Assembly (NCBI RefSeq): GCF_025351285.1
Contig: NZ_JANXWG010000068.1
Span: forward strand, 1-64,000
From: Novosphingobium sp.
Lineage (GTDB): Bacteria; Pseudomonadota; Alphaproteobacteria; Sphingomonadales; Sphingomonadaceae
Direction of reading: 5' to 3'
Length of the DNA: 64,000 nt
Below, piece after piece: positions 1 to 64,000 of this stretch. The position numbers were made by a program, and so were the translations under genes. How positions within the stretch are numbered: position 1 is the first letter of the stretch; the number at the start of each line of letters is the position of its first letter. Under the pieces are notes generated by a model that saw only the letters and a list, made by a program, of their open reading frames with translations, did no database searches and was not told where the DNA came from.

Positions 1-8
1 AAAGGCAG

Positions 9-34
9 CCCTTCGACAAGCTCAGGGCGAACGG
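9..34. repeat. Short repeat-like sequence cccttcgacaagctcagggcgaacgg
   Basis: Matches a dispersed intergenic repeat motif remembered from sphingomonad genomes; only one copy was seen here. Confidence 0.4.
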
Positions 35-57
35 TTCCTTTGGGGGCGGACGCTCTC

Positions 58-468
58 TCAGCCCGGCGTAACCGCCTGCGCCTCGCGCCCATCGCCCTGC
101 GGCGCGGCCAGGATGTTCTGCGTCACGTTGCCCTTGGCCACGGTCTGCGTCTCGGGATCGCCAACCTTGCTGCGGATGCTGGTTTCGGCGGCGCCGGCCT
201 TGCCCAGCGTCGATTTCTCGATCTCGCTGCGCGGGGCCGATCCGCCGAACAATGCGTCGAGCGCCTGGTTCGCGGCATCGGCATCCTGCGGACGCGGCGC
301 GCCGGGCGATGGCGGGTTGAGCGCGAAATCGGGCGGCACCACTAGCGGCGCGGCGCGGGTCACCGCAAATTCGTCGGGCCGCGCGCGGTTGAGCAAGCCG
401 CTGCTGCCGCACGCGGACAGCACCGTTGCGGCCGATGCCAGGACGAGGATGGTGGCGACTTTGCGCAT
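58..468 (-). CDS. DUF3035 / BamF-like outer-membrane assembly lipoprotein
   Basis: 136 aa ORF with lipobox-like N-terminus (LSACGSSG) and LNRARPDEFAV motif typical of DUF3035; upstream of lspA. Confidence 0.75.
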   Translation of the reverse strand: MRKVATILVLASAATVLSACGSSGLLNRARPDEFAVTRAAPLVVPPDFALNPPSPGAPRPQDADAANQALDALFGGSAPRSEIEKSTLGKAGAAETSIRSKVGDPETQTVAKGNVTQNILAAPQGDGREAQAVTPG

Positions 469-501
469 TCTATAGTCCTTCAGAAACCGTGGGCCAGGCG
501 C

Positions 502-1011
502 TTACGCGCTCTGTCCGGAAGTGGCGGGCTTTTCGCGCAGAAGCAGCGAGCGGGCAAGCAGTATCAGCACGCCGCAGGTGATCGCGGCATCGGCCAGGTT
601 GAAGATCAGGAACGGGCGCCATTCGCCGAAGTGCAGATCGGCGTAATCGATCACGTAGCCCGAAAACGCCCGGTCCCAGATATTGCCCATCGCCCCGCCC
701 AGGATCAGCGCAAGGCCGCCGATCTCGCCCCACGCCTTCTCGCGCAGCAGCCACACGACAACGCCGATTGCGATCGCGGCGGTAACCGCGACCAGCAACC
801 AGCGCTGCTGCGGCGAATCCGCGGTGAACATGCCGAGCGAGACGCCGTAGTTTTCGGTATAGCGGAACGCATAGATCGGCAGCACATGGAACGGGCCCTT
901 GAAGGGCAGTTCCAGCGGCCCGGTCAACAGCCACTTCACCCCGCGATCGACTGCGAAAATCGCCAGCGCAAGCGCCAGCCCGCGAGCGCGCAGGGGAGTG
1001 AGCAGGGTCAT
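502..1011 (-). CDS. lspA: Lipoprotein signal peptidase (signal peptidase II)
   Basis: Membrane protein with the SPase II pattern (RYTENYGVSLGM, GGAMGNIWDRAFSGYVIDYADLHF); ATG at 1011 overlaps the ileS stop. Confidence 0.93.
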   Translation of the reverse strand: MTLLTPLRARGLALALAIFAVDRGVKWLLTGPLELPFKGPFHVLPIYAFRYTENYGVSLGMFTADSPQQRWLLVAVTAAIAIGVVVWLLREKAWGEIGGLALILGGAMGNIWDRAFSGYVIDYADLHFGEWRPFLIFNLADAAITCGVLILLARSLLLREKPATSGQSA

Positions 1012-4000
1012 GCAACCGCGTCCATGCCCGACACGACCTGATCGCACCGTGAACAGAGATCGCCGCCTTCCTTAGCTTTGGGAAGGTGGCGCCAGCACCG
1101 CTCGCACTTGGGTTGCGAGGTACGGATAACATTTTCGTGCTCGCCTTGGTGAACTTCGGCCGAGATAAACAGTTCGGATAAGTCGACGCCGGGGTACGAG
1201 TGGTTGATCCAGACTTCTGCTTCGAGGCTTGAACGGATATCCTTGTTGCGTCGATAAGGCTCGATGGCCTCGTTCACGGCCATCCGGACTTCGCGCAATG
1301 CAGTCCACCGCTCCACCAATTCGTCGCCCCGGACTTGATCCGGGGTTTGGCTGCTTTCTTCGCCGTCGGATGAAGAAGCCGAACCCCGGCCTTCGCCGGG
1401 GTGACGGAGAGTTGGGGCGCCCGCAACCTCCGGCCAAACCAGCAGATGCACGCTCCCCGCCTCGGGAAACCGCGTGCCCCAGACCTCCTCAGCCGTAAAC
1501 ACCAGCACCGGCGCGGCATACCTCACCAGCGCATGGAACAGCGTGTCCAGCACCGTCCGATACGCCCGCCGCTTGGGATCGGTTGCCGCGTCGCAATACA
1601 AACAATCCTTGCGGATATCGAAGAAGAACGCCGACAAGTCCTCGCTGCAGAAGTCGGTCAGCGCGCGGACGTATGTGTTGAAATCGAACGCCTTTACCGC
1701 CGCATCAAGCGTGCCGTCCAGCTTCGCGAGCAGCGCCAGCATGTAGCGTTCCAACTCGGGCATAGCGGCCACGTCGGCCACCCGCTCGCTCTCGTCGAAC
1801 CCGTCCAAAGCGCCCAGCAGATAACGGAACGTGTTGCGCAACTTGCGGTACTGGTCCGCCACTCCGGCCAGGATTTCCTTGCCGATGCGGTGGTCCTCGG
1901 TAAAATCGACCGACAGCGCCCACAGCCGCAGGATATCGGCGCCATAATCGCGCATCAGGTCGAGCGGGTTGATGGTGTTGCCCAGCGACTTGGACATCTT
2001 CATGCCCTTGGCGTCCATCGTGAAGCCGTGCGTCAGCACCGCCTTGTACGGCGCGTGGCCGCGCGTGGCGCAGGATTCCAACAGCGACGACTGGAACCAC
2101 CCGCGATGCTGGTCGCTGCCTTCGAGATACAGATCGGCCTTCGGGCCGGTCCAGCCCTCGGGGCGGAGCAAGTCGGGCCAGCGCCCCGATTCGAGCACGA
2201 ATGCGTGTGTGCAGCCCGAATCGAACCACACATCGAGAATGTCGGTGACGCGCTCGTAATCCTCGGCCGCGTAATCGCTCCCAAGGTATTCTTGCGCGCG
2301 CTCATCGGTCCAGGCGTCCACACCCTCGGCCTTGATCGCCGCCACGATCCGCGCGTTGACCGCCGGATCGGCGAGGTACTGGTTGGTGCCCTTCTTCACG
2401 AACAGCGTGATCGGCACACCCCAGGCACGCTGGCGCGACAGCACCCAATCGGGCCGCCCCTCGACCATCGCACCGATACGGTTACGACCCTTTTCGGGCA
2501 CGAAGCGCGTGGCGGCGATGGCGGCCATCGCGGTTTCCCTAAGAGTCCCCCGCCCGCTTGCGGGAGGGGTTAGGGGTGGGCTCTTTTCTTCCGCGCCCAG
2601 TTCCCGATCCATCGGCACGAACCACTGCGGCGTGCAGCGATAGATCACCTTGGCCTTCGATCGCCACGAATGCGGATAGCTGTGCTTGTATTCGGCACTC
2701 GCCGCCAACAGCCCGCCCGCCTCGCGCAAATCCGAACAGATCGGCCCATCGGGCGCATTGAACTTGGCGTTGATGACCGAACCCTGCCCGCCCAGCCAAG
2801 CCCAGTCCGCGCGATACTTGCCATCGCCCTCGACCGCGAACACCGGTTCGAGCCCGTGCGCCTTGCACAGCGCGAAATCGTCCTCGCCGTGATCGGGCGC
2901 CATATGGACCAGGCCCGTGCCGCTGTCGGTGGTGACGAAATCGCCGGGCAGGAACGGGCGCGGGCGGAGGAAGAATTCGGCCATTTTCGCAAATTCGTCG
3001 TCCCGGACTTGATCCGGGGCTTGGCTTGCTCCTTTACCGACGTCCGAAGAGACGCCTAGGCCCGCATCAAGTGCGGGCTGACGGAAATGGTTGGCCATCG
3101 GGTGGCGGGCGATGGTGCCGGCGAGGTCGGAGCCTTTGCCGCGCCACACGACACAATCGCCGATAAACCCAAGCTGAGTCCGACCAGAAACCTGGGCGAG
3201 CAAATCCTTCGCAATCAGGACCGGCCGAAGCTCCATGTCGTGAACATCTTTTACGCCGATTGATTCGACCGCGACGTATTCAATGTCCGGCCCATAAGCG
3301 ATCGCTTGGTTCACCGGGATCGTCCACGGCGTGGTCGTCCAGATCACCGCATAAGCGCCGACCAGCTCCGCAATCGGCGAGTCAACAATCTCGAACGCCA
3401 CGTCGATCTGCGTCGAGACGATATCCTCGTACTCGACCTCGGCCTCAGCCAGCGCGGTCTTTTCGACCGGCGACCACATCACCGGCTTGGCGCCGCGATA
3501 CATCTGGCCGCTCTCGGCGAACTTCATCAGTTCGGCAACGATCGTGCCTTCGGCCTCGGCGTCCATCGTCAGGTAGGGATGGTCCCAATCGCCATTGATG
3601 CCGAGCCGCTTCAACTGCTCGCGCTGAACATCGACCCATTTCTGCGCATAAGCGCGGCATTCGGCGCGAAACTCGACCGGATCGACCTCGTCCTTGTTGA
3701 GCTTCTTCTTGCGGTATTCCTCTTCGACCTTCCATTCGATGGGCAAGCCGTGGCAATCCCAGCCGGGCACGTAGGGCGCATCCTTGCCCAGCAGCGATTG
3801 CGTGCGGCAGACCATGTCCTTGAGGATGTGGTTGAGCGCGTGGCCGATGTGCATGTCGCCATTGGCGTAAGGCGGGCCATCGTGGAGGATGAACTTTTCC
3901 GCACCCGCGCGGGTTTCGCGCAGCGTGCGATACAAGTCCTGGTCCTGCCAGCGCGCGAGAATGCCCGGCTCCTTCTGCGGAAGGCCGGCTTTCATCGGGA

Positions 4001-4061
4001 ACGGCGTCTTCGGCAGGAAGACGGTATCGCGGTAGTCGCGCTTGGCTGTCGGCTCGGTCAT
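1008..4061 (-). CDS. ileS: Isoleucyl-tRNA synthetase
   Basis: HDGPPYANGDMHIGHALNHILKD (HIGH), DAKGMKMSKSLGN (KMSKS), C-terminal Zn finger CERCWRHLPKAKEGGDLCSRC; ATG at 4061. Confidence 0.97.
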   Translation of the reverse strand: MTEPTAKRDYRDTVFLPKTPFPMKAGLPQKEPGILARWQDQDLYRTLRETRAGAEKFILHDGPPYANGDMHIGHALNHILKDMVCRTQSLLGKDAPYVPGWDCHGLPIEWKVEEEYRKKKLNKDEVDPVEFRAECRAYAQKWVDVQREQLKRLGINGDWDHPYLTMDAEAEGTIVAELMKFAESGQMYRGAKPVMWSPVEKTALAEAEVEYEDIVSTQIDVAFEIVDSPIAELVGAYAVIWTTTPWTIPVNQAIAYGPDIEYVAVESIGVKDVHDMELRPVLIAKDLLAQVSGRTQLGFIGDCVVWRGKGSDLAGTIARHPMANHFRQPALDAGLGVSSDVGKGASQAPDQVRDDEFAKMAEFFLRPRPFLPGDFVTTDSGTGLVHMAPDHGEDDFALCKAHGLEPVFAVEGDGKYRADWAWLGGQGSVINAKFNAPDGPICSDLREAGGLLAASAEYKHSYPHSWRSKAKVIYRCTPQWFVPMDRELGAEEKSPPLTPPASGRGTLRETAMAAIAATRFVPEKGRNRIGAMVEGRPDWVLSRQRAWGVPITLFVKKGTNQYLADPAVNARIVAAIKAEGVDAWTDERAQEYLGSDYAAEDYERVTDILDVWFDSGCTHAFVLESGRWPDLLRPEGWTGPKADLYLEGSDQHRGWFQSSLLESCATRGHAPYKAVLTHGFTMDAKGMKMSKSLGNTINPLDLMRDYGADILRLWALSVDFTEDHRIGKEILAGVADQYRKLRNTFRYLLGALDGFDESERVADVAAMPELERYMLALLAKLDGTLDAAVKAFDFNTYVRALTDFCSEDLSAFFFDIRKDCLYCDAATDPKRRAYRTVLDTLFHALVRYAAPVLVFTAEEVWGTRFPEAGSVHLLVWPEVAGAPTLRHPGEGRGSASSSDGEESSQTPDQVRGDELVERWTALREVRMAVNEAIEPYRRNKDIRSSLEAEVWINHSYPGVDLSELFISAEVHQGEHENVIRTSQPKCERCWRHLPKAKEGGDLCSRCDQVVSGMDAVA
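1318..1410. repeat. Palindromic repeat element, copy 1, in frame within ileS
   Basis: aattcgtcgccccggacttgatccgggg...gaaccccggccttcgccggggtgacgg; encodes HPGEGRGSASSSDGEESSQTPDQVRGDEL, unlike a normal IleS segment; shares backbone with 2992-3086. Confidence 0.8.
2537..2596. repeat. Second type of palindromic repeat, in frame within ileS
   Basis: gtcccccgcccgcttgcgggaggggttaggggtgggctc; encodes EEKSPPLTPPASGRGT. Confidence 0.75.
2992..3086. repeat. Palindromic repeat element, copy 2, in frame within ileS
   Basis: aattcgtcgtcccggacttgatccggggcttgg...cccgcatcaagtgcgggctgacgg; same family, orientation and reading frame as 1318-1410. Confidence 0.8.
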
Positions 4062-5002
4062 GCCCGGCCGCTTAGGAGCCTCTTCGCCTCTTCGCAATCC
4101 TTGGCCATCTGCCTGGTGAGGTCATCGAGGCTGTCGAACTTCGCCTCGGGCCGCAGGAAGTGGTGGAAAGCCACCTCGATCTCGGCCCCGTAAAGATCGC
4201 CCGACCAGTCGAAGAAATAGGGTTCGAGCAATTCCTTGGGCGGATCGAACGTGGGCCTGATGCCGACATTGGCCGCGCCTTGCACTTCCACGCCGCCGGG
4301 CAAGCGTTCATCAGGTATTTTGGCGGTCACCGCATAGATGCCGTAGCGCGGGCGCAGATAGCTGCCGATATCGAGGTTGGCGGTGGGGAAGTTGATCGTC
4401 CGCCCCAGCTTGTCGCCGTGCTGCACCGTGCCGCGGATCGCGAAAGGCCGCGTCATCAGGCGTTCGGCGGTGGCGCAATCGCCCGATTGCAGCGCCTGGC
4501 GGATGCGGCTGGAGGAGACGACCTCGCCCCCCTCCTCGACCGGGCCGACCGCGCGCGCTTTCAGCCCGCAGGTGGCGCCAAGTTCCGACAGCAGTTGCAA
4601 GTTGCCGCCGCGCCCCTTGCCGAAGGTGAAGTCCACGCCGGTTACCACGCCCGCTGCGCCCAGATGATCGCGCAGCAGACCTTCGACGAAGCCCTCGGCG
4701 GTGATGGCGGCAAATTCGGCGTCGAAGGTGAACACCAGCATCGCATCGGCCCCGGCGCCGGCGAACAATTCCTCGCGCTGGTCGAGCGAAGTCAGCCGGA
4801 ACGGCGCGGCCTCGGGCTTGAAATAGCGCACCGGGTGCGGATCGAAAGTGGCGACGATCGCGGGGCGGCCTTCGGCCCGTGCCCACCGCACCGCCTCGCC
4901 CACCACCGCCTGGTGGCCGAGGTGGAACCCATCGAAGTTGCCGAGCGCGATGATAGCACCGCGCAAGGAATCGGGGATGGGGTTGCGCGCGTCGAGCCTC
5001 AC
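4058..5002 (-). CDS. ribF: Bifunctional riboflavin kinase / FAD synthetase
   Basis: ALGNFDGFHLGHQAVV, SSSRIRQAL, GRTINFPTANLD motifs. Confidence 0.95.
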   Translation of the reverse strand: MRLDARNPIPDSLRGAIIALGNFDGFHLGHQAVVGEAVRWARAEGRPAIVATFDPHPVRYFKPEAAPFRLTSLDQREELFAGAGADAMLVFTFDAEFAAITAEGFVEGLLRDHLGAAGVVTGVDFTFGKGRGGNLQLLSELGATCGLKARAVGPVEEGGEVVSSSRIRQALQSGDCATAERLMTRPFAIRGTVQHGDKLGRTINFPTANLDIGSYLRPRYGIYAVTAKIPDERLPGGVEVQGAANVGIRPTFDPPKELLEPYFFDWSGDLYGAEIEVAFHHFLRPEAKFDSLDDLTRQMAKDCEEAKRLLSGRA

Positions 5003-5484
5003 GTCGCGCGCTCCAGCGTCACGAAGGCAAAACCGGGCCGATCGCCAACTGCCGGGTGTTCCTCGCGCGCCACTTCGCGCCAGTCCGCGCCGGGTGTGGG
5101 CATTGTGGTGTCACCGAGGACGTCGGCATGAACTTCGGTCAATTCAAACCGATCGGCCCGATCGCCAAACAGCGCATAGACTTGCGCCCCGCCGATCACC
5201 ATCACCTCGCCCTCACCCGCCAGCGCGAGCGCGGCATCGGGATCGTGCACAACCTCGGCCCCATCGGCCCGCCAGCCGGCATCGCGCGTCAGCACGATAT
5301 GGCGGCGGCCTGGCAAGGGCGCGGGAAAGCTCTCGAACGTCTTCCGCCCCATGATCATCGCTTTGCCCATGGTCAGCGTCTTGAAGTGCTTGAGGTCGAG
5401 CGGCAAGCGCCATGGCAGCGCGCCATCGCGGCCAATCGTGCCGTTGCGGGCGCGCGCGGCAATCAGCACGACAGTCTGCGTCAC
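4999..5484 (-). CDS. folA: Dihydrofolate reductase
   Basis: VLIAARARNGTIGRDGALPWRLPLDLKHFK..MIMGRKTFESFP; GTG start at 5484. Confidence 0.93.
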   Translation of the reverse strand: MTQTVVLIAARARNGTIGRDGALPWRLPLDLKHFKTLTMGKAMIMGRKTFESFPAPLPGRRHIVLTRDAGWRADGAEVVHDPDAALALAGEGEVMVIGGAQVYALFGDRADRFELTEVHADVLGDTTMPTPGADWREVAREEHPAVGDRPGFAFVTLERAT

Positions 5485-6539
5485 AGCACCAACCGCGTCA
5501 CGTGGCCCATCTTGCGCCCGGGCCGCACCGCGGCCTTGCCGTAGAGGTGCAAGTGGTTGCACGGATCGGACAGGATCTGGTGCCAATCGTGCGCATCGTC
5601 GCCGATCAGGTTGTCCATCACCACGCCCCTGGCCGCCAGCGCGCAATCGCCCAGCGGCAGCCCGCAGATCGCGCGGATGTGATTCTCGAACTGGCTGGTG
5701 AGCGCGCCCTCGATCGTCCAGTGCCCCGAATTGTGGACGCGCGGCGCCATTTCGTTGAACACCGGGCCGGCTTCGGTGGCGAAGAATTCGACCGCCAGCA
5801 CGCCGACGTAATCGAGTTCCGCCGCGATCTTGCCCGCCAGCGCGCGCGCTTCCGCGATCTGGCTGCCGATCAGCGGCGATGCCGGGACGGTGGAGCGGGC
5901 GAGGATGCCGCGATTGTGCCTGTTTTCCGGGCTATCCCAGAACCGCACGTCGCCATCGGCCCCGCGCACCAGCAGCACCGAAAACTCCGCCTCGAACCGC
6001 ACCAGGCCTTCATAGACCAGCGCGCGATCGATTTCGGGCACGTTGTCGATATCGGCCGGGGTCATGATCCGCCACTGGCCCTTGCCGTCATACCCGTCGC
6101 GCCGGGTCTTGAGGATGCCGGGCGCGCCGATCGTGTCTATCGCGATGGCAAGCCCGGCCATGTCGGCGACCGGCGCCCACGGCGCGGGCCGCCCGCCCAT
6201 CGGTTCGACGAAGGACTTCTCTGCAACCCGGTCTTGCGCCACTTCGAGCGCCTTGCAATGCGGTTGCAACCGCGTTGCGGCGCGCACAACAGCCAAGGGT
6301 TCGACCGGCACGTTCTCGAATTCGTACGTCACCACCGCGCATTGACTGGCGAACCGTTCGAGCGCGGCCAGGTCGTGCCAGCCGGCGCAAGTGAATTCCG
6401 CGCAGACGTCGGCGGCAATGCTTTCGGGCTCGGGCGCATAGACGTGGCAGCGATAGCCCAGATTGGCGGCCGCCAGCGCCAGCATCCGGCCAAGCTGGCC
6501 GCCGCCGAGAATACCGATGGTTTCGCCCGGGGGGATCAT
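5481..6539 (-). CDS. purK: N5-carboxyaminoimidazole ribonucleotide synthase
   Basis: ETIGILGGGQLGRMLALAAANLGY; ATP-grasp; followed upstream by purE. Confidence 0.95.
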   Translation of the reverse strand: MIPPGETIGILGGGQLGRMLALAAANLGYRCHVYAPEPESIAADVCAEFTCAGWHDLAALERFASQCAVVTYEFENVPVEPLAVVRAATRLQPHCKALEVAQDRVAEKSFVEPMGGRPAPWAPVADMAGLAIAIDTIGAPGILKTRRDGYDGKGQWRIMTPADIDNVPEIDRALVYEGLVRFEAEFSVLLVRGADGDVRFWDSPENRHNRGILARSTVPASPLIGSQIAEARALAGKIAAELDYVGVLAVEFFATEAGPVFNEMAPRVHNSGHWTIEGALTSQFENHIRAICGLPLGDCALAARGVVMDNLIGDDAHDWHQILSDPCNHLHLYGKAAVRPGRKMGHVTRLVL

Positions 6540-6552
6540 GATGTCAGCGGAA

Positions 6553-7059
6553 TCATGCCGGCTTTTCAGCGACTGCACTGGTCTGTGCGGCGCGCAAAGC
6601 CTTGAGCCGGATCGCCAATTCCGGGTCCGAGGTGGCCAGGATCGCCGCCGCCAGCAGCCCCGCATTGGTCGCCCCCGCCGCACCGATCGCCAGCGTGCCG
6701 ACCGGGATCCCTGCGGGCATCTGCACGATCGACAGCAGGCTATCCATGCCCGACAGCGCCTTTGATTGCACCGGCACGCCCAGCACCGGCAAGTGCGTCA
6801 TGCTCGCCACCATGCCCGGCAAATGCGCCGCGCCGCCCGCACCCGCGATCACCACCTTGAAGCCAGCATCCGCCGCGCCTTGCGCAAACGACACCAGCCG
6901 ATCGGGGGTGCGGTGCGCCGAAACGATCCTGCAATCATGCACAATGCCAAGCTTATCAAGCGCTTCCGCTGCAAGCTTCATCGTCTCCCAATCGCTCTGG
7001 CTGCCCATTACGATGGCGACCAATGGCTTTTCACTCACAGTTCTGTCCCCCTGGGCCAT
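6553..7059 (-). CDS. purE: N5-carboxyaminoimidazole ribonucleotide mutase
   Basis: [48 protein letters not shown]. Confidence 0.95.
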
Positions 7060-7080
7060 CCCCCCGGTCCCGCGGCCGTC

Positions 7081-7773
7081 TTAGCGATCGGCGAGATAGT
7101 AGCGCTCCACTTCGCCAAGCGCATCGTCAAGTTCGTAGATGATCGGCTGTCCGGTCGGGATTTCAAGCCCGGTGATCTCGTCGTCCGAAATGCCCGACAA
7201 GTGCTTGACCAGCGCGCGCAATGAATTGCCGTGCGCCGCCACCAACACCGTTTCGCCCGAACGCAGCGCGGGGGCGAGCTTTTCCTCCCAGCACGGCAGC
7301 ACGCGCGCGATCGTATCCTTGAGGCTTTCGGTCTGCGGCACGGTGATCCCGGCATAGCGCGGATCCGCCGAGAGATCGAATTCGCTGCCCTTTTCGAGCA
7401 CCGGCGGCGGCACATCGAAGCTGCGGCGCCACACCTTGACCTGGTCATCGCCATGCTTCGCCGCGGTCTCGGCCTTGTCGAGCCCCGTGAGTCCCCCGTA
7501 ATGCCGTTCGTTAAGTCGCCAGTCCTTGTCCTCTGGCACCCACAGCCGGCCGCAGCCTTCGAGCGCCAGGTGCAAGGTCTTGATCGCGCGAGTCTGGAGC
7601 GAAGTGAACGCCGTGGTCGGCAGCACACCTCGGTCACGCAAAAGATGCCCGGCGGCGACCGCTTCGGCAGCGCCCTTCTCGGTCACGTCGACATCCCACC
7701 AGCCGGTGAAGCGGTTTTCAAGGTTCCACTGCGATTGGCCGTGGCGGATCAGGATCAGGCGGGGCATCGGCAA
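7081..7773 (-). CDS. gpmA: 2,3-bisphosphoglycerate-dependent phosphoglycerate mutase
   Basis: LILIRHGQSQWNLENRFTGWWDVDVTEKG..VAAHGNSLRALVKHL. Confidence 0.96.
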   Translation of the reverse strand: MPMPRLILIRHGQSQWNLENRFTGWWDVDVTEKGAAEAVAAGHLLRDRGVLPTTAFTSLQTRAIKTLHLALEGCGRLWVPEDKDWRLNERHYGGLTGLDKAETAAKHGDDQVKVWRRSFDVPPPVLEKGSEFDLSADPRYAGITVPQTESLKDTIARVLPCWEEKLAPALRSGETVLVAAHGNSLRALVKHLSGISDDEITGLEIPTGQPIIYELDDALGEVERYYLADR

Positions 7774-7817
7774 GGACCTGCGGGCTATAAGGTTGGGCCG
7801 GAAACGAAGCGCAGGCC

Positions 7818-8012
7818 CTAGCCATCCCCCGCTTGTTTGGCCAGCGTCGGTTTTACCTGTGCCGGTTTGTCAGCAGTCTCACCGGCGACGGCTGCGGGCT
7901 GTTGCTGCCCCAGCGTGCGGGCCTGTTGCTTGCGGCGGCGCAAGTTGGCGCGCAACTGGGCAGCCAGTCGCTCCTCGCGGGTAAGCTTGGCCGAAGGTTT
8001 TGCGTTGTCCAT
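7818..8012 (-). CDS. Small hypothetical protein (64 aa)
   Basis: MDNAKPSAKLTREERLAAQLRANLRRRKQQARTLG..., a charged small protein between gpmA and the tRNA; internal ATG of the listed longer ORF. Confidence 0.55.
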   Translation of the reverse strand: MDNAKPSAKLTREERLAAQLRANLRRRKQQARTLGQQQPAAVAGETADKPAQVKPTLAKQAGDG

Positions 8013-8207
8013 TGCCGCTCCTTGCACTGCCGCAGCCACCCGGTGCCGATGCTTTGCCGCGTCGGGCAAACCAAGGCAAGTCCGGGCGGACGACGGCACG
8101 CGCTTGCGGTCTGAGCCGTGGGTTGACAAAGCCCTCCCTGCCCGCCAATAGCCCGCCCCTGCCCGCCGGCGTTTGCCGCGATTTTTGCGGGCTTTGCGGA
8201 ATGGTGT

Positions 8208-8282
<75 letters not shown>

Positions 8283-8365
8283 TTCCGCACCCCGGAAATC
8301 CGGGAAAGCACTGGAAATAAGCGGGATTTTACAGCCGACTGTTACACCTGTAATAGGAGCGGCGC

Positions 8366-9799
8366 ATGTGTACCCACCTCGATAAGACCGGTGCGACCTA
8401 CTATTTCCGCAGACTTGTCCCCGTGGATTTGATCGGGTGTTTCACCACGGCCACGGGCAAGCCGCGCAAGGAATGGAAGCGCAGCCTTGGCACCAAGGAC
8501 CGGGAAGAAGCCAAGCGCCTCCTACGCCCCCACACGACCGAAACCGACAAGCTCATTGATGATGCCCGGACCGCGATCGGCATAGCCCCAGGAACGCCCA
8601 CAGAGGAGCTTACAGGCACCGCGCGGGAGCGCGAGGAGCAACAGGCCCAAGCTGCCCTAGAGGCTGCCAGCGCGGCGCGGCGGGAAGCACGGGCCGAACT
8701 GCGGATGCTCTGGCGGCAACGGCGCAAGATGGCCACGGCGGAGTTATCCCCGGATCAGGCGGCAGCGGTGGATTTGATCCGCGAGCGGGATGCAGAGCTT
8801 GACGCACTGCGCAGCGCCGTGGCGGTCATGGAAACCGAAGTTGCCAACCGGGTCACTACGAACCGTGCCCCCACTGCATCAAGCTTGCACGCCCTGTTCG
8901 ATCGGTATGCAGCATCCGGTGCGGCTAATCCAAAGACTGTCCGCAAGTGGCGTGCCCGTCTCGTGAACCTTGTCGGCTTCCTTGGCCATGATGATGCCAG
9001 CCGGGTAACCCGCGCGGACCTGAATAGGTGGATAGAGGGGCTTGTCGGCAAGGGGCTGGCCAAGAAAACCATCATTGACGGGTATCTCCCCGCCGTCCGG
9101 GTCGCACTGGCGATTGCCCATGATGACGGGGTTATCCCGGCTAACCCTGCCAGTGCATTGAAGGTGCGAGCGCCCAAGGCTGTGAAGCTCCGGGAACGTG
9201 ACCTGACCGATGATGAAGCCATGACCATCCTAGGGGCCGCACTGGGGCCGCAACCTGCCGGGCTGGCTGTGAAGCACGCCCTTGCTAGGCGGTGGGTGCC
9301 GTGGCTGTGCGCCTACACGGGGGCACGGGTTGGGGAGATCACCCAGCTTCGGGCCAAAGACATTCGGCAAGAGGGCGGGATTTGGGTTGTCCACATCACA
9401 CCGGACGCGGGGTCCGTGAAGACGTATGAGGCAAGGTCTGTCCCCCTGCATCCCCACTTGATCGAACAGGGCATACTGAAACTGGCCAAGGACGACGTTG
9501 CCACTCTGTTCTACAATGAGGGGGCGGGCAATGGGATCAATCCGGGGTCTAAAATCAGGGCAGCCGATCTAGCCAAGTGGGTTCGGTCCCTCGGCGTCAC
9601 AGCACCGCAGCCCAATCATGGTTGGCGTCACCGCTTCAAAACTATGGCAAGAGCCGCTGGCGTCCCGGAGTATCTGGCCGAACGTGCCCAAGGCCATGCC
9701 CCAAGCAATGAGGGCGGCAAGTACGGGCTTAAACCCCTTGCCACCCTACATGATGCGATTGCGAGTATGCCCCGCTATTCTGTGGGGGTAGCCGCTTGA
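8366..9799 (+). CDS. Tyrosine-type site-specific recombinase/integrase
   Basis: 477 aa; CAYTGARVGEITQLRAKDI ... PNHGWRHRFKTMARAAGVPEYLAERAQGHAP (R..HxxR catalytic signature); adjacent to tRNA-Thr. Confidence 0.92.
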   Translation: MCTHLDKTGATYYFRRLVPVDLIGCFTTATGKPRKEWKRSLGTKDREEAKRLLRPHTTETDKLIDDARTAIGIAPGTPTEELTGTAREREEQQAQAALEAASAARREARAELRMLWRQRRKMATAELSPDQAAAVDLIRERDAELDALRSAVAVMETEVANRVTTNRAPTASSLHALFDRYAASGAANPKTVRKWRARLVNLVGFLGHDDASRVTRADLNRWIEGLVGKGLAKKTIIDGYLPAVRVALAIAHDDGVIPANPASALKVRAPKAVKLRERDLTDDEAMTILGAALGPQPAGLAVKHALARRWVPWLCAYTGARVGEITQLRAKDIRQEGGIWVVHITPDAGSVKTYEARSVPLHPHLIEQGILKLAKDDVATLFYNEGAGNGINPGSKIRAADLAKWVRSLGVTAPQPNHGWRHRFKTMARAAGVPEYLAERAQGHAPSNEGGKYGLKPLATLHDAIASMPRYSVGVAA

Positions 9800-10278
9800 A
9801 TGTCCACAGCCCGGAACCCCGTAGGACCCCAGCCCGGACGTGCCGGGACAACATCGGGAACGGTGTCAACGGCAACGGGTGCAGGTGAGGTGTCAGCAAG
9901 GCCAAGGCCATCGGCAAACCCGGCGTCACCCGTTCGGGCAGCCATTTCCCCCGCGTCCCGCGTGACCGTGGCCATGATGGGTTGCAGGTCAACAGCGTCC
10001 CCGGTTTCGATGTAGCGGGAGAGCGCCACGTTGTAACCGGCGAGGGTGGGAATGTCGCTGGCGTCCACCAGTTGCCCCAACCGTTGCAGCGGTGCCCGGA
10101 AAGCCGGGACTTGTTCCACGAACTTGTCGAGGGCTCTTTGGTACGCCAGCTTGATCGGCGTGCCCGTGCTCATAATGTCGGAGGCAACGCCGGTGATGGC
10201 GTCTGCATTGTGTCCGGCATCCCGGATCATGCAGAGCGCACCGTTGACCTTTGCGCGATCCCTTGCCGACAGTTTCAC
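9775..10278 (-). CDS. Hypothetical protein of the island
   Basis: 167 aa ORF; ATG overlaps the stop of the upstream ORF (10275-10278). Confidence 0.6.
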   Translation of the reverse strand: MKLSARDRAKVNGALCMIRDAGHNADAITGVASDIMSTGTPIKLAYQRALDKFVEQVPAFRAPLQRLGQLVDASDIPTLAGYNVALSRYIETGDAVDLQPIMATVTRDAGEMAARTGDAGFADGLGLADTSPAPVAVDTVPDVVPARPGWGPTGFRAVDIQAATPTE

Positions 10279-10751
10279 AGGTGACCCCGCTGGCGAGCTA
10301 CCGCATACCGTTCGAACGCAAGCGATGGATTGTCGGGGGCAAGGGCCATGATCGCAGCCGGGATTTGATCCGGGCGCTTCTCTAGCAGAAACAGCATCAC
10401 GCCACCGGGCACGGCACTGAAACCATTGATGGTGGATGGCTTGGTCGGGCTGGTCCGGGTGTTATAGTCGTATGTCGGGCGGGTGTAGGTGATAGCGAAC
10501 CTACGGCTCAACAGGTCACCGCCTGCCGCAGCCGGGGAAGCGTCCGAAACCGTCACGTCCACAATACCGGCCATCAAGGCCTCACGGGCAGCGACAGCCT
10601 TGGCAGCCGCATCAATGTCCGCTTGGGCCACGGCGGCGTCGTATTCGATCTCCACGCTTGCGAGGCGGTTCCGGGCATCTTGTAGGCGGGTGAGCTTGGC
10701 AACATCCCGGCGGGCATCGTCAAGCTTTTGGGCAATCTTTGGTAAGGTCAT
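10275..10751 (-). CDS. Hypothetical protein of the island
   Basis: 158 aa ORF, coupled by a 4-nt overlap to 9775-10278; coiled-coil-like N-terminus. Confidence 0.6.
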   Translation of the reverse strand: MTLPKIAQKLDDARRDVAKLTRLQDARNRLASVEIEYDAAVAQADIDAAAKAVAAREALMAGIVDVTVSDASPAAAGGDLLSRRFAITYTRPTYDYNTRTSPTKPSTINGFSAVPGGVMLFLLEKRPDQIPAAIMALAPDNPSLAFERYAVARQRGHL

Positions 10752-10786
10752 GTAATCGCACTCGGTGCCGCACTAGGTTGATGAAC

Positions 10787-10822
10787 TCCCCCTCCCCGGA
10801 GTGCGACATACAGGGAGGGGGA
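10787..10822. repeat. Perfect 10-bp inverted repeat (hairpin)
   Basis: tccccctccc (10787-10796) / gggaggggga (10813-10822), upstream of the 10751 start on the minus strand. Confidence 0.6.
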
Positions 10823-11055
10823 CCAGTACCGCGCGGTAATGCGCAGGCCCAAGGAAAGATAAGGCCCCCTGCATCTGACCACCGGCATAAGCCGCAGACA
10901 CAAGGGGGCCGCGCAATTGCTGCCACAAGGACAAGAAGCAATCAGCAAGGCGTTTGGTTAGATGGAATGGCAAGTGATGTGCCTGTTATGAACTCTCGGT
11001 ATTTCCAAGGGCTCACAACAGGCCCCCGTGAAGCGGGCGGGGGCACGTGTCGAGA

Positions 11056-11214
11056 TTATGGTTTCATGCCGTGTAGTGCGCTGCGCACTCGCGTATCCTC
11101 TAGCATGGCATCGAAGGAAGCTTTGCGGCTGGCCTCGAAAGCAATGTCAGCATCGGATAGGATGCGCTTGGGGAAGCGGCGGACAGTACGGCGGGGCATT
11201 GTGTGGTTGCTCAT
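11056..11214 (-). CDS. Small ORF (52 aa) below the length cutoff of the supplied track
   Basis: MSNHTMPRRTVRRFPKRILSDADIAFEASRKASFDAMLEDTRVRSALHGMKP*; ATG overlaps the stop of the 11211-11441 ORF by 4 nt. Confidence 0.5.
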   Translation of the reverse strand: MSNHTMPRRTVRRFPKRILSDADIAFEASRKASFDAMLEDTRVRSALHGMKP

Positions 11215-11441
11215 TGCCCCGCCTGCTTGGCTTTCTGCTTGTCACGCCAGAGGGTCATGCGTGATGGGTTCGCACTACGCTTACACCCACTGGGGCGACG
11301 CTGTAGGGGCTCCGGGAGATCAATGCCGAGCAAGTCCATAACATGCCGCATACCTTGACAGTGGGGATGGTCACGACCCCGCGTATAACGGGCCATCAGT
11401 TCGGGGGTAGTAAGCTTGGCGGTGTCAACAGTGACAATCAT
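11211..11441 (-). CDS. Small hypothetical protein (76 aa)
   Basis: MIVTVDTAKLTTPELMARYTRGRDHPHCQGMRHVMDLLGIDLPEPL...; ATGA-coupled to 11056-11214. Confidence 0.5.
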   Translation of the reverse strand: MIVTVDTAKLTTPELMARYTRGRDHPHCQGMRHVMDLLGIDLPEPLQRRPSGCKRSANPSRMTLWRDKQKAKQAGQ

Positions 11442-11458
11442 TGGTGTAACTCTTATTG

Positions 11459-11476
11459 ACCCCTAGGGGTTATAAT
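11459..11476. promoter_or_regulatory. 12-bp palindrome acccctaggggt abutting TATAAT
   Basis: Perfect palindrome 11459-11470 followed by tataat 11471-11476. Confidence 0.35.
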
Positions 11477-11644
11477 GGGGAACTTATGTGAGATAGCCCT
11501 AGCTACATTGGTTAGTGACCTAGTGGGATCACTAGAGCAACCTCATACAAGTTGGCGGGTAATGTGGCGGAGCCCCTATGCAATACCGGGGACATAGCAG
11601 ACGATAATGGCGATGATGTATGGAAACAGCTTGTCACCCATATC

Positions 11645-11730
11645 AGACCATTATGATAAAGGGGTATCATACCTATTAGACCATTATGTCATTAGGGGAT
11701 AAATCCATTATCAAGCTGTATGATAAAGGG
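11645..11730. repeat. AT-rich iteron-like direct repeats
   Basis: agaccattatgataaagggg (11645), agaccattatgtcattagggg (11678), then looser atccattat and tgataaaggg matches. Confidence 0.5.
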
Positions 11731-11853
11731 TTTACAGTAGGGGAGTACCCACGGTCCCTACGGGACAAACCCGTGGTAAAATGGTTATACCCTAATACCC
11801 TATAGCATTTCCTTAGATTACCAGAGTGAAGCGGTAGGATCACCCTTGACCAT

Positions 11854-11894
11854 CCCCCCTTAAGAAGAGGCCCCCTTAAGAAGAGGCCCCCCTA
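11854..11894. repeat. Tandem duplication cccccttaagaagaggc x2
   Basis: catcccccct taagaagagg cccccttaag aagaggcccc. Confidence 0.75.
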
Positions 11895-12213
11895 CCCCCC
11901 AAGGTTACCCATTTCCGGCTAATACTTGCGTGTGAGGCAGGTATAGATTGGCATCGACAGCCCCACATCGGAATGATGCAGTAGCCCGAAATGGGTTTCG
12001 TATTGTGCTTGCGAGGCTCGGCCCGGTGTGGGCTGGTCCGCCGGTATGGCGTTTCCTTGAGTTCCTTCGGTCGCGGTGAGGAGAACACCCTTGCGCATCC
12101 AACACTGATCGGCAGCCCAAGGGCCGGTTCTTTCGGATCAGTGCCCATCCCGCCCGTGAGGACGCTTCCTGCCGTGGGGCAGGCGTGGGTGCATTTTGTT
12201 GTATCGGTAACGG

Positions 12214-12341
12214 AATGAGAGCGCCGAAACGCCTTCACCTTTCTATCGGTATCGAATGAGCGGCGCAGAAACTGCCTCTTGCTTCTTAACGGTTCAAATG
12301 GGCAGCGCAGAAACGCCTGTTGCTTCTTAGCGGTACCAATG
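12214..12341. repeat. Three degenerate ~41-bp tandem repeats
   Basis: Units starting with aatg at 12214, 12255 and 12297 (aatgRgNRgcgcMgaaac-gcct..ttct..cggt..), fourth start at 12338. Confidence 0.65.
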
Positions 12342-12586
12342 GGCACCGGGCCACCGGCGCGAGCTTGACCAGCCCCGCTAGTTGGACCCCGGCGCAGAGG
12401 GGGGATGCCCGGCCCACGGGGCACAGCCGGGCACCCAAGCCGCTCCCGTGCAATCTGGCAGAGCAATGCCCATTTCCCCCGGACGCGCTGACAGGGCCTC
12501 CTAGGGCATTTCAGGGTGTGGGCTTGGGGAGCGCCGAAAATGAGACAGATGGCCCCCGCGTTTGCAAGGCCACCAGCCGCGCCCGG

Positions 12587-13132
12587 TCACCCCGCCAGCC
12601 GATAGACAGTGCTGCGGGCGACCCCAAGCCGCTTTGCAAGGGCAGCCGGGCGCTCTCCCGCCGCAAGGGCAGCCTTGATCCCCGCCGCGTCAACGGTGGG
12701 CTTGCGGCCCTGATAGACGCCGTTGGCTTTCGCTGCGTTGATCCCGTCCCGCTGGCGCTCCGCTCGAATGTCCGTCTCGAACTCCGCCACCGCTGCCAGC
12801 ACTGCCATTGTCAGCTTCCCGGTGGAGGTGGAGGTGTCGATACCCGATTGTTGCAGCACCCGGAACGCAGCGTCCTTGGCGGTCACACGGGCGATAATCT
12901 GGTGCAGGTCAATCACGGACCGGGCTAGACGGTCCAACCGGGTTACTATCAGGGTGTCTTGCTTGTCGCGTATGTAGTCCAATGCCAGGGCAAGTTGTTC
13001 CCGGTCGCTGGCGCTGCGTCCGCTCTTCTTTTCGGCAAAGATGGGATAGCACCCCGCTTCCTCTAGGGCGGCAACTTGAAGCTCTAGGCTCTGTCCGATG
13101 GACGATACGCGGGCGTAACCAATGAGGGCCAT
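12587..13132 (-). CDS. Serine recombinase (resolvase/invertase family)
   Basis: MALIGYARVSSIGQSLELQVAAL..LIVTRLDRLARSVIDLHQII..AAVAEFETDIRAERQRDGI..HTH C-terminus. Confidence 0.92.
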   Translation of the reverse strand: MALIGYARVSSIGQSLELQVAALEEAGCYPIFAEKKSGRSASDREQLALALDYIRDKQDTLIVTRLDRLARSVIDLHQIIARVTAKDAAFRVLQQSGIDTSTSTGKLTMAVLAAVAEFETDIRAERQRDGINAAKANGVYQGRKPTVDAAGIKAALAAGERPAALAKRLGVARSTVYRLAG

Positions 13133-13188
13133 GTGTGTGTTCCTGTGTCCTATTTGGGTGTAGACCTCTTGCCTAATACGTCCGATAA

Positions 13189-13215
13189 GGTGTAAGTCAA
13201 CCCTATTCGTACACC
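13189..13215. promoter_or_regulatory. Possible res-like inverted repeat upstream of serine recombinase
   Basis: ggtgta (13189-13194) / tacacc (13210-13215) in the intergenic region adjacent to the recombinase start. Confidence 0.3.
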
Positions 13216-13668
13216 GTGGGGCATCGGATAGGACGCCCGGTTAGACTATACCCTTAGCGGACAGCGGTTTTGCGGTGCCAAGGCGGGGCCGGGGAGACGC
13301 CGGGGGCCACGGGGGCACCCGGTTGTCATTAGGTGTGACTGGCAGGGGTTCCGCGCCTTGGCCTTGCGGCTGGCAGGCTGGGCGTCGTCGCTGCGCTGCG
13401 CGCGGGGGTGCGGGTTGGATCATGAGCACCGGCTGGGCCAAACTTGTCAGCAGGTGGGGGGCATGGGGGTAAACGGTGCATGTCTGATTGGAAGCACCCC
13501 CTCGCGTGGGGATGGCGATTTCAGGTCGCGGCAATCGCGCTGGGCAGGCATGTCCAACCCCCATCTACCCTTGTCAGAACGCGATCACGATCAACGAAGC
13601 AAAGATGATGGCCCGACCCTGCTGCATGAGGCTTAGACTGCTGGGGATGGTTGGCATCAAAACCCTTC

Positions 13669-13683
13669 ATGCTACTTATAGTC
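13669..13683 (+). promoter_or_regulatory. Putative C-box (left) upstream of C/R genes
   Basis: atgctacttatagtc, identical 15-mer upstream of the methyltransferase (15421-15435); ACTTATAGTC resembles known C-box half sites. Confidence 0.6.
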
Positions 13684-13721
13684 TGTCGCGGACGGTGCTC
13701 CACTGCATGTAGGCAAGCTTT

Positions 13722-13937
13722 ATGAGGGACTTGCAGGCCACATTAGCGGCAAACGTAAAGCGCCTCCGAGCGGCATTGGGCGTGTCCCAAGAAGAACTTG
13801 CCGAGCGGAGCGGGCTTCACCGGACCTATATCGGGGGGATTGAACGGGGTGAGCGCAACATCACCTTAGCATCACTCGAACGTATTGCTTCGGCGCTAGG
13901 CACAGAGCCCTCTCTCTTAATCGGGAGTGAGCAATAG
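13722..13937 (+). CDS. XRE-family HTH controller (C) protein
   Basis: 71 aa: NVKRLRAALGVSQEELAERSGLHRTYIGGIERGERNITLASLERIASALG; immediately precedes the endonuclease candidate. Confidence 0.88.
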   Translation: MRDLQATLAANVKRLRAALGVSQEELAERSGLHRTYIGGIERGERNITLASLERIASALGTEPSLLIGSEQ

Positions 13938-14704
13938 TGGCTTTAGGAACTAGCGGTGTTCGGGTCAGCAGGAGCAAGGTCGATAGGCTGCATGTCGATG
14001 CACAGACCGCCCGCGATCGGGTTATGACTATGATTGACGCTATCCCTCCCGAAGACTTGGTGGCGTCTATCAAGCGCGCACCCAGCTTGCGGGGGATGAT
14101 ACTGGGCTACATTGCAGAGGAGATGTTCGAGAAGCACCTGCCCGAGCGGTACCACATGATCCTTTCTGAGCACATCGAAGCCCACGACGACCATGACAGG
14201 AAGGTCAATAAGTCGGACCGAACAGTTACCTATGGTGGACGTCGCTACGGCATCCAACTCAAGTCACTACAAACTGCATCCATCTGTATGAACATTGCCG
14301 GTGGTTACCTGCAAGCAGTTATACAGAATGACGCATCCGACCGAAGGGATGTACGCCTAGCCGACGGTTCGATCATCACGACAACCTGTTACGTCCGGGG
14401 TGAGTATGACATACTTGCCGCCCCCCTGTTTCCATTCACAGGGACTTGGGACTTTGCATACAAGCGCAATGAGGATTGCCGTGCCTCATCGTCCAATAAA
14501 TACACGGCTTTTCAAGCATCGCAGTTACTTGCGACTACCGAAAACATTACGTGGCCACTGACTGACGATTGGCATACCAATCTCATAGACCTCCTAGATG
14601 ATCGATCAGGAAGTCCCGTCGCCGCCCCCGATGTCATCACGGAGCCATCCGGAGAAGTTCGAATAGTCGAGACGGGGGCGATGATCCTGCCGCTGAAAGA
14701 CTAG
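13937..14704 (+). CDS. Putative type II restriction endonuclease
   Basis: 255 aa; follows the C gene with 1-nt overlap and is convergent with the methyltransferase; [12 protein letters not shown]...YGIQLKSLQ could be a PD-(D/E)xK-like variant core. Confidence 0.65.
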
Positions 14705-15406
14705 GAAGTAGGAGTGGTTCTTCCGCGCATGCTCTTGCTTTAATAGGCGTGAAATAACCGGAGCGTTGCGCCGCACTACGACAAACAGGTCCTTGCAGTA
14801 GAAGCCTTGCTTCTCGTATGCCCAGATTAGTTCAACATGGGTAAGTTTTTGTCGGTTGGCAGAAACTTCGTCCTGGCACTTGACAATAAATCGACCGCCG
14901 GGACGCAGTATCCTCTTAACTTCTGGTATCACTGACAGATAGGCTTCGAGTACCGCGTCGTGGTATTTGCGTACTTTCTTGCCCTTCTGCAAGGAACTAT
15001 TTGAGTAGGCCTCCTGAAAGGCTGCATGGGTACCAGAGCCAGCAAGGGCCGCTTTGGTCGTCCTGTAGAGGCCCTCCATGTATGGGGGGTCAAAGACCAC
15101 GGCATCGACGGACTGGTTCTCATACGGCAACTCGGTCCAGCACTGGCCCACCTTCAAATCAGATGCGAGCAGCACATAATCCTCTGTAGGTATCCTTTTC
15201 CAGAACACCCCCTTGCCATAAGTCAGGTCAGCAACGGTCGCACCCTTTTCAACGTGCAGGGCCAGCACTTGGGGAAACACTTCCGCGTTGTCTGCAAGGT
15301 GGGCCGAGACGACAACATTTGAGGTCGAAACCCCCCTCGCTTGTCTCCGACGAACGGCGGGGCTCTCGTCCTCGTCTGGCACTATGAGGGGGAGCATGTC
15401 GTTCAT
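14606..15406 (-). CDS. DNA (adenine-N6 or cytosine-N4) methyltransferase
   Basis: [15 protein letters not shown] (motif I-like), [12 protein letters not shown] (DPPY motif IV), [17 protein letters not shown]. Confidence 0.85.
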
Positions 15407-15420
15407 CTGTGAAATCCTTA

Positions 15421-15435
15421 ATGCTACTTATAGTC
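15421..15435 (-). promoter_or_regulatory. Putative C-box at methyltransferase promoter
   Basis: atgctacttatagtc identical to 13669-13683; abuts a minus-strand TTGACA(15465-15460)-18 bp-TACGAT(15441-15436). Confidence 0.55.
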
Positions 15436-15855
15436 ATCGTAGAGGGCTTGCCTCCGCAGTGTCAAGCACAAGGTAGGCCGCATAACCGCAACAGGGAAGT
15501 AGGGCGGCGTGCCTACCCACCACTTGTTGAACGACAGGCCCTAGTCGGCAGTGTGCTCTCACATTGATCGCATTGCGCTAAGCTCTCCACTGGGCCTTGC
15601 GGCTCAATGTTCTTTGTACGTTCTACCTAGCCAAGTCAGACAGCCGGGGCAACAGGCACGACGTGCGGAGCCATCCCGGACCCCCAGCACTGTTGCCGAG
15701 TACGGCGAGGATTACGAGGTGCAGGGGTGCCCTTTTCCCCCGCGAGGTATGGGCATCGTATTGCCGCTTGCCGAAACCGTTACATTGGCCCATTACAGCA
15801 AAGGCGGCGGATGAAAAATACCGCTTAGTTTCAGTATGATGGCTCTCGGGGATGC

Positions 15856-15887
15856 GAGTTCAATCCTCCCCAGCAGCACCATTCCGC
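15856..15887 (+). repeat. Right attachment-site core
   Basis: gagttcaatcctccccagcagcaccattccgc identical to 8257-8288. Confidence 0.9.
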
Positions 15888-15963
15888 CCCCGGAAGACGG
15901 CCAATGTGTTGGAAATAAGCGGGTTTTTGCAGCCGTCTGTTACAGTCGTAACAGGAGCGGAGC

Positions 15964-16210
15964 GTGTGCGACCACCTCGATAAATCCGAAGCGCCCTGCT
16001 ATTTCCCTCGTGCGGTGCGCCAAGGACTTGCTCGGGTGGTTCACCACGGTCACGAGCGAGCAGTGCAAGAAATCGAAGCGCAGGCTTGGCACCGAATTCC
16101 GAGAAAAAGCCAAGCATTTCCAGCAGCCCAGCGTGCCCGAAACCGACACCCTCAATGACGATGCGCGGTCTGCGCAAGCGATAGGCCCAGAAACGCTATC
16201 GATGATGCCG
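15964..16210 (+). pseudogene. Degenerate N-terminal fragment of a second related integrase
   Basis: VCDHLDKSEAPCYFPRAV then frameshift to LGWFTTVTSEQCKKSKRRLGTEFREKAKHFQQPSVPETDTLNDDAR; parallels MCTHLDKTGATYYFRRLVPVDLIGCFTTATGKPRKEWKRSLGTKDREEAKRLLRPHTTETDKLIDDAR of the intact integrase. Confidence 0.9.
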
Positions 16211-16292
16211 GCGATCGGCAAGGCTGCGGCTGGCCGTGTCGCGCGCCTCGCGCTGCCGAACGATATCTTGGCAGTGCCCCGGCAAAGCGCCG

Positions 16293-19200
16293 CTACCGTC
16301 CGTCGCCGACCAGCGAAAACGGCGCCCAGGCTGACGGATGGGCCCAGGTCTGGCTTATGCCCTGTTGCATGACCTTGTCCGCCACTCCGTTGTCGCGAAC
16401 CGCCTTTACCGCCTGCTGAAGCGCTTCGGCCCGGTTCAGCGCCGGATTCTGCAGCACGCGCTCGATCGCGCCGACGGTGAGGCTGGGCGCCACGTCGTCT
16501 CGCACCGGCCAGTTCGACACCAGCAGATTGCGCGCGCCGGCATGGAAGAAGGCGCGCGCCAGGCCCGACAGGCCCGGCGCACCTGCGGTGCCGTCGCCGG
16601 CCGCAGTATTGCAGGCCGACAGGATGACCCAGTCCGCGCGCAACGACAATGCGGCAACCTCTGAACTGGTCAGGTAGCCGTCATCGGCCGCGCCTGGCGT
16701 TGCGGGGGGTGTGAAAACCAGCCCTGGTTCGGCCACAGTCGACAGCGATCCGCCGAGCAGGCCATGCGTTGCCAGTGAAATGATCCCCGCATCGCGCAGC
16801 AGCGGCGACGCGCGGAAGGTGGTTTCGCGATCGTTTGCACCCAGGAACAGCCGGTCGGCTGACACGCCGAGCACTTTGGCCATGGCATTGAGCTCGATCG
16901 CGGTACCCGGGATGCGCTTGAGACCGCGCAGTTCGACCGGATCGGCGAGCGGCACCGTCTCACCGGCGCGAAACCCGACCACGCCGGCCGCAAGTCCGGG
17001 CCCGCTGCGCAGTCCTCCCCGCCGCCGGCCGCCGTCGCCGCGATCGGCCATCGGCACCAACACGGCCGCGGGCGGATCGAGCACCGGATCACCGAAGCCG
17101 ACGAAGCTGCGGTTTCCGCCAGTGGCGCTGCCTTCTGGCCGGTTGCGCAGCAATGCGAGCGACTGCAGCGATGGCAACTGGGTCAAGGCGTGATCATCGC
17201 CGAACCAATGCGTCGCGCGCAGCGCCGCCGGATCATCGTCGGCGCCTTCGGGCGGTGCGGCGACGAGCATGGCGAAGGGCAGCGAGGACAGCGCGCCGCC
17301 GCCGATCACGAACAGCCGCTTGTGGCCCGCGAGCGTGGCTGCGACGGGGGCGATCACCTGCTGCCACAGCGTGTAGGCGGTCTTGCGGTCGAAGCCATTT
17401 TCGCCGCCGCCTACCTCTCCGGTCCAAGTGGCGATTTCGACATCACTGGCCGTCACGTTGGCGCTGGCGAACCACAGCAACCGGCGCGTGGCCTGCGCTA
17501 TCTGGTTGCGGTTCCAGTCGGATCGCTGCCAGGTCAGCGCGGTCCTGGTCAGCGCGAACAAGTGCGTGCCGAATTCACCAGGCTCGACGATCAGCACCGC
17601 CTCGTCCTCATCGAGCGTGGCCTGCGCCTGTGCCAGCGCCAGCGGATCCTGGCGGACGAGAGCAAAATAGCCGGGCGCGTCGTTGCGCAAGGCCACGTCG
17701 ATGGCCGCGAACCGCGCCAGGATCGCCTGCTTGGCCGCATCGGCATCGCTGCGCGCCAGGCCGGCGGCGGCATCGGTGCCCGACGCGGCTTCGGCATATC
17801 GACGATCGGCGGCCAGGAACCGCCCGACCAGATCCTCGCGCTCGCGCGCCAGTTCGCCAAGCGCCGGCTTTCCCGCAGCGGCCAAGCGCCGGCCGGCTGC
17901 GAGCGCCACCGCCTGGCTGGCGGAAGTTGCCAGCGCGCGTTGCACGGCGGCAAAGGCCGCCTGCGGATCATGCTCGGCACCTTTGGCCGCCCACCGTGCA
18001 TCGAGTTCGAGCGCGAACAGATCGACGCGCGAGATCGCCCCGGTTGCCGCGGCGAGCCGGCCCGGCAGCGGCAGGCTTTCCGAAACCGGGTTGGCAAGCG
18101 CCGCGGTCGTCAGCGGTCGCAATGCGTCGAGCGCAGTAGCCGCGACGGGCGCATCGGCGAGCCTTGCGCGCGTTTGCAGCACCGCCGCGGCGTTGGTCAC
18201 GAGCGGATCGATACCGCGCATCCTGGCCAGGATCGCGGTGGCGGCATCGGCTTCCACGCGGGCCTGCGCGCCCTTGCCCGTCGCCAGCAGCGCCTGGCCG
18301 AGCAGGATGTGCGCGTTGGGGTAATCCCAACTCGCGGTCATCGGGTCCTTGTAGGTCGCGATCGTCGCCAGCACCGCGCGGGCATCGCGCGCGGCATCGT
18401 CGGGCTTGCCCAGCGACAGCAGTATCCGCGCGCGCTCCAACAGCACGGGCTTCATGTCGGGTGCCAGCGTGGGGATGTTGCCGACTTGCCCGTTCGCATA
18501 CATTTCCCTGGAATGCTGCGCTTGTGAAGCGGCCAGCAACCGGACCCGCTCGATTACCTCGATCCGGCGCGTGGCCCATTCCACGCCCTCGCGGCCGTGA
18601 CCGCTTTCGCCAAGCGCCGCGATATAGCTGTCGAAGGTATCCTGGGTGTTCGCATCGGTCTCGCCGGCGATGCGAACCAGTTTGGCAAGCTGCGCGCGCG
18701 CTTCATCGCTGCGCCCGGATAGGCGCAAAAGGTCGGCCAGGAATACCAGTTGGCGCACCACGTCGTCGCTGTGCGCACCCAGCGTTGCGCGGTTGATCTC
18801 GATCGCCCGCTGCAAGACCGGAATGCCCTCGTCGGGCCGCCCCGCCTCGAGCAGGAACACCGCCTTCATGTCGAGCTGGCTGGCGTAGAAATGCGTGTTC
18901 GGGCCCGGATAGCCTTCGAGGATGCGCAGCGCCTGTTCGACCAGCACGAGGTTATCCGCCGGCCCGCGTCGATCGGCATAATAGCGATCCTCGATCGCCC
19001 TGGCGCGGGCGAGAATGGCCGGCGCGCGCGCGATGCGGTCGCGCAGCATCGTGGCATCCTTCGCCTGCCCGGCCTTTTCGAGCCGATCCGCCAGCGCGGT
19101 CAGGGCGTCGCGATTGACAATCGTGTCGACATCGAACTGCGCCAGCGAAAGGTCCCCCGATCGCCTTGCCAGCGCAATCGCCACGGCGCTTTCGCCCAGC

Positions 19201-20264
19201 GCTTCACGGTGGCGCGCCGCCGCTTCGAGATCGTGGCCGAGCAGGTTCGTTGCACCCAATTGCTCCTCCAGCGGGCGGATCAGATCGAACGCGCGGATGC
19301 CCTGGGCCGGTTCGGCATAAGTGGCTTGCAGGCGCACCTGTTCGATGAAGCCCTTGACCTCGGGCCCGGCCAGCAACGCCAGGCCTTGCGCGGGTGCGGC
19401 CCCATCGGCAACGAGCGGGATGTAATCGAACACGCCATGCGCGCCGTCCGCCGGTTGGGCCTCGATGATGGCACTTGCCGCCTTGCGCATCGCGGGATTC
19501 GCATTTTCGACATCCTGCCAGTTGGTGCCGAGATAGCCGGCCCGGGCGCGCGTCAGGGCGATGCGCAACGCCAGTGGGCGATCGCCGCCCGCATCGATTG
19601 CCGCGGCCTGGGCGGCGGCATCGAACGCCTGGCCATAGCGCAGCGTCATCGTCGCGATCGCGGTCTGGTTCGCGAGCGCCGCCAGGCGCGCGGCCGATGC
19701 ATCGGGCAAGGCGGCAATGGCGCCGTCGAGCACCGTGGCGGCCTCATCAAGCCGATCGGCCTGCCACAGCGCAATGGCAAGGTTTGCCCGCGTCAGCGCT
19801 GCGGCTTTCGCGAGGCCCAGCCCGTCCTGCCGATCGGACACGCGTTGCAGAACCGAGACTGCCTGATCCGCCTTGCCGCTGCGCAGGGTGGCCAGCGCGA
19901 GGTTGCCCTCAACGATCAACTTGTCGGCTTCGGACAGCCCTGCAATGGCAAGCGCCGCCCGCCCATCGGCAGCCGCTTCGGCCAGCCGCCCACAGGCTGT
20001 CTCGATGATCACGGCTTCGTTGAGCAGCCGAGCCATCGCGCTCCCGATCTGGTTGCTGCCCGCCTTTTCGCGCGACAGGGCGTCGCACGCCCGATCGATG
20101 AGGCCGGCCCGGTAAAGCGCGACATGGCCTTGTCCGGTAGTGGAAGTGGTGGACTCTGCCCCGGTGGCATCGGGCCCGGCCACGGCCGCCTGCGGCATCG
20201 CGGCACACAGAACCAGCACAATCATCGCTGTGCGGCGAACGTCACGCTTCCGATCAAGCCTCAC
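16293..20264 (-). CDS. Exported TPR-repeat CHAT-domain (caspase-like) protein
   Basis: C-terminal CHAT signatures ISLATHGLLGG (His) and VILSACNTAAGDG (Cys), ARAFFHAGARNLLVSNWPV; N-terminal signal peptide (MIVLVLCAAMPQAAVA). Confidence 0.88.
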   Translation of the reverse strand: MRLDRKRDVRRTAMIVLVLCAAMPQAAVAGPDATGAESTTSTTGQGHVALYRAGLIDRACDALSREKAGSNQIGSAMARLLNEAVIIETACGRLAEAAADGRAALAIAGLSEADKLIVEGNLALATLRSGKADQAVSVLQRVSDRQDGLGLAKAAALTRANLAIALWQADRLDEAATVLDGAIAALPDASAARLAALANQTAIATMTLRYGQAFDAAAQAAAIDAGGDRPLALRIALTRARAGYLGTNWQDVENANPAMRKAASAIIEAQPADGAHGVFDYIPLVADGAAPAQGLALLAGPEVKGFIEQVRLQATYAEPAQGIRAFDLIRPLEEQLGATNLLGHDLEAAARHREALGESAVAIALARRSGDLSLAQFDVDTIVNRDALTALADRLEKAGQAKDATMLRDRIARAPAILARARAIEDRYYADRRGPADNLVLVEQALRILEGYPGPNTHFYASQLDMKAVFLLEAGRPDEGIPVLQRAIEINRATLGAHSDDVVRQLVFLADLLRLSGRSDEARAQLAKLVRIAGETDANTQDTFDSYIAALGESGHGREGVEWATRRIEVIERVRLLAASQAQHSREMYANGQVGNIPTLAPDMKPVLLERARILLSLGKPDDAARDARAVLATIATYKDPMTASWDYPNAHILLGQALLATGKGAQARVEADAATAILARMRGIDPLVTNAAAVLQTRARLADAPVAATALDALRPLTTAALANPVSESLPLPGRLAAATGAISRVDLFALELDARWAAKGAEHDPQAAFAAVQRALATSASQAVALAAGRRLAAAGKPALGELAREREDLVGRFLAADRRYAEAASGTDAAAGLARSDADAAKQAILARFAAIDVALRNDAPGYFALVRQDPLALAQAQATLDEDEAVLIVEPGEFGTHLFALTRTALTWQRSDWNRNQIAQATRRLLWFASANVTASDVEIATWTGEVGGGENGFDRKTAYTLWQQVIAPVAATLAGHKRLFVIGGGALSSLPFAMLVAAPPEGADDDPAALRATHWFGDDHALTQLPSLQSLALLRNRPEGSATGGNRSFVGFGDPVLDPPAAVLVPMADRGDGGRRRGGLRSGPGLAAGVVGFRAGETVPLADPVELRGLKRIPGTAIELNAMAKVLGVSADRLFLGANDRETTFRASPLLRDAGIISLATHGLLGGSLSTVAEPGLVFTPPATPGAADDGYLTSSEVAALSLRADWVILSACNTAAGDGTAGAPGLSGLARAFFHAGARNLLVSNWPVRDDVAPSLTVGAIERVLQNPALNRAEALQQAVKAVRDNGVADKVMQQGISQTWAHPSAWAPFSLVGDGR

Positions 20265-20499
20265 ATCAGTCCCTTTTGTCGTTTGCGCAACAAAGCGACC
20301 TAAGCACCAATCACATCGGTACTTCAAATGGTTGCAGAGCCTGGACACCTTGTCGGGACAGAAAGATGCGATGGCCGACGCGACCATCCTCACACCCGAT
20401 GCAGCGATATCGGATCACCTGGTGGATGGATTTCTACATTCGTTCCGGCGCTTGCCCGCAAGGGGTGCAAATATCAGGATCGAACCACCGCCAGATCGG

Positions 20500-21090
20500 T
20501 CATGGCCGGGCGGCGTTGGTGATGTCGTGCGGCAAGTTGCCCTGGTGGCCGATGCCGTTGCCCCAAGTATCGCCCATGCTGATCACCTGGCGCCGATCGC
20601 TCCATTGCATGCCGTTTTTGCTGAAACCCGGGATATAGACCTGCAGGATCTCTTGCGAAGCGAAGGCGATCGACATTTGCCCGCTGAACAAATCGGCCGC
20701 GATCACGCTTTTGCCGAGGCCATACCATACGGTCAGGTCCACGGTGGTGACGATCGACGCGAACATCGAACAATCGCCGCCCCAGCCGGGGTGGACGGCA
20801 AACGCCGCGCGGGCCGATTCGGCCTGTTCGTGCGGAGCGCAGGCGGCTGCCCAGGTTACCCGGTTGAAATCGTCGCAGGTTGCCCACCATGGGCTGGCGA
20901 AGACCGAATCCGGATCGGCTACGTCGAATGTCTTGCTCTCCCTGTTGAATTTGAATCGATGGCCGGCGCGGTAAAGGCTGGTGCCGGCGGTAGTCAGCGA
21001 AATCGACGGGTTGTCGATTCCGGAGACCAGCTTTTCGTCGTCGTCGGTGACGAAAAGCTTGTTCGCCGTCCAGGAATGGGGAGTTTCCAC
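20500..21090 (-). CDS. Hypothetical protein at the end of the T6SS cluster
   Basis: GTG start with GGAGAAGG RBS; VETPHSWTANKLFVTDDDEKLVSG..; immediately downstream of tssM. Confidence 0.65.
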   Translation of the reverse strand: METPHSWTANKLFVTDDDEKLVSGIDNPSISLTTAGTSLYRAGHRFKFNRESKTFDVADPDSVFASPWWATCDDFNRVTWAAACAPHEQAESARAAFAVHPGWGGDCSMFASIVTTVDLTVWYGLGKSVIAADLFSGQMSIAFASQEILQVYIPGFSKNGMQWSDRRQVISMGDTWGNGIGHQGNLPHDITNAARP

Positions 21091-21173
21091 GATGCCTTCT
21101 CCTGTTTTCCCGCGCCTGCCTCGCAAGCAATTCCAAGGTCATGCGTGCGGGGTGTACTTCATGGACATTTTTC

Positions 21174-24100
21174 TCACGCCGCCCCTGTCGTCTTGCCCGG
21201 CGCCGAGGGTGAACTGGGGCAGGCGACTTTCACGAACGGATCGAGCACGAACGGGTTGCTGCCGGCAAAGGTGCGAATGCGGAAATCGAAGCGTGCCCCG
21301 CCCTGGGTCAGACTGCCCTCGCCGATCACCGAACTGGCCCCGGGGCGGATCGCGGCCACTTTGGCCAGGCGAAACACCGCCCAGGAACCGGCCCAGGTCC
21401 GCACTTGCGCCGCGCCGCCGGTGGCGACCGGGGTAAACTTCACCGAAGCGCCACCCGACCCTGGCCAGTTGAACGTGGCCGGGATCGGTGATTTGCCGTC
21501 GAAAGTCATCGACTGGCCGTCGATCTCGAGCGTAACCGATCCGGCGCCGGACAGCGCCACTGGTTCGATCTGGTATGACAGCCGCGCCGAATTGGGATCG
21601 CTGGCGAAAAAGGTGTGGGTGATGGTATCGGCGGCCTGCAAGGCGCGGACATTGGCTTCGGTCAGCCCCACATCGGCAGCGTTGGGCTTGGCTGCCCAGA
21701 ACGGCCCGGCGCGGTCGATATAGCCGCCGACTTCATCCGTGACGAACTTGGCAAACCGGCCTTGAGTTGAAAAAAAAACTGTGAAATCGGCAATGGCCAG
21801 GTCTGTCGCGGTGCCCGGCTGGACCGGGAACGCGCGCATCAGCGTCTGCCCGCAGGCATCGCCGAAACTGGCGCTGAGCGCGGCGCCCATCTGCGCGATC
21901 CGCGCCCCTCCCAGCGAGACGTTGGCATCGCTTGCAACAGATTTGGCCCACACCCCCGCCGGCAGCGGCAGGCTGCTACCGGACTGGTCAAGGCTCTGGA
22001 TCAACGCCTTGGCTTCGGTGCTCTGCTGCGATCCCGCATCGCCGCCACCGCCGGGCATCACCGAGATCAGGTTCAGCTTTTCAGCCAGTTGGTTCATCGT
22101 TTGCAGCAGTCCATCGGCCGGGCTGCCATCGCCGGTGCCGATGAACGAGCGCAGCGGCAGGAAGGCCGTCACCGCTTCCGAGCGCCCACCCGCAGGCCCG
22201 GGCACCAGGCCGGCCCGGTTCATCACCTGGCCGGCGAGGCCGGTTGGCGCGCGGATCGGTTCGCCAAGCGCCGTCATGTCGGTGGCCTTGGCGATCGCCT
22301 TCAGGAGCGGCTTGATCGGCGATAACGGGCCAGCGCCATTGCGCAGGCGCTGGACGTTATCGGAAAGCGATGCCACGGGCTTGAGTTGAATCGAAGCCAG
22401 ATAACCCTGCCATCTAGTGACAAATTCACCGAAGTAGAGCTGTTCCAGCCCCCCCTTCAAGGCGATCAGTTCGGTTGCGGACATCTGCGGCGTGCCGGCG
22501 TCGCCCACCACCCACTTTTCTTCCTCGAGCAATTGCGCGCCTTTCGCCACGATCGGCACGAACAGCTTGTCATAGCCGTTGCGCGTGAACAGCGCAGGCA
22601 CGCCGGCGCCCGGCGCGAATGCCCCGGTGGCGGCAAAGAACAGGTCGGGTTGCGGGCCGGCGTTCTCGCGCGCGGTCCACATGCCCGAACCCGATGCCAT
22701 CGCCCTGGACTTGAGCCGCCCATAGACGCGCACCGCTGCCGGCTGGGTGCGGATCACGGCGCGCGCGGATTCCACGCGTTGATCATCGATCGCGATCGGC
22801 TTGAACGCGCCATCGAACAAGGCGGTGGTGTGCCTGGCCAAGTCGGCCGCCTGCACTTCCGAACCCGCGCCACCGCGAGCGACCCACGCCGATTGCACCC
22901 AGGCGACCACCTGTTCGCCCTGGCTCGGCCCGCGTCCGCCCAGGATCAGATACGACTTCAGGTCGTCGTAAAGCGCGGTCGGCGCGCCAGTGTTGGCTGC
23001 CAGTTGCTTTTCGGCAAGATCGGCGAGCAGCGGGGTCAGCCGCATCTGCAAGTCTCGGCCGTAGATGCCCTTGATATCGCCCGCCAACCTGCCGCCCTGC
23101 CCAAGCCCCAGCACGAAGCTGGGGGCGTTGCGCATGTCGTTCTCTGCCTTGCCGAGCGCGCCCAGCGCGGCAAGATCCTGGTCGAGCCCGCTGATCTGGT
23201 GCGTGATATCGCTGTATTCGGCGGTGGTCCTGTCGACTTTGTCGATCAGTTCGGCATTGCGGAAATAGCCCCAGGTCCAGACTGACAACAGCAGGACAAA
23301 GGCCCCTGCTGCCGCGGCGCAGGACACCATGTAGCGTTGTCGGGTGCGCTTTTCCGCAGCGGGACTGCGGCCCGCCATGCCCTGTTCGGGGATGACCAGA
23401 TCGGAAAAGAACCGCTTGAGAAAGTAGCTGCGGCCCTGCCCCACGCCGAACGCCGAGGCGCTGGCGGGAGCGCCGGCGCTGAGCAGGATGCGGTCGACCG
23501 GGTTGCCGGTCTGGATCGCCGAGGCAAGGTACACGCCGCGCAATCGTGCCGGAAGGTCGAACCGGCTCTTCTGGCCCAACGCGGTGATCAGCGCGGCGAT
23601 CGGCGCGCGCAGCGATGCCAGTTGCGCCGGGAACGCGGCGACTTGCGCGCGCAAGTGCATCTGCGATTCGCCCTGCATGCGATCGACCACGCGCGACGAA
23701 ATGCTTGTTACAAGCGCATCGAAACCGCTCAGCACCGCATTTGCATCGGGGTCGGTGCCGGGAACCGTGACGCCCAGCACCTGATCGGATTCACTGTCGG
23801 TGGCGCGGGCGAAGTATTCGCGGAAACCGGCGAGCAGGTCTGCCTTGGTCAGCAGCAGGTAGACCGGCAAGTCCTGCCCGAGCGTGCCACCGATCTCAGC
23901 CAGCCGCGCGCGCACGTTTTCGGCGTGGCTGGCCATCAGGCGCGGGTCGGCCAGGTCAGTCGCTGGAATGGCGACGACGATGCCGTTGAGCGGTTGCAGC
24001 GGGCGGTGGACCTTGAGCAGGTCGAGGAAGCTTTTCCAGCCTTCGCCATCGGCCTTGGCGTCGATGTCCTGCGTGACGTAGCGGCCCGCGGTGTCGATCA

Positions 24101-24614
24101 GCACCGCCTCGTCGGTGAACCACCAATCGCAGTTGGGCGTGATCGGCTGGCCCCGCAGCGCGCGGTATTCGCCGGCGACCGCGGTGGGGAAATTGAGCCC
24201 GCAATTGAGCAGAGCGGTGGTCTTGCCCGCGCCCGAAGGCCCGATGATCACGTACCACGGCAATTGGTACGCATAAGCCTGACGGGTGCCCAGCTTGGTG
24301 GCCTTGAGCATGCCCAGCGCCTGGTCGAGCTTTTCGGCCACTTCGCTGCGTTCGGCCGCCAGGGCATCGGGCTTGAGCGCGTCCATCAGCGCTTCGTTCT
24401 GCGCCCGGTCGCGACGGCGGGCGAGCAAGGCCAGTACGCCGACCACAACCAGCGGCAGCAGCGCGCACAACAGCGTCACCGGCCACCACGCTAACGGCCG
24501 CCAGCCGCCGACCGCGATCAACGGGCCGACGAACCAGATGAACACGCCCAGCGCCAGCGCGCCGACGATGCGCCAGAACCAGCGGTTGCGCAGCAGATCC
24601 TTGACCGAACTCAT
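21174..24614 (-). CDS. tssM: T6SS membrane subunit TssM (IcmF)
   Basis: 1146 aa; IIGPSGAGKTTALLNCGLNFP Walker A, IcmF-type architecture; IDTAGRYVTQD. Confidence 0.93.
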   Translation of the reverse strand: MSSVKDLLRNRWFWRIVGALALGVFIWFVGPLIAVGGWRPLAWWPVTLLCALLPLVVVGVLALLARRRDRAQNEALMDALKPDALAAERSEVAEKLDQALGMLKATKLGTRQAYAYQLPWYVIIGPSGAGKTTALLNCGLNFPTAVAGEYRALRGQPITPNCDWWFTDEAVLIDTAGRYVTQDIDAKADGEGWKSFLDLLKVHRPLQPLNGIVVAIPATDLADPRLMASHAENVRARLAEIGGTLGQDLPVYLLLTKADLLAGFREYFARATDSESDQVLGVTVPGTDPDANAVLSGFDALVTSISSRVVDRMQGESQMHLRAQVAAFPAQLASLRAPIAALITALGQKSRFDLPARLRGVYLASAIQTGNPVDRILLSAGAPASASAFGVGQGRSYFLKRFFSDLVIPEQGMAGRSPAAEKRTRQRYMVSCAAAAGAFVLLLSVWTWGYFRNAELIDKVDRTTAEYSDITHQISGLDQDLAALGALGKAENDMRNAPSFVLGLGQGGRLAGDIKGIYGRDLQMRLTPLLADLAEKQLAANTGAPTALYDDLKSYLILGGRGPSQGEQVVAWVQSAWVARGGAGSEVQAADLARHTTALFDGAFKPIAIDDQRVESARAVIRTQPAAVRVYGRLKSRAMASGSGMWTARENAGPQPDLFFAATGAFAPGAGVPALFTRNGYDKLFVPIVAKGAQLLEEEKWVVGDAGTPQMSATELIALKGGLEQLYFGEFVTRWQGYLASIQLKPVASLSDNVQRLRNGAGPLSPIKPLLKAIAKATDMTALGEPIRAPTGLAGQVMNRAGLVPGPAGGRSEAVTAFLPLRSFIGTGDGSPADGLLQTMNQLAEKLNLISVMPGGGGDAGSQQSTEAKALIQSLDQSGSSLPLPAGVWAKSVASDANVSLGGARIAQMGAALSASFGDACGQTLMRAFPVQPGTATDLAIADFTVFFSTQGRFAKFVTDEVGGYIDRAGPFWAAKPNAADVGLTEANVRALQAADTITHTFFASDPNSARLSYQIEPVALSGAGSVTLEIDGQSMTFDGKSPIPATFNWPGSGGASVKFTPVATGGAAQVRTWAGSWAVFRLAKVAAIRPGASSVIGEGSLTQGGARFDFRIRTFAGSNPFVLDPFVKVACPSSPSAPGKTTGAA

Positions 24615-24627
24615 TGCAAGCCCCCTG

Positions 24628-26061
24628 CTAGCGCCATGCGATGCTGTTCTGCACGCGAAGCTCTACGCGCCGGTTTTCGCGGCGCCCGTCTTCTGTCGTG
24701 TTCTCCCCAACCGGCCGGGTCGAACCGAACCCTGCCGTCGCGAGCCGACCGGCATCGGCAAGACCTGCGCCCTTGAGCGCACGCGCCACCGATTCGGCGC
24801 GCGCCACCGAAAGTTCCTGATTCGACGGGAAGGCCAGCGATGATCGAATCGCCTGATCGTCGGTGTGGCCCTCCACCTTGATGCGGCCCTTGGTGAGGTT
24901 GGCCGCTTCGCTCAGCCGGCCGAACGTGTCGTTCCAACTGCTCGATGCCTCCGCCTGAGCAGAGGCGAACAGCCCCTGGTTGTGCAGGCGGATGACGATG
25001 TCGCTGCCTTCGCGCAGCAGTTCGAGCCGGCCATCGTCGATATCGGGCTTGAGGATCTGACGGATGCGTTCGAATGTGGGCGTCGCGCTTTGGGGCGGGG
25101 GTGCGGGAACTTGCGCGACCCGGCGGCCGACCGCGCGGTCCAGACCGTCGATGGCCGCATCGGCCTTGCCCGAAAGGCGGAACAGCAGCGCGGCAAAAAT
25201 CAGCAGCGCAACCAGCGCAATGCCCGAAAGGATCGCCCACAACGGCACCGGCGGCGCAAACGGCCCGCTGGCGATCGTCTGCCCGCGCCATTGCGGCGAC
25301 AAGTCGGCCGCCTGGGCGCTGCGTTGCCGCTGGATCACGGCCGCCAGCCGTGAACGGCGATCGTTCAACAGCGACTGGCCCCTGGGGTCCAGCGCGGCGC
25401 GGCCTTCGAAGCCCAATGAAAGGCACTGGTACAACAGTTCGACCAGGCGCGGTTCGCGGCCGGGGTCGCGCTCCATCTGTTCGGCGATGCTGAACATGCG
25501 ATCGCCGCCCTGGCTGTCGTTGTGATAGGCCACCAGCAGGCTCTGCCGCGACCACGGGCTGCTGGCGCCCCACGGCGTCGACATAACCGCATCATCGAGG
25601 AACGCACACAGGATATAGTGGCCCAGTTGAACCGATTTCTGCTCCAGCCCCAGTGCACGCGCGCGGCCGGTGAAGGCTTCGAGTTCGTTTGTTGCCAGCC
25701 GCCGCAAAGGTTCGAGCGCGGGGCCGATCGGCAGCGATCGGACATGGCTGGCAAGATGGATCAACCGCCCGGCGGCGGCAACCAGCGGTTCCGGACCGTA
25801 CAACGTCGGTTCGATGGCGGTGAAGTTGATCTCTGCCGGAGCAGCGCCACTGCCTGCGAAGGCTTCGGGCTGGATCGACCGCGGCTGCGGCGGGACGTAG
25901 CCGCCGCTTGTATTGGCAGTAGCACTCGCAGCGCCCCAGGGTGGAGGCGCAGAAGCAGGCGGGAAGCCGCCGGCCGGGGCCGCAGGCCGGGGCGCGCCGG
26001 GGGGTGTTCCGCCTCCGGGGCGAAATACGGTGGCATCGCCATCGTCGTTGTCGTCGCTCAT
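24628..26061 (-). CDS. tssL: T6SS TssL (DotU/IcmH) with C-terminal OmpA/peptidoglycan-binding domain
   Basis: FTAIEPTLYGPEPLVAAAGRLIHLASHV..DotU; C-terminal IKVEGHTDDQAIRSSLAFPSNQELSVARAESVARAL OmpA. ATG 26061 overlaps the tssK stop. Confidence 0.93.
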   Translation of the reverse strand: MSDDNDDGDATVFRPGGGTPPGAPRPAAPAGGFPPASAPPPWGAASATANTSGGYVPPQPRSIQPEAFAGSGAAPAEINFTAIEPTLYGPEPLVAAAGRLIHLASHVRSLPIGPALEPLRRLATNELEAFTGRARALGLEQKSVQLGHYILCAFLDDAVMSTPWGASSPWSRQSLLVAYHNDSQGGDRMFSIAEQMERDPGREPRLVELLYQCLSLGFEGRAALDPRGQSLLNDRRSRLAAVIQRQRSAQAADLSPQWRGQTIASGPFAPPVPLWAILSGIALVALLIFAALLFRLSGKADAAIDGLDRAVGRRVAQVPAPPPQSATPTFERIRQILKPDIDDGRLELLREGSDIVIRLHNQGLFASAQAEASSSWNDTFGRLSEAANLTKGRIKVEGHTDDQAIRSSLAFPSNQELSVARAESVARALKGAGLADAGRLATAGFGSTRPVGENTTEDGRRENRRVELRVQNSIAWR

Positions 26062-27401
26062 GACTGCGCGCCTCGTATTGCCCACATTTCGAGTTCGAGC
26101 CCCGGAACGTCGCCCGCCACGTGCAGCGCGACTGCACCCGACGTGCGCACGGCCTGCCACTGTTCGTGGCGGCTGTTGATGCTGAAGTAGACGGTGTTGG
26201 CGCGGAACGGAATCTGGCGCGGTTCGGCGGCCATCGGGTAGAGATCGGCCCCCGGCAACTGCCGCATCACCAGGTCGCGGATATGTTCGACCGAACCGAT
26301 CTTGGTCCGCCGCGGCATGTTGGCGCGAAGCTGTTCGGTATCGCTCCCGGCGCGCACCGCCAGCACGAACTGCGCGGACGTGAACAACGAACGATCCTGG
26401 ATCTGGCCGACCGAAATGCCGAAAGCGCGCGGTTCGAGCGGGATGGCGACCGCAGTCTGCTCGAACACCTTGCTGAGCGACCGGCGCAAGTCCGCCATTA
26501 CCGCATCGAAGCACAGGCGCTGTTCGCGGTGTGCATAGAGCGGCATGAACTGCGGGCGGTTGGATGAAGCAGTGAAAGTGGACAGTTCGCCCGCCAGCCC
26601 GCACAGCATCCCGTAAAGATCGGCCGGGTGGACCGAAGGCATCACCAGCAAGTGCTTGATTTCGGCTTCGACCCGGTTGATCGTCATCAGCATCAGGAAA
26701 TCGGTGATGTCGGCCACCGCCTTCGCGCCCGGAGTGCCCAGCCGCCCGGCAATCGCCTCGCCCCGCTGGTGCAGCATGCCTTCCAGTTCGTTGAGGAAAC
26801 CGGGCAGGACAGATCCTGCCGCAACCGCCACGCCGCACGGGATAAACCCCGGATCGAGCGTGATCGTATCATCGGCGCGCCGTTCGATCACCCGCGCGAT
26901 CGGCAGCGAGATATAGCCTTCGAGCCCTTCCTGTTCGGTGCGCAAAGACAGTTGCAGCCGGCCGACATTCAGCGCCACCCGCGAAGCGCCGCCATAGACG
27001 GTGTCCGCAGCTTCGAATTCCTCGGCGCGAAAGCGCGGTTCGGCGCGCGTGGTCGAATCGAGCGCGACATCGGCGGTGCCGGCGCGGCGTTCGGGGATGC
27101 ACAAGTGGATCACGCAATCGCGCGTCTCGCGCGACACTTCGAAATGCACCGGCGCCGCGGCTTCCTCGGGCACGCGGAACGGGGTGCCATCTTCGAAAAT
27201 GCCGGCGGCGCGGGTGAGCACGAGCTTGCCGGTCTGCAACGGGCCGGGCGCGATCTGCAATTCGACCAGCCCATAGCCGTGCGAAATCAACGGACGCACC
27301 CGCGCTTCCAGTTGAGCGCCGACAAAACGCTCCAACTGCTGGAAGTGTTGTGGCCGAAGGAACATTCCTTCCGACCAGACGGGCTTGTTTTCCCACGTCA
27401 A
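26058..27401 (-). CDS. tssK: T6SS baseplate subunit TssK
   Basis: NKPVWSEGMFLRPQHFQQLERFVGAQLEARVRPL, canonical TssK N-terminus. Confidence 0.95.
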   Translation of the reverse strand: MTWENKPVWSEGMFLRPQHFQQLERFVGAQLEARVRPLISHGYGLVELQIAPGPLQTGKLVLTRAAGIFEDGTPFRVPEEAAAPVHFEVSRETRDCVIHLCIPERRAGTADVALDSTTRAEPRFRAEEFEAADTVYGGASRVALNVGRLQLSLRTEQEGLEGYISLPIARVIERRADDTITLDPGFIPCGVAVAAGSVLPGFLNELEGMLHQRGEAIAGRLGTPGAKAVADITDFLMLMTINRVEAEIKHLLVMPSVHPADLYGMLCGLAGELSTFTASSNRPQFMPLYAHREQRLCFDAVMADLRRSLSKVFEQTAVAIPLEPRAFGISVGQIQDRSLFTSAQFVLAVRAGSDTEQLRANMPRRTKIGSVEHIRDLVMRQLPGADLYPMAAEPRQIPFRANTVYFSINSRHEQWQAVRTSGAVALHVAGDVPGLELEMWAIRGAQS

Positions 27402-27428
27402 AAGTGATGACCCCCGTCAATTGCCCGA

Positions 27429-28913
27429 TCAGAATACGGACTTCATGAACTTTTCATAGCCTTCACGGAACGCCATGCTCATCACGCCATTGGCATTCGA
27501 CGTGGCATCGCGTTTCAGCGCTTCGAACACCGTGACATAGATCGCCCAGGTGTCGGGCGAGCGGCGGCCCAGCAGCCCCTTTTTCCCGGCCCCGGCCTTT
27601 TCGGTCAGCTTTTGGATTTCGGCGGGCGCCAGCCGGTCGAAGGCCACCATCATCGCCTGCTGGACGCCCGCCAGCATCGCCAACTGGTGCTTCTTCAGGT
27701 CCTCGAACGACGTCCGCAACGCGTCCTCGCTGCCCATGAAGCCGGGCAAGGGCGGGCCGAGCAGCACCTTGGCCGCGTCGATCGCCGGAAGGTGCTTGAG
27801 CGGGTTGTTGCGCCCGATGCTGAGTTGGGTGCGTTCCACCCGGAATTCGTCCTTGAACGCGGCCCGGTCCTGCAGGATGTCGCACAATCCCAGCACCACT
27901 TGCCGATACATCACGCCGAGCCGGTGCATGGCATCGGGCGGCAGCGCCAGGTCTTCGGGCGTCAACCCCGCGCCTTCGTAGAACGCAGCCCAGTCGGGCC
28001 CGCTTGCCGGGGCTGGCAAACGCGCTTGCGGTACGGGCGGGTTCGCGTTGGCCGGAGCGGGAGAGCGGCCGGGGACCGATGGCATGAACGGATCGGCAAA
28101 GGATTGCGGCCGTTCTGCCACGCCGGGGGAAAACGGATCGAACCCGGGCTGCGCAGCCGGAAATGGCGCGGCAACCGGAGGGGCGGCGGTCGCCCGAGCA
28201 AACGGGTCTGCAAACGGATCGCTTCTGCTGGGCAACGGCAGATCGGGAGCCACCGGATCGAGCCGGGCGGGTGCGATTGCCCAATCCTCGGGAATGCCGA
28301 AATCGTTCGAATGGTTCGACGGATCGGCCATGATCGGCCGCTGGAACGCTTGTCCCATGCCTTCGGCAAGCCCGTAATGGGGCGTAAACGGCGCAGGCTC
28401 ATCGCGCTGGGGCCTGGTATCGAGAAACGCATTTCCGCCCGCCAGGAAATCGTGGATCGCGTTGTCGCCCAGCCCGAAATCGTTTTTGCCGAACGGCTCA
28501 GGCGCCGGGATCGACCAGATATCGTTGACCGCGCCATAATCGCCGAGCGCCGGGCCCGATTGCGGCGGCGCCAGGCGGGCGCCCTGCGCGTCGGCCATGG
28601 TCATGATCGTGATCACGAAATCGTTGATCAGCAGGCGATCGTTCGGGCGAACCTGCACCGGCTGGTGCGGGACGATGCGCGCCGACGGGTCGTTCAGCGC
28701 CACGCCGTTCTTGCTGATATCGGTGACAAACAGGTCAAGTCCGCGCGCCATGATCGTGCAGTGTTCGCGCGAGACGAAGCCGTCATCGTTGGCCAGGACG
28801 ATGTCGCAGGATTTCGCGCTGCGCCCGATCCTGATTTCGCCCGAATCGAATTGCCTGCGGTCGAAATAATTGCCGGCGGGATCGCTCAGCCGGGAAAGCA
28901 GCAATGTCCACAT
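27429..28913 (-). CDS. tagH: T6SS-associated FHA domain protein (TagH/Fha)
   Basis: N-terminal FHA (IRIGRSAKSCDIVLANDDGFVSREHCTI), C-terminal TagH region. Confidence 0.88.
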   Translation of the reverse strand: MWTLLLSRLSDPAGNYFDRRQFDSGEIRIGRSAKSCDIVLANDDGFVSREHCTIMARGLDLFVTDISKNGVALNDPSARIVPHQPVQVRPNDRLLINDFVITIMTMADAQGARLAPPQSGPALGDYGAVNDIWSIPAPEPFGKNDFGLGDNAIHDFLAGGNAFLDTRPQRDEPAPFTPHYGLAEGMGQAFQRPIMADPSNHSNDFGIPEDWAIAPARLDPVAPDLPLPSRSDPFADPFARATAAPPVAAPFPAAQPGFDPFSPGVAERPQSFADPFMPSVPGRSPAPANANPPVPQARLPAPASGPDWAAFYEGAGLTPEDLALPPDAMHRLGVMYRQVVLGLCDILQDRAAFKDEFRVERTQLSIGRNNPLKHLPAIDAAKVLLGPPLPGFMGSEDALRTSFEDLKKHQLAMLAGVQQAMMVAFDRLAPAEIQKLTEKAGAGKKGLLGRRSPDTWAIYVTVFEALKRDATSNANGVMSMAFREGYEKFMKSVF

Positions 28914-28917
28914 CGCG

Positions 28918-29526
28918 TCAGGCTTCGAACAGGCGTCGGCGCAGTTCTGTTTGCGCCGCGATTCCGTTCCCCCCCTGCATCAGCGCCACCCCCAGATCCA
29001 GCCAGTCGGCAAACCGCACCCGGCCCTGCAACGCCGGTTCGGACATCAGCAGGATCAGCGCGGTACGCACCGCCAAGCCCGGCAGATGCGGCGGCGGCGC
29101 AACCGGCGGCATACCCCTGGCGACCAGCGAGGGGCCCGCCCAGGACGCAGCAGTGGCAACCCAGGCCGGGGCAAAATCGTTGTTGGCACGGGCCGCGACT
29201 TCACCGGCAGATTCGGCATCGTCATGGCTTGCGCTGCGCACCCATTTCTCGGCGGCCTCCACCGCCGCAGCATCGGCCTTGCGCTGGTCGAGGCCGGGCA
29301 GGATCTGCGAAGCAAGGCAACCCAGCCAGACCACCTCACGATGCGGCAACATCAGCACCAGCGCGCGGACGGCGTCTTCATCCAATTGGGCCGCACGCAG
29401 TGTTTCCAGGTAACGGATTGGGTGTGGATGGCTGGCGAGCATGCCCAGTCCCGCCGGTGACAAATCGGCCTTGGCTTCGAATTCGGCACGTTGGAAACGC
29501 AGCGGGATTGCAGGACTTGTTGCCAT
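28918..29526 (-). CDS. T6SS-cluster hypothetical protein (possibly DUF6931-like)
   Basis: 202 aa between tagH and vgrG; family assignment is from memory and uncertain. Confidence 0.6.
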   Translation of the reverse strand: MATSPAIPLRFQRAEFEAKADLSPAGLGMLASHPHPIRYLETLRAAQLDEDAVRALVLMLPHREVVWLGCLASQILPGLDQRKADAAAVEAAEKWVRSASHDDAESAGEVAARANNDFAPAWVATAASWAGPSLVARGMPPVAPPPHLPGLAVRTALILLMSEPALQGRVRFADWLDLGVALMQGGNGIAAQTELRRRLFEA

Positions 29527-29540
29527 TCTCGATCCCGTCG

Positions 29541-31436
29541 TCAGTTGATCAAAACGACGCCACCCTTGAGGATGAGCGTTGCGTCACCGGTTACCTGGGT
29601 CATCGGAGCCTGCAATGTTGCCTGCCCGCCGGCCTTCATGTCAAGTTTGGCATCGGCGGTGATCTCGATTTTCGGAGCCTTGATCTGGATGCCCGACATT
29701 GTCAGCTTGATGCTGCACGGACCGACAAGGATTTCGATTTCCTTCTTGGATTCAAGCGTGTTCTTGTCGACGACCGTGATCGTCCGGGTTTTCTTGACGT
29801 CGGTGGTATGCTTGCCATCGATCTTCACGGTGCGGTCACGCGTGACCGTCAGCTTCTGGTCGCGCTCGACCGCGAGCGTCTGGTCGCGCTTTACCGTGCC
29901 CCAATCGTCCTGATCGACAATGCGGCGGTAATCGCGGCCGGTGTAAAGGTAGATTTCTTCCTTGCCGGGCTTGTCCTCGAACCGGAATTCCTGGACGATT
30001 TTGCCGTTGCCATCGGTGATCGACCGCCATCCGCTTTGGGTGGGCGTCTTGCGCGGATCGAACGGATAATGCTGCGACGGCGTGTAGATTGTGCCGGCAA
30101 TGAACGGCAGATCCGGATTGCCGTAAAGGAAATCGACGATCACCCGCGTGCCGATCCGCGGCAGGAATTGCGCGCCGTGGCTGCCGTGGGCCCATTGCTG
30201 CTGCACCGCCAGCCAGACAAAGCGCGGCAAGCCCTGCTTCTTGTAGTCTCGGGCGTTCGAGATTTTGACAGGAACCCGAAACTGGTCATCAACCTTGATG
30301 TGCCCGGTCGCGGTGCTGCCGTCATCGTCGATCACGCCCAGCACAGGCCCGCGCGCCAGCCGTTCGTGCGTGGCGACATGCGGCCGCCAGGTCTTGGTGG
30401 AATCGATTGCCTCGAAAAAGTTGCTGTAGCTGCCAGGGCCGGCATTGGGCAGCATCCACGGATCGTAGGCGGAGTGAACGACGCTGGCGAGTACCACCCG
30501 GCGCGGCACGAAATGTGCGTCCTCGAGAATTTCGACGCGACCGCCGGCCTGGAAACCGGGTTCGGTCGAGCTGCCGTGGATCACGTCCGAAGCGTTCGCA
30601 AACTGCTGGTCGTGCGCAGCCTGCCGGGTGGCCACGTCTCCGCTGGCCAAAGCTTCGTAGCCGATGGTCTCGTGATCGTGGGTGTAAACCGCGCCCCACT
30701 TCTCGCTGGCGGTGCCATGCGCCACGAACGGCGTGTCGAGCTTGTTGGGGTTGAACGAAACGTGATTGAACGATCGCGGGGCGGCGCGATACTGGCGTTC
30801 GAGCGATGTAATCGCGCCGGTGGTCGAATGCGGCAGGAAACGCACCGGGCCACCGGGAAAATCGATATAATCGGCCGGCTTGTTGGTCACGATCATCTTG
30901 TGGTGGAAACTGCCCGCTCCCTGATCGTACTTGAAGAAGTACATGATCCCGTCATGGGCAAGCTGGCGCGCAAGAAATTCAAGTTCACTTTCGTCATAGC
31001 GAACCGCATAGCCCCGTTTGGGCGGGCGCGGGGCAACGTTGATCGATTTGACGAGGCCCGTTACTTCACCAGTCAACGCTTCGAAAATATCGATGCTGGA
31101 TTTGTCCTGGATGAACTGCGTTGCCCGCGAATAAGCGAGCGCCTGGTAGGCTGGCCCGATATGGACCTGGATGCGCGGCGAACCGCCATCATCCACCCTA
31201 CGCGCAGCATAGATGCGCCCGGCAAAAGTACGGGCCGCGTTCCAGCCCTGGGCAATTTCGAATTCCGCAAGCTTGCCGATCCAGGACGAAAGATCCGGCT
31301 TTTGTGTCGTCAGCAGTTCGATCGTATAGTCGAACGGTTCCGAAATCGCTTCGCGGGCGTGAACGCTCAGCAGCGCATACTCATCGATCGGCGCGTCAGC
31401 CAGCACCTTGAGATTCAGGAGATGTTTTTCCAGCAT
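29541..31436 (-). CDS. vgrG: T6SS spike protein VgrG (TssI)
   Basis: PFDYTIELLT, RIGTRVIVDFLYGNPDLPFIAGTIYTPSQHYPF, C-terminal beta-helix repeats. Confidence 0.95.
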   Translation of the reverse strand: MLEKHLLNLKVLADAPIDEYALLSVHAREAISEPFDYTIELLTTQKPDLSSWIGKLAEFEIAQGWNAARTFAGRIYAARRVDDGGSPRIQVHIGPAYQALAYSRATQFIQDKSSIDIFEALTGEVTGLVKSINVAPRPPKRGYAVRYDESELEFLARQLAHDGIMYFFKYDQGAGSFHHKMIVTNKPADYIDFPGGPVRFLPHSTTGAITSLERQYRAAPRSFNHVSFNPNKLDTPFVAHGTASEKWGAVYTHDHETIGYEALASGDVATRQAAHDQQFANASDVIHGSSTEPGFQAGGRVEILEDAHFVPRRVVLASVVHSAYDPWMLPNAGPGSYSNFFEAIDSTKTWRPHVATHERLARGPVLGVIDDDGSTATGHIKVDDQFRVPVKISNARDYKKQGLPRFVWLAVQQQWAHGSHGAQFLPRIGTRVIVDFLYGNPDLPFIAGTIYTPSQHYPFDPRKTPTQSGWRSITDGNGKIVQEFRFEDKPGKEEIYLYTGRDYRRIVDQDDWGTVKRDQTLAVERDQKLTVTRDRTVKIDGKHTTDVKKTRTITVVDKNTLESKKEIEILVGPCSIKLTMSGIQIKAPKIEITADAKLDMKAGGQATLQAPMTQVTGDATLILKGGVVLIN

Positions 31437-31512
31437 GGTGCTTGGCAATCATCAACAGGGGTTGGGCAGCAGCGCCATGCAGCGACCACTGCCCATCGGC
31501 CTGAAACCGGCC

Positions 31513-31989
31513 TTAGCTGGTCTTGGCTTGTGCCAGATCGTAAACCAGATGGGTCGGTGTTGCCTTGCCGGTTGAATCGCGATCGTTCCAGGTCCAGTCG
31601 AACTTGGTGAAGTTCAGCGAAAGCGATTCCGACGGCACTTCGCCGCCAGAGCTTTGGCTGAAGCCGCTGACGATGACATTTTCCAGATCGATCACGGCGT
31701 AAGCCACCGATTCGCCCTTGGCAGTAGCAACGAAGCTGATTGTTGCCTTGTTGTCCTGCTTGCCCATCAGCAGCGCCTTGAACAGGAGCTGGCTCGACTT
31801 GTCGGAGTGTTTGGTCACGGTGATCTCGGAGACGCTCGCCTTGCCGAGTGCGCGGTCGGCACCCTTGGCGTTCGACGAACCGACGCTCAGGCCGGCTCCC
31901 CACTGGAAGCTTTCGATCACGATCTGGTCTTTGAACTTGGAATCCGTGGAATTGCCTTTAACGTCGGCAAACTTCAGGAAAATAGCCAT
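31513..31989 (-). CDS. hcp: T6SS tube protein Hcp (TssD)
   Basis: MAIFLKFADVKGNSTDSKFKDQIVIESFQWGAG..SVSEITVTKHSDKSSQLLFKALL. Confidence 0.95.
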   Translation of the reverse strand: MAIFLKFADVKGNSTDSKFKDQIVIESFQWGAGLSVGSSNAKGADRALGKASVSEITVTKHSDKSSQLLFKALLMGKQDNKATISFVATAKGESVAYAVIDLENVIVSGFSQSSGGEVPSESLSLNFTKFDWTWNDRDSTGKATPTHLVYDLAQAKTS

Positions 31990-32063
31990 TTTCGCCTCCT
32001 TCAAAAATCAATTTGCGGCAATGCCGGATTGGCGGCCCGTCGCGGGGTGGAAACACTTGGACA

Positions 32064-34715
32064 TCACGTGATCGTGATCGCGTAGCCTGCATCCTGACTT
32101 GCTGCGACTTGCACGTGGGTGACATTCGTGCCCTCCGCGCGCAGTTCGAGCAATTGTCCGGCCAGATCCGCCAAAAGACCGCGCTTCAGAATGTTTTCGA
32201 TATTGCGCGCCCCGCTTTCCACTTCAGTACACCTTGCTACTAAAGCGTCAAGAAGGTCATCATCCCAAGCAAATGTAGCCGCGTAATTGCTGACCACTCG
32301 CTTGCGGATCCGTTCGAGGCTGATGACGACAATTTCGCGCATGATATGCGGCTGGAGCGGGAAGTACGGCACCGTCACCAAACGGCCGAGAAATGCCGGC
32401 TTGAAATATTCCAGCAGCGCGGGCCGCAGTTCCTTCGCCAGATCCTCGGGCTCAGGCATCACTTCGGCATCGCGGCACAACGCTTCGATCGTATCGGTCC
32501 CGGCGTTGGAAGTCATAATAATCAATGTGTTCTTGAAATCGATGTCGCGGCCTTGCCCATCCTTGAGCATGCCCTTGTCGAACACCTGGTAGAACACATC
32601 CTGAACCCCCGGATGCGCCTTTTCCATCTCGTCGAGCAGGATCACCGAATAGGGCTTGCGCCGCACGGCCTCGGTCAGGACGCCGCCTTCGCCATAGCCG
32701 ACATAGCCCGGCGCGGCGCCGACCAGCGTCGATACCTTATGTTCTTCCTTGAATTCGCTCATGTTGATGGTGGTGACGTTCTGTTCACCGCCATAAAGCA
32801 GCTCGGCCAGCGCCAGCGCCGTCTCGGTCTTGCCGACGCCAGAAGTGCCGCAGAACAGGAACACGCCCAAAGGCTTGCGTGGATCGGCCAGGCCAGCACG
32901 TCCGGTGCGCACGGTTTCGGCGATGATGTCGAGCGCGTGGGGCTGGCCCTTGATCCGTTCGCCCAACCGGTCGGCCACCGTCAGGACAGCGCGAATTTCG
33001 TTGCTGACCATGCGGCCAACCGGAATTCCGGTCCATCCGGCAAGCACTTCGGCGACGACGTTGCGATCGACGACATCGTATACGATCGGGTGTTCGCCCT
33101 GGATTTCCGCGAGTGCGGCCTGGGCCTTGCGAAGTTCGGCCACCGCTGCGTCGTCGGTGGCAGGGTCACCGCTTTTCACCTCGGCAGCGTCGCGCGCGGC
33201 AGCCACCGCCTTGACCGCGGCCAGTTCGGTTTGCCAGTGCGCGGACAGTTCGGCCTTTTTCGCCTCGATCTCGTCCTTTTCGGTGCCCTTGGCGGCCAGA
33301 GCCTCGACAACGTCGACCCCGCTCCGGCCTTCGCGTTCGAGCATGGAGACTTCCGACGCGAGCAGGCCCAGCTTGCGTTCCAGATCCTCGACGACCGCGG
33401 GGGTGGCGACCTGGCTGATGCCGACGCGCGCGCAAGCGGTATCGAGCAGCGAGATCGCCTTGTCGGGCAATTGCCGGCCCGTGATGTAGCGGTGAGACAG
33501 CGTGGCTGCGGCCTCCAGCGCTTCGCCCAGAATCCGCACGCCGTGGTGCTTTTCCAGAACCGGAACCAATCCGCGCAACATCGCCACGGCCAGTGATTCG
33601 ACCGGTTCCTCCACTTTCACGACCTGGAAGCGGCGGGTCAGTGCAGGATCTTTTTCGAAGTATTTCTTGTATTCGGCCCAAGTCGTCGCCGCGATCGTGC
33701 GCATTTCGCCGCGCGCCAGTGCGGGCTTGAGCAGGTTGGCCGCATCGTTCTGTCCCTCGGCGCCGCCCGCCCCGATCAGCGTGTGCGCTTCATCGATGAA
33801 CACGATGATCGGCGTCGGCGAATTCTTGACCTCGTCGATCACCGACTTGAGCCGGTTTTCGAATTCGCCCTTGATGCCGGCGCCCGCTTGCAGCAGGCCG
33901 AGATCGAGCGAGAGCAGGCGGATATTGCGCAGCGCTTCGGGCACGTCGCCCTGCACGATGCGCAAGGCAAAGCCTTCGACCACCGCGGTCTTGCCCACGC
34001 CCGCCTCACCGGTCAGGATCGGGTTGTTCTGGCGGCGGCGGGTGAGGATATCGACGATCTGGCGGATTTCCGGATCGCGCCCGAAAATCGGATCGATCTT
34101 GCCGTCGCGGGCCTGCTGGGTCAGGTCGATGGTGAACTTGTCGAGCGAACCGCCAGCGTGGACACCGGCACTGGCGCCGGTGCCGCCGGGGGCCGCTCCA
34201 CCGCTCGGCGTGGCGGCATCGGCGCTCGTCGCCACGGATGCTTCTTCGGAGGCAGCAGCAATCGTGCCGAGCGAGCCCTTCAAACCTTCGAACGGGACCT
34301 TGGCGAATTGTGTGCTGGCGTCCTTTGCCACGCGCGACAAATCGTCATTGCCGAGCAGCGCCACCAGCAAGTGGCCGGACCGCACCGCGCTCGCCCCGTA
34401 TTCGAGCGAGGCAACCAGCCACCCTTCCTGAAGCAGGCGGACGACATTCGGCGCGATGGCCGGGGCGCGGCCGTTGCCGGTCTTGAAGCGATCGACCTGG
34501 CGATTGATATCCTGCGCCAGCCGGCCGACATCGACCGAAAAGTGATTGAGAACAATGGTCAGGTCCGAAGACTGCCGGTCGAGCAACTTGAGCAGCCAGT
34601 GTTCGACCTCGACGTCGTAGTTCGTGCGCGAAAGCGCCAGGCCTGCCGCAGATTCAAGTGCCGCCCGGCAGGTATCGTCCAGACGACCAATCAGGTTCTT
34701 CAGGTTGAACTGCAT
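32064..34715 (-). CDS. clpV: T6SS ATPase TssH (ClpV)
   Basis: Two AAA+ modules (GEAGVGKTAVVEG, CGTSGVGKTETALALAELLYGGEQ) with T6SS ClpV-type N-domain. Confidence 0.96.
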   Translation of the reverse strand: MQFNLKNLIGRLDDTCRAALESAAGLALSRTNYDVEVEHWLLKLLDRQSSDLTIVLNHFSVDVGRLAQDINRQVDRFKTGNGRAPAIAPNVVRLLQEGWLVASLEYGASAVRSGHLLVALLGNDDLSRVAKDASTQFAKVPFEGLKGSLGTIAAASEEASVATSADAATPSGGAAPGGTGASAGVHAGGSLDKFTIDLTQQARDGKIDPIFGRDPEIRQIVDILTRRRQNNPILTGEAGVGKTAVVEGFALRIVQGDVPEALRNIRLLSLDLGLLQAGAGIKGEFENRLKSVIDEVKNSPTPIIVFIDEAHTLIGAGGAEGQNDAANLLKPALARGEMRTIAATTWAEYKKYFEKDPALTRRFQVVKVEEPVESLAVAMLRGLVPVLEKHHGVRILGEALEAAATLSHRYITGRQLPDKAISLLDTACARVGISQVATPAVVEDLERKLGLLASEVSMLEREGRSGVDVVEALAAKGTEKDEIEAKKAELSAHWQTELAAVKAVAAARDAAEVKSGDPATDDAAVAELRKAQAALAEIQGEHPIVYDVVDRNVVAEVLAGWTGIPVGRMVSNEIRAVLTVADRLGERIKGQPHALDIIAETVRTGRAGLADPRKPLGVFLFCGTSGVGKTETALALAELLYGGEQNVTTINMSEFKEEHKVSTLVGAAPGYVGYGEGGVLTEAVRRKPYSVILLDEMEKAHPGVQDVFYQVFDKGMLKDGQGRDIDFKNTLIIMTSNAGTDTIEALCRDAEVMPEPEDLAKELRPALLEYFKPAFLGRLVTVPYFPLQPHIMREIVVISLERIRKRVVSNYAATFAWDDDLLDALVARCTEVESGARNIENILKRGLLADLAGQLLELRAEGTNVTHVQVAASQDAGYAITIT

Positions 34716-34886
34716 CTGCCCCTCTTCAAAACAAACCGACTTCAGCGGCCAGAAAGACGCGAATCAGCGTCCAAGAATATTTGAACATGCAAATCGAAAT
34801 GTGTTTGCTTATCCGTAGTTTGGCAATTGCGAACCGGAAACAGACAAAAGACTAACGGACACCCTTACAAGCCTCAACTTGTTTTT

Positions 34887-36008
34887 TCAGTGCAGCGCGG
34901 CAAGGTCGACCGGGATCGTGCAATCGCGCGCAGTTCCGTCGAAAGTCTCGGGAGTCCCCAACCAGGTGGTCCAGCCGAGCAGCGCCGGGGTTGCGTCGTC
35001 ACCCAGCCGCAGCGGCGGGATTTCGCTTTCGTCGATCAACAGCCGCAAGATGGGGCGATGCTCAAGCCCGGCGGTCAGCACGCATAACTGGCTGATCAAC
35101 CTGCGCTTTTCCGGGCGGGCGCACAGGCCGTGCAACTGTGTGTAAGTCAGCGGGCCGATCTCGACCGTATAGTGGTGCTGCACGTCGAGCACCGCAGCGC
35201 CGATCATCGCCGCTTCGCCCTGGCCGCGTTCATCGGCCGAAGGATCGGTGCCAAGCTGGACGAACTGGCCGTGCAAGCCGCCCAGCCGAGTTTGTTCCGA
35301 AGCCGGCACGTCCATCCACACCGGGCATGCCTCGATCACGCGCAACGGCATTCCGATCAGCGCGCGCAGCACGCTTTCGACACTGGCCGCACTGCGCCGG
35401 CTGTCAGCCAGTTGCGCGGTCAGCGTGACCAGCAGCGCATCATCGATATCGAGCCGCTGGCGCATACCCGGCACCGCCAGGCCGACCAGCGAGGTCAGGA
35501 ATTTTTCGACCGGATCGCCCTGCCCCTGCGCGTGGCCATGACTTTGCGCGTGTCCGTGCCGTTCTGCGAGCAGCGGCCAGCGGAACTTGCGGGTAATCCG
35601 ATAGAAGAACGACAACGCGCGATGATCGAAGATATTGAGGAAATCGCCGAGCGCGTTGTCCCGCTGCCGGCGCCGGCTCAACTGCAGTTCGCTGTAGGCC
35701 GGGGGCAGCACCGGCGATGCGCCCGCCAGCCCCAGAATGTTCGCGACGATCTTGACCTGGCCGGGCCTGACCTGACCGGAATTGGCTTGCGTCGGTCGAA
35801 GTTCCACTTCCGCCAGATCGTTGCTGACCAGCGACATGCGTTCGGACGCAAAGAACCGGATCGGTTCCTCGTCGGGCACCGCATCGTGGCCGACTTCGCC
35901 CGGTCGCCCGCTACGCAAGGCCACTTCCTCGACCGTCCGGGCAGCCTGGTCCAGCGTGGCCCGGCGCAGCGATTCAAGCCGAGCCGGGCTGAGCGGCGGC
36001 GCCTTCAC
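34887..36008 (-). CDS. tssG: T6SS baseplate subunit TssG
   Basis: EEPIRFFASERMSLVSNDLAEVEL, FFYRITRKFRWP; GTG at 36008 overlaps the tssF stop. Confidence 0.9.
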   Translation of the reverse strand: MKAPPLSPARLESLRRATLDQAARTVEEVALRSGRPGEVGHDAVPDEEPIRFFASERMSLVSNDLAEVELRPTQANSGQVRPGQVKIVANILGLAGASPVLPPAYSELQLSRRRQRDNALGDFLNIFDHRALSFFYRITRKFRWPLLAERHGHAQSHGHAQGQGDPVEKFLTSLVGLAVPGMRQRLDIDDALLVTLTAQLADSRRSAASVESVLRALIGMPLRVIEACPVWMDVPASEQTRLGGLHGQFVQLGTDPSADERGQGEAAMIGAAVLDVQHHYTVEIGPLTYTQLHGLCARPEKRRLISQLCVLTAGLEHRPILRLLIDESEIPPLRLGDDATPALLGWTTWLGTPETFDGTARDCTIPVDLAALH

Positions 36009-37831
36009 ACCAGTTGCCGATCGCCGAAGCGCGGAGCCCACGTTTTCCAGACGCCATCGTCCTGCTGCAACTTGGCCGAAACCCGCACGAAGCTGTTCAT
36101 CGCGCAGGCGCCGGCCAGGAACCGTTCGATCACCGCGCACAACAGGAAGCTGCCCGAGCCCGAGAGGCGATCGTCGTCGATCTCCAGCGTAACGTCGATG
36201 CCCGAAGCAAAGGCGGTGTGACCGCGCAAGCGCAGCCGCGCGACCCCGGGCGCCGCCGAAATTCCGACCAGCCGTTCGCGCAAGTGCGCGCTTTCGTCCG
36301 AATCGACGAGGTCGTACAATGCCAGGACTTCGCGCAAGGCCCGCGCCCCGGTTTCACCGCCGACGAAGCTGAGGTAGTTGAGCGAAAGCTGGCCGAGCAG
36401 CTTCCAGTTCGCCCCGCGCCGCCGGCTGGGGCGACGGGTCGAGGTCGGCTTGGTCAGTGCCTTGAGCTGGGCCAATCCGTTGATGGTGCCACTCGGCGAC
36501 AGCGTCGGCCGCCCGCCACCGAACGGCAGGCGTGAAGGGAGGTCACGATTGGTGGCGAGAATCCTGGCCTGGATGACGGTGGAATCGTCCTGGAGCAACG
36601 CCCCTTCAAGGTCCGCGATCGTCAGGAACACATCGTCGCCACCGCCCGGGCTGAAACTGGTGCGGCGCGAAACCGCATGGAAGAATTCACCCCTGCGCGG
36701 GGAGCCGCGATCGATCGAATAGAGCGATGGCGCGGGAATGCGTTCGCCGCCCGCGGTCTGCAAGGCAACGTCGACCACGGCCTGGACTTCGATCGCATCC
36801 TCGCGGTGAGCGCTGGGAATGACGCGGTATTCGATCGACGAATGATCGAGGTGGATCGGTTCTGCATCGAGTTCGAACAGGTTGAGCGCGGGCGCCGCAT
36901 AGAGTTCGAAATCCTCGGGCCGCACCACCCGTTCCAGCTCGGGCGAGAGGCGATCGAAGAAGAAAAACAGCTCGAGTTGGCCCGCATCGAGTTCGAGCGT
37001 GCGCCGCGACAAGCCGCCGATCTCGAAGAACAGGTGCTTGTGCGGATAAGCGAAGTGCTCCTGCAGCAGCGCGTAGGATTTCTGGTCGGTCGGACGCGGG
37101 GGCAGCAGCAGGCCATCCTCCTCGATGCCGATCAGCTTAACCGAGGACGCCGGCAACAGCACCGCGCGTGGATCGGCCACATTCGCGCACACGCCGACGC
37201 CGATCAGGTTGTTGCCCAGTTGTTCGAGCAGGATCTGCGCGCGCCGAGCGTCGCTCTTGATGAAGAATCGCAAGGAATCGAGTTCGAGCGAAGCAATGCT
37301 GATTTCCGGCTTGCTGGTCTCCAGCGTCAACCGCAACAGCCCGCGCGCCGCGCCCATTCCCAAGGCCGAAAACGCTGCCGGGCTATCGAACGGGGTGCCG
37401 ACCATCGTCGCGCTGGCCAGCCGCAACGGCAACAGTCGCACATCCGAACAGAGCCGGTAGCGGCACGGTTCGCCATCGACTTCCTCGGTGATGAACTGGG
37501 TTCCGGCGGGCACCAGCACCGGCTTGTCGAGATCTTCACCCGGTTCCAGTTGCGTGATCATCAGTGACGGCAGCGGCTGGACCAGATGCGGGTACAGTGT
37601 CAGCAGCAGCGCGTCGGAAAGTTCCGCATAGTCCTCGTCGAGCTTGTGGCGCAGCCGGGCATTGAGGAACGCGACCGATTCGATCAGCCGTCCGACATGC
37701 GGGTCTTCGAGCGATTCACGCGTAACGCGCAGGCGCGATGCGATCTTGGGATAGGCATCGGCAAAGGCGCCGGCATTGTTCAGCAGGAAAGTGCGTTCGC
37801 GGTCATAGTATTCGATCAGTTCGTCGATCAC
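36005..37831 (-). CDS. tssF: T6SS baseplate subunit TssF
   Basis: LIEYYDRERTFLLNNAGAFADAYPKIASRLRVTRESLEDPHVGRLIESVAFLNARL. Confidence 0.95.
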   Translation of the reverse strand: MIDELIEYYDRERTFLLNNAGAFADAYPKIASRLRVTRESLEDPHVGRLIESVAFLNARLRHKLDEDYAELSDALLLTLYPHLVQPLPSLMITQLEPGEDLDKPVLVPAGTQFITEEVDGEPCRYRLCSDVRLLPLRLASATMVGTPFDSPAAFSALGMGAARGLLRLTLETSKPEISIASLELDSLRFFIKSDARRAQILLEQLGNNLIGVGVCANVADPRAVLLPASSVKLIGIEEDGLLLPPRPTDQKSYALLQEHFAYPHKHLFFEIGGLSRRTLELDAGQLELFFFFDRLSPELERVVRPEDFELYAAPALNLFELDAEPIHLDHSSIEYRVIPSAHREDAIEVQAVVDVALQTAGGERIPAPSLYSIDRGSPRRGEFFHAVSRRTSFSPGGGDDVFLTIADLEGALLQDDSTVIQARILATNRDLPSRLPFGGGRPTLSPSGTINGLAQLKALTKPTSTRRPSRRRGANWKLLGQLSLNYLSFVGGETGARALREVLALYDLVDSDESAHLRERLVGISAAPGVARLRLRGHTAFASGIDVTLEIDDDRLSGSGSFLLCAVIERFLAGACAMNSFVRVSAKLQQDDGVWKTWAPRFGDRQLV

Positions 37832-38295
37832 TTCAAATCAACCTGTATGACCCGGTCGCCGGGATTGACCTTGGCCTCGTAAACCACGACGTCGCGGTTG
37901 CGCGTGAGCGTCAGTTGCGCGGAAATCCGCAGCCGGATCCCGCTCGAGGTCGGGCCTTCATCGATATCGACTTCCACCTGGCTGAGCCTGGATTCGTGCG
38001 CCATGACCGCCTGCGCCACCATCCGGCGCACCCGTTCGCGCGCGCCGACGGTGCTGAGATCTTCGGTGCTGATATCGTGGAGCCCGAAACCGATGATGGT
38101 CTGGTCGAGCGCCGGGTACCGATCGAACGCTTCGAAGTCGGGGCGCTTGGCATTGAGCAGCGCCTCCAGGTCCGCACGCAGGCCGATCTTGTAGCGATGC
38201 AGCGCCTGCGCGTCGGTTTCGGCACTTTCGACCGCCTGATCGGGCTCGTTGTCGATCAACCGGTCGAGCAGCGAATGCGTGATCGTTTTCGACAC
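37828..38295 (-). CDS. tssE: T6SS baseplate subunit TssE (gp25-like)
   Basis: SLLDRLIDNEP..LRADLEALLNAKRP..NYP-like GFGLHDIS; GTG at 38295 overlapping the upstream stop region. Confidence 0.9.
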   Translation of the reverse strand: MSKTITHSLLDRLIDNEPDQAVESAETDAQALHRYKIGLRADLEALLNAKRPDFEAFDRYPALDQTIIGFGLHDISTEDLSTVGARERVRRMVAQAVMAHESRLSQVEVDIDEGPTSSGIRLRISAQLTLTRNRDVVVYEAKVNPGDRVIQVDLK

Positions 38296-39827
38296 TAGCC
38301 GTTCCTGCCCGAACTGATCATGGTCGTCAGCCGGAATTCGGACGAGATCTGGTCGAGCTGGTAATGCGGCCGGATCGCGATTTCGCACCCGTAGCTGCCC
38401 GGCTTGCCCGGCATGTCGAACATCGTCACGCGCCCCTCGCGCAGCGGATAGCGCACCCGAACTTCGGGAGTGGTATCTTCGCTGCCGTTGACGAACTTGT
38501 CGAGCCAGGTCTGCAACAAGTGGCTGCATTCGTCCTTGTCGGTGTACTTGCCCACCCAGTCACGCGCCATCACCTTGATGTAATGGGCAAACCTTGCGAC
38601 GCACAGGATGTACTGCAACATCGCGCCCATCTTGGCGTTCATCTGCGCACCATCACTATCGTAACGGGGCGGGCGGTGCAGGCTCGGCAGGTTGAGGAAC
38701 ACCGCCATGTCGGTGAGGTGCAATTGCCGGATCGCCATCAGCCCCGCTTCGTTGAGCGCGACTTCCTGCGCTTCCGAAACCGCGTTCTCGACCGCGAACC
38801 GCGAAACGAAACCCTGCCGATCGCTGGGCAGGAACTGGCGAACCGGCCCGTCGATCAGGCCCGCCTCGCCGCGCGGCAGCGTTCCGCGGATCGCCGCCGG
38901 CCAGCGGTTGCGGATCATCGCCCGCGCCGTGACATGGGCCAGCGCAAACGCACCGTTGACCCACAGCATATCGGCGCTGCCCCGCGCCTTCTCGTCATAG
39001 ACGAAGCCAAGACGCGGGTGATCGCGGCCGCGATGGAGCGTGCGCATCAGCAGACGCGGCATCACCACGCCCAGGAACCGGCTGTCCGGGCGCTGGCGCA
39101 TCCGCTTCCAGCGCGCGTAAGAGGGATCTTCCATGGTCGCCGCGATGTCCTGGCGCAGATCGAGTTCAGAAAACTGGTCGAGCGCGAGGATGCTGGGATC
39201 GGCGCCGACCACGATCGGGCAGAACGCCGCTGCGGCAACATCGGCCAGGCCTTCGAGCACCGCAACATCGTCGGTCTTGCTGGCGCGGCCGAGCCGGTGG
39301 GTGACCGCATGGTCGATCACTACAAGACCGAAAGGCTCGCCCCCCGGCATGCCGAATTCCTGGCTGTAGATCAGGTCGTAAAGCTTCGATTGATCGAAAT
39401 CGAGCGCGCGTTCGAGGTCGCGCGCAATTTCGGTCCAGCGGATATCGAGGATGCGAATGCGCACCGCCGGATCGTCATTATCGGCAACCAGCCAGGCCAC
39501 GCCGCGCCATAGTGCCTCCATACGCTGGAATTCCGGATGATGGAGCACGGCATCGAGTGTGCGGTTCAGCGCCGCGTCGAGCATGGCCACAAGCCGCACG
39601 GCTTCACCAACGGCCCTGCGGCGGCGTCGCGCCTGATCTTCGTCCAGAACATCTGCAAGCGCGGCGACTGGAGCGGTGTCGGGCGCAAACGTTACCGCAA
39701 CGTCGGGGGCCGTTCCCGAAGGAACGGCCGAGTCGCACAGATCAGTGCCGGGGTCTCCGGGATCGACCGCCGGTGGAACCCGATCGCGCACCGCTGGACT
39801 GTCGCTTGTGGTGCACTGTGGATCCAT
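38295..39827 (-). CDS. TssC-like second sheath large-subunit paralog (ImpD type)
   Basis: RMEALWRGVAWLVADND..LYDLIYSQEFGMPGGEPFGLVVIDHAV..KVMARDWVGKYTDKDECSHLLQTWLDKFV. Confidence 0.88.
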   Translation of the reverse strand: MDPQCTTSDSPAVRDRVPPAVDPGDPGTDLCDSAVPSGTAPDVAVTFAPDTAPVAALADVLDEDQARRRRRAVGEAVRLVAMLDAALNRTLDAVLHHPEFQRMEALWRGVAWLVADNDDPAVRIRILDIRWTEIARDLERALDFDQSKLYDLIYSQEFGMPGGEPFGLVVIDHAVTHRLGRASKTDDVAVLEGLADVAAAAFCPIVVGADPSILALDQFSELDLRQDIAATMEDPSYARWKRMRQRPDSRFLGVVMPRLLMRTLHRGRDHPRLGFVYDEKARGSADMLWVNGAFALAHVTARAMIRNRWPAAIRGTLPRGEAGLIDGPVRQFLPSDRQGFVSRFAVENAVSEAQEVALNEAGLMAIRQLHLTDMAVFLNLPSLHRPPRYDSDGAQMNAKMGAMLQYILCVARFAHYIKVMARDWVGKYTDKDECSHLLQTWLDKFVNGSEDTTPEVRVRYPLREGRVTMFDMPGKPGSYGCEIAIRPHYQLDQISSEFRLTTMISSGRNG

Positions 39828-39840
39828 ACCCTGTCAGGTT

Positions 39841-41337
39841 TTACGCCGACTTCGGAATGCGGGCGACGAGGCGCATCGATGTGGTCAATTCCTCGAACTG
39901 CAACCACGGCTGCAAGTGCGCGACGGCGGAATATGATCCGGGCGCACCTTCGACTTCGCGCACCTGGATCATGGCATCGCGCAGCGGGTACTTGGCGCGC
40001 GATTCCTGGCCCGCGCCTTCGGTGGCGTTGACGTACTGGCTGATCCAGTTGTTCAGCCACAGTTCGCAGTCGCTGGCTTCCATGAACGAGCCGATCTTGT
40101 CGCGCGCCATCACCTTCAGGTAATGTGCAAAGCGGCTTGTTGCCATGATGTACGGCAAACGTGCCGAGATCGCGGCATTGCCGGTGGCTTCGGGCTTGTC
40201 GTACTTTTTCGGCTTCTGCGTGGTTTGTGCTCCGAAGAACACCGAATAATCGGTGTCCTTGTAATGGCACAGCGGCAGGAAACCGAGGTCCGACAATTCC
40301 TTTTCGCGCCGATCGGTGATCCCGATCTCGGTCGGGCACTTTGAATCGAGATCGCCGTCATCCGATTGAAAAATGTGCGTCGGCAGGTTGGAAACCTTAC
40401 CGCCACCTTCGGCACCGCGAATGGCGGTACACCAGCCATTCTGGGCGAACGCATCGGTCAACCGCGCACCCAGCGCATAAGCCGCGTTCATCCAGCAATA
40501 ATCGTCGTGATCCATCGGCTTGGGCGCACCGGCATTGTCGCGCGGGGCTTCTTCATAGTCGAACGCTTCGACTGGCTTGGTGTCCTTGCCATACGGCAGG
40601 CGGGCCAGAACCTTGGGCATCGTCAGCGTGACGAAGCGCGAGTCTTCCGACTGCCGGAAAGAATTCCACTTGATGTAGTCGGCGGTTTCAAAGGTCTGTT
40701 TCAGATCCATCGGCGCCGACAGTTCGGTGAAGGAATCCATTCCGAACAGCTTTGAATCGGCTGCTGAAATGAACGGGGTGAATCCTGCTGCAGCGACGCT
40801 GGAGATGTTTTGCAGCAGCTCGATGTCGTCCGGGTGTTTGGCAAAATAGAAGTCACCGATCAGGGCGCCGAACGGGGCGCCGCCGGCAGTGCCGAACTGA
40901 TCTTCATAAACCTTCTTGAACAATGTGCTCTGATCGAAGTCGGTTGCCTTCGACAGGTCGTTCGATATTTCCTTCTTCGTGACGTTGAGGACCTGGATCT
41001 TCAGGCCTTCACCGATTTCACTGTTCTTGACCAGGTAGTTGAGCCCACGCCACGAACCTTCGAGCCGCTTCAGCTTCTCGTTGTGCATGATCGCTGCAAG
41101 CTGTTCGGAAATCTGCGCATCGAGCTTGGCGATGGCCTCGCGCAGGGTAACCGTCATGTTCTTCTTGAACTGTACGGTGCCGCTCATCGCCTCTTCGGCC
41201 AGCGTACGCATCAGTTCCTCGACGCGCTTTGGTTCTGTCTGCTTGGTTACGCTGATCGCCTCATCGAGCAGGCTGACCTTGGCATCGATCGTCGTTGTCT
41301 GCGCGCCTGCTGCGCCCTGGATTTCACCGTCGGCCAT
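39841..41337 (-). CDS. tssC: T6SS contractile sheath large subunit TssC
   Basis: KRLEGSWRGLNYLVKNSEIGEGLKIQVLNVTKKEI..GALIGDFYFAKHPDDIELL; ATG at 41337. Confidence 0.95.
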   Translation of the reverse strand: MADGEIQGAAGAQTTTIDAKVSLLDEAISVTKQTEPKRVEELMRTLAEEAMSGTVQFKKNMTVTLREAIAKLDAQISEQLAAIMHNEKLKRLEGSWRGLNYLVKNSEIGEGLKIQVLNVTKKEISNDLSKATDFDQSTLFKKVYEDQFGTAGGAPFGALIGDFYFAKHPDDIELLQNISSVAAAGFTPFISAADSKLFGMDSFTELSAPMDLKQTFETADYIKWNSFRQSEDSRFVTLTMPKVLARLPYGKDTKPVEAFDYEEAPRDNAGAPKPMDHDDYCWMNAAYALGARLTDAFAQNGWCTAIRGAEGGGKVSNLPTHIFQSDDGDLDSKCPTEIGITDRREKELSDLGFLPLCHYKDTDYSVFFGAQTTQKPKKYDKPEATGNAAISARLPYIMATSRFAHYLKVMARDKIGSFMEASDCELWLNNWISQYVNATEGAGQESRAKYPLRDAMIQVREVEGAPGSYSAVAHLQPWLQFEELTTSMRLVARIPKSA

Positions 41338-41341
41338 TGTC

Positions 41342-41857
41342 TTACTCCGCTGAGTCATCGGTGCCGGCGCCAAGCTGCTTTTGTAGTTCGCCAAGCTTGG
41401 TCTGGTCGGCCAAAATCTGTTCGAGCAGGTTTTCGAGGCCTTCGGAACTGTCTGCTTTCGCCATCAGGTCGCGCAGGCGATTGCGGGTTTCCATCAGCTT
41501 GCGCAAAGGTTCGACTTGCTCGACAATCTTTTCAGGGTCGAAATCGTCCATCGACCTGAACTTGAGATTGACTTCAAATTCCTTGCCGTTTTTCTCGATG
41601 GTGTTTTCGACCTTCATCTTCACGCCGGGTTCGATCCGCGACATGACCTGGTCGAACTTGTCTTTCTTGAGGTCGATGAACTTGCGTTCCTTCAGCGACT
41701 TCTTGGCAATTTCGCTGTCGCCCGAAAAATCACCCAAAACGCCCACGACAAACGGCAATTCCTTCGAGACTTGCGCCCCTTCGGTTTCGACATCGTAAGT
41801 AATGTGGACGCGCGGTTTGCGAACCCTCTTGAGCTTGTCGTGTACCGAGTCAGCCAT
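41342..41857 (-). CDS. tssB: T6SS contractile sheath small subunit TssB
   Basis: [30 protein letters not shown]. Confidence 0.95.
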
Positions 41858-41935
41858 CTAAGCCTCCTTTTTCATCATCGCTTGCAACGACCGGTGATCC
41901 GGCAGTTTGCAATAACCAAGCCCAAAAATCCCTCG

Positions 41936-43135
41936 CTAATTACCGCTGTCATCGTCTTCTGCGGGGGCTGGTGGCCGGATCCCGGACCGCCAGTAGAAAT
42001 CATTCCGAGCCGAATCGTCGGGAATCAATTCGGATAGCAACTCATGAAGACTCATTCTCGCCCGGCGGTCAACCTCACGCAAGGTTGTCCCGATCGGCGA
42101 CAATGGTTCATGCACCTGAAAATACTCGGCCGCAGCCGCAACCGCCTTGAGCGCATCTTCCCTGCGCGAGATCCTGCCCGATACGAAACCAGCCGTGCCG
42201 GCCCCGCCACCAACGGCCGACCCCAAGCCGGACGATCCCAGGCCGAACGATCCCAGGCCGAACGATCCGTCATCGTCCGTTGCGGCACCGTCGCCGGCCG
42301 GCGCGCCACCTGCCTCGTCGTTCGGCGCCAGCCCGGCAAGCCAGGTATTGAGCGTGCGCAATTCCTCGTTCAACCGAGACGCGGACGGATATTTCGGCTT
42401 GGTTCGTTCAGAAATGGAGGCAATCAACCGCTTCCACGCCAGTTCGATCCGTGCTGCCAAGGCGGCGGCGGCGGCAAGCCCGGCCGGCGAAGACCGACGC
42501 ACCGCCGCTTCGACATCGGCATAAGCTTGTCGTGCTTCATCCGATTTGGCCCGCTTGGAATCGCCGGTCAGGGTCTGCGCCGATTGCATCAGCGAATCCC
42601 CCCTCACCTTGTCCAGCATGCGCAAGCCGGAGGGCAGGATCACGTTGCGGCGCAACGGATTGATCAGCGCGCCGTCACCGCTCTGGCTGCTCCCGCTCAA
42701 TCCCGAAAGCGGCTGGAAGCGCGTTTCCACGCCGTCTTCATCCTCTGCCGGATAAAGGCCCTGGTCCCAGAACGCCTCGACCAGGTCGGCGACCGCCTCG
42801 GTCGCCTCCGCAAGATCGCCAAGGCCTTTTCTGCGGGCCGCAACTTCGATCAGCACGGCCGCGACTTCGAGGTCTTTTCCGAACGTGCTCAAGTATTCGA
42901 TGGCGTTCTCGCCAATGGTATCCCAATCCCAACTGCCGTCGGGGATCACAACGTCTTCATCGACCATCGCCGCGGCCTGCTCCAGCCGGACCAGTGCTTT
43001 GCGTTGCGAACGGATCTCCCTCAGAAGATTGCCGGCGGCGCCTTCATCCTCACGCCCATCGATCCCGACCGAATCATCGATCGGGGCAAGCACCGCCAGC
43101 CGGGTGTCTTCATCGATCAGCACAAGATGCCCCAT
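41936..43135 (-). CDS. tssA: T6SS protein TssA
   Basis: ImpA N-domain (DLAEATEAVADLVEAFWDQGLYPAEDEDGVETRFQPLSGLSG) and C-terminal FQVHEPLSPIGTTLREVDR. Confidence 0.9.
   Translation of the reverse strand: MGHLVLIDEDTRLAVLAPIDDSVGIDGREDEGAAGNLLREIRSQRKALVRLEQAAAMVDEDVVIPDGSWDWDTIGENAIEYLSTFGKDLEVAAVLIEVAARRKGLGDLAEATEAVADLVEAFWDQGLYPAEDEDGVETRFQPLSGLSGSSQSGDGALINPLRRNVILPSGLRMLDKVRGDSLMQSAQTLTGDSKRAKSDEARQAYADVEAAVRRSSPAGLAAAAALAARIELAWKRLIASISERTKPKYPSASRLNEELRTLNTWLAGLAPNDEAGGAPAGDGAATDDDGSFGLGSFGLGSSGLGSAVGGGAGTAGFVSGRISRREDALKAVAAAAEYFQVHEPLSPIGTTLREVDRRARMSLHELLSELIPDDSARNDFYWRSGIRPPAPAEDDDSGN
42226..42269. repeat. Three 15-bp tandem repeats in tssA
   Basis: agccggacgatccca / ggccgaacgatccca / ggccgaacgatccg, encoding (S/G)FGLG-type repeats. 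Confidence 0.85.
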
Positions 43136-43333
43136 TCCCACCTGTTCAGGCAGCAACTTACAGGCTTGGCCCCGGCACTCCACATTTTTTTACAGCCCGC
43201 CACGATTATCTGGTCATATTGGAACAGACGACGACAATCAGGCCGCCAGCTTCGCGACTTGACGACAGGCGCACTTGCCCGACGGGAATCGTCGGCGGCC
43301 GACCGGGCAACCATCTAGCCCACGGCCCGCTGC

Positions 43334-44746
43334 TCAGCCTGAAATCATCCCCGCGCCCGCCAGTTGCGCCAGCGCAACATCGACCGTCACTTCGTCGCCA
43401 TGCCCGCTGCCGGCCCAATCGCGCGCCAGCGCGGCACGGTCGCGGGTGCCGTCCAGCAGCGCCAGGAAAGCCCGCGGGCCAGGCTCGACAAATGCGATCG
43501 ATCGCAATTCCAGCGTGTGCACCGTCGCCAGCCCCCGCGCGAGCTGCGCAAGCGCCAGGGGGCTGGCGCGAACGAACTCCCCCGGCTCGAGGCTACACGG
43601 AGATTGCACCGCATAAAGCCAGATCACGCCGCGCTGGTAAAGCTGGACGATCGCCACGCAATGTTCGACGGACAGCTCAATTTCGTCCAGCAGCAGCCGC
43701 AGCGGGGCAATGTCGACAAGGTGGCCCAGCAGTTCGGCCATGTCTGCATCGTCCAGCTCGACTTCCTGCCCGTCGAGCGCGAACGCCCCGGGCCCGGTCC
43801 GCCGCACCCGCGTCGAAGCGTAGATCCCCGCAAGCGCACCGGCGCCGACCCCGCGCCGCGGCGCGCGGCCGGGCCGGACCAGCAAAGTCTGGTGAAAGAA
43901 CGCCAGCACCGCGTAGTCATCAGCTTGCGCGATTGCGACCACGTCCTCCTCGGCCACATTTTCGCCGGGCAGACCATCATGGACCATCGACGGATTGGCA
44001 TCGTTGAGAAAGGCGAGTCCGTGCCGCTCCGCCGCTGCAACCACGTCGCAAAGCGATTGCGGCGCGTAAACCTCACCCAGTTCATCGTGGAACAGCACGG
44101 CATCGGATTTGTCCAGCATCGGTGCGGCCACTGCCCGCATCCCGGCAAGGACCGGCGGATCGTTCTCACGCGCAATCGCGAAATCCCCCAGCAATTGGCG
44201 TGCGCCGGCGATGCGTTCTGCCGGCTCCACGATGCCGCGCAGCCGGTGCAGCAGCATCTCGCGAATCGCGGTGCGCATGTGGCCGCCAGGGTTGGCGTTA
44301 TAGCTCAGGAAAGCGATCCCGTCCGGCGACAGCAGCCTGCCCATCAACCGCACCGTCGCTTCGCGCACCGGTTCGGGCACCCACGCATAGAGGCCGTGAG
44401 CGATAATGTAGTCGAACGGACCTTCGAGTGTTTCGGCGGCGGCCAGCACGTCGTCTACGGTGATGCGGATATTGTCCAACCCGGCTTCCGCCGCCAGCTT
44501 CACACCGTTGGCAATGGCGGTTGCGGCCAGGTCGAAGCTGTGGAACCGTGCATTCGGCCAGGCCGCGGCCATGGCGATCAGGTTGGCACCGTCGCCGCCC
44601 GCAATCTCGAGCACGCGCGCCGTTTCGGGTGCAGGCGCGGTCAGTCCGTGCATGCGGGCCAACGCTGCCATGTGCGCAGGCTCCGTGGCGAAAAACGTGC
44701 CCGAAGGGTAAGCAACTTCATCGTAGTGTGTTGGCAGTTCCGACAT
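43334..44746 (-). CDS. Class I SAM methyltransferase, PKMT-like with regulatory domain
   Basis: YDEVAYPSGTFFATEPAHMAALARMHGL..VLEIAGGDGANLIAMA..; resembles methyltransferase-regulatory-domain proteins. Confidence 0.85.
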   Translation of the reverse strand: MSELPTHYDEVAYPSGTFFATEPAHMAALARMHGLTAPAPETARVLEIAGGDGANLIAMAAAWPNARFHSFDLAATAIANGVKLAAEAGLDNIRITVDDVLAAAETLEGPFDYIIAHGLYAWVPEPVREATVRLMGRLLSPDGIAFLSYNANPGGHMRTAIREMLLHRLRGIVEPAERIAGARQLLGDFAIARENDPPVLAGMRAVAAPMLDKSDAVLFHDELGEVYAPQSLCDVVAAAERHGLAFLNDANPSMVHDGLPGENVAEEDVVAIAQADDYAVLAFFHQTLLVRPGRAPRRGVGAGALAGIYASTRVRRTGPGAFALDGQEVELDDADMAELLGHLVDIAPLRLLLDEIELSVEHCVAIVQLYQRGVIWLYAVQSPCSLEPGEFVRASPLALAQLARGLATVHTLELRSIAFVEPGPRAFLALLDGTRDRAALARDWAGSGHGDEVTVDVALAQLAGAGMISG

Positions 44747-44869
44747 CTGGTCTCCAAACCGGGCGCATTCGCCACCAACTTTCGTGTGCCGCTTATCCGG
44801 CTTGTAATCGTTCTCTTGTCAACCCGATCCGCGAGGATAAGATCACGATGCCGTGGAGGTGGAATCCGG

Positions 44870-45823
44870 ATGCCCCTGATCATCAAGCGTCGCGCCAATG
44901 CCACCGACCCAGCGGGCGCCGTTCCGATGGCGCGGTTGGACGCGGGTGACCTGGTGATCGGACGAGCACCCGAATGCAGCCTGATACTGGACAATCCGAT
45001 GGTTTCGCGGCGGCATTGCACGATCGGTGGCAACGGCGCGATCTGGCAATTGATCGATACCAGCACGAGCGGAACGCTCCTCAACGGGCGCCGTGTGGTC
45101 GGCAGCCCGCTGCTGCGGGATGGGGATATCATCACCGTAGCCGATGCCGAACTGGTGGTGGAACTGGCCAGCCAGCCGGCCAGCCAGTCGGGCAATCGGG
45201 CGGCGGCGCCACCGGAACCAGCCCGTGCCCGCAACCTGAACCTCGACAATTGGGGCCGCTCGGCTGGCCATGGCACGGCCCCGGCGGCGCCGGCGATGGC
45301 CGAAACCGGCGGGCAACCTGCGGATTTGATGGCGCAGTTGCTGCAATCGGCGGGCATTCCGCGCCATGCCATCGCCCACGACAGCGGCACGCTGGCGACG
45401 ACGCTTGGCCTGGTTCTTCGCGCAATGACCGCGGGCATCGTCCAACTGGCGCACGACCGGCAGCAAGCCCGGCGCGATCTCAAACTCCCGGACGTGCCGG
45501 CCGATGGCAATCCGCTGTTGGCTGGCAGCGATCAGGCGGAAGCCATGCTGGCGCGTCTGTTGGCACTGCCGCCCGCCCAGGCGGTCGACTGCGTGACCGT
45601 GGCAACGCGCGAGATCGATGCGCACCAGCGCGCAACGCTCGGCGCGATGCAGGGGGCATTCGGCCATGCGCTCGACCAGTTCGCCCCGGCTGCCATCAAG
45701 CAGCGCGCATCGAGCGACGCTGCGGCATGGAAGGCGTATGAAAAGGCTTTTGCTGCCAACGATGGGTTTGTTGAGGTATTTGCTAAGGAACTGGCGAGCA
45801 GCTATGCTGGTTTAACTATTTAA
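44870..45823 (+). CDS. Second FHA-domain protein (TagH-like C-terminus)
   Basis: DLVIGRAPECSLILDNPMVSRRHCTIGGNGAIWQLIDTSTSGTLLNGRRV; C-terminal TagH-like region. Confidence 0.88.
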   Translation: MPLIIKRRANATDPAGAVPMARLDAGDLVIGRAPECSLILDNPMVSRRHCTIGGNGAIWQLIDTSTSGTLLNGRRVVGSPLLRDGDIITVADAELVVELASQPASQSGNRAAAPPEPARARNLNLDNWGRSAGHGTAPAAPAMAETGGQPADLMAQLLQSAGIPRHAIAHDSGTLATTLGLVLRAMTAGIVQLAHDRQQARRDLKLPDVPADGNPLLAGSDQAEAMLARLLALPPAQAVDCVTVATREIDAHQRATLGAMQGAFGHALDQFAPAAIKQRASSDAAAWKAYEKAFAANDGFVEVFAKELASSYAGLTI

Positions 45824-45952
45824 AAACATAAGAATAATTAGTCAATTAATTCGAGAAGATTCAGATTCACTCATAGTCCACGAAAACGCAGGTTGCAAAA
45901 TTGCCATTTTCGTTGACATTTGCACACCCGTTAACGCATTAAACGCCTGACG

Positions 45953-45971
45953 GTCTAACTGTAATTTAGAC
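45953..45971. promoter_or_regulatory. Inverted repeat GTCTAA-N7-TTAGAC upstream of the orphan ORF
   Basis: gtctaactgtaatttagac, followed by agggagga and ATG at 46009; ttgaca near 45914. Confidence 0.45.
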
Positions 45972-46008
45972 TGCCGTAAGTCATGGGTGATATTTAGGGA
46001 GGATATTT

Positions 46009-46623
46009 ATGCCCCTAGCCAAACCAATTGCTGACAAAGTTCGCGACAAGATTGCAGAACTGGTCGTAGAGGCAGCAATCAAATCCGGACTTCCTAAGGA
46101 CGAAAAGACGAAAGAATGTCTAGCTTTATTAACTGAAATGATCTACGCGTCAGTCGTATTTATGATCGACACAGCAAAAAGTGGTGGTCATGTCGAAAAA
46201 CAAGTGCTTATAGATTTTCTTGTTACGAAATTTTCGAAGCAATTTGCCATGCTTGGCAATAAAACAGTCGATTGTGTATTTGCACTTGCAGGATTCGCAG
46301 TGGATACCGCAATTTTGGCCCCCACCATTGATGCGGCCATTGGCATCGGCGCTGCGGCAACCGCCTCTGGGGCGGGCGCACCGATCGGACTTTCAGTTAT
46401 CGCATCCGCAATGGTGGCTAGTGCATACCTTACTATGCAAGCCATGTCTGCAAATAACACGTGCCAAGATGCAATACAAGAAGCTGTAAAATCAAGCGAA
46501 AACACAAAGGCAGGAAATACGCAATTGCGTGTAAGCGCTGTGTTGCTAAGCAGTAGTTCGGTGGGTCTATTTAATTTCACCGCAAAGCAAAGTCAAAAAG
46601 ATATTAATTATTGTTCAGAGTAA
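46009..46623 (+). CDS. AT-rich orphan hypothetical protein with Gly/Ala-rich hydrophobic segments
   Basis: 204 aa with AGGGAGGA RBS; hydrophobic stretch VDCVFALAGFAVDTAILAPTIDAAIGIGAAATASGAGAPIGLSVIASAMVASAYL. Confidence 0.75.
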   Translation: MPLAKPIADKVRDKIAELVVEAAIKSGLPKDEKTKECLALLTEMIYASVVFMIDTAKSGGHVEKQVLIDFLVTKFSKQFAMLGNKTVDCVFALAGFAVDTAILAPTIDAAIGIGAAATASGAGAPIGLSVIASAMVASAYLTMQAMSANNTCQDAIQEAVKSSENTKAGNTQLRVSAVLLSSSSVGLFNFTAKQSQKDINYCSE

Positions 46624-46698
46624 TATATCTATTTGAACTAATTGCATTTCTTAAGGTTACGGCCTCGGGTAAAATTGGCACTATCGCTCGATTTTTGG

Positions 46699-48804
46699 TC
46701 AATTCGGCACATCGTCGATAAACTTGTACCAAGCGATGCTGGCTTTCCAACCATTAGCCTGCGCCACCTTGCTGAACCGGGCCCGGCCCTCGACTGAGCT
46801 GAGGTCGCTGAGCAGCTTGTCAGAAAAGCCGCCGCGTCCGGTGATCAGGACCACGCCGGACCAGCCTGGCTGCACTGTGCCGATTATGGTCAGTCGGTAC
46901 TTGTCCTTGCCGATCTGGGTGAGCGGAAAATTGCTTTTTGCCGTTTCCACGAACTGCGCTCGGGATCCGAAGAGCAGGGACACTTCATTCGACTTCTCGA
47001 TCGTATACATAGCAAAGTCGTCGGTTACGCCGCCCAGCGATATATCGGTGACGATCTGCGCACCGACTTTTCCCGTAAATTCGCCTTCCGTGATTTTGGC
47101 GAGTTCATAACGCGGCTGCGAAGCCATCAGGCGCGGCGCGCCAGTATCGCGAATCCCGCGCAGCGCATCGAGCGTGGAGCAGTACGATGCATCGATTGGC
47201 GCAACCTTGGCAAAATCGGACGAGGTCAACTTGGCACCCGTCTGGCGGACCGCGTCGAACACCTGGCTTTCGACTTGCGCCGGCTGGCTCGAAACGCCTT
47301 CGCCGGCAAGGCTGAAACCCCCTCCATCGGCGCGTGCAGCAACATCCACCCACGAACAGGTGACATTGGGCAGGCTCGCCAGGATCGCTTGCTGGACATC
47401 GCCTAAGGCTACGGTTTTGCCCGCCGGCAGCGCGGTCGGCGTCGACTGTGAAGATTGGGATTTTCCGCCGAATGCGATGAAACCAGCCGCCGCCAGCAGT
47501 GCCACCCCCACCGCAACGCCGCCGCCGATCAACACCTTGCGCGGGGGCACATGAACCGCGGCGCCAAGCGCGCCAGCCGCCATGCCCGGCTTCTGGCCCA
47601 CGACCTTGCCAGCCACCAAACCAGCGGCCGAGCCTCGCTGATGGGCCCCCTTGCCACCGCCCTGCGGCAGCACAAGCTGATCGAGCGCGGCGATGACTTC
47701 GTCCATCGAACGCAGGCGATTGGCCGGATCGGGCACCAGCATCCGATCGAGCACACCGCGCAGTGGTTCGGGCACCGCGTTGGTGTCGATGCCGTTGCGG
47801 CGCTTGGTGATCGCATCGACGGGCGAGCCGGCAAGATCGGCCGGCTCGCCCTGCGCCAGCGCCAGGATCACCAGCGCCAGGCTGTAGACGTCCGACCAGT
47901 TGCCCACCGAGTGACTGAAATCGCCCAATTGCTCGGGCGCCACGAATTTCATCTTGCCGGCAAAGCCGTTGTCGATGATCGTGTGGGCGCCGGCATTGGT
48001 GTCCTTGACGATGCCGAAATCGATGACCCGCGCACGATCGAGGCGATCGTTTTCGAGCAGGATGTTGTCGGGCGAAATGTCGCGATGCACCACGCCGACG
48101 TCGTGCGCCTTCTTGAGCCCCGATGCGATGCGGCGGGTCAGGGCGATCAGTTCGTCGACCCCGGGCTGGATTTTGCCCAGCGCATCCGACAAACTTATGC
48201 CTTCGATGAAGCCGGTGACGATGTATTCGCAGCCCAGTTGCGGTTCGCGCGCCTGCACCACGTAGCGCACCACGGCTTCGTGCTGCACGCTTTGCAGCGC
48301 ATTGGCTTCCTTGCGGAACATCGCCGCAACCTTGGGGTCCGCCGCCAGCGCCGGCAGGATGACCTTGATCGCCATCCGCTCGCCGCTCATGATGTTGCGG
48401 CCTTCGAACACCTCGCCCATGCCGCCGCGCGCGATAAAGCGCGTGACCTCGAACATGTGGTTGAGCACGTCGCCTTCCTTGATGCGGCCGGCTCCAGGCG
48501 CGAAACCGGTATTCGACATGCCGGCCATCGTTAGCGGCGGGTGCGTCGCAGCCGGGTATGGCGCCGGTTCGGGCGCCGGACCGGAAATTGCCGAAAGCGG
48601 CGGGTTGCTCGGGGAAAATACGGTCTCCCCCTCGCCATAGGCAGCGGGACCGCCGCCGGGATGGTGGGACGAGCCCCCTGGCGCAGGAAATTCCGGGGGC
48701 ATTGCGTGGGCGGTGCCAGCAGGGGGAGACGGCGGCGGCGTTGCGCCCGATGGTCGGAAAACCGTATCGTCGCGGTCGTTTTCGTCGTCGCTCACGTCGG
48801 TCAC
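46699..48804 (-). CDS. ppkA: T6SS-associated Ser/Thr protein kinase (PpkA-like)
   Basis: Hanks kinase: FIARGGMGEVFEGRN..MAIKVIL..VVHRDISPDNILLEN..IDFGIVKD; TM then periplasmic C-terminus. Confidence 0.92.
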   Translation of the reverse strand: MTDVSDDENDRDDTVFRPSGATPPPSPPAGTAHAMPPEFPAPGGSSHHPGGGPAAYGEGETVFSPSNPPLSAISGPAPEPAPYPAATHPPLTMAGMSNTGFAPGAGRIKEGDVLNHMFEVTRFIARGGMGEVFEGRNIMSGERMAIKVILPALAADPKVAAMFRKEANALQSVQHEAVVRYVVQAREPQLGCEYIVTGFIEGISLSDALGKIQPGVDELIALTRRIASGLKKAHDVGVVHRDISPDNILLENDRLDRARVIDFGIVKDTNAGAHTIIDNGFAGKMKFVAPEQLGDFSHSVGNWSDVYSLALVILALAQGEPADLAGSPVDAITKRRNGIDTNAVPEPLRGVLDRMLVPDPANRLRSMDEVIAALDQLVLPQGGGKGAHQRGSAAGLVAGKVVGQKPGMAAGALGAAVHVPPRKVLIGGGVAVGVALLAAAGFIAFGGKSQSSQSTPTALPAGKTVALGDVQQAILASLPNVTCSWVDVAARADGGGFSLAGEGVSSQPAQVESQVFDAVRQTGAKLTSSDFAKVAPIDASYCSTLDALRGIRDTGAPRLMASQPRYELAKITEGEFTGKVGAQIVTDISLGGVTDDFAMYTIEKSNEVSLLFGSRAQFVETAKSNFPLTQIGKDKYRLTIIGTVQPGWSGVVLITGRGGFSDKLLSDLSSVEGRARFSKVAQANGWKASIAWYKFIDDVPN

Positions 48805-49559
48805 AGCCCTTGCCCGATATCCGAGTTTTCGGCGAACTTGACCAGCGTGACTTCGTCGTTGGCAACAAGGATCATGGTGATATTGTCAGGCGCTCCGTGA
48901 GCATGGCAGCGGGCGATCAGCTCCTCCGCCGCATCGCAAAGCGGCATCTGCGTCAACACGTCGCGCAATTCGTCATCGCCGATCACGCCATGCAGGCCGT
49001 CGCTGCACAGCAACAACACGTCTTCATCCTCCAACCGGTCGACGATCGCGTCGACCACCAGTTCGGGCATGACGCCTACCGCCCGCGTCAGCGCGTTGCG
49101 CAAGGGGTGCGTGTCCATCTGCTCGGGCGCCAGGATGCCGTGATCGACCATCTCCTGAACCTGGCTGTGATCCTTGGTAAGCTGATGGATTTGGCGGCCT
49201 CGCAGCAAATAGGCACGACTGTCACCCACCCAGCACACGCCGAACTGATCGTCGCGCACCAGCAACGCCACCGCAGTCGTACCGATCCTGGCGCCGCTCG
49301 TTTCGGTTTCGCGCAGGATGGTATCGTTCGCCTGCTGCAGCGCGCGCGCCACTTGCGCCATCATCGGTTCGAGTTCGGGTTGGTCGGAAACGGCGCCGAG
49401 CGCCGCCACCACTTGCGCCGAAGCCCAATCCCCGCGCGACATGCCGCCCATGCCATCGGCCACCGCCCACAGGCCAAGCGCCTCCGAAGCAAAATAGCCG
49501 TCTTCATTCACTTTGCGGACGGCCCCGACGTTGGTTGCCGCATGCCATTCCAGTCGCAT
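48801..49559 (-). CDS. pppA: PP2C-family protein phosphatase (PppA-like)
   Basis: NVGAVRKVNEDGYF..LWAVADGMGGMSRGDWAS..LLLCSDGLHGVI; ATGA overlap with ppkA. Confidence 0.92.
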   Translation of the reverse strand: MRLEWHAATNVGAVRKVNEDGYFASEALGLWAVADGMGGMSRGDWASAQVVAALGAVSDQPELEPMMAQVARALQQANDTILRETETSGARIGTTAVALLVRDDQFGVCWVGDSRAYLLRGRQIHQLTKDHSQVQEMVDHGILAPEQMDTHPLRNALTRAVGVMPELVVDAIVDRLEDEDVLLLCSDGLHGVIGDDELRDVLTQMPLCDAAEELIARCHAHGAPDNITMILVANDEVTLVKFAENSDIGQGL

Positions 49560-49661
49560 GGATGTCACGCCTCGTTTCCATGATGCTTGCGAACAATAGA
49601 CACCGAATTCTCTTGCCTGCAACTTTTTCACTTGGTTGGATTGTTGGCGCGATGCTAAATC

Positions 49662-51026
49662 GTGGCAAATAGCACGCGGAGTGAGGGAGCGTGGTCCGTG
49701 CAAAGCGGCATCGTCGATTCCTATGATCCTCGTGAATGGGCCAAAAGCTGGGAACTGCGCCAGTCGCAGGCGCATGGCAACGGCCCTCGCCCAAGTCCAA
49801 TGCTGGCGCTTGGCCTTGCCGCGGCCATCCTGACAACCGGCGCGCTAACCGCCTGGATGTTCCACGAAGCGCCGTCCGCCGCGCCGGTGCGTGCCACCAC
49901 CGCCGCTACTCCTGCGAAACAGACCGGCCCTGGCGAAGTGCGGCGCACGCTGGTGATTTCGCGCGCAACAGACTTGCCGCAACTGCTGACGGCACAAGGC
50001 ATCGATCCCGCGCTGTCGCAGCAACTGGCCGCAAGCGCGCTGCCCGCGCTCGATCCCGCGGGCGAGGTCCGTGCGGTGCTGGTGCTCGATACGTCATCGC
50101 CGAAGCCGCGCTTTGTCCGGCTCGAGGCATCGAATGCCGACAGTTCGGGGGTCGTGGTCCGGCGCGATCCGGCCGGGCAGATCACCACTGCGCGCGTGGT
50201 TGCGCAAGTTTCGGAGAAAATCTTCGTCCAGCACGGTGTGATGGACGGGGACAGCTTCTATTCCTCGGCGGTCGCTGTCGGCATCCCGAACAGCCTGATC
50301 CCGGTCTTTGCCAAGGCGCTGGCGTTCGATTTCGACTTCCAGCGCGAAGTCGCCGCCGGCGATGCGTTCGAGACCGCCTATACGCAAAAGGTCAATGCCT
50401 CGGGCGAGGCTGTCGGCGCGCCGACGCTGCTGTACGCCTCGCTGACAACGGCCAGCAAATCGGCATCGGTCTACCGCTTCGTACCGCCCGGCGCGCAGGA
50501 GGAATGGTTCGACGCTTCGGGCCGCAGCGCCGTCCGTTCGCTGATGCGCACGCCGATCGATGGCGCGCGCATCACTTCGAAGTTCGGCATGCGCTATCAC
50601 CCGACGTTGCACTATAACCGTCTCCACAAGGGTGTGGATTTCGCCGCGCCGATCGGAACGCCGATCTATGCCGCGGCTGATGGCACGGTAACCGGCGCCA
50701 CGCCGACCGGGTGCGGCGGCAATATGGTGGTGATCCAGCACGACAAGGGACTGCAAACGCGCTATTTCCATGCCAGCCGCTATGCCGAAGGGCTGCATGC
50801 CGGGCAGCATGTGATGCAGGGGCAGACGGTCAGCTATGTCGGGGTGACCGGGACCTGCACCACCGGCCCGCACCTCCATTACGAAACGCTGGTCAACGGC
50901 GAACACGTCGATCCGCTTGGCATCCCGACCGACAATTCGGGCAAGGTGCTGGCGGGTCCGGAATTGCTTGCGTTCGAAGCGATGCGCGATCGGGTCGATG
51001 TGGGGCGGGCGCAGCAGCAGCAATGA
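49662..51026 (+). CDS. M23-family peptidoglycan DD-metallopeptidase
   Basis: LHKGVDFAAPIGTPIYAAADGTVTGA (HxxxD) and TGPHLHYETLVNG (HxH). Confidence 0.9.
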   Translation: MANSTRSEGAWSVQSGIVDSYDPREWAKSWELRQSQAHGNGPRPSPMLALGLAAAILTTGALTAWMFHEAPSAAPVRATTAATPAKQTGPGEVRRTLVISRATDLPQLLTAQGIDPALSQQLAASALPALDPAGEVRAVLVLDTSSPKPRFVRLEASNADSSGVVVRRDPAGQITTARVVAQVSEKIFVQHGVMDGDSFYSSAVAVGIPNSLIPVFAKALAFDFDFQREVAAGDAFETAYTQKVNASGEAVGAPTLLYASLTTASKSASVYRFVPPGAQEEWFDASGRSAVRSLMRTPIDGARITSKFGMRYHPTLHYNRLHKGVDFAAPIGTPIYAAADGTVTGATPTGCGGNMVVIQHDKGLQTRYFHASRYAEGLHAGQHVMQGQTVSYVGVTGTCTTGPHLHYETLVNGEHVDPLGIPTDNSGKVLAGPELLAFEAMRDRVDVGRAQQQQ

Positions 51027-51050
51027 TCGATCCGGACGCTCTCCGTCGCG

Positions 51051-51890
51051 TCAGCCGAGCGCGAACTTTCGCCCGCGCCTTGCCGTGAACGCCGGCCAGG
51101 TGGCGCAGGCCGCCAGCAATGCCGCCAGCACGAACACCGTCGACAAGCTGGCATTGAGCCCTTCCGCGCTGCCACCCCACAGCGGATTGCCGATCAGATC
51201 GACATCGAACAGCGCACCGAAACTGCCGACGCCCGGGTTGGGCGCGGCGCCGAACAGCAGCTCCTCAGCCCCGTTCCAGCCGAAATGCGCAGCAATCGGC
51301 AGCATCAGCCCACCGCTCCGGTTGGCCAGCACCCCCAGCCACAGTCCGGCCAGCACCAGATTGACGAAGGCGAGCGGTTCCTTTGCCGCGGCATAGAAGT
51401 GCACCGCCGCAAACCCGATCGCCGAAACCGCGATCCCCGGCCATCGACCCCAGACGGCCTGAAGTCCGGGCTGGAGCCAGCCGCGGAAATAGTACTCTTC
51501 GGCGGCAGTCTGCCCCAATGTGGCTACGATGCCCGCCAGAAAAGCCAGCACGACCGGTGCGTGGCTGGCCCCACGATGGTTGACGCCGGCGATCCCGGAC
51601 AGCACGAGCGCAGCGCCGACACCGGCGATGCCCAGCGCCAGCCCGATCGCGCCCAGGCCCGGCAACGGCCGCCCGAACCCGACCTTGCGCTTTTCAATCC
51701 GGAGGCCGGTCCACGCGACCAGCGCCAACAGGCCGAACACGGCAAGATCGAACAGGCTTTCCAGCAATGCCGGGTGCAGCGCGCCGATCGCGGGGCTTGC
51801 CAGCGCCAGGTTGAAGGTGTGCGTCGCCAGAAATATCATACCGATAGCAAGGCCCAGCGCCAGCAGCAGTCGGCCGATTGCCCTCAGCAT
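51051..51890 (-). CDS. CPBP-family intramembrane metalloprotease
   Basis: AAEEYYFRGWLQPGLQ, FAAVHFYAA, membrane-spanning. Confidence 0.85.
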   Translation of the reverse strand: MLRAIGRLLLALGLAIGMIFLATHTFNLALASPAIGALHPALLESLFDLAVFGLLALVAWTGLRIEKRKVGFGRPLPGLGAIGLALGIAGVGAALVLSGIAGVNHRGASHAPVVLAFLAGIVATLGQTAAEEYYFRGWLQPGLQAVWGRWPGIAVSAIGFAAVHFYAAAKEPLAFVNLVLAGLWLGVLANRSGGLMLPIAAHFGWNGAEELLFGAAPNPGVGSFGALFDVDLIGNPLWGGSAEGLNASLSTVFVLAALLAACATWPAFTARRGRKFALG

Positions 51891-52046
51891 GGCACGGTCG
51901 TGGCGAAATGCGTCTCGCTGCCTGCCGCCATTCCTGACCTCCGCATGACAGCAGCCCGCGCTCACACCGGCAGGCGCCGCACCGCAAACGTTAGAGGCGA
52001 TCGCGATCCGGTTCAATCCAATCAAGATCCATGCCGGCAGGCGAAG

Positions 52047-52703
52047 TCAGTTGCTTCCATCGCCCGATGTGCGCGCCGCCAGTTCGGGATCGAACCGGGG
52101 CCGTTCCAGCGCGAAGCTGTCGGTGTTGCGCACGTACCAGCCCGCACCGTGGGTGCGGCCGATCAGGTTCATCGCCGGGGTATCGAGGTAGAACTTTTCC
52201 GGATCGGCGATTAACTCGTCGGCCACGTGAGTCACCAGAATTTCGCCGATCAGCACGGTCTGCAGCGCACCGATGTCCATCGCAACCACCTTGCGGCATT
52301 CGAAACTGACCGGTGCAGTGGCGATGCGCGGCGGTTTCACCACGCTTGAGGGCACGGTTTCCAGCCCGGCATAAGCAACCTCGCTGACGTCGGGCGGCGC
52401 GTCGACGCTGGTCAGGTTCATCGCCGCGGCATCGTGCTCGCTGACCAGGTTGACCACGAATTCGCCATTGGCCAGCACATTGCGCGCGGTGTCCTTGAGC
52501 GCGCCGGTGCGCATGTCCTTGAGCAGGCCAAGCACCACCAGCGGCGGCTCCACGCCCACCGCGTTGAAGAAGCTGTAAGGCGCCGCGTTGACCACCCCGT
52601 CGGCAGACAGGCTGGTAACCCACGCGATCGGCCGCGGCGTGATGGTCGAAGTCATCAACTTGTACCGCTGGGCCAGCGGCAATTCCTGCATGTCGTAGCG
52701 CAT
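52047..52703 (-). CDS. Flavin reductase-like (FMN-binding split barrel) protein
   Basis: TITPRPIAWVTSLSADGVVNAAPYSFFNAVGVEPPLVVLGL. Confidence 0.88.
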   Translation of the reverse strand: MRYDMQELPLAQRYKLMTSTITPRPIAWVTSLSADGVVNAAPYSFFNAVGVEPPLVVLGLLKDMRTGALKDTARNVLANGEFVVNLVSEHDAAAMNLTSVDAPPDVSEVAYAGLETVPSSVVKPPRIATAPVSFECRKVVAMDIGALQTVLIGEILVTHVADELIADPEKFYLDTPAMNLIGRTHGAGWYVRNTDSFALERPRFDPELAARTSGDGSN

Positions 52704-52794
52704 TCCCGCAACACTCCCAGGCGAAATCACCCGTCCGGCCCCGCGCCTACCATCCTGCCCGGCTGACCGGAAGGCGGATCAAGGTGCGGGCCTG

Positions 52795-55140
52795 CTATTG
52801 CAGGAATGTCACCTCCAGCCGGCGCGTTTCGGTCGGCGGCAGGACAAACGCCAGCCGATCGGCCGAACCCGGCCCCCGCACGTGCAGCGTGATCGTGTCG
52901 GCGCTGGCAGAACCTTCGAACAGCCATTGGCCGACCGGCGCAGGGCCCCCGCCCGATCGCGCGACGGGATCGACGCACTCGCTCTGGAACGCCCCCTCGC
53001 CCACCGGAGGGAACAGCCACAGCGCGGGCTTGAGCGGTTCGGGGCGGAAGCCTTGGCTTGCGGCATCGACGATCATCGCCGATCCGGCGCGGGCGAACAG
53101 CAAGGGCAAGCCATCGAGTGGCGCGGGCAGGACGGCAGTACTGCCACCTTGGAAGGTTTCGCCCGTCCACACATCGTACCAAGGGTCGGTCCCCGGGAAG
53201 CGAACGGTGCGCGACGTCGCGCCCGGCTCCACAACCAGCGCCACCAGCAGATTGCGCCCGAGCAGATGGTCATCGCCTTCGGCCCATGCCGGCGGATCGG
53301 ACGGATGGTCAAGCCACAGCGGGCGCACAATCGGCTCGAAATCATGCGCGTAGCGGCACGCCAGGTCGTCGAAAAACGGCACCAATGTCTGCCGCAGTGC
53401 CATCAGCCGGCGGATTGCGGGCAGCACTTCGGGGTGCATCCACGGCTCATTGACCGCGCCGTCATCGTTCCACGAATGGATGCTGAAACGCGGCATCAGC
53501 ACGCCCGCCTGCACCCAGCGTAAGAACAGTTCGGGATCGGGCTTCGGTCCCGCAAATCCGCCGACATCGTGGCCCATGTTGGACACGCCCGACAACGCCA
53601 GGCCCAGCCCCATCTTGAGGTTGTAGCGCAGCGTCTTCCAGCTGGTGCAATTGTCGCCGGTCCAGGTCTGCGCGTAGCGATGGAGCCCGGCCATGCCCGA
53701 ACGCGTGACCACGTACGGCGCCTTGTCCGGCGCGTGCGCGATCTGCGCCGCACGGCTGGCGCGCATCATCAACAGCGGCTGGAGCGGGCGCGAATCGGAC
53801 GCCGGGCGAGCCTTGCCAAAGCTCGCAATCTGCGCGCGCGCGTCCCACACTTCGCATTCGTTGTTGTCGTTCCACGTCGCGGCGATGCCATAGCGCAGCA
53901 GCGCATCGGTCACCTGATCGCGCCACCATGCTGCGGTGTCGGGATTGGTGAAATCGAGCGCGCCGCCCGTCTCGTCCCAGTACTGGATCTCGGTCGGCGC
54001 GCCCTCATCATCCGCGATGAACAGGCCCTTGGCGGCCACTTCGGCAAAGCGCGGGTGATCAAGCAGCAGGGCCGGTTTGATATTCGCCACCAGCCGCACG
54101 CCCGCGTCGAGGTACGATTGCACGAAGGCAGCGGGATCGGGAAACTTGTCGCGGTTCCAGTGGAACACGTAGCGCTTCGCCCCGATCGAGGTGTAGCCCG
54201 ACGACAGGTGGAACGAGCTGCACCCGATATCTTGTTCTTCCAGATGCGCGAGGAACTGCGCCATCTGCACCTGCGCATCGGGCGCATCGGTGTAGCTCAT
54301 GGTCGAGCCCGAATAGCCGAGCGACCAGCGCGGCATCAGCGCCGGGCGGCCGGTCAGCCAGGTGAAGCGCCGCGTCACCGCCAGTGGATCGGGGCCGGCG
54401 ATCATCCACAAGTCGAGATCGCCCGCCGTCGCGCGGACGTGGCGATAGTGGCCGTGGTAGTTGTCCAATTCGGCGCCGAAATCGAACACCATGTCGCTGG
54501 TGTTGTCGTAGAATTCGCCATGGCACGCGCCGCTTTCGTCGGCGGCGAGCACGTAAGGAATGTGCTTGTAGAGCGGGTCGCCGGTCTCGGCATCGTAGCC
54601 CATCGCGTCGAGGTTGGTGAGCCGGAAGCGCCGCCCGCTGCGGTCCATCGGCCCGCTGCGTTCGCCCAGCGCATAGAACCGCTCGCCGGGTTGGCGGGTG
54701 AGATAATGGTGCACCGCGCCGTCCCACCAACCGAAATCATAGGCTTGCGTGGGGCGATCGGCGGCCATGACTTGCCAACCATCTCCCTGCTTTAGCGACC
54801 ATGAGCAGTGCAGCCCGCGCAACATCACATCGAGCCGCAGTTGCGTGGTTTCGATCCGCAACGCGCCCTCGTTTTCGCTCAGCGCAAACTCGGGGCAGGC
54901 AAAGCCTTCGACACTCATCCGGTCGCGGCCGGGTTCGGCAATGTCTTCGGCGCCCGGTGCGATCGACCAGCTCGGTCCGCCGTGGAGCGTACCGTCGGGG
55001 AGCAGCAGCAAGCGGACAATATCCTGTTCGAGCACGAAAATGTGCGCCAGCGCGCCGGTGTCCGAAGCAAGCGTCACCCGGCCCGGCCCCCGCTCGGAAA
55101 CTGCGAAGATCGGCGGCTGCGTCAGCGTGGCGCGCCTCAT
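52795..55140 (-). CDS. Glycoside hydrolase family 31 (alpha-glucosidase/alpha-xylosidase-like)
   Basis: PRWSLGYSGSTMSY..; ATWNDNNECEVWD nucleophile region; YALGERSGPMDR; ATGA overlap with the MFS gene. Confidence 0.92.
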   Translation of the reverse strand: MRRATLTQPPIFAVSERGPGRVTLASDTGALAHIFVLEQDIVRLLLLPDGTLHGGPSWSIAPGAEDIAEPGRDRMSVEGFACPEFALSENEGALRIETTQLRLDVMLRGLHCSWSLKQGDGWQVMAADRPTQAYDFGWWDGAVHHYLTRQPGERFYALGERSGPMDRSGRRFRLTNLDAMGYDAETGDPLYKHIPYVLAADESGACHGEFYDNTSDMVFDFGAELDNYHGHYRHVRATAGDLDLWMIAGPDPLAVTRRFTWLTGRPALMPRWSLGYSGSTMSYTDAPDAQVQMAQFLAHLEEQDIGCSSFHLSSGYTSIGAKRYVFHWNRDKFPDPAAFVQSYLDAGVRLVANIKPALLLDHPRFAEVAAKGLFIADDEGAPTEIQYWDETGGALDFTNPDTAAWWRDQVTDALLRYGIAATWNDNNECEVWDARAQIASFGKARPASDSRPLQPLLMMRASRAAQIAHAPDKAPYVVTRSGMAGLHRYAQTWTGDNCTSWKTLRYNLKMGLGLALSGVSNMGHDVGGFAGPKPDPELFLRWVQAGVLMPRFSIHSWNDDGAVNEPWMHPEVLPAIRRLMALRQTLVPFFDDLACRYAHDFEPIVRPLWLDHPSDPPAWAEGDDHLLGRNLLVALVVEPGATSRTVRFPGTDPWYDVWTGETFQGGSTAVLPAPLDGLPLLFARAGSAMIVDAASQGFRPEPLKPALWLFPPVGEGAFQSECVDPVARSGGGPAPVGQWLFEGSASADTITLHVRGPGSADRLAFVLPPTETRRLEVTFLQ

Positions 55141-56417
55141 GCGTCGCGCGCTTCCTGCGCGGCGATCAGTTGGCGGATGAAAATGAACAGGATTGCCGCG
55201 CCGATCAGGTCGAACACGCCCAGGAACCCGAACAGCGGCCCATAGCCCACGGTGTCGGCGAATTGCCCGAGCGCGAGGCTGAACAGCAGCCCGCCGATCC
55301 AGCCCGCCTGGCTGACGAAGCCATTGGCCACGCCCACTTCGTCGGCGGCGTAACAATCGGCAGACAGCGTGTTGATCAGCACCGATAATGTCTGGTGCGC
55401 AAACCCGCCGATGCACAGGAACACGATCGCCCAATAGGGGCTAGCGACCAGCCCGATGCAGCCCGGCGCGATCATCAACACCGCCGCCAGACCCACCCCG
55501 ATCACGCGGCTGCGGATAAGTTGCACCCCGAACACCCGCGCGATGAACGGCGAGACATAACCGCCGCACAACCCGCCCAGATCGGCGGCCAGGAACGGCA
55601 TCCACGCGAACATGGCGATATGCGCGATGTCCATGCCGCGCTCCTTGGCGAGATAGAGCGGGATCCAGAAGCTGAAGGTTTGCCACGCCGGTTCGGCCAG
55701 CATGCGCGGGATCGCGATCGTCCAGAACTTGGGTTGCGACAGCAGCACGCGCACTTCGGCCAGGCTGTGCTTCTTGCGCCGGCTGGAGTGCAATTGCCCG
55801 GCCTCGATATAATCGCGCTCGCCCGCAGTCAGTCGCTGGTGCTCGGCCGGAGTGCGGTACAGCCAGTACCATGCGGCGGCCCACACCAGCCCCAGCCCGC
55901 CGGTTACCAGAAACGCGGCGCGCCAATCGAACCAGATCGCCAGCGCCGAAACCAGCGGCACCGCCAGCACCGCGCCCATCGCGGTGCCCACGTTGACCCA
56001 GCCGATCGCCATCGAGCGTTCGCGTGCAGGGAACCATTCAGTCGAGGCCTTGACCCCGGCCGGGATCACCGCGGCTTCGCTCATCCCCAGAATTCCGCGG
56101 AACAGCGCGAGGCTCAGCCAGCCGCCGGCGAAGGCGTGGAGCATGTTGGCCAGCGACCAGATCGCCGCGAACAGCGCGAACCCGGCCCGCAGCCCGATGC
56201 GGTCGATCACCAGGCCGCACACGGGCAGCATCAGCGTGTAAGCCAGTTGGAACGCGCCTACGACGTAGCTGTATTGCGCGGTCGTGATCGACAATGTGGC
56301 CTTGAGCGTGGGTGCCAGCACGCCGAGCGAATTGCGCGCAAGGTAGTTGAGCACGGTGCCGACGAAAATCACCGCGATGATCTGCCAGCGCACATTGCGG
56401 CGCAGCAGGGCGATCAT
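55137..56417 (-). CDS. MFS transporter, hexuronate/ACS family-like
   Basis: 12-TM; FVGTVLNYLARNSLGVLAPTLKATLSIT..; adjacent to uxuB/uxaC. Confidence 0.88.
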   Translation of the reverse strand: MIALLRRNVRWQIIAVIFVGTVLNYLARNSLGVLAPTLKATLSITTAQYSYVVGAFQLAYTLMLPVCGLVIDRIGLRAGFALFAAIWSLANMLHAFAGGWLSLALFRGILGMSEAAVIPAGVKASTEWFPARERSMAIGWVNVGTAMGAVLAVPLVSALAIWFDWRAAFLVTGGLGLVWAAAWYWLYRTPAEHQRLTAGERDYIEAGQLHSSRRKKHSLAEVRVLLSQPKFWTIAIPRMLAEPAWQTFSFWIPLYLAKERGMDIAHIAMFAWMPFLAADLGGLCGGYVSPFIARVFGVQLIRSRVIGVGLAAVLMIAPGCIGLVASPYWAIVFLCIGGFAHQTLSVLINTLSADCYAADEVGVANGFVSQAGWIGGLLFSLALGQFADTVGYGPLFGFLGVFDLIGAAILFIFIRQLIAAQEARDA

Positions 56418-57787
56418 GCCGGCTGGCCGATCGTGGCGCAGATCAGGTCCAGGTCGGCTTTGGTCGCCACCCAATGCTGCGCGAACAGACCACGATCGCC
56501 GAACAGCGCGAGCGGCATTCCGCTGGCGCCTTCCGCCTGCCACAGCCGGTGCAACACCTCGGCCAGCGGATCGTCGAGCTTGAGGCCCTCCTTCCCGACA
56601 AAGCCGACCCACGCCGAAATCGCTGCGAGGATCGCCGGGCATTGGCGGCCTTCGCGCTGGTGGAACGCCAGCGTTTCGAGCCAGCGTTGCGGGATCTTCT
56701 GGCTGCCGTCCATCGCGATCTGGCGCAGCTTGTGGTTGAGCGCGGTGTTGCCGAAGCGGGTAGCCAGCGAGGCGGCATAAGCCGCCAGGTCCTGCCCCGG
56801 TGCGGGGGTGAGGCTGGTGGCGGCTTCGGTTCGCATCAGCCGCTCGATCAGTGGCAAAAGTGCTGGATCGGCAATGGCTTGGTGAACATAAGTATGGCCG
56901 CGCGCGAGCCCGAGATAGGCCAGCGCCGAATGCGCGCCGTTGAGCATGCGCAGCTTGGCGGTCTCGAACGGGCGCACGTCGGCGGTGAACTGCGCGCCGC
57001 CGATCTCCCAGCGTGGGCGGGGGCCGGCGAAGCTGTCCTCGATCACCCATTGCGTGAACGGTTCGGTCAGCACCGCGGCTTCGTCACGCAATCCGGCCAG
57101 CTTTTCGAGCCCGTCGCGATCGGCGTCGGTGGTGGCGGGAACGATCCGGTCGACCATCGTGGCCGGGCATTTGCATCGCGCCTGCACCCACTCTGCAAGC
57201 GCCGGATCGCGGGCCTGCAAGTGCGCCGCAAGCAGCCGCGCCAGTTGCGCGCCGTTGTCGGCAAGGTTGTCGCATGACAACAGGGTCAATCCATCACGCC
57301 CCGATGCCATGCGGCGGGCCAGACCGGCGTAAAGGTAATCGTAAACGCTCCCCAGTCCCGCCAACGCGAAATCAAGGCTGCCATCGGGAGCGCGGCAATA
57401 GCCCTTCTCGGTGATCGTGAAGCTGATGATCTTCGTGTCGGACGAAGCAATCGCGGCAAGCACCTCCTCGCGCTGCTGCGAAGCCACCAGCACCTGCTTC
57501 ACCGCACCGATCAGCCGCACCGAAGTCTGCTCGCCCGATCGTTCGGACAGCGTATAAAGGCCGTCCTGCGGGTTCATCTGATCGGCCACCCCCGCCGATC
57601 GCAGCGATACTCCTGTGATCGCCCAGTCGCGGTCTCCAGCGTTCATCGCGTCGTCGGTGTAAGCCGCCTGGTGCGCGCGGTGGAATGCGCCGATGCCGAA
57701 GTGGACGATGCCGCATTTTTGCGCGGCGCGATCGTAGAGCGGCCGAATGATCGTCTCGGGAATTGCTGCCTGCGACGATAGCCTCAC
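56414..57787 (-). CDS. uxuB: Fructuronate reductase / mannitol dehydrogenase family
   Basis: IVHFGIGAFHRAHQAAYTDDAM; GTG at 57787 overlaps the uxaC stop. Confidence 0.88.
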   Translation of the reverse strand: MRLSSQAAIPETIIRPLYDRAAQKCGIVHFGIGAFHRAHQAAYTDDAMNAGDRDWAITGVSLRSAGVADQMNPQDGLYTLSERSGEQTSVRLIGAVKQVLVASQQREEVLAAIASSDTKIISFTITEKGYCRAPDGSLDFALAGLGSVYDYLYAGLARRMASGRDGLTLLSCDNLADNGAQLARLLAAHLQARDPALAEWVQARCKCPATMVDRIVPATTDADRDGLEKLAGLRDEAAVLTEPFTQWVIEDSFAGPRPRWEIGGAQFTADVRPFETAKLRMLNGAHSALAYLGLARGHTYVHQAIADPALLPLIERLMRTEAATSLTPAPGQDLAAYAASLATRFGNTALNHKLRQIAMDGSQKIPQRWLETLAFHQREGRQCPAILAAISAWVGFVGKEGLKLDDPLAEVLHRLWQAEGASGMPLALFGDRGLFAQHWVATKADLDLICATIGQPA

Positions 57788-59211
57788 AACTTGTAGGCCC
57801 GCTTGGCGAGGTTGTAGGCCAGGTCCACCGCCAGTTCGGCGGCTTCCCAGTCTTCCAGCCGGTGCTCTGCGACCAGCCGCGCCAGGAACCCGCAATCGAT
57901 CCGCCGCGCAACATCATGCCGCGCCGGGATCGACAGGAACGCGCGGGTATCGTCGTTGAAGCCGACGGTGTTGTAGAACCCGGCGGTCTCGGTGACTTGC
58001 TCGCGGAAGCGGCGCATGCCTTCGGGGCTGTCATGGAACCACCACGCGGGGCCGAGCTTGAGCGCCGGATAGTGCCCGGCCAGCGGCGCCAGTTCGCGCG
58101 AATAGGACGTTTCATCGAGCGTAAACAGGATGATCGAGAGCGCGGGATCGTTGCCATGCTTGTTCAGCAGCGGGCGCAGCGCGGTGACGTAATCGGTCGC
58201 GGTGGGGATATCGGCGCCCTTGTCGCGGCCGTATGTGCGGAACAGCCAGTCGTTGTGGTTGCGAAACGATCCCGGGTGGATCTGCATGACCAGCCCGTCC
58301 TCGATGCTCATGCCTGCCATCACGGTGAGCATGTGCGCGCGGAACAGTTCGGCGTCGGCGGGCATGGGCGCTGGCTTGGTGACGCGCGCGAACAAGGCCT
58401 CCGCCTCGGTTTCGGTCAGGTCTGCGGTGAGCGCAGTCGGGTGGCCGTGATCGGTCGACGTCGCGCCCATCGCGGCGAAATCGGCACGGCGTTGGCGCAG
58501 CGCGGACAAGTAACCTGGATAGGACAGCGCATCCTCTCCGGTCATGGCCGAGAGCTTGGCGAGGTTGTCGAGGAACCCGCCGTCACTCGACACGAACTCC
58601 GGATCGACCACCGGATCGGGCCGGAATGCGGTGATCACCCTGCCCTTCCAGCCGCCGTCTCGCGCATTTTCGGCGCGGATCGTGGCGTGGTGGTCGAGGC
58701 TGTCGATCGGCGATTCGGTGGTGGCGATCAGTTCGATGTTGAACCGGTCGAACAATGCGCGCGGGCGGAAAGCAGGCGTGGCAAGCGCGGCGGTGATCGT
58801 GTCGTAGTACAAGTCGGCGGTGGCCGCTTCGAACGCCACATCGAACCCGAACACTTCGGCCCAGACGTGATCGAGCCACATCCGCGAGGGCGTGCCGCGG
58901 AACAAATGGTAGTTTTCGGCAAACACGCGCCACGCCGCGCGCGGATCGGCCGAAGGATCGTTGATCCCCAGCGATTGCAATGGGATGCCTTGCGAATAGA
59001 GCATCCGGAACACGTAATGATCGGGCTTGAGCAGCAGTTCGGTGGCGTTTTCGAACGGCGCATCGGTGGCGAACCAGGCGGGATCGGTGTGGCCGTGCGG
59101 ACTGAGGATCGGCAGGTGCGCGACTTCGGCATAAAGGCCGCGGGCGATGGCGCGCGTGGCTGGATCGGCCGGGAACAGCCGGTCGGGATGCAAGTGGAGC
59201 GGACGGGTCAT
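57784..59211 (-). CDS. uxaC: Glucuronate isomerase
   Basis: ILSPHGHTDPAWFATDAPFENATELLLKPDHYVFRMLYSQG. Confidence 0.95.
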   Translation of the reverse strand: MTRPLHLHPDRLFPADPATRAIARGLYAEVAHLPILSPHGHTDPAWFATDAPFENATELLLKPDHYVFRMLYSQGIPLQSLGINDPSADPRAAWRVFAENYHLFRGTPSRMWLDHVWAEVFGFDVAFEAATADLYYDTITAALATPAFRPRALFDRFNIELIATTESPIDSLDHHATIRAENARDGGWKGRVITAFRPDPVVDPEFVSSDGGFLDNLAKLSAMTGEDALSYPGYLSALRQRRADFAAMGATSTDHGHPTALTADLTETEAEALFARVTKPAPMPADAELFRAHMLTVMAGMSIEDGLVMQIHPGSFRNHNDWLFRTYGRDKGADIPTATDYVTALRPLLNKHGNDPALSIILFTLDETSYSRELAPLAGHYPALKLGPAWWFHDSPEGMRRFREQVTETAGFYNTVGFNDDTRAFLSIPARHDVARRIDCGFLARLVAEHRLEDWEAAELAVDLAYNLAKRAYKL

Positions 59212-60245
59212 GCAGGAATCCAGGCGTGGGTGCGCGCGTAGGCAAGGAACAGTTCGGGCCACACTTCCAGCGGCGTGCCCTTGGTGAAGCGGATCGCGAA
59301 GCCGTGGCCGCCCTTCTCGAACAAGTGCGTCTGAACCGGGATCTTGCGGTCCTTCAACGCCTGCCGCAGCGCCAGGGCGTTGGCGACGGGGACGGTGGGA
59401 TCGTCCTCGGCGTGGAGCAGCCAGTGCGGCGGCGCATCGTCGGGAACGTGCAGGCTGGGGGTATGCTGCGCCAGCATCTCGGGTGTCGACCGCGCCCCGA
59501 ACAAGTCGGGAGGGCCGCCCGGCTGCAAGTGGAACTGGTCCATCAGGATCGCCGCGTAGATCGGCGCCGCGATGCACGGCCGCGCGGTCAATCCGTCGGC
59601 CGCATCGATCGACTTGTAAGTGGGGCGCGTGAACTGCGCTGCCAGGTTCGCGCACAAGTGCCCGCCGGCCGAAAAGCCCATCGCCGCGATCCGCGTCGGG
59701 TCGATCCCGAAACGGCCCGCTTGCGCACGAATCATCCGCATCGCGCGTTGCGCATCGGCAAGCGGGGCATCGGCGCCCGAGGCCCAGCCGTCGGGAGGAA
59801 AACGGTAGCTGAGCACGAAGCCCGTCACCCCGCGCGCCGCGTACCAGCGCGCGACGTCGTAGCCTTCCTTGTCAATCACTTCGTAGCGATAGCCGCCGCC
59901 GGGCATGATCAGCAGCGCCGCGCCGTTGGGCTGCGCGGGGCGGATGACCTCCAGCCGGGGGCGGGTAATGAGCTTGCGCGCGCGGTTGGGCATTTCACCG
60001 GGCTTTGCGCGCTCGATTGTCTGTTCGGCGAGGCCGGCGGGAACCGGTTCTGGCGCGCCTTTCGGCCACAAGTCGATCACCTCGAAATGCTCGGCCAGCG
60101 CGCGCGCGACGTCGTCGGGGCTTGCCGGCACAACCGGGGTGGGGTCGGTTTGCGCGCGGGCTGGCCCGGCTGTCGACGCGGCCAGCCCGCCGCCAATCAC
60201 GCCCGCTTCGATCAACCGGCGTCGGCTAAGCAATGGACCGTTCAA
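59208..60245 (-). CDS. Alpha/beta-hydrolase (acetyl-xylan-esterase-like), Tat/Sec-exported
   Basis: LLSRRRLIEAGVIGGGLAASTAGPARA signal; LIMPGGGYRYEV, MGFSAGGHLCANLA (GxSxG). Confidence 0.85.
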   Translation of the reverse strand: MNGPLLSRRRLIEAGVIGGGLAASTAGPARAQTDPTPVVPASPDDVARALAEHFEVIDLWPKGAPEPVPAGLAEQTIERAKPGEMPNRARKLITRPRLEVIRPAQPNGAALLIMPGGGYRYEVIDKEGYDVARWYAARGVTGFVLSYRFPPDGWASGADAPLADAQRAMRMIRAQAGRFGIDPTRIAAMGFSAGGHLCANLAAQFTRPTYKSIDAADGLTARPCIAAPIYAAILMDQFHLQPGGPPDLFGARSTPEMLAQHTPSLHVPDDAPPHWLLHAEDDPTVPVANALALRQALKDRKIPVQTHLFEKGGHGFAIRFTKGTPLEVWPELFLAYARTHAWIPA

Positions 60246-61054
60246 AGCAGGCCCGTCCGGCTGAAGCGCGCGCGCTTCGAGGCGATCGCCTGCCGTGCTT
60301 CCTCGACCGCCTGCTCCTCGGTCGCGAACAGCAGGTGATCGAGCACAGCCGCCAGATGCGCACGCATGGCCGAACGGGCAAGGCCGGGATCGCGTGACCG
60401 CAATGCAGCAACGATAGCGCTGTGTTCGTCGACCACCGGGGTTACCTTGGCGTCGCGCGCCTTGTCGTGAAGCAGCGCAGATTCGGGCGAGGACGCGCGC
60501 ATCCGCCACAGCTCTTCAACCGCGTGGACCATCGCCGCGTTGCGCGTGCCGCCCGCGATCAGCAAGTGGAACGCCTTGTCCGCCGCGAACTGGGCGCTGA
60601 CGTCCTCGCGCCCACCCCCGTCGGTTTCGGCCATCCGCGCGACCAGCGCATCGAGTTGGTCAAGTTCGTCATCGGTCAGGTTGGTGGCGGCCAGCGCGGC
60701 CGCTTCGCCCTCGATCAGCAGGCGCGCTTCGGTCAGTTCGAAGGCGGTAACGTTGAATTCAGGCGCGTCGGCGGCGCCGGGCAGTTTTTTGACGTAAGCG
60801 CCCGAACCCACGCGCACATCGACATAGCCCTGCACTTCGAGTGCGATGATGGCTTCGCGCACGGTAGGCCGGCTGACACCGTGCGTATCGGCCAGATCAC
60901 GTTCGGCCGGCAGCCTGTCACCAATCTTGAACTTTCCCGAGGCAAGCTGCGCAAACAGCTTGCGCGCCAGTTCCTGATACAACCTGTCGTGCGACTGAAC
61001 TTGCGACATTGGGGTGCCGGCAATCTTGCCATCGGCGGGATCAGCCACTTCCAT
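60242..61054 (-). CDS. GntR/FadR-family transcriptional regulator
   Basis: RLPAERDLADTHGVSRPTVREAIIALEVQGYVDVRVGSGAYV + FCD domain. Confidence 0.92.
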   Translation of the reverse strand: MEVADPADGKIAGTPMSQVQSHDRLYQELARKLFAQLASGKFKIGDRLPAERDLADTHGVSRPTVREAIIALEVQGYVDVRVGSGAYVKKLPGAADAPEFNVTAFELTEARLLIEGEAAALAATNLTDDELDQLDALVARMAETDGGGREDVSAQFAADKAFHLLIAGGTRNAAMVHAVEELWRMRASSPESALLHDKARDAKVTPVVDEHSAIVAALRSRDPGLARSAMRAHLAAVLDHLLFATEEQAVEEARQAIASKRARFSRTGLL

Positions 61055-61081
61055 CACTTCGTCTCCGCGATTTACGGCCTT

Positions 61082-61124
61082 ACCAATTTGTTTAAACTTG
61101 ACAGGCCAAAGAGGATTGGTCAAG
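61082..61124. promoter_or_regulatory. Candidate GntR-type operator between GntR and manD
   Basis: ACCAAT (61082-61087)...ATTGGT (61115-61120) and CTTGAC (61097-61102)...GTCAAG (61119-61124) inverted repeats in the divergent intergenic region. Confidence 0.4.
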
Positions 61125-61146
61125 CCGGTATAGTCCATTCCGTCGC

Positions 61147-62376
61147 ATGAAACCGGGAAATTCTCGCATGAAAATCACCAATGCCAGGGTTGTTGTCACG
61201 TGTCCGGGGCGCAATTTCGTCACCCTCGTGATCGAGACCGACCAGGGCGTGACCGGGATCGGCGACGCGACGCTCAACGGGCGCGAATTGTCGGTGGTGT
61301 CGTATCTGGCCGATCACGTGGTGCCGTGCCTGATCGGCATGGACCCGCGCCGGATCGAGGACATTTGGCAATACCTCTACCGCGGCGCGTACTGGCGGCG
61401 CGGGCCGGTGACGATGCGCGCGGTCGCCGCGGTCGATGTGGCGCTGTGGGATATAAAGGCCAAGATGGCCGGGATGCCGCTGTACCAGTTGCTCGGCGGG
61501 CGCAGCCGCGATGGGGTGATGGTCTATGGCCACGCCAACGGCGATGATATTGCGCAGACGGTCGATGCCGTCGGCCAGTATATCGACATGGGCTACAAGG
61601 CGATCCGCGCGCAATCGGGCGTGCCGGGGGTGAAGGATGCCTATGGAGTCGGACGCGGCAAGCTTTACTACGAACCCGCCGATGCCGAACTGCCGAGCGT
61701 GACCGGGTGGGACACGCACAAGGCGCTGACCACGGTGCCCAAGTTGTTCGAGAAGCTGCGCGACACTTACGGTTTCGACCACCACCTGCTCCACGACGGG
61801 CACCACCGCTATACCCCGCAGGAAGCCGCCACTTTGGGCAAGGCGCTCGAACCGTATCGGCTGTTCTGGCTGGAGGATTGCAGCCCGGCCGAAAACCAGG
61901 AGGCGTTCAAGCTGGTCCGCCAGCACACCACCACGCCGCTGGCGGTGGGCGAGATCTTCAACACGATCTGGGACTGCAAGGACCTGATCCAGAACCAGTT
62001 GATCGACTATATCCGCGCCACCGTGGTCGGGGCCGGCGGGATCACGCATCTGCGCCGCATCGCCGATCTGGCCGCGATGTACCAAGTGCGCACCGGCTGC
62101 CACGGCGCCACCGATCTTTCGCCCGTCACGATGGGCGCAGCGCTGCATTTCGACACCTGGGTGCCCAACTTCGGCATCCAGGAATACATGCGCCATACGC
62201 CCGAAACCGACGCGGTTTTCCCGCACGACTACACCTTTGCCGACGGCTTCCTGCACTGCGGCGAAACCCCCGGCCACGGGGTGTCGATCGACGAGGCCCA
62301 GGCCGCGAAATACCCGTATAAGCCGGCGTACCTGCCGGTTGCGCGGTTGGGCGATGGCACGATGTGGAACTGGTAG
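61147..62376 (+). CDS. manD: D-mannonate dehydratase (enolase superfamily)
   Basis: [83 protein letters not shown]. Confidence 0.95.
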
Positions 62377-62377
62377 G

Positions 62378-63277
62378 TTGCGCATCTGCGTCGTTGGCGA
62401 AGGGATGCTAGAGCTTTCGCGCAGCGGTGATGGCTGGCGGTTGGGGTATGGCGGCGACACGCTCAACACCGCGATTCACCTGGTGCGCTATGGGCACAGC
62501 GTCGCGTTCCTGACAGCGCTCGGCGACGATCCGTTCAGTGCCGATTTGCGCGCCGATTGGGCGGCGGAAGGCCTCGACACCAGCCTTACCCTGACCGATC
62601 CGGCGCACACCGCCGGGCTTTACGCGATCCGCACCGATGACGCGGGCGAGCGCTCGTTCGCCTATTGGCGCAGCGACAGCGCGGCGCGGCGAACATTCGC
62701 GCTGCCGGGAATCGAGGCGGCGCTGGCCGAGGCGGAACAGGCCGATGCGCTGGTGTTCTCACTGATCACGCTGGCGGTGCTGCCGCCCGATGCGCGCGGG
62801 CGGCTGTTCGAATTGTGCGCAGCGGTGCGGGCGCGGGGCGGCAAAGTGGTATTCGATGGCAATTACCGGCCTCGGCTGTGGGGTTCGACCGCCGAAGCCA
62901 CCGCCGCACGCGATGCCGCGATTGCGCATGCCGATATCGGCTTGCCGACGCTGGACGATGAATCATTGCTCAATCCCGGCGCAACGGCAGACACGGTCGC
63001 CGCGCTTTGGCAGGGCCGAGGCTGCGGCGAAACCGTGGTCAAGCTGGGGCCGCAAGGCTGCCGCCTGCCCGACGGCCGCATCATCGCCCCACCGCAAGTG
63101 CTCGTCCCCCGCGACACCAGCGGCGCGGGCGATGCCTTCAACGCCGGCTTTCTCGATGCGCGGTTGCGAGGGGCACCGATCGCCGAAGCCGCGCTGGCCG
63201 GGCATCGCCTGGCCGGCTGGGTGGTCACACGGGCCGGCGCCATCCCAGCACGCAGCGACAACGCACCATACACCTGA
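62378..63277 (+). CDS. kdgK: PfkB-family sugar kinase, 2-dehydro-3-deoxygluconokinase
   Basis: RICVVGEGMLELSRSGDGWRLGYGGDTLNTAIHLVRYG..VPRDTSGAGDAFNAGFL; TTG start; context of uronate catabolism. Confidence 0.88.
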   Translation: MRICVVGEGMLELSRSGDGWRLGYGGDTLNTAIHLVRYGHSVAFLTALGDDPFSADLRADWAAEGLDTSLTLTDPAHTAGLYAIRTDDAGERSFAYWRSDSAARRTFALPGIEAALAEAEQADALVFSLITLAVLPPDARGRLFELCAAVRARGGKVVFDGNYRPRLWGSTAEATAARDAAIAHADIGLPTLDDESLLNPGATADTVAALWQGRGCGETVVKLGPQGCRLPDGRIIAPPQVLVPRDTSGAGDAFNAGFLDARLRGAPIAEAALAGHRLAGWVVTRAGAIPARSDNAPYT

Positions 63278-63284
63278 AATCGCA

Positions 63285-63326
63285 GGCAAAAAGAAGGCCG
63301 GCCAGACTTGCGTCAGGCCGGCCCTT
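63285..63326 (-). terminator. Rho-independent terminator of the TonB receptor gene
   Basis: Hairpin aaggccggcc-N12-ggccggcctt-type stem (63294-63326) followed on the minus strand by a T-rich stretch (tctttttg). Confidence 0.65.
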
Positions 63327-63347
63327 CAGTGGGTGGATTTCGTGTAA

Positions 63348-64000
63348 TCAGTACTTCGCGGCGATCTTGATCCCGAAATAGCGGCGGCTGTCGCGTGGCA
63401 GGAACTGGACTACGGTGTGAACGCCGGTCGTCCCGAACACGTCGGTCAGCGCCGAGGCGTAGTGCGTGTTGAACAAGTTGGTGGCGAAGGCGGTGAACTT
63501 GAACGCCTTGTATTCCACCCCGATCGAGCCGTTGAAAATGCCATAGGCCTTCTGCGCCAGCAGCGGATCGCCCAGCAGGTCGAAGCTGACCCCGCTCTGG
63601 TGCTGGTAGTTGATTCCGATCGACCCCTTGGCCTCTCCACCGAGCGACTGTTCGATCATCGTGCTGAGGTTGAACTTGAACTTGGGCGAGTTGGGCAACT
63701 GGCTGCCCGAACGGTCCTGGAACATGGCAGCCGTTGAGGCACCGGGAGGCGTGTAAAGCCCGCAAGAATTGATACCATATGTGGCAGCAGCCCCTGCCAG
63801 GGCCTGATCTGCGGCCTGCCCCGCATAACAAGCCGCGCCGGGGAACGAGCGAACCTTGGCGTCTGTATAGGCGGCCGAACCATCCAGGTGCAGCCATTCG
63901 ACCGGACGCGCCTGCAACTCGAGTTCGACGCCCTTGGTGCGCAGCTTGCCGACGTTGTTGAGCTTCTGTTGCAGCGCACCGTTGAGGAACTGCGACGATT
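63348..64000 (-). CDS. TonB-dependent receptor, C-terminal part (continues beyond window)
   Basis: ORF open to the window end; VEWLHLDGSAAYTDAKVRSFPG..; ends in ...PRDSRRYFGIKIAAKY, typical barrel C-terminus. Confidence 0.8.
   Translation of the reverse strand, partial: SSQFLNGALQQKLNNVGKLRTKGVELELQARPVEWLHLDGSAAYTDAKVRSFPGAACYAGQAADQALAGAAATYGINSCGLYTPPGASTAAMFQDRSGSQLPNSPKFKFNLSTMIEQSLGGEAKGSIGINYQHQSGVSFDLLGDPLLAQKAYGIFNGSIGVEYKAFKFTAFATNLFNTHYASALTDVFGTTGVHTVVQFLPRDSRRYFGIKIAAKY

What the first reader, a model, noticed from the sequence alone, without database searches (positions are those of the whole stretch)
26015..26061. TssL N-terminal phospho-motif shared with the PpkA kinase
TssL starts MSDDNDDGDATVFRPGGGTPPGAPRP and PpkA (48804 to ~48730) starts MTDVSDDENDRDDTVFRPSGATPPPSPP: the same acidic tract + TVFRP + GxTPP in otherwise unrelated proteins. 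In Agrobacterium, PpkA phosphorylates TssL Thr14 and the FHA protein binds it. Here TssL Thr11 and PpkA Thr14 are likely FHA-docking sites, so the kinase itself may compete for or recruit FHA proteins.
Basis: partly seen in the sequence, partly recalled or inferred. Interest (0 to 1): 0.75.

Follow-up and report, generated by a model that had tools for sequence, protein, structure and literature searches.

The report
Shared phospho-threonine tag, TssL and PpkA
The weapon-assembly protein TssL and the kinase PpkA that controls it carry the same short threonine tag on floppy tails, conserved across a bacterial lineage, most likely as docking sites that FHA adaptor proteins read once the tag is phosphorylated.

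Summary
TssL (26061..24628, -) begins MSDDNDDGDATVFRP, and the T6SS kinase PpkA carries DRDDTVFRP near its start plus a second, unreported copy (GEGETVFSP, Thr codon at 48624). The match exceeds chance (shuffle p about 3e-5), and all five TVFRP codons differ at their third base, so a recent DNA copy is unlikely. In 80 related T6SS loci (mostly Sphingomonadales/Caulobacterales), T[VI]FxP occurs in 70/76 intact TssL N-termini and 42/57 PpkA N-termini; the other 15 kinases carry recognisable variants. The target residue was always Thr (73/73 TssL, 67/67 PpkA), never Ser. The wider "GxTPP" similarity is not conserved, and homology favours PpkA's start at GTG 48795, making its Thr residue 11, not 14. 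Across 60 phylum-wide loci, a looser TssL N-terminal Thr motif tracks a linked kinase (30/36 vs 5/24), and motif-bearing loci with an FHA protein always keep the FHA pocket Arg and Ser (33/33). These associations rest on few independent evolutionary events. Best reading: PpkA-phosphorylated, FHA-read docking sites. TssL parallels Agrobacterium pThr14; the PpkA copies parallel the autophosphorylated tail of mycobacterial PknG. Phosphorylation and binding are inferred, not shown. New variant of a known pathway.

The parts
26017..26061 (-). TssL N-terminal motif MSDDNDDGDATVFRP; Thr11 codon 26031-26029
   Evidence: T, F and P of the motif invariant in 11 same-genus TssLs whose surrounding tails diverge
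24628..26061 (-). tssL (DotU + OmpA), 477 aa
   Evidence: Pfam PF09850 E 1.1e-54, PF00691 E 4.1e-12; TIGR03349 over its cut-off
48751..48795 (-). PpkA N-terminal motif copy 1, MSDDENDRDDTVFRP from GTG 48795; Thr codon 48765-48763
   Evidence: T, V, F, P invariant in 11 PpkAs
48610..48636 (-). PpkA motif copy 2, GEGETVFSP; Thr codon 48624-48622
   Evidence: 10 of 57 related PpkAs carry more than one strict copy
46699..48804 (-). ppkA, Hanks-type kinase with membrane segment and C-terminal part; start 48804 or, favoured by homology, 48795
   Evidence: Pfam Pkinase E 1.9e-29; HRD and DFG motifs present; first ~100 residues low-confidence in AF2, kinase domain confident
48801..49775 (-). pppA, PP2C phosphatase overlapping ppkA
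   Evidence: Pfam PP2C E 1.8e-16; Stp1-type family just under cut-off
27429..28913 (-). Fha/TagH 1, likely reader: FHA domain with Arg31, Ser48, His51, Asn69, plus T6SS_FHA_C
   Evidence: Pfam, TIGR03354 over cut-off; pocket residues invariant in the 25-row alignment
44870..45823 (+). Fha/TagH 2, second FHA protein; keeps Arg, Ser and His, Asn replaced by Ser
   Evidence: Pfam; pocket call RSHS
21174..43183 (-). T6SS core cluster: TssM, TssL, TssK, Fha, VgrG, ClpV, TssG, TssF, TssE, two TssC, TssB, TssA
   Evidence: Pfam

Best explanation
The D/E-rich [R/K/A/D]T[V/I]FxP element is a short linear motif at the disordered N-termini of TssL and PpkA. Proposed mechanism: (1) PpkA phosphorylates the motif Thr in TssL and, by autophosphorylation, in its own tail (one to three copies in this lineage); (2) the FHA domains of the cluster's Fha/TagH proteins bind the phosphothreonines through Arg31/Ser48-type pockets; (3) the pThr tail of PpkA gathers Fha at the kinase, as the autophosphorylated N-terminal tail of mycobacterial PknG recruits GarA/OdhI, while pThr11 of TssL recruits Fha to the membrane complex and licenses assembly, as in Agrobacterium; (4) PppA reverses both. 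Shown here: the motifs, their conservation, strict Thr, intact FHA pockets, and co-occurrence. Inferred: phosphorylation, binding, order of events, and whether PpkA hands Fha over to TssL or competes for it.
For: The motif stands out in otherwise fast-diverging tails of both proteins. T[VI]FxP in 70/76 TssL and 42/57 PpkA; every remaining PpkA has a variant such as DRTIIRP, DKTVIRP, ERTVYRP or DRTVVAP. The Fha proteins lack the motif (0/50 and 0/53), so they look like readers rather than carriers. FHA pocket residues R31, S48, H51, N69 are invariant in the 25-row alignment. Phylum-wide, the TssL motif is in 30/36 loci with a linked kinase vs 5/24 without (p 2.3e-6), 35 of 60 observed vs 1.9 expected in shuffled tails. 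FHA pocket intact in 33/33 motif-bearing loci with FHA; all 8 pocket-less loci are motif-less (p 9.5e-6). Agrobacterium: PpkA-dependent pThr14 of TssL binds Fha through its FHA pocket (PMC3953482). PknG tail precedent (PMC8546545). Catalytically active PpkA binds Fha better than a dead mutant in Acidovorax (PMC12607579).
Against: No phosphorylation or binding data for this organism. The +3 residue, usually important to FHA domains (general knowledge), is mostly Arg in TssL (59/71) but of 11 kinds in PpkA. The phylum-wide associations rest on few independent events: 3-4 independent pairs on supported branches; where the second trait differed it went the same way in nearly all pairings, but significance could not be reached. 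The held-out 20 loci alone give p 0.07. Five kinase-less loci still have the TssL motif. In P. aeruginosa and Serratia the reported PpkA target is Fha, not TssL. Agrobacterium Fha binds the pTssL peptides only at about 0.5-1.6 mM.
Confidence: 0.66

Rival explanations
1. The motif is only the preferred substrate sequence of PpkA. TssL is a target and the PpkA tail is an autophosphorylation or activation site; FHA binds TssL but not the PpkA copies.
For: The core seen in PpkA (acidic run, R/K at -1, V, F, P at +4) with a free +3 looks as much like a kinase consensus as an FHA consensus.
Against: A Ser/Thr kinase consensus alone would be expected to tolerate Ser at some sites; none was seen in 140 instances. 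Several PpkAs hold two or three copies, which fits multivalent docking.
Confidence: 0.2
2. The tail motif of PpkA is an intramolecular element (pseudosubstrate or autoinhibitory), and the likeness to TssL reflects competition for the kinase active site.
For: It lies in a disordered stretch before the kinase domain in all related PpkAs and carries the same sequence as the presumed substrate.
Against: The Thr is kept, whereas a pseudosubstrate usually lacks the acceptor; AF2 leaves the tail unplaced (pLDDT about 40-50), though AF2 is weak on such contacts.
Confidence: 0.07
3. The motif is an unphosphorylated docking element for another T6SS part or for the membrane complex.
For: In many TssLs conservation runs past the core (TVFRPSPLxG), more than an FHA site needs.
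Against: Invariant Thr and co-occurrence with kinase and intact FHA pocket.
Confidence: 0.05
4. Coincidence of low-complexity, acidic and proline-rich tails.
For: The flanks are low complexity and shared 5-mers occur in about 5% of shuffles.
Against: Conservation in dozens of loci and a local alignment score outside all 3000 shuffles.
Confidence: 0.02

Closest known systems
Agrobacterium tumefaciens PpkA - pThr14 TssL - Fha pathway (PMC3953482)
   Same: Thr 11-14 residues from the TssL start, followed by V and a hydrophobic residue; cluster has kinase, PP2C and FHA protein with R and S pocket residues
   Different: Motif there is LPTVVEI, here DATVFRP; no kinase-tail copy was reported in the passages read; this window has two FHA proteins
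PknG - GarA/OdhI recruitment in actinobacteria (PMC8546545)
   Same: Disordered N-terminal kinase tail with several Thr; there shown to be autophosphorylated and read by an FHA domain, here proposed
   Different: Different kinase family and output; PknG tail is poorly conserved in sequence, whereas here a sharp TVFxP motif is kept and is also present in a second protein, TssL
PpkA/PppA/Fha1 of Pseudomonas aeruginosa and Serratia; PpkA-Fha of Acidovorax citrulli (PMC12607579)
   Same: Same regulators; catalytically active PpkA binds Fha more strongly (Acidovorax)
   Different: Reported phosphosite is on Fha there; here the Fha proteins lack the motif and TssL and PpkA carry it

Membership tests
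T6SS threonine phosphorylation pathway (PpkA/PppA/Fha) | Hanks-type kinase, PP2C phosphatase and T6SS FHA protein encoded in the T6SS cluster | tested here: met
T6SS threonine phosphorylation pathway (PpkA/PppA/Fha) | Kinase-dependent Thr phosphorylation of a T6SS protein | not testable with these tools
   Needs phosphoproteomics
Agrobacterium-type TssL phospho-site | Thr near the TssL N-terminus, before the DotU domain, in a conserved motif | tested here: met
   Thr11; 70/76 in related loci
Agrobacterium-type TssL phospho-site | Sequence identity to the validated site (LPTVVEI) | tested here: not met
   Only T-V-hydrophobic shared
Agrobacterium-type TssL phospho-site | FHA pocket Arg and Ser in the partner Fha | tested here: met
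PknG-like kinase-tail FHA docking | Disordered N-terminal kinase tail with conserved Thr sites | tested here: met
PknG-like kinase-tail FHA docking | Tail Thr autophosphorylated and bound by an FHA domain | not testable with these tools
   Needs in vitro kinase and binding assays

The most novel reading that the evidence does not exclude
In Sphingomonadales and Caulobacterales, PpkA is also a multivalent phospho-scaffold: its autophosphorylated tail, with one to three copies of the TssL docking motif, concentrates Fha at the kinase and hands it to pTssL, so copy number and the kinase/phosphatase balance set a threshold for T6SS assembly. More widely, an N-terminal TssL Thr motif read by Fha is an old and common feature of kinase-controlled T6SSs across Proteobacteria, lost together with the kinase and the FHA pocket.
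Probability: 0.4. Interest if true: 0.68.

Novelty: new variant of a known kind. Interest (0 to 1): 0.56.

Why it matters
Why some T6SSs are said to be controlled through TssL and others through Fha, and how Fha reaches the membrane complex, are open. A named motif in both kinase and target predicts exact phosphosites, gives peptides to test, and extends the Agrobacterium pThr14 finding, reported there as restricted to Agrobacterium/Rhizobium (PMC3953482), to a testable rule for many T6SS clusters. It also suggests PknG-like FHA recruitment by a kinase tail outside actinobacteria.

Tried and rejected
Recent DNA duplication or gene conversion of the tail: unlikely, all five TVFRP codons differ at the third base. 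GxTPP as part of the motif: not conserved. Motif in Fha or other cluster proteins: none in Fha; only four stray hits in other frames. Kinase call filtered by HRD: my filter, not part of the plan set beforehand, wrongly dropped kinases with HGD or HSD loops, so one search's contingency table is superseded. Solved-structure relatives: none for FHA1; mycobacterial and other FHA domains for FHA2. AF2 of the PpkA tail places no contact for the motif, uninformative for short motifs. No paper in the held library holds both 'TssL' and 'TVFRP'.

Full report
Check of the observation. TssL (window 26061..24628, minus strand) starts MSDDNDDGDATVFRPGGGTPPGAPRP and PpkA (48804..46699, minus strand) starts (M)TDVSDDENDRDDTVFRPSGATPPPSPP, as described. 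A second copy, GEGETVFSP, lies in PpkA with its Thr codon at 48624. The 60-residue tails align with score 105, where 3000 composition-preserving shuffles gave a mean of 42 and none reached it; p from a Gumbel fit is 2.7e-5. Six-frame search of the 4.08 Mb genome finds TVFRP at four places; besides these two, the others lie in short frames that look spurious. The five TVFRP codons differ at every third base (ACC GTA TTT CGC CCC against ACG GTT TTC CGA CCA), so the likeness is held at the protein level.

Surroundings. The window holds a T6SS cluster: TssM, TssL, TssK, Fha, VgrG, ClpV, TssG, TssF, TssE, two TssC, TssB, TssA, a second FHA protein with a T6SS FHA C-terminal domain on the other strand (44870..45823), and PppA overlapping PpkA. 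PpkA keeps the catalytic HRD and DFG motifs.

Conservation within the group. In same-genus genomes, alignments of 11 TssLs and 11 PpkAs (window included) show invariant T, F and P of the motif in TssL and invariant T, V, F and P in PpkA, in tails that otherwise diverge. In 80 named loci, mostly Sphingomonadales and Caulobacterales, plus the window, T[VI]FxP occurs in 70 of 76 intact TssL N-termini and 42 of 57 PpkA N-termini, 10 of the latter with more than one copy; all 15 other PpkAs carry variants by eye. Searching for any residue before [VI][hydrophobic]xP found Thr in 73 of 73 TssL and 67 of 67 PpkA cases, with one off-register Arg set aside. Position +3 is Arg in 59 of 71 TssL motifs but of 11 kinds in PpkA. 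Information content peaks at -1 to +4 and, in PpkA, falls to background at +3 and beyond +4; T and P are partly fixed by the search pattern in that profile. In two of the closest PpkAs (G050, G064) no start codon lies upstream of the GTG equivalent to 48795, so I place the PpkA Thr at residue 11 and the second copy at residue 58.

Beyond the group. In 60 TssL loci from across the phylum, a looser motif (T[VI][VIFMLY] in the first 45 residues, or [DN][RK]TxxxP) was found in 30 of 36 with a kinase within 20 kb and 5 of 24 without (p 2.3e-6). The pattern was set after seeing 40 loci and written down before reading the other 20; those 20 alone give 8 of 11 against 2 of 9 (p 0.07). Shuffled tails would give about 2 of 60. 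One locus (J246) has the Agrobacterium-like form NLPTIVEL. Among loci with an FHA protein, all 33 with the motif keep the pocket Arg and Ser; all 8 that lost either lack the motif (p 9.5e-6). On a DotU tree these are few independent events: 8 changes of the motif, 3 of the pocket, 3 to 4 independent pairs on supported branches, nearly always the same direction where they differ, but too few for significance. The kinase-tail copy is rare outside this group: 3 of 37 kinases, in two loci (J214, J286), where the TssL motif has a similar form.

Mechanism. The simplest reading is a phospho-dependent docking motif made by PpkA and read by FHA. In Agrobacterium, PpkA-dependent pThr14 of TssL (DLPpTVVEI) binds the FHA pocket of Fha and this is needed for full secretion, with a weak (0.5-1.6 mM) peptide affinity (PMC3953482); a review and a later paper report TssL as PpkA target in Vibrio alginolyticus too. 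In PknG, autophosphorylated Thr residues in a disordered N-terminal tail recruit FHA substrates (PMC8546545). In Acidovorax, Fha binds catalytically active PpkA more strongly than a dead mutant (PMC12607579). PpkA's first 100 residues are predicted disordered. Phosphorylation, binding and the direction of Fha traffic are inferred.

Verdict. A true, conserved, paired motif with a testable role; a new variant of the known threonine phosphorylation pathway.

Noticed in passing
window 48610-48636 (-): Second TVFxP copy in PpkA, GEGETVFSP; related PpkAs hold one to three copies.
   Followed up: yes
window 44870-45823 (+): Second T6SS FHA protein (FHA + T6SS_FHA_C) on the opposite strand; pocket Asn replaced by Ser.
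   Followed up: partly
L080:14907-17536 (G000:C50:24907-27536, -): Paralogous PpkA-PP2C pair with DRTVITP and DKTVMRT in its tail, next to an Rce1-like protease, an OmpA-family and a CHAT-domain protein. The genome search found only one TssL-like gene and no FHA gene on C50.
   Followed up: partly
phylum sample J220, J226, J230, J232, J234, J242, J294 (loci L220-L221 to L294-L295): T6SS FHA proteins in clusters without a nearby kinase have lost the pThr-pocket Arg or Ser, suggesting FHA domains kept for a phosphate-independent role.
   Followed up: partly
loci L286-L287 (J286) and L214-L215 (J214): Outside the group, kinase tails and TssL carry matching motifs (TVF/TIF with TVF; TVV with TVV).
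   Followed up: no
window 38295-39827 and 39841-41394 (-): Two adjacent TssC-like sheath genes.
   Followed up: no
window 46009-46623 (+): 204-aa ORF beside ppkA with hydrophobic stretches and no Pfam or NCBIfam match.
   Followed up: no
window 28918-29526 (-): DUF6931 protein between VgrG and Fha.
   Followed up: no
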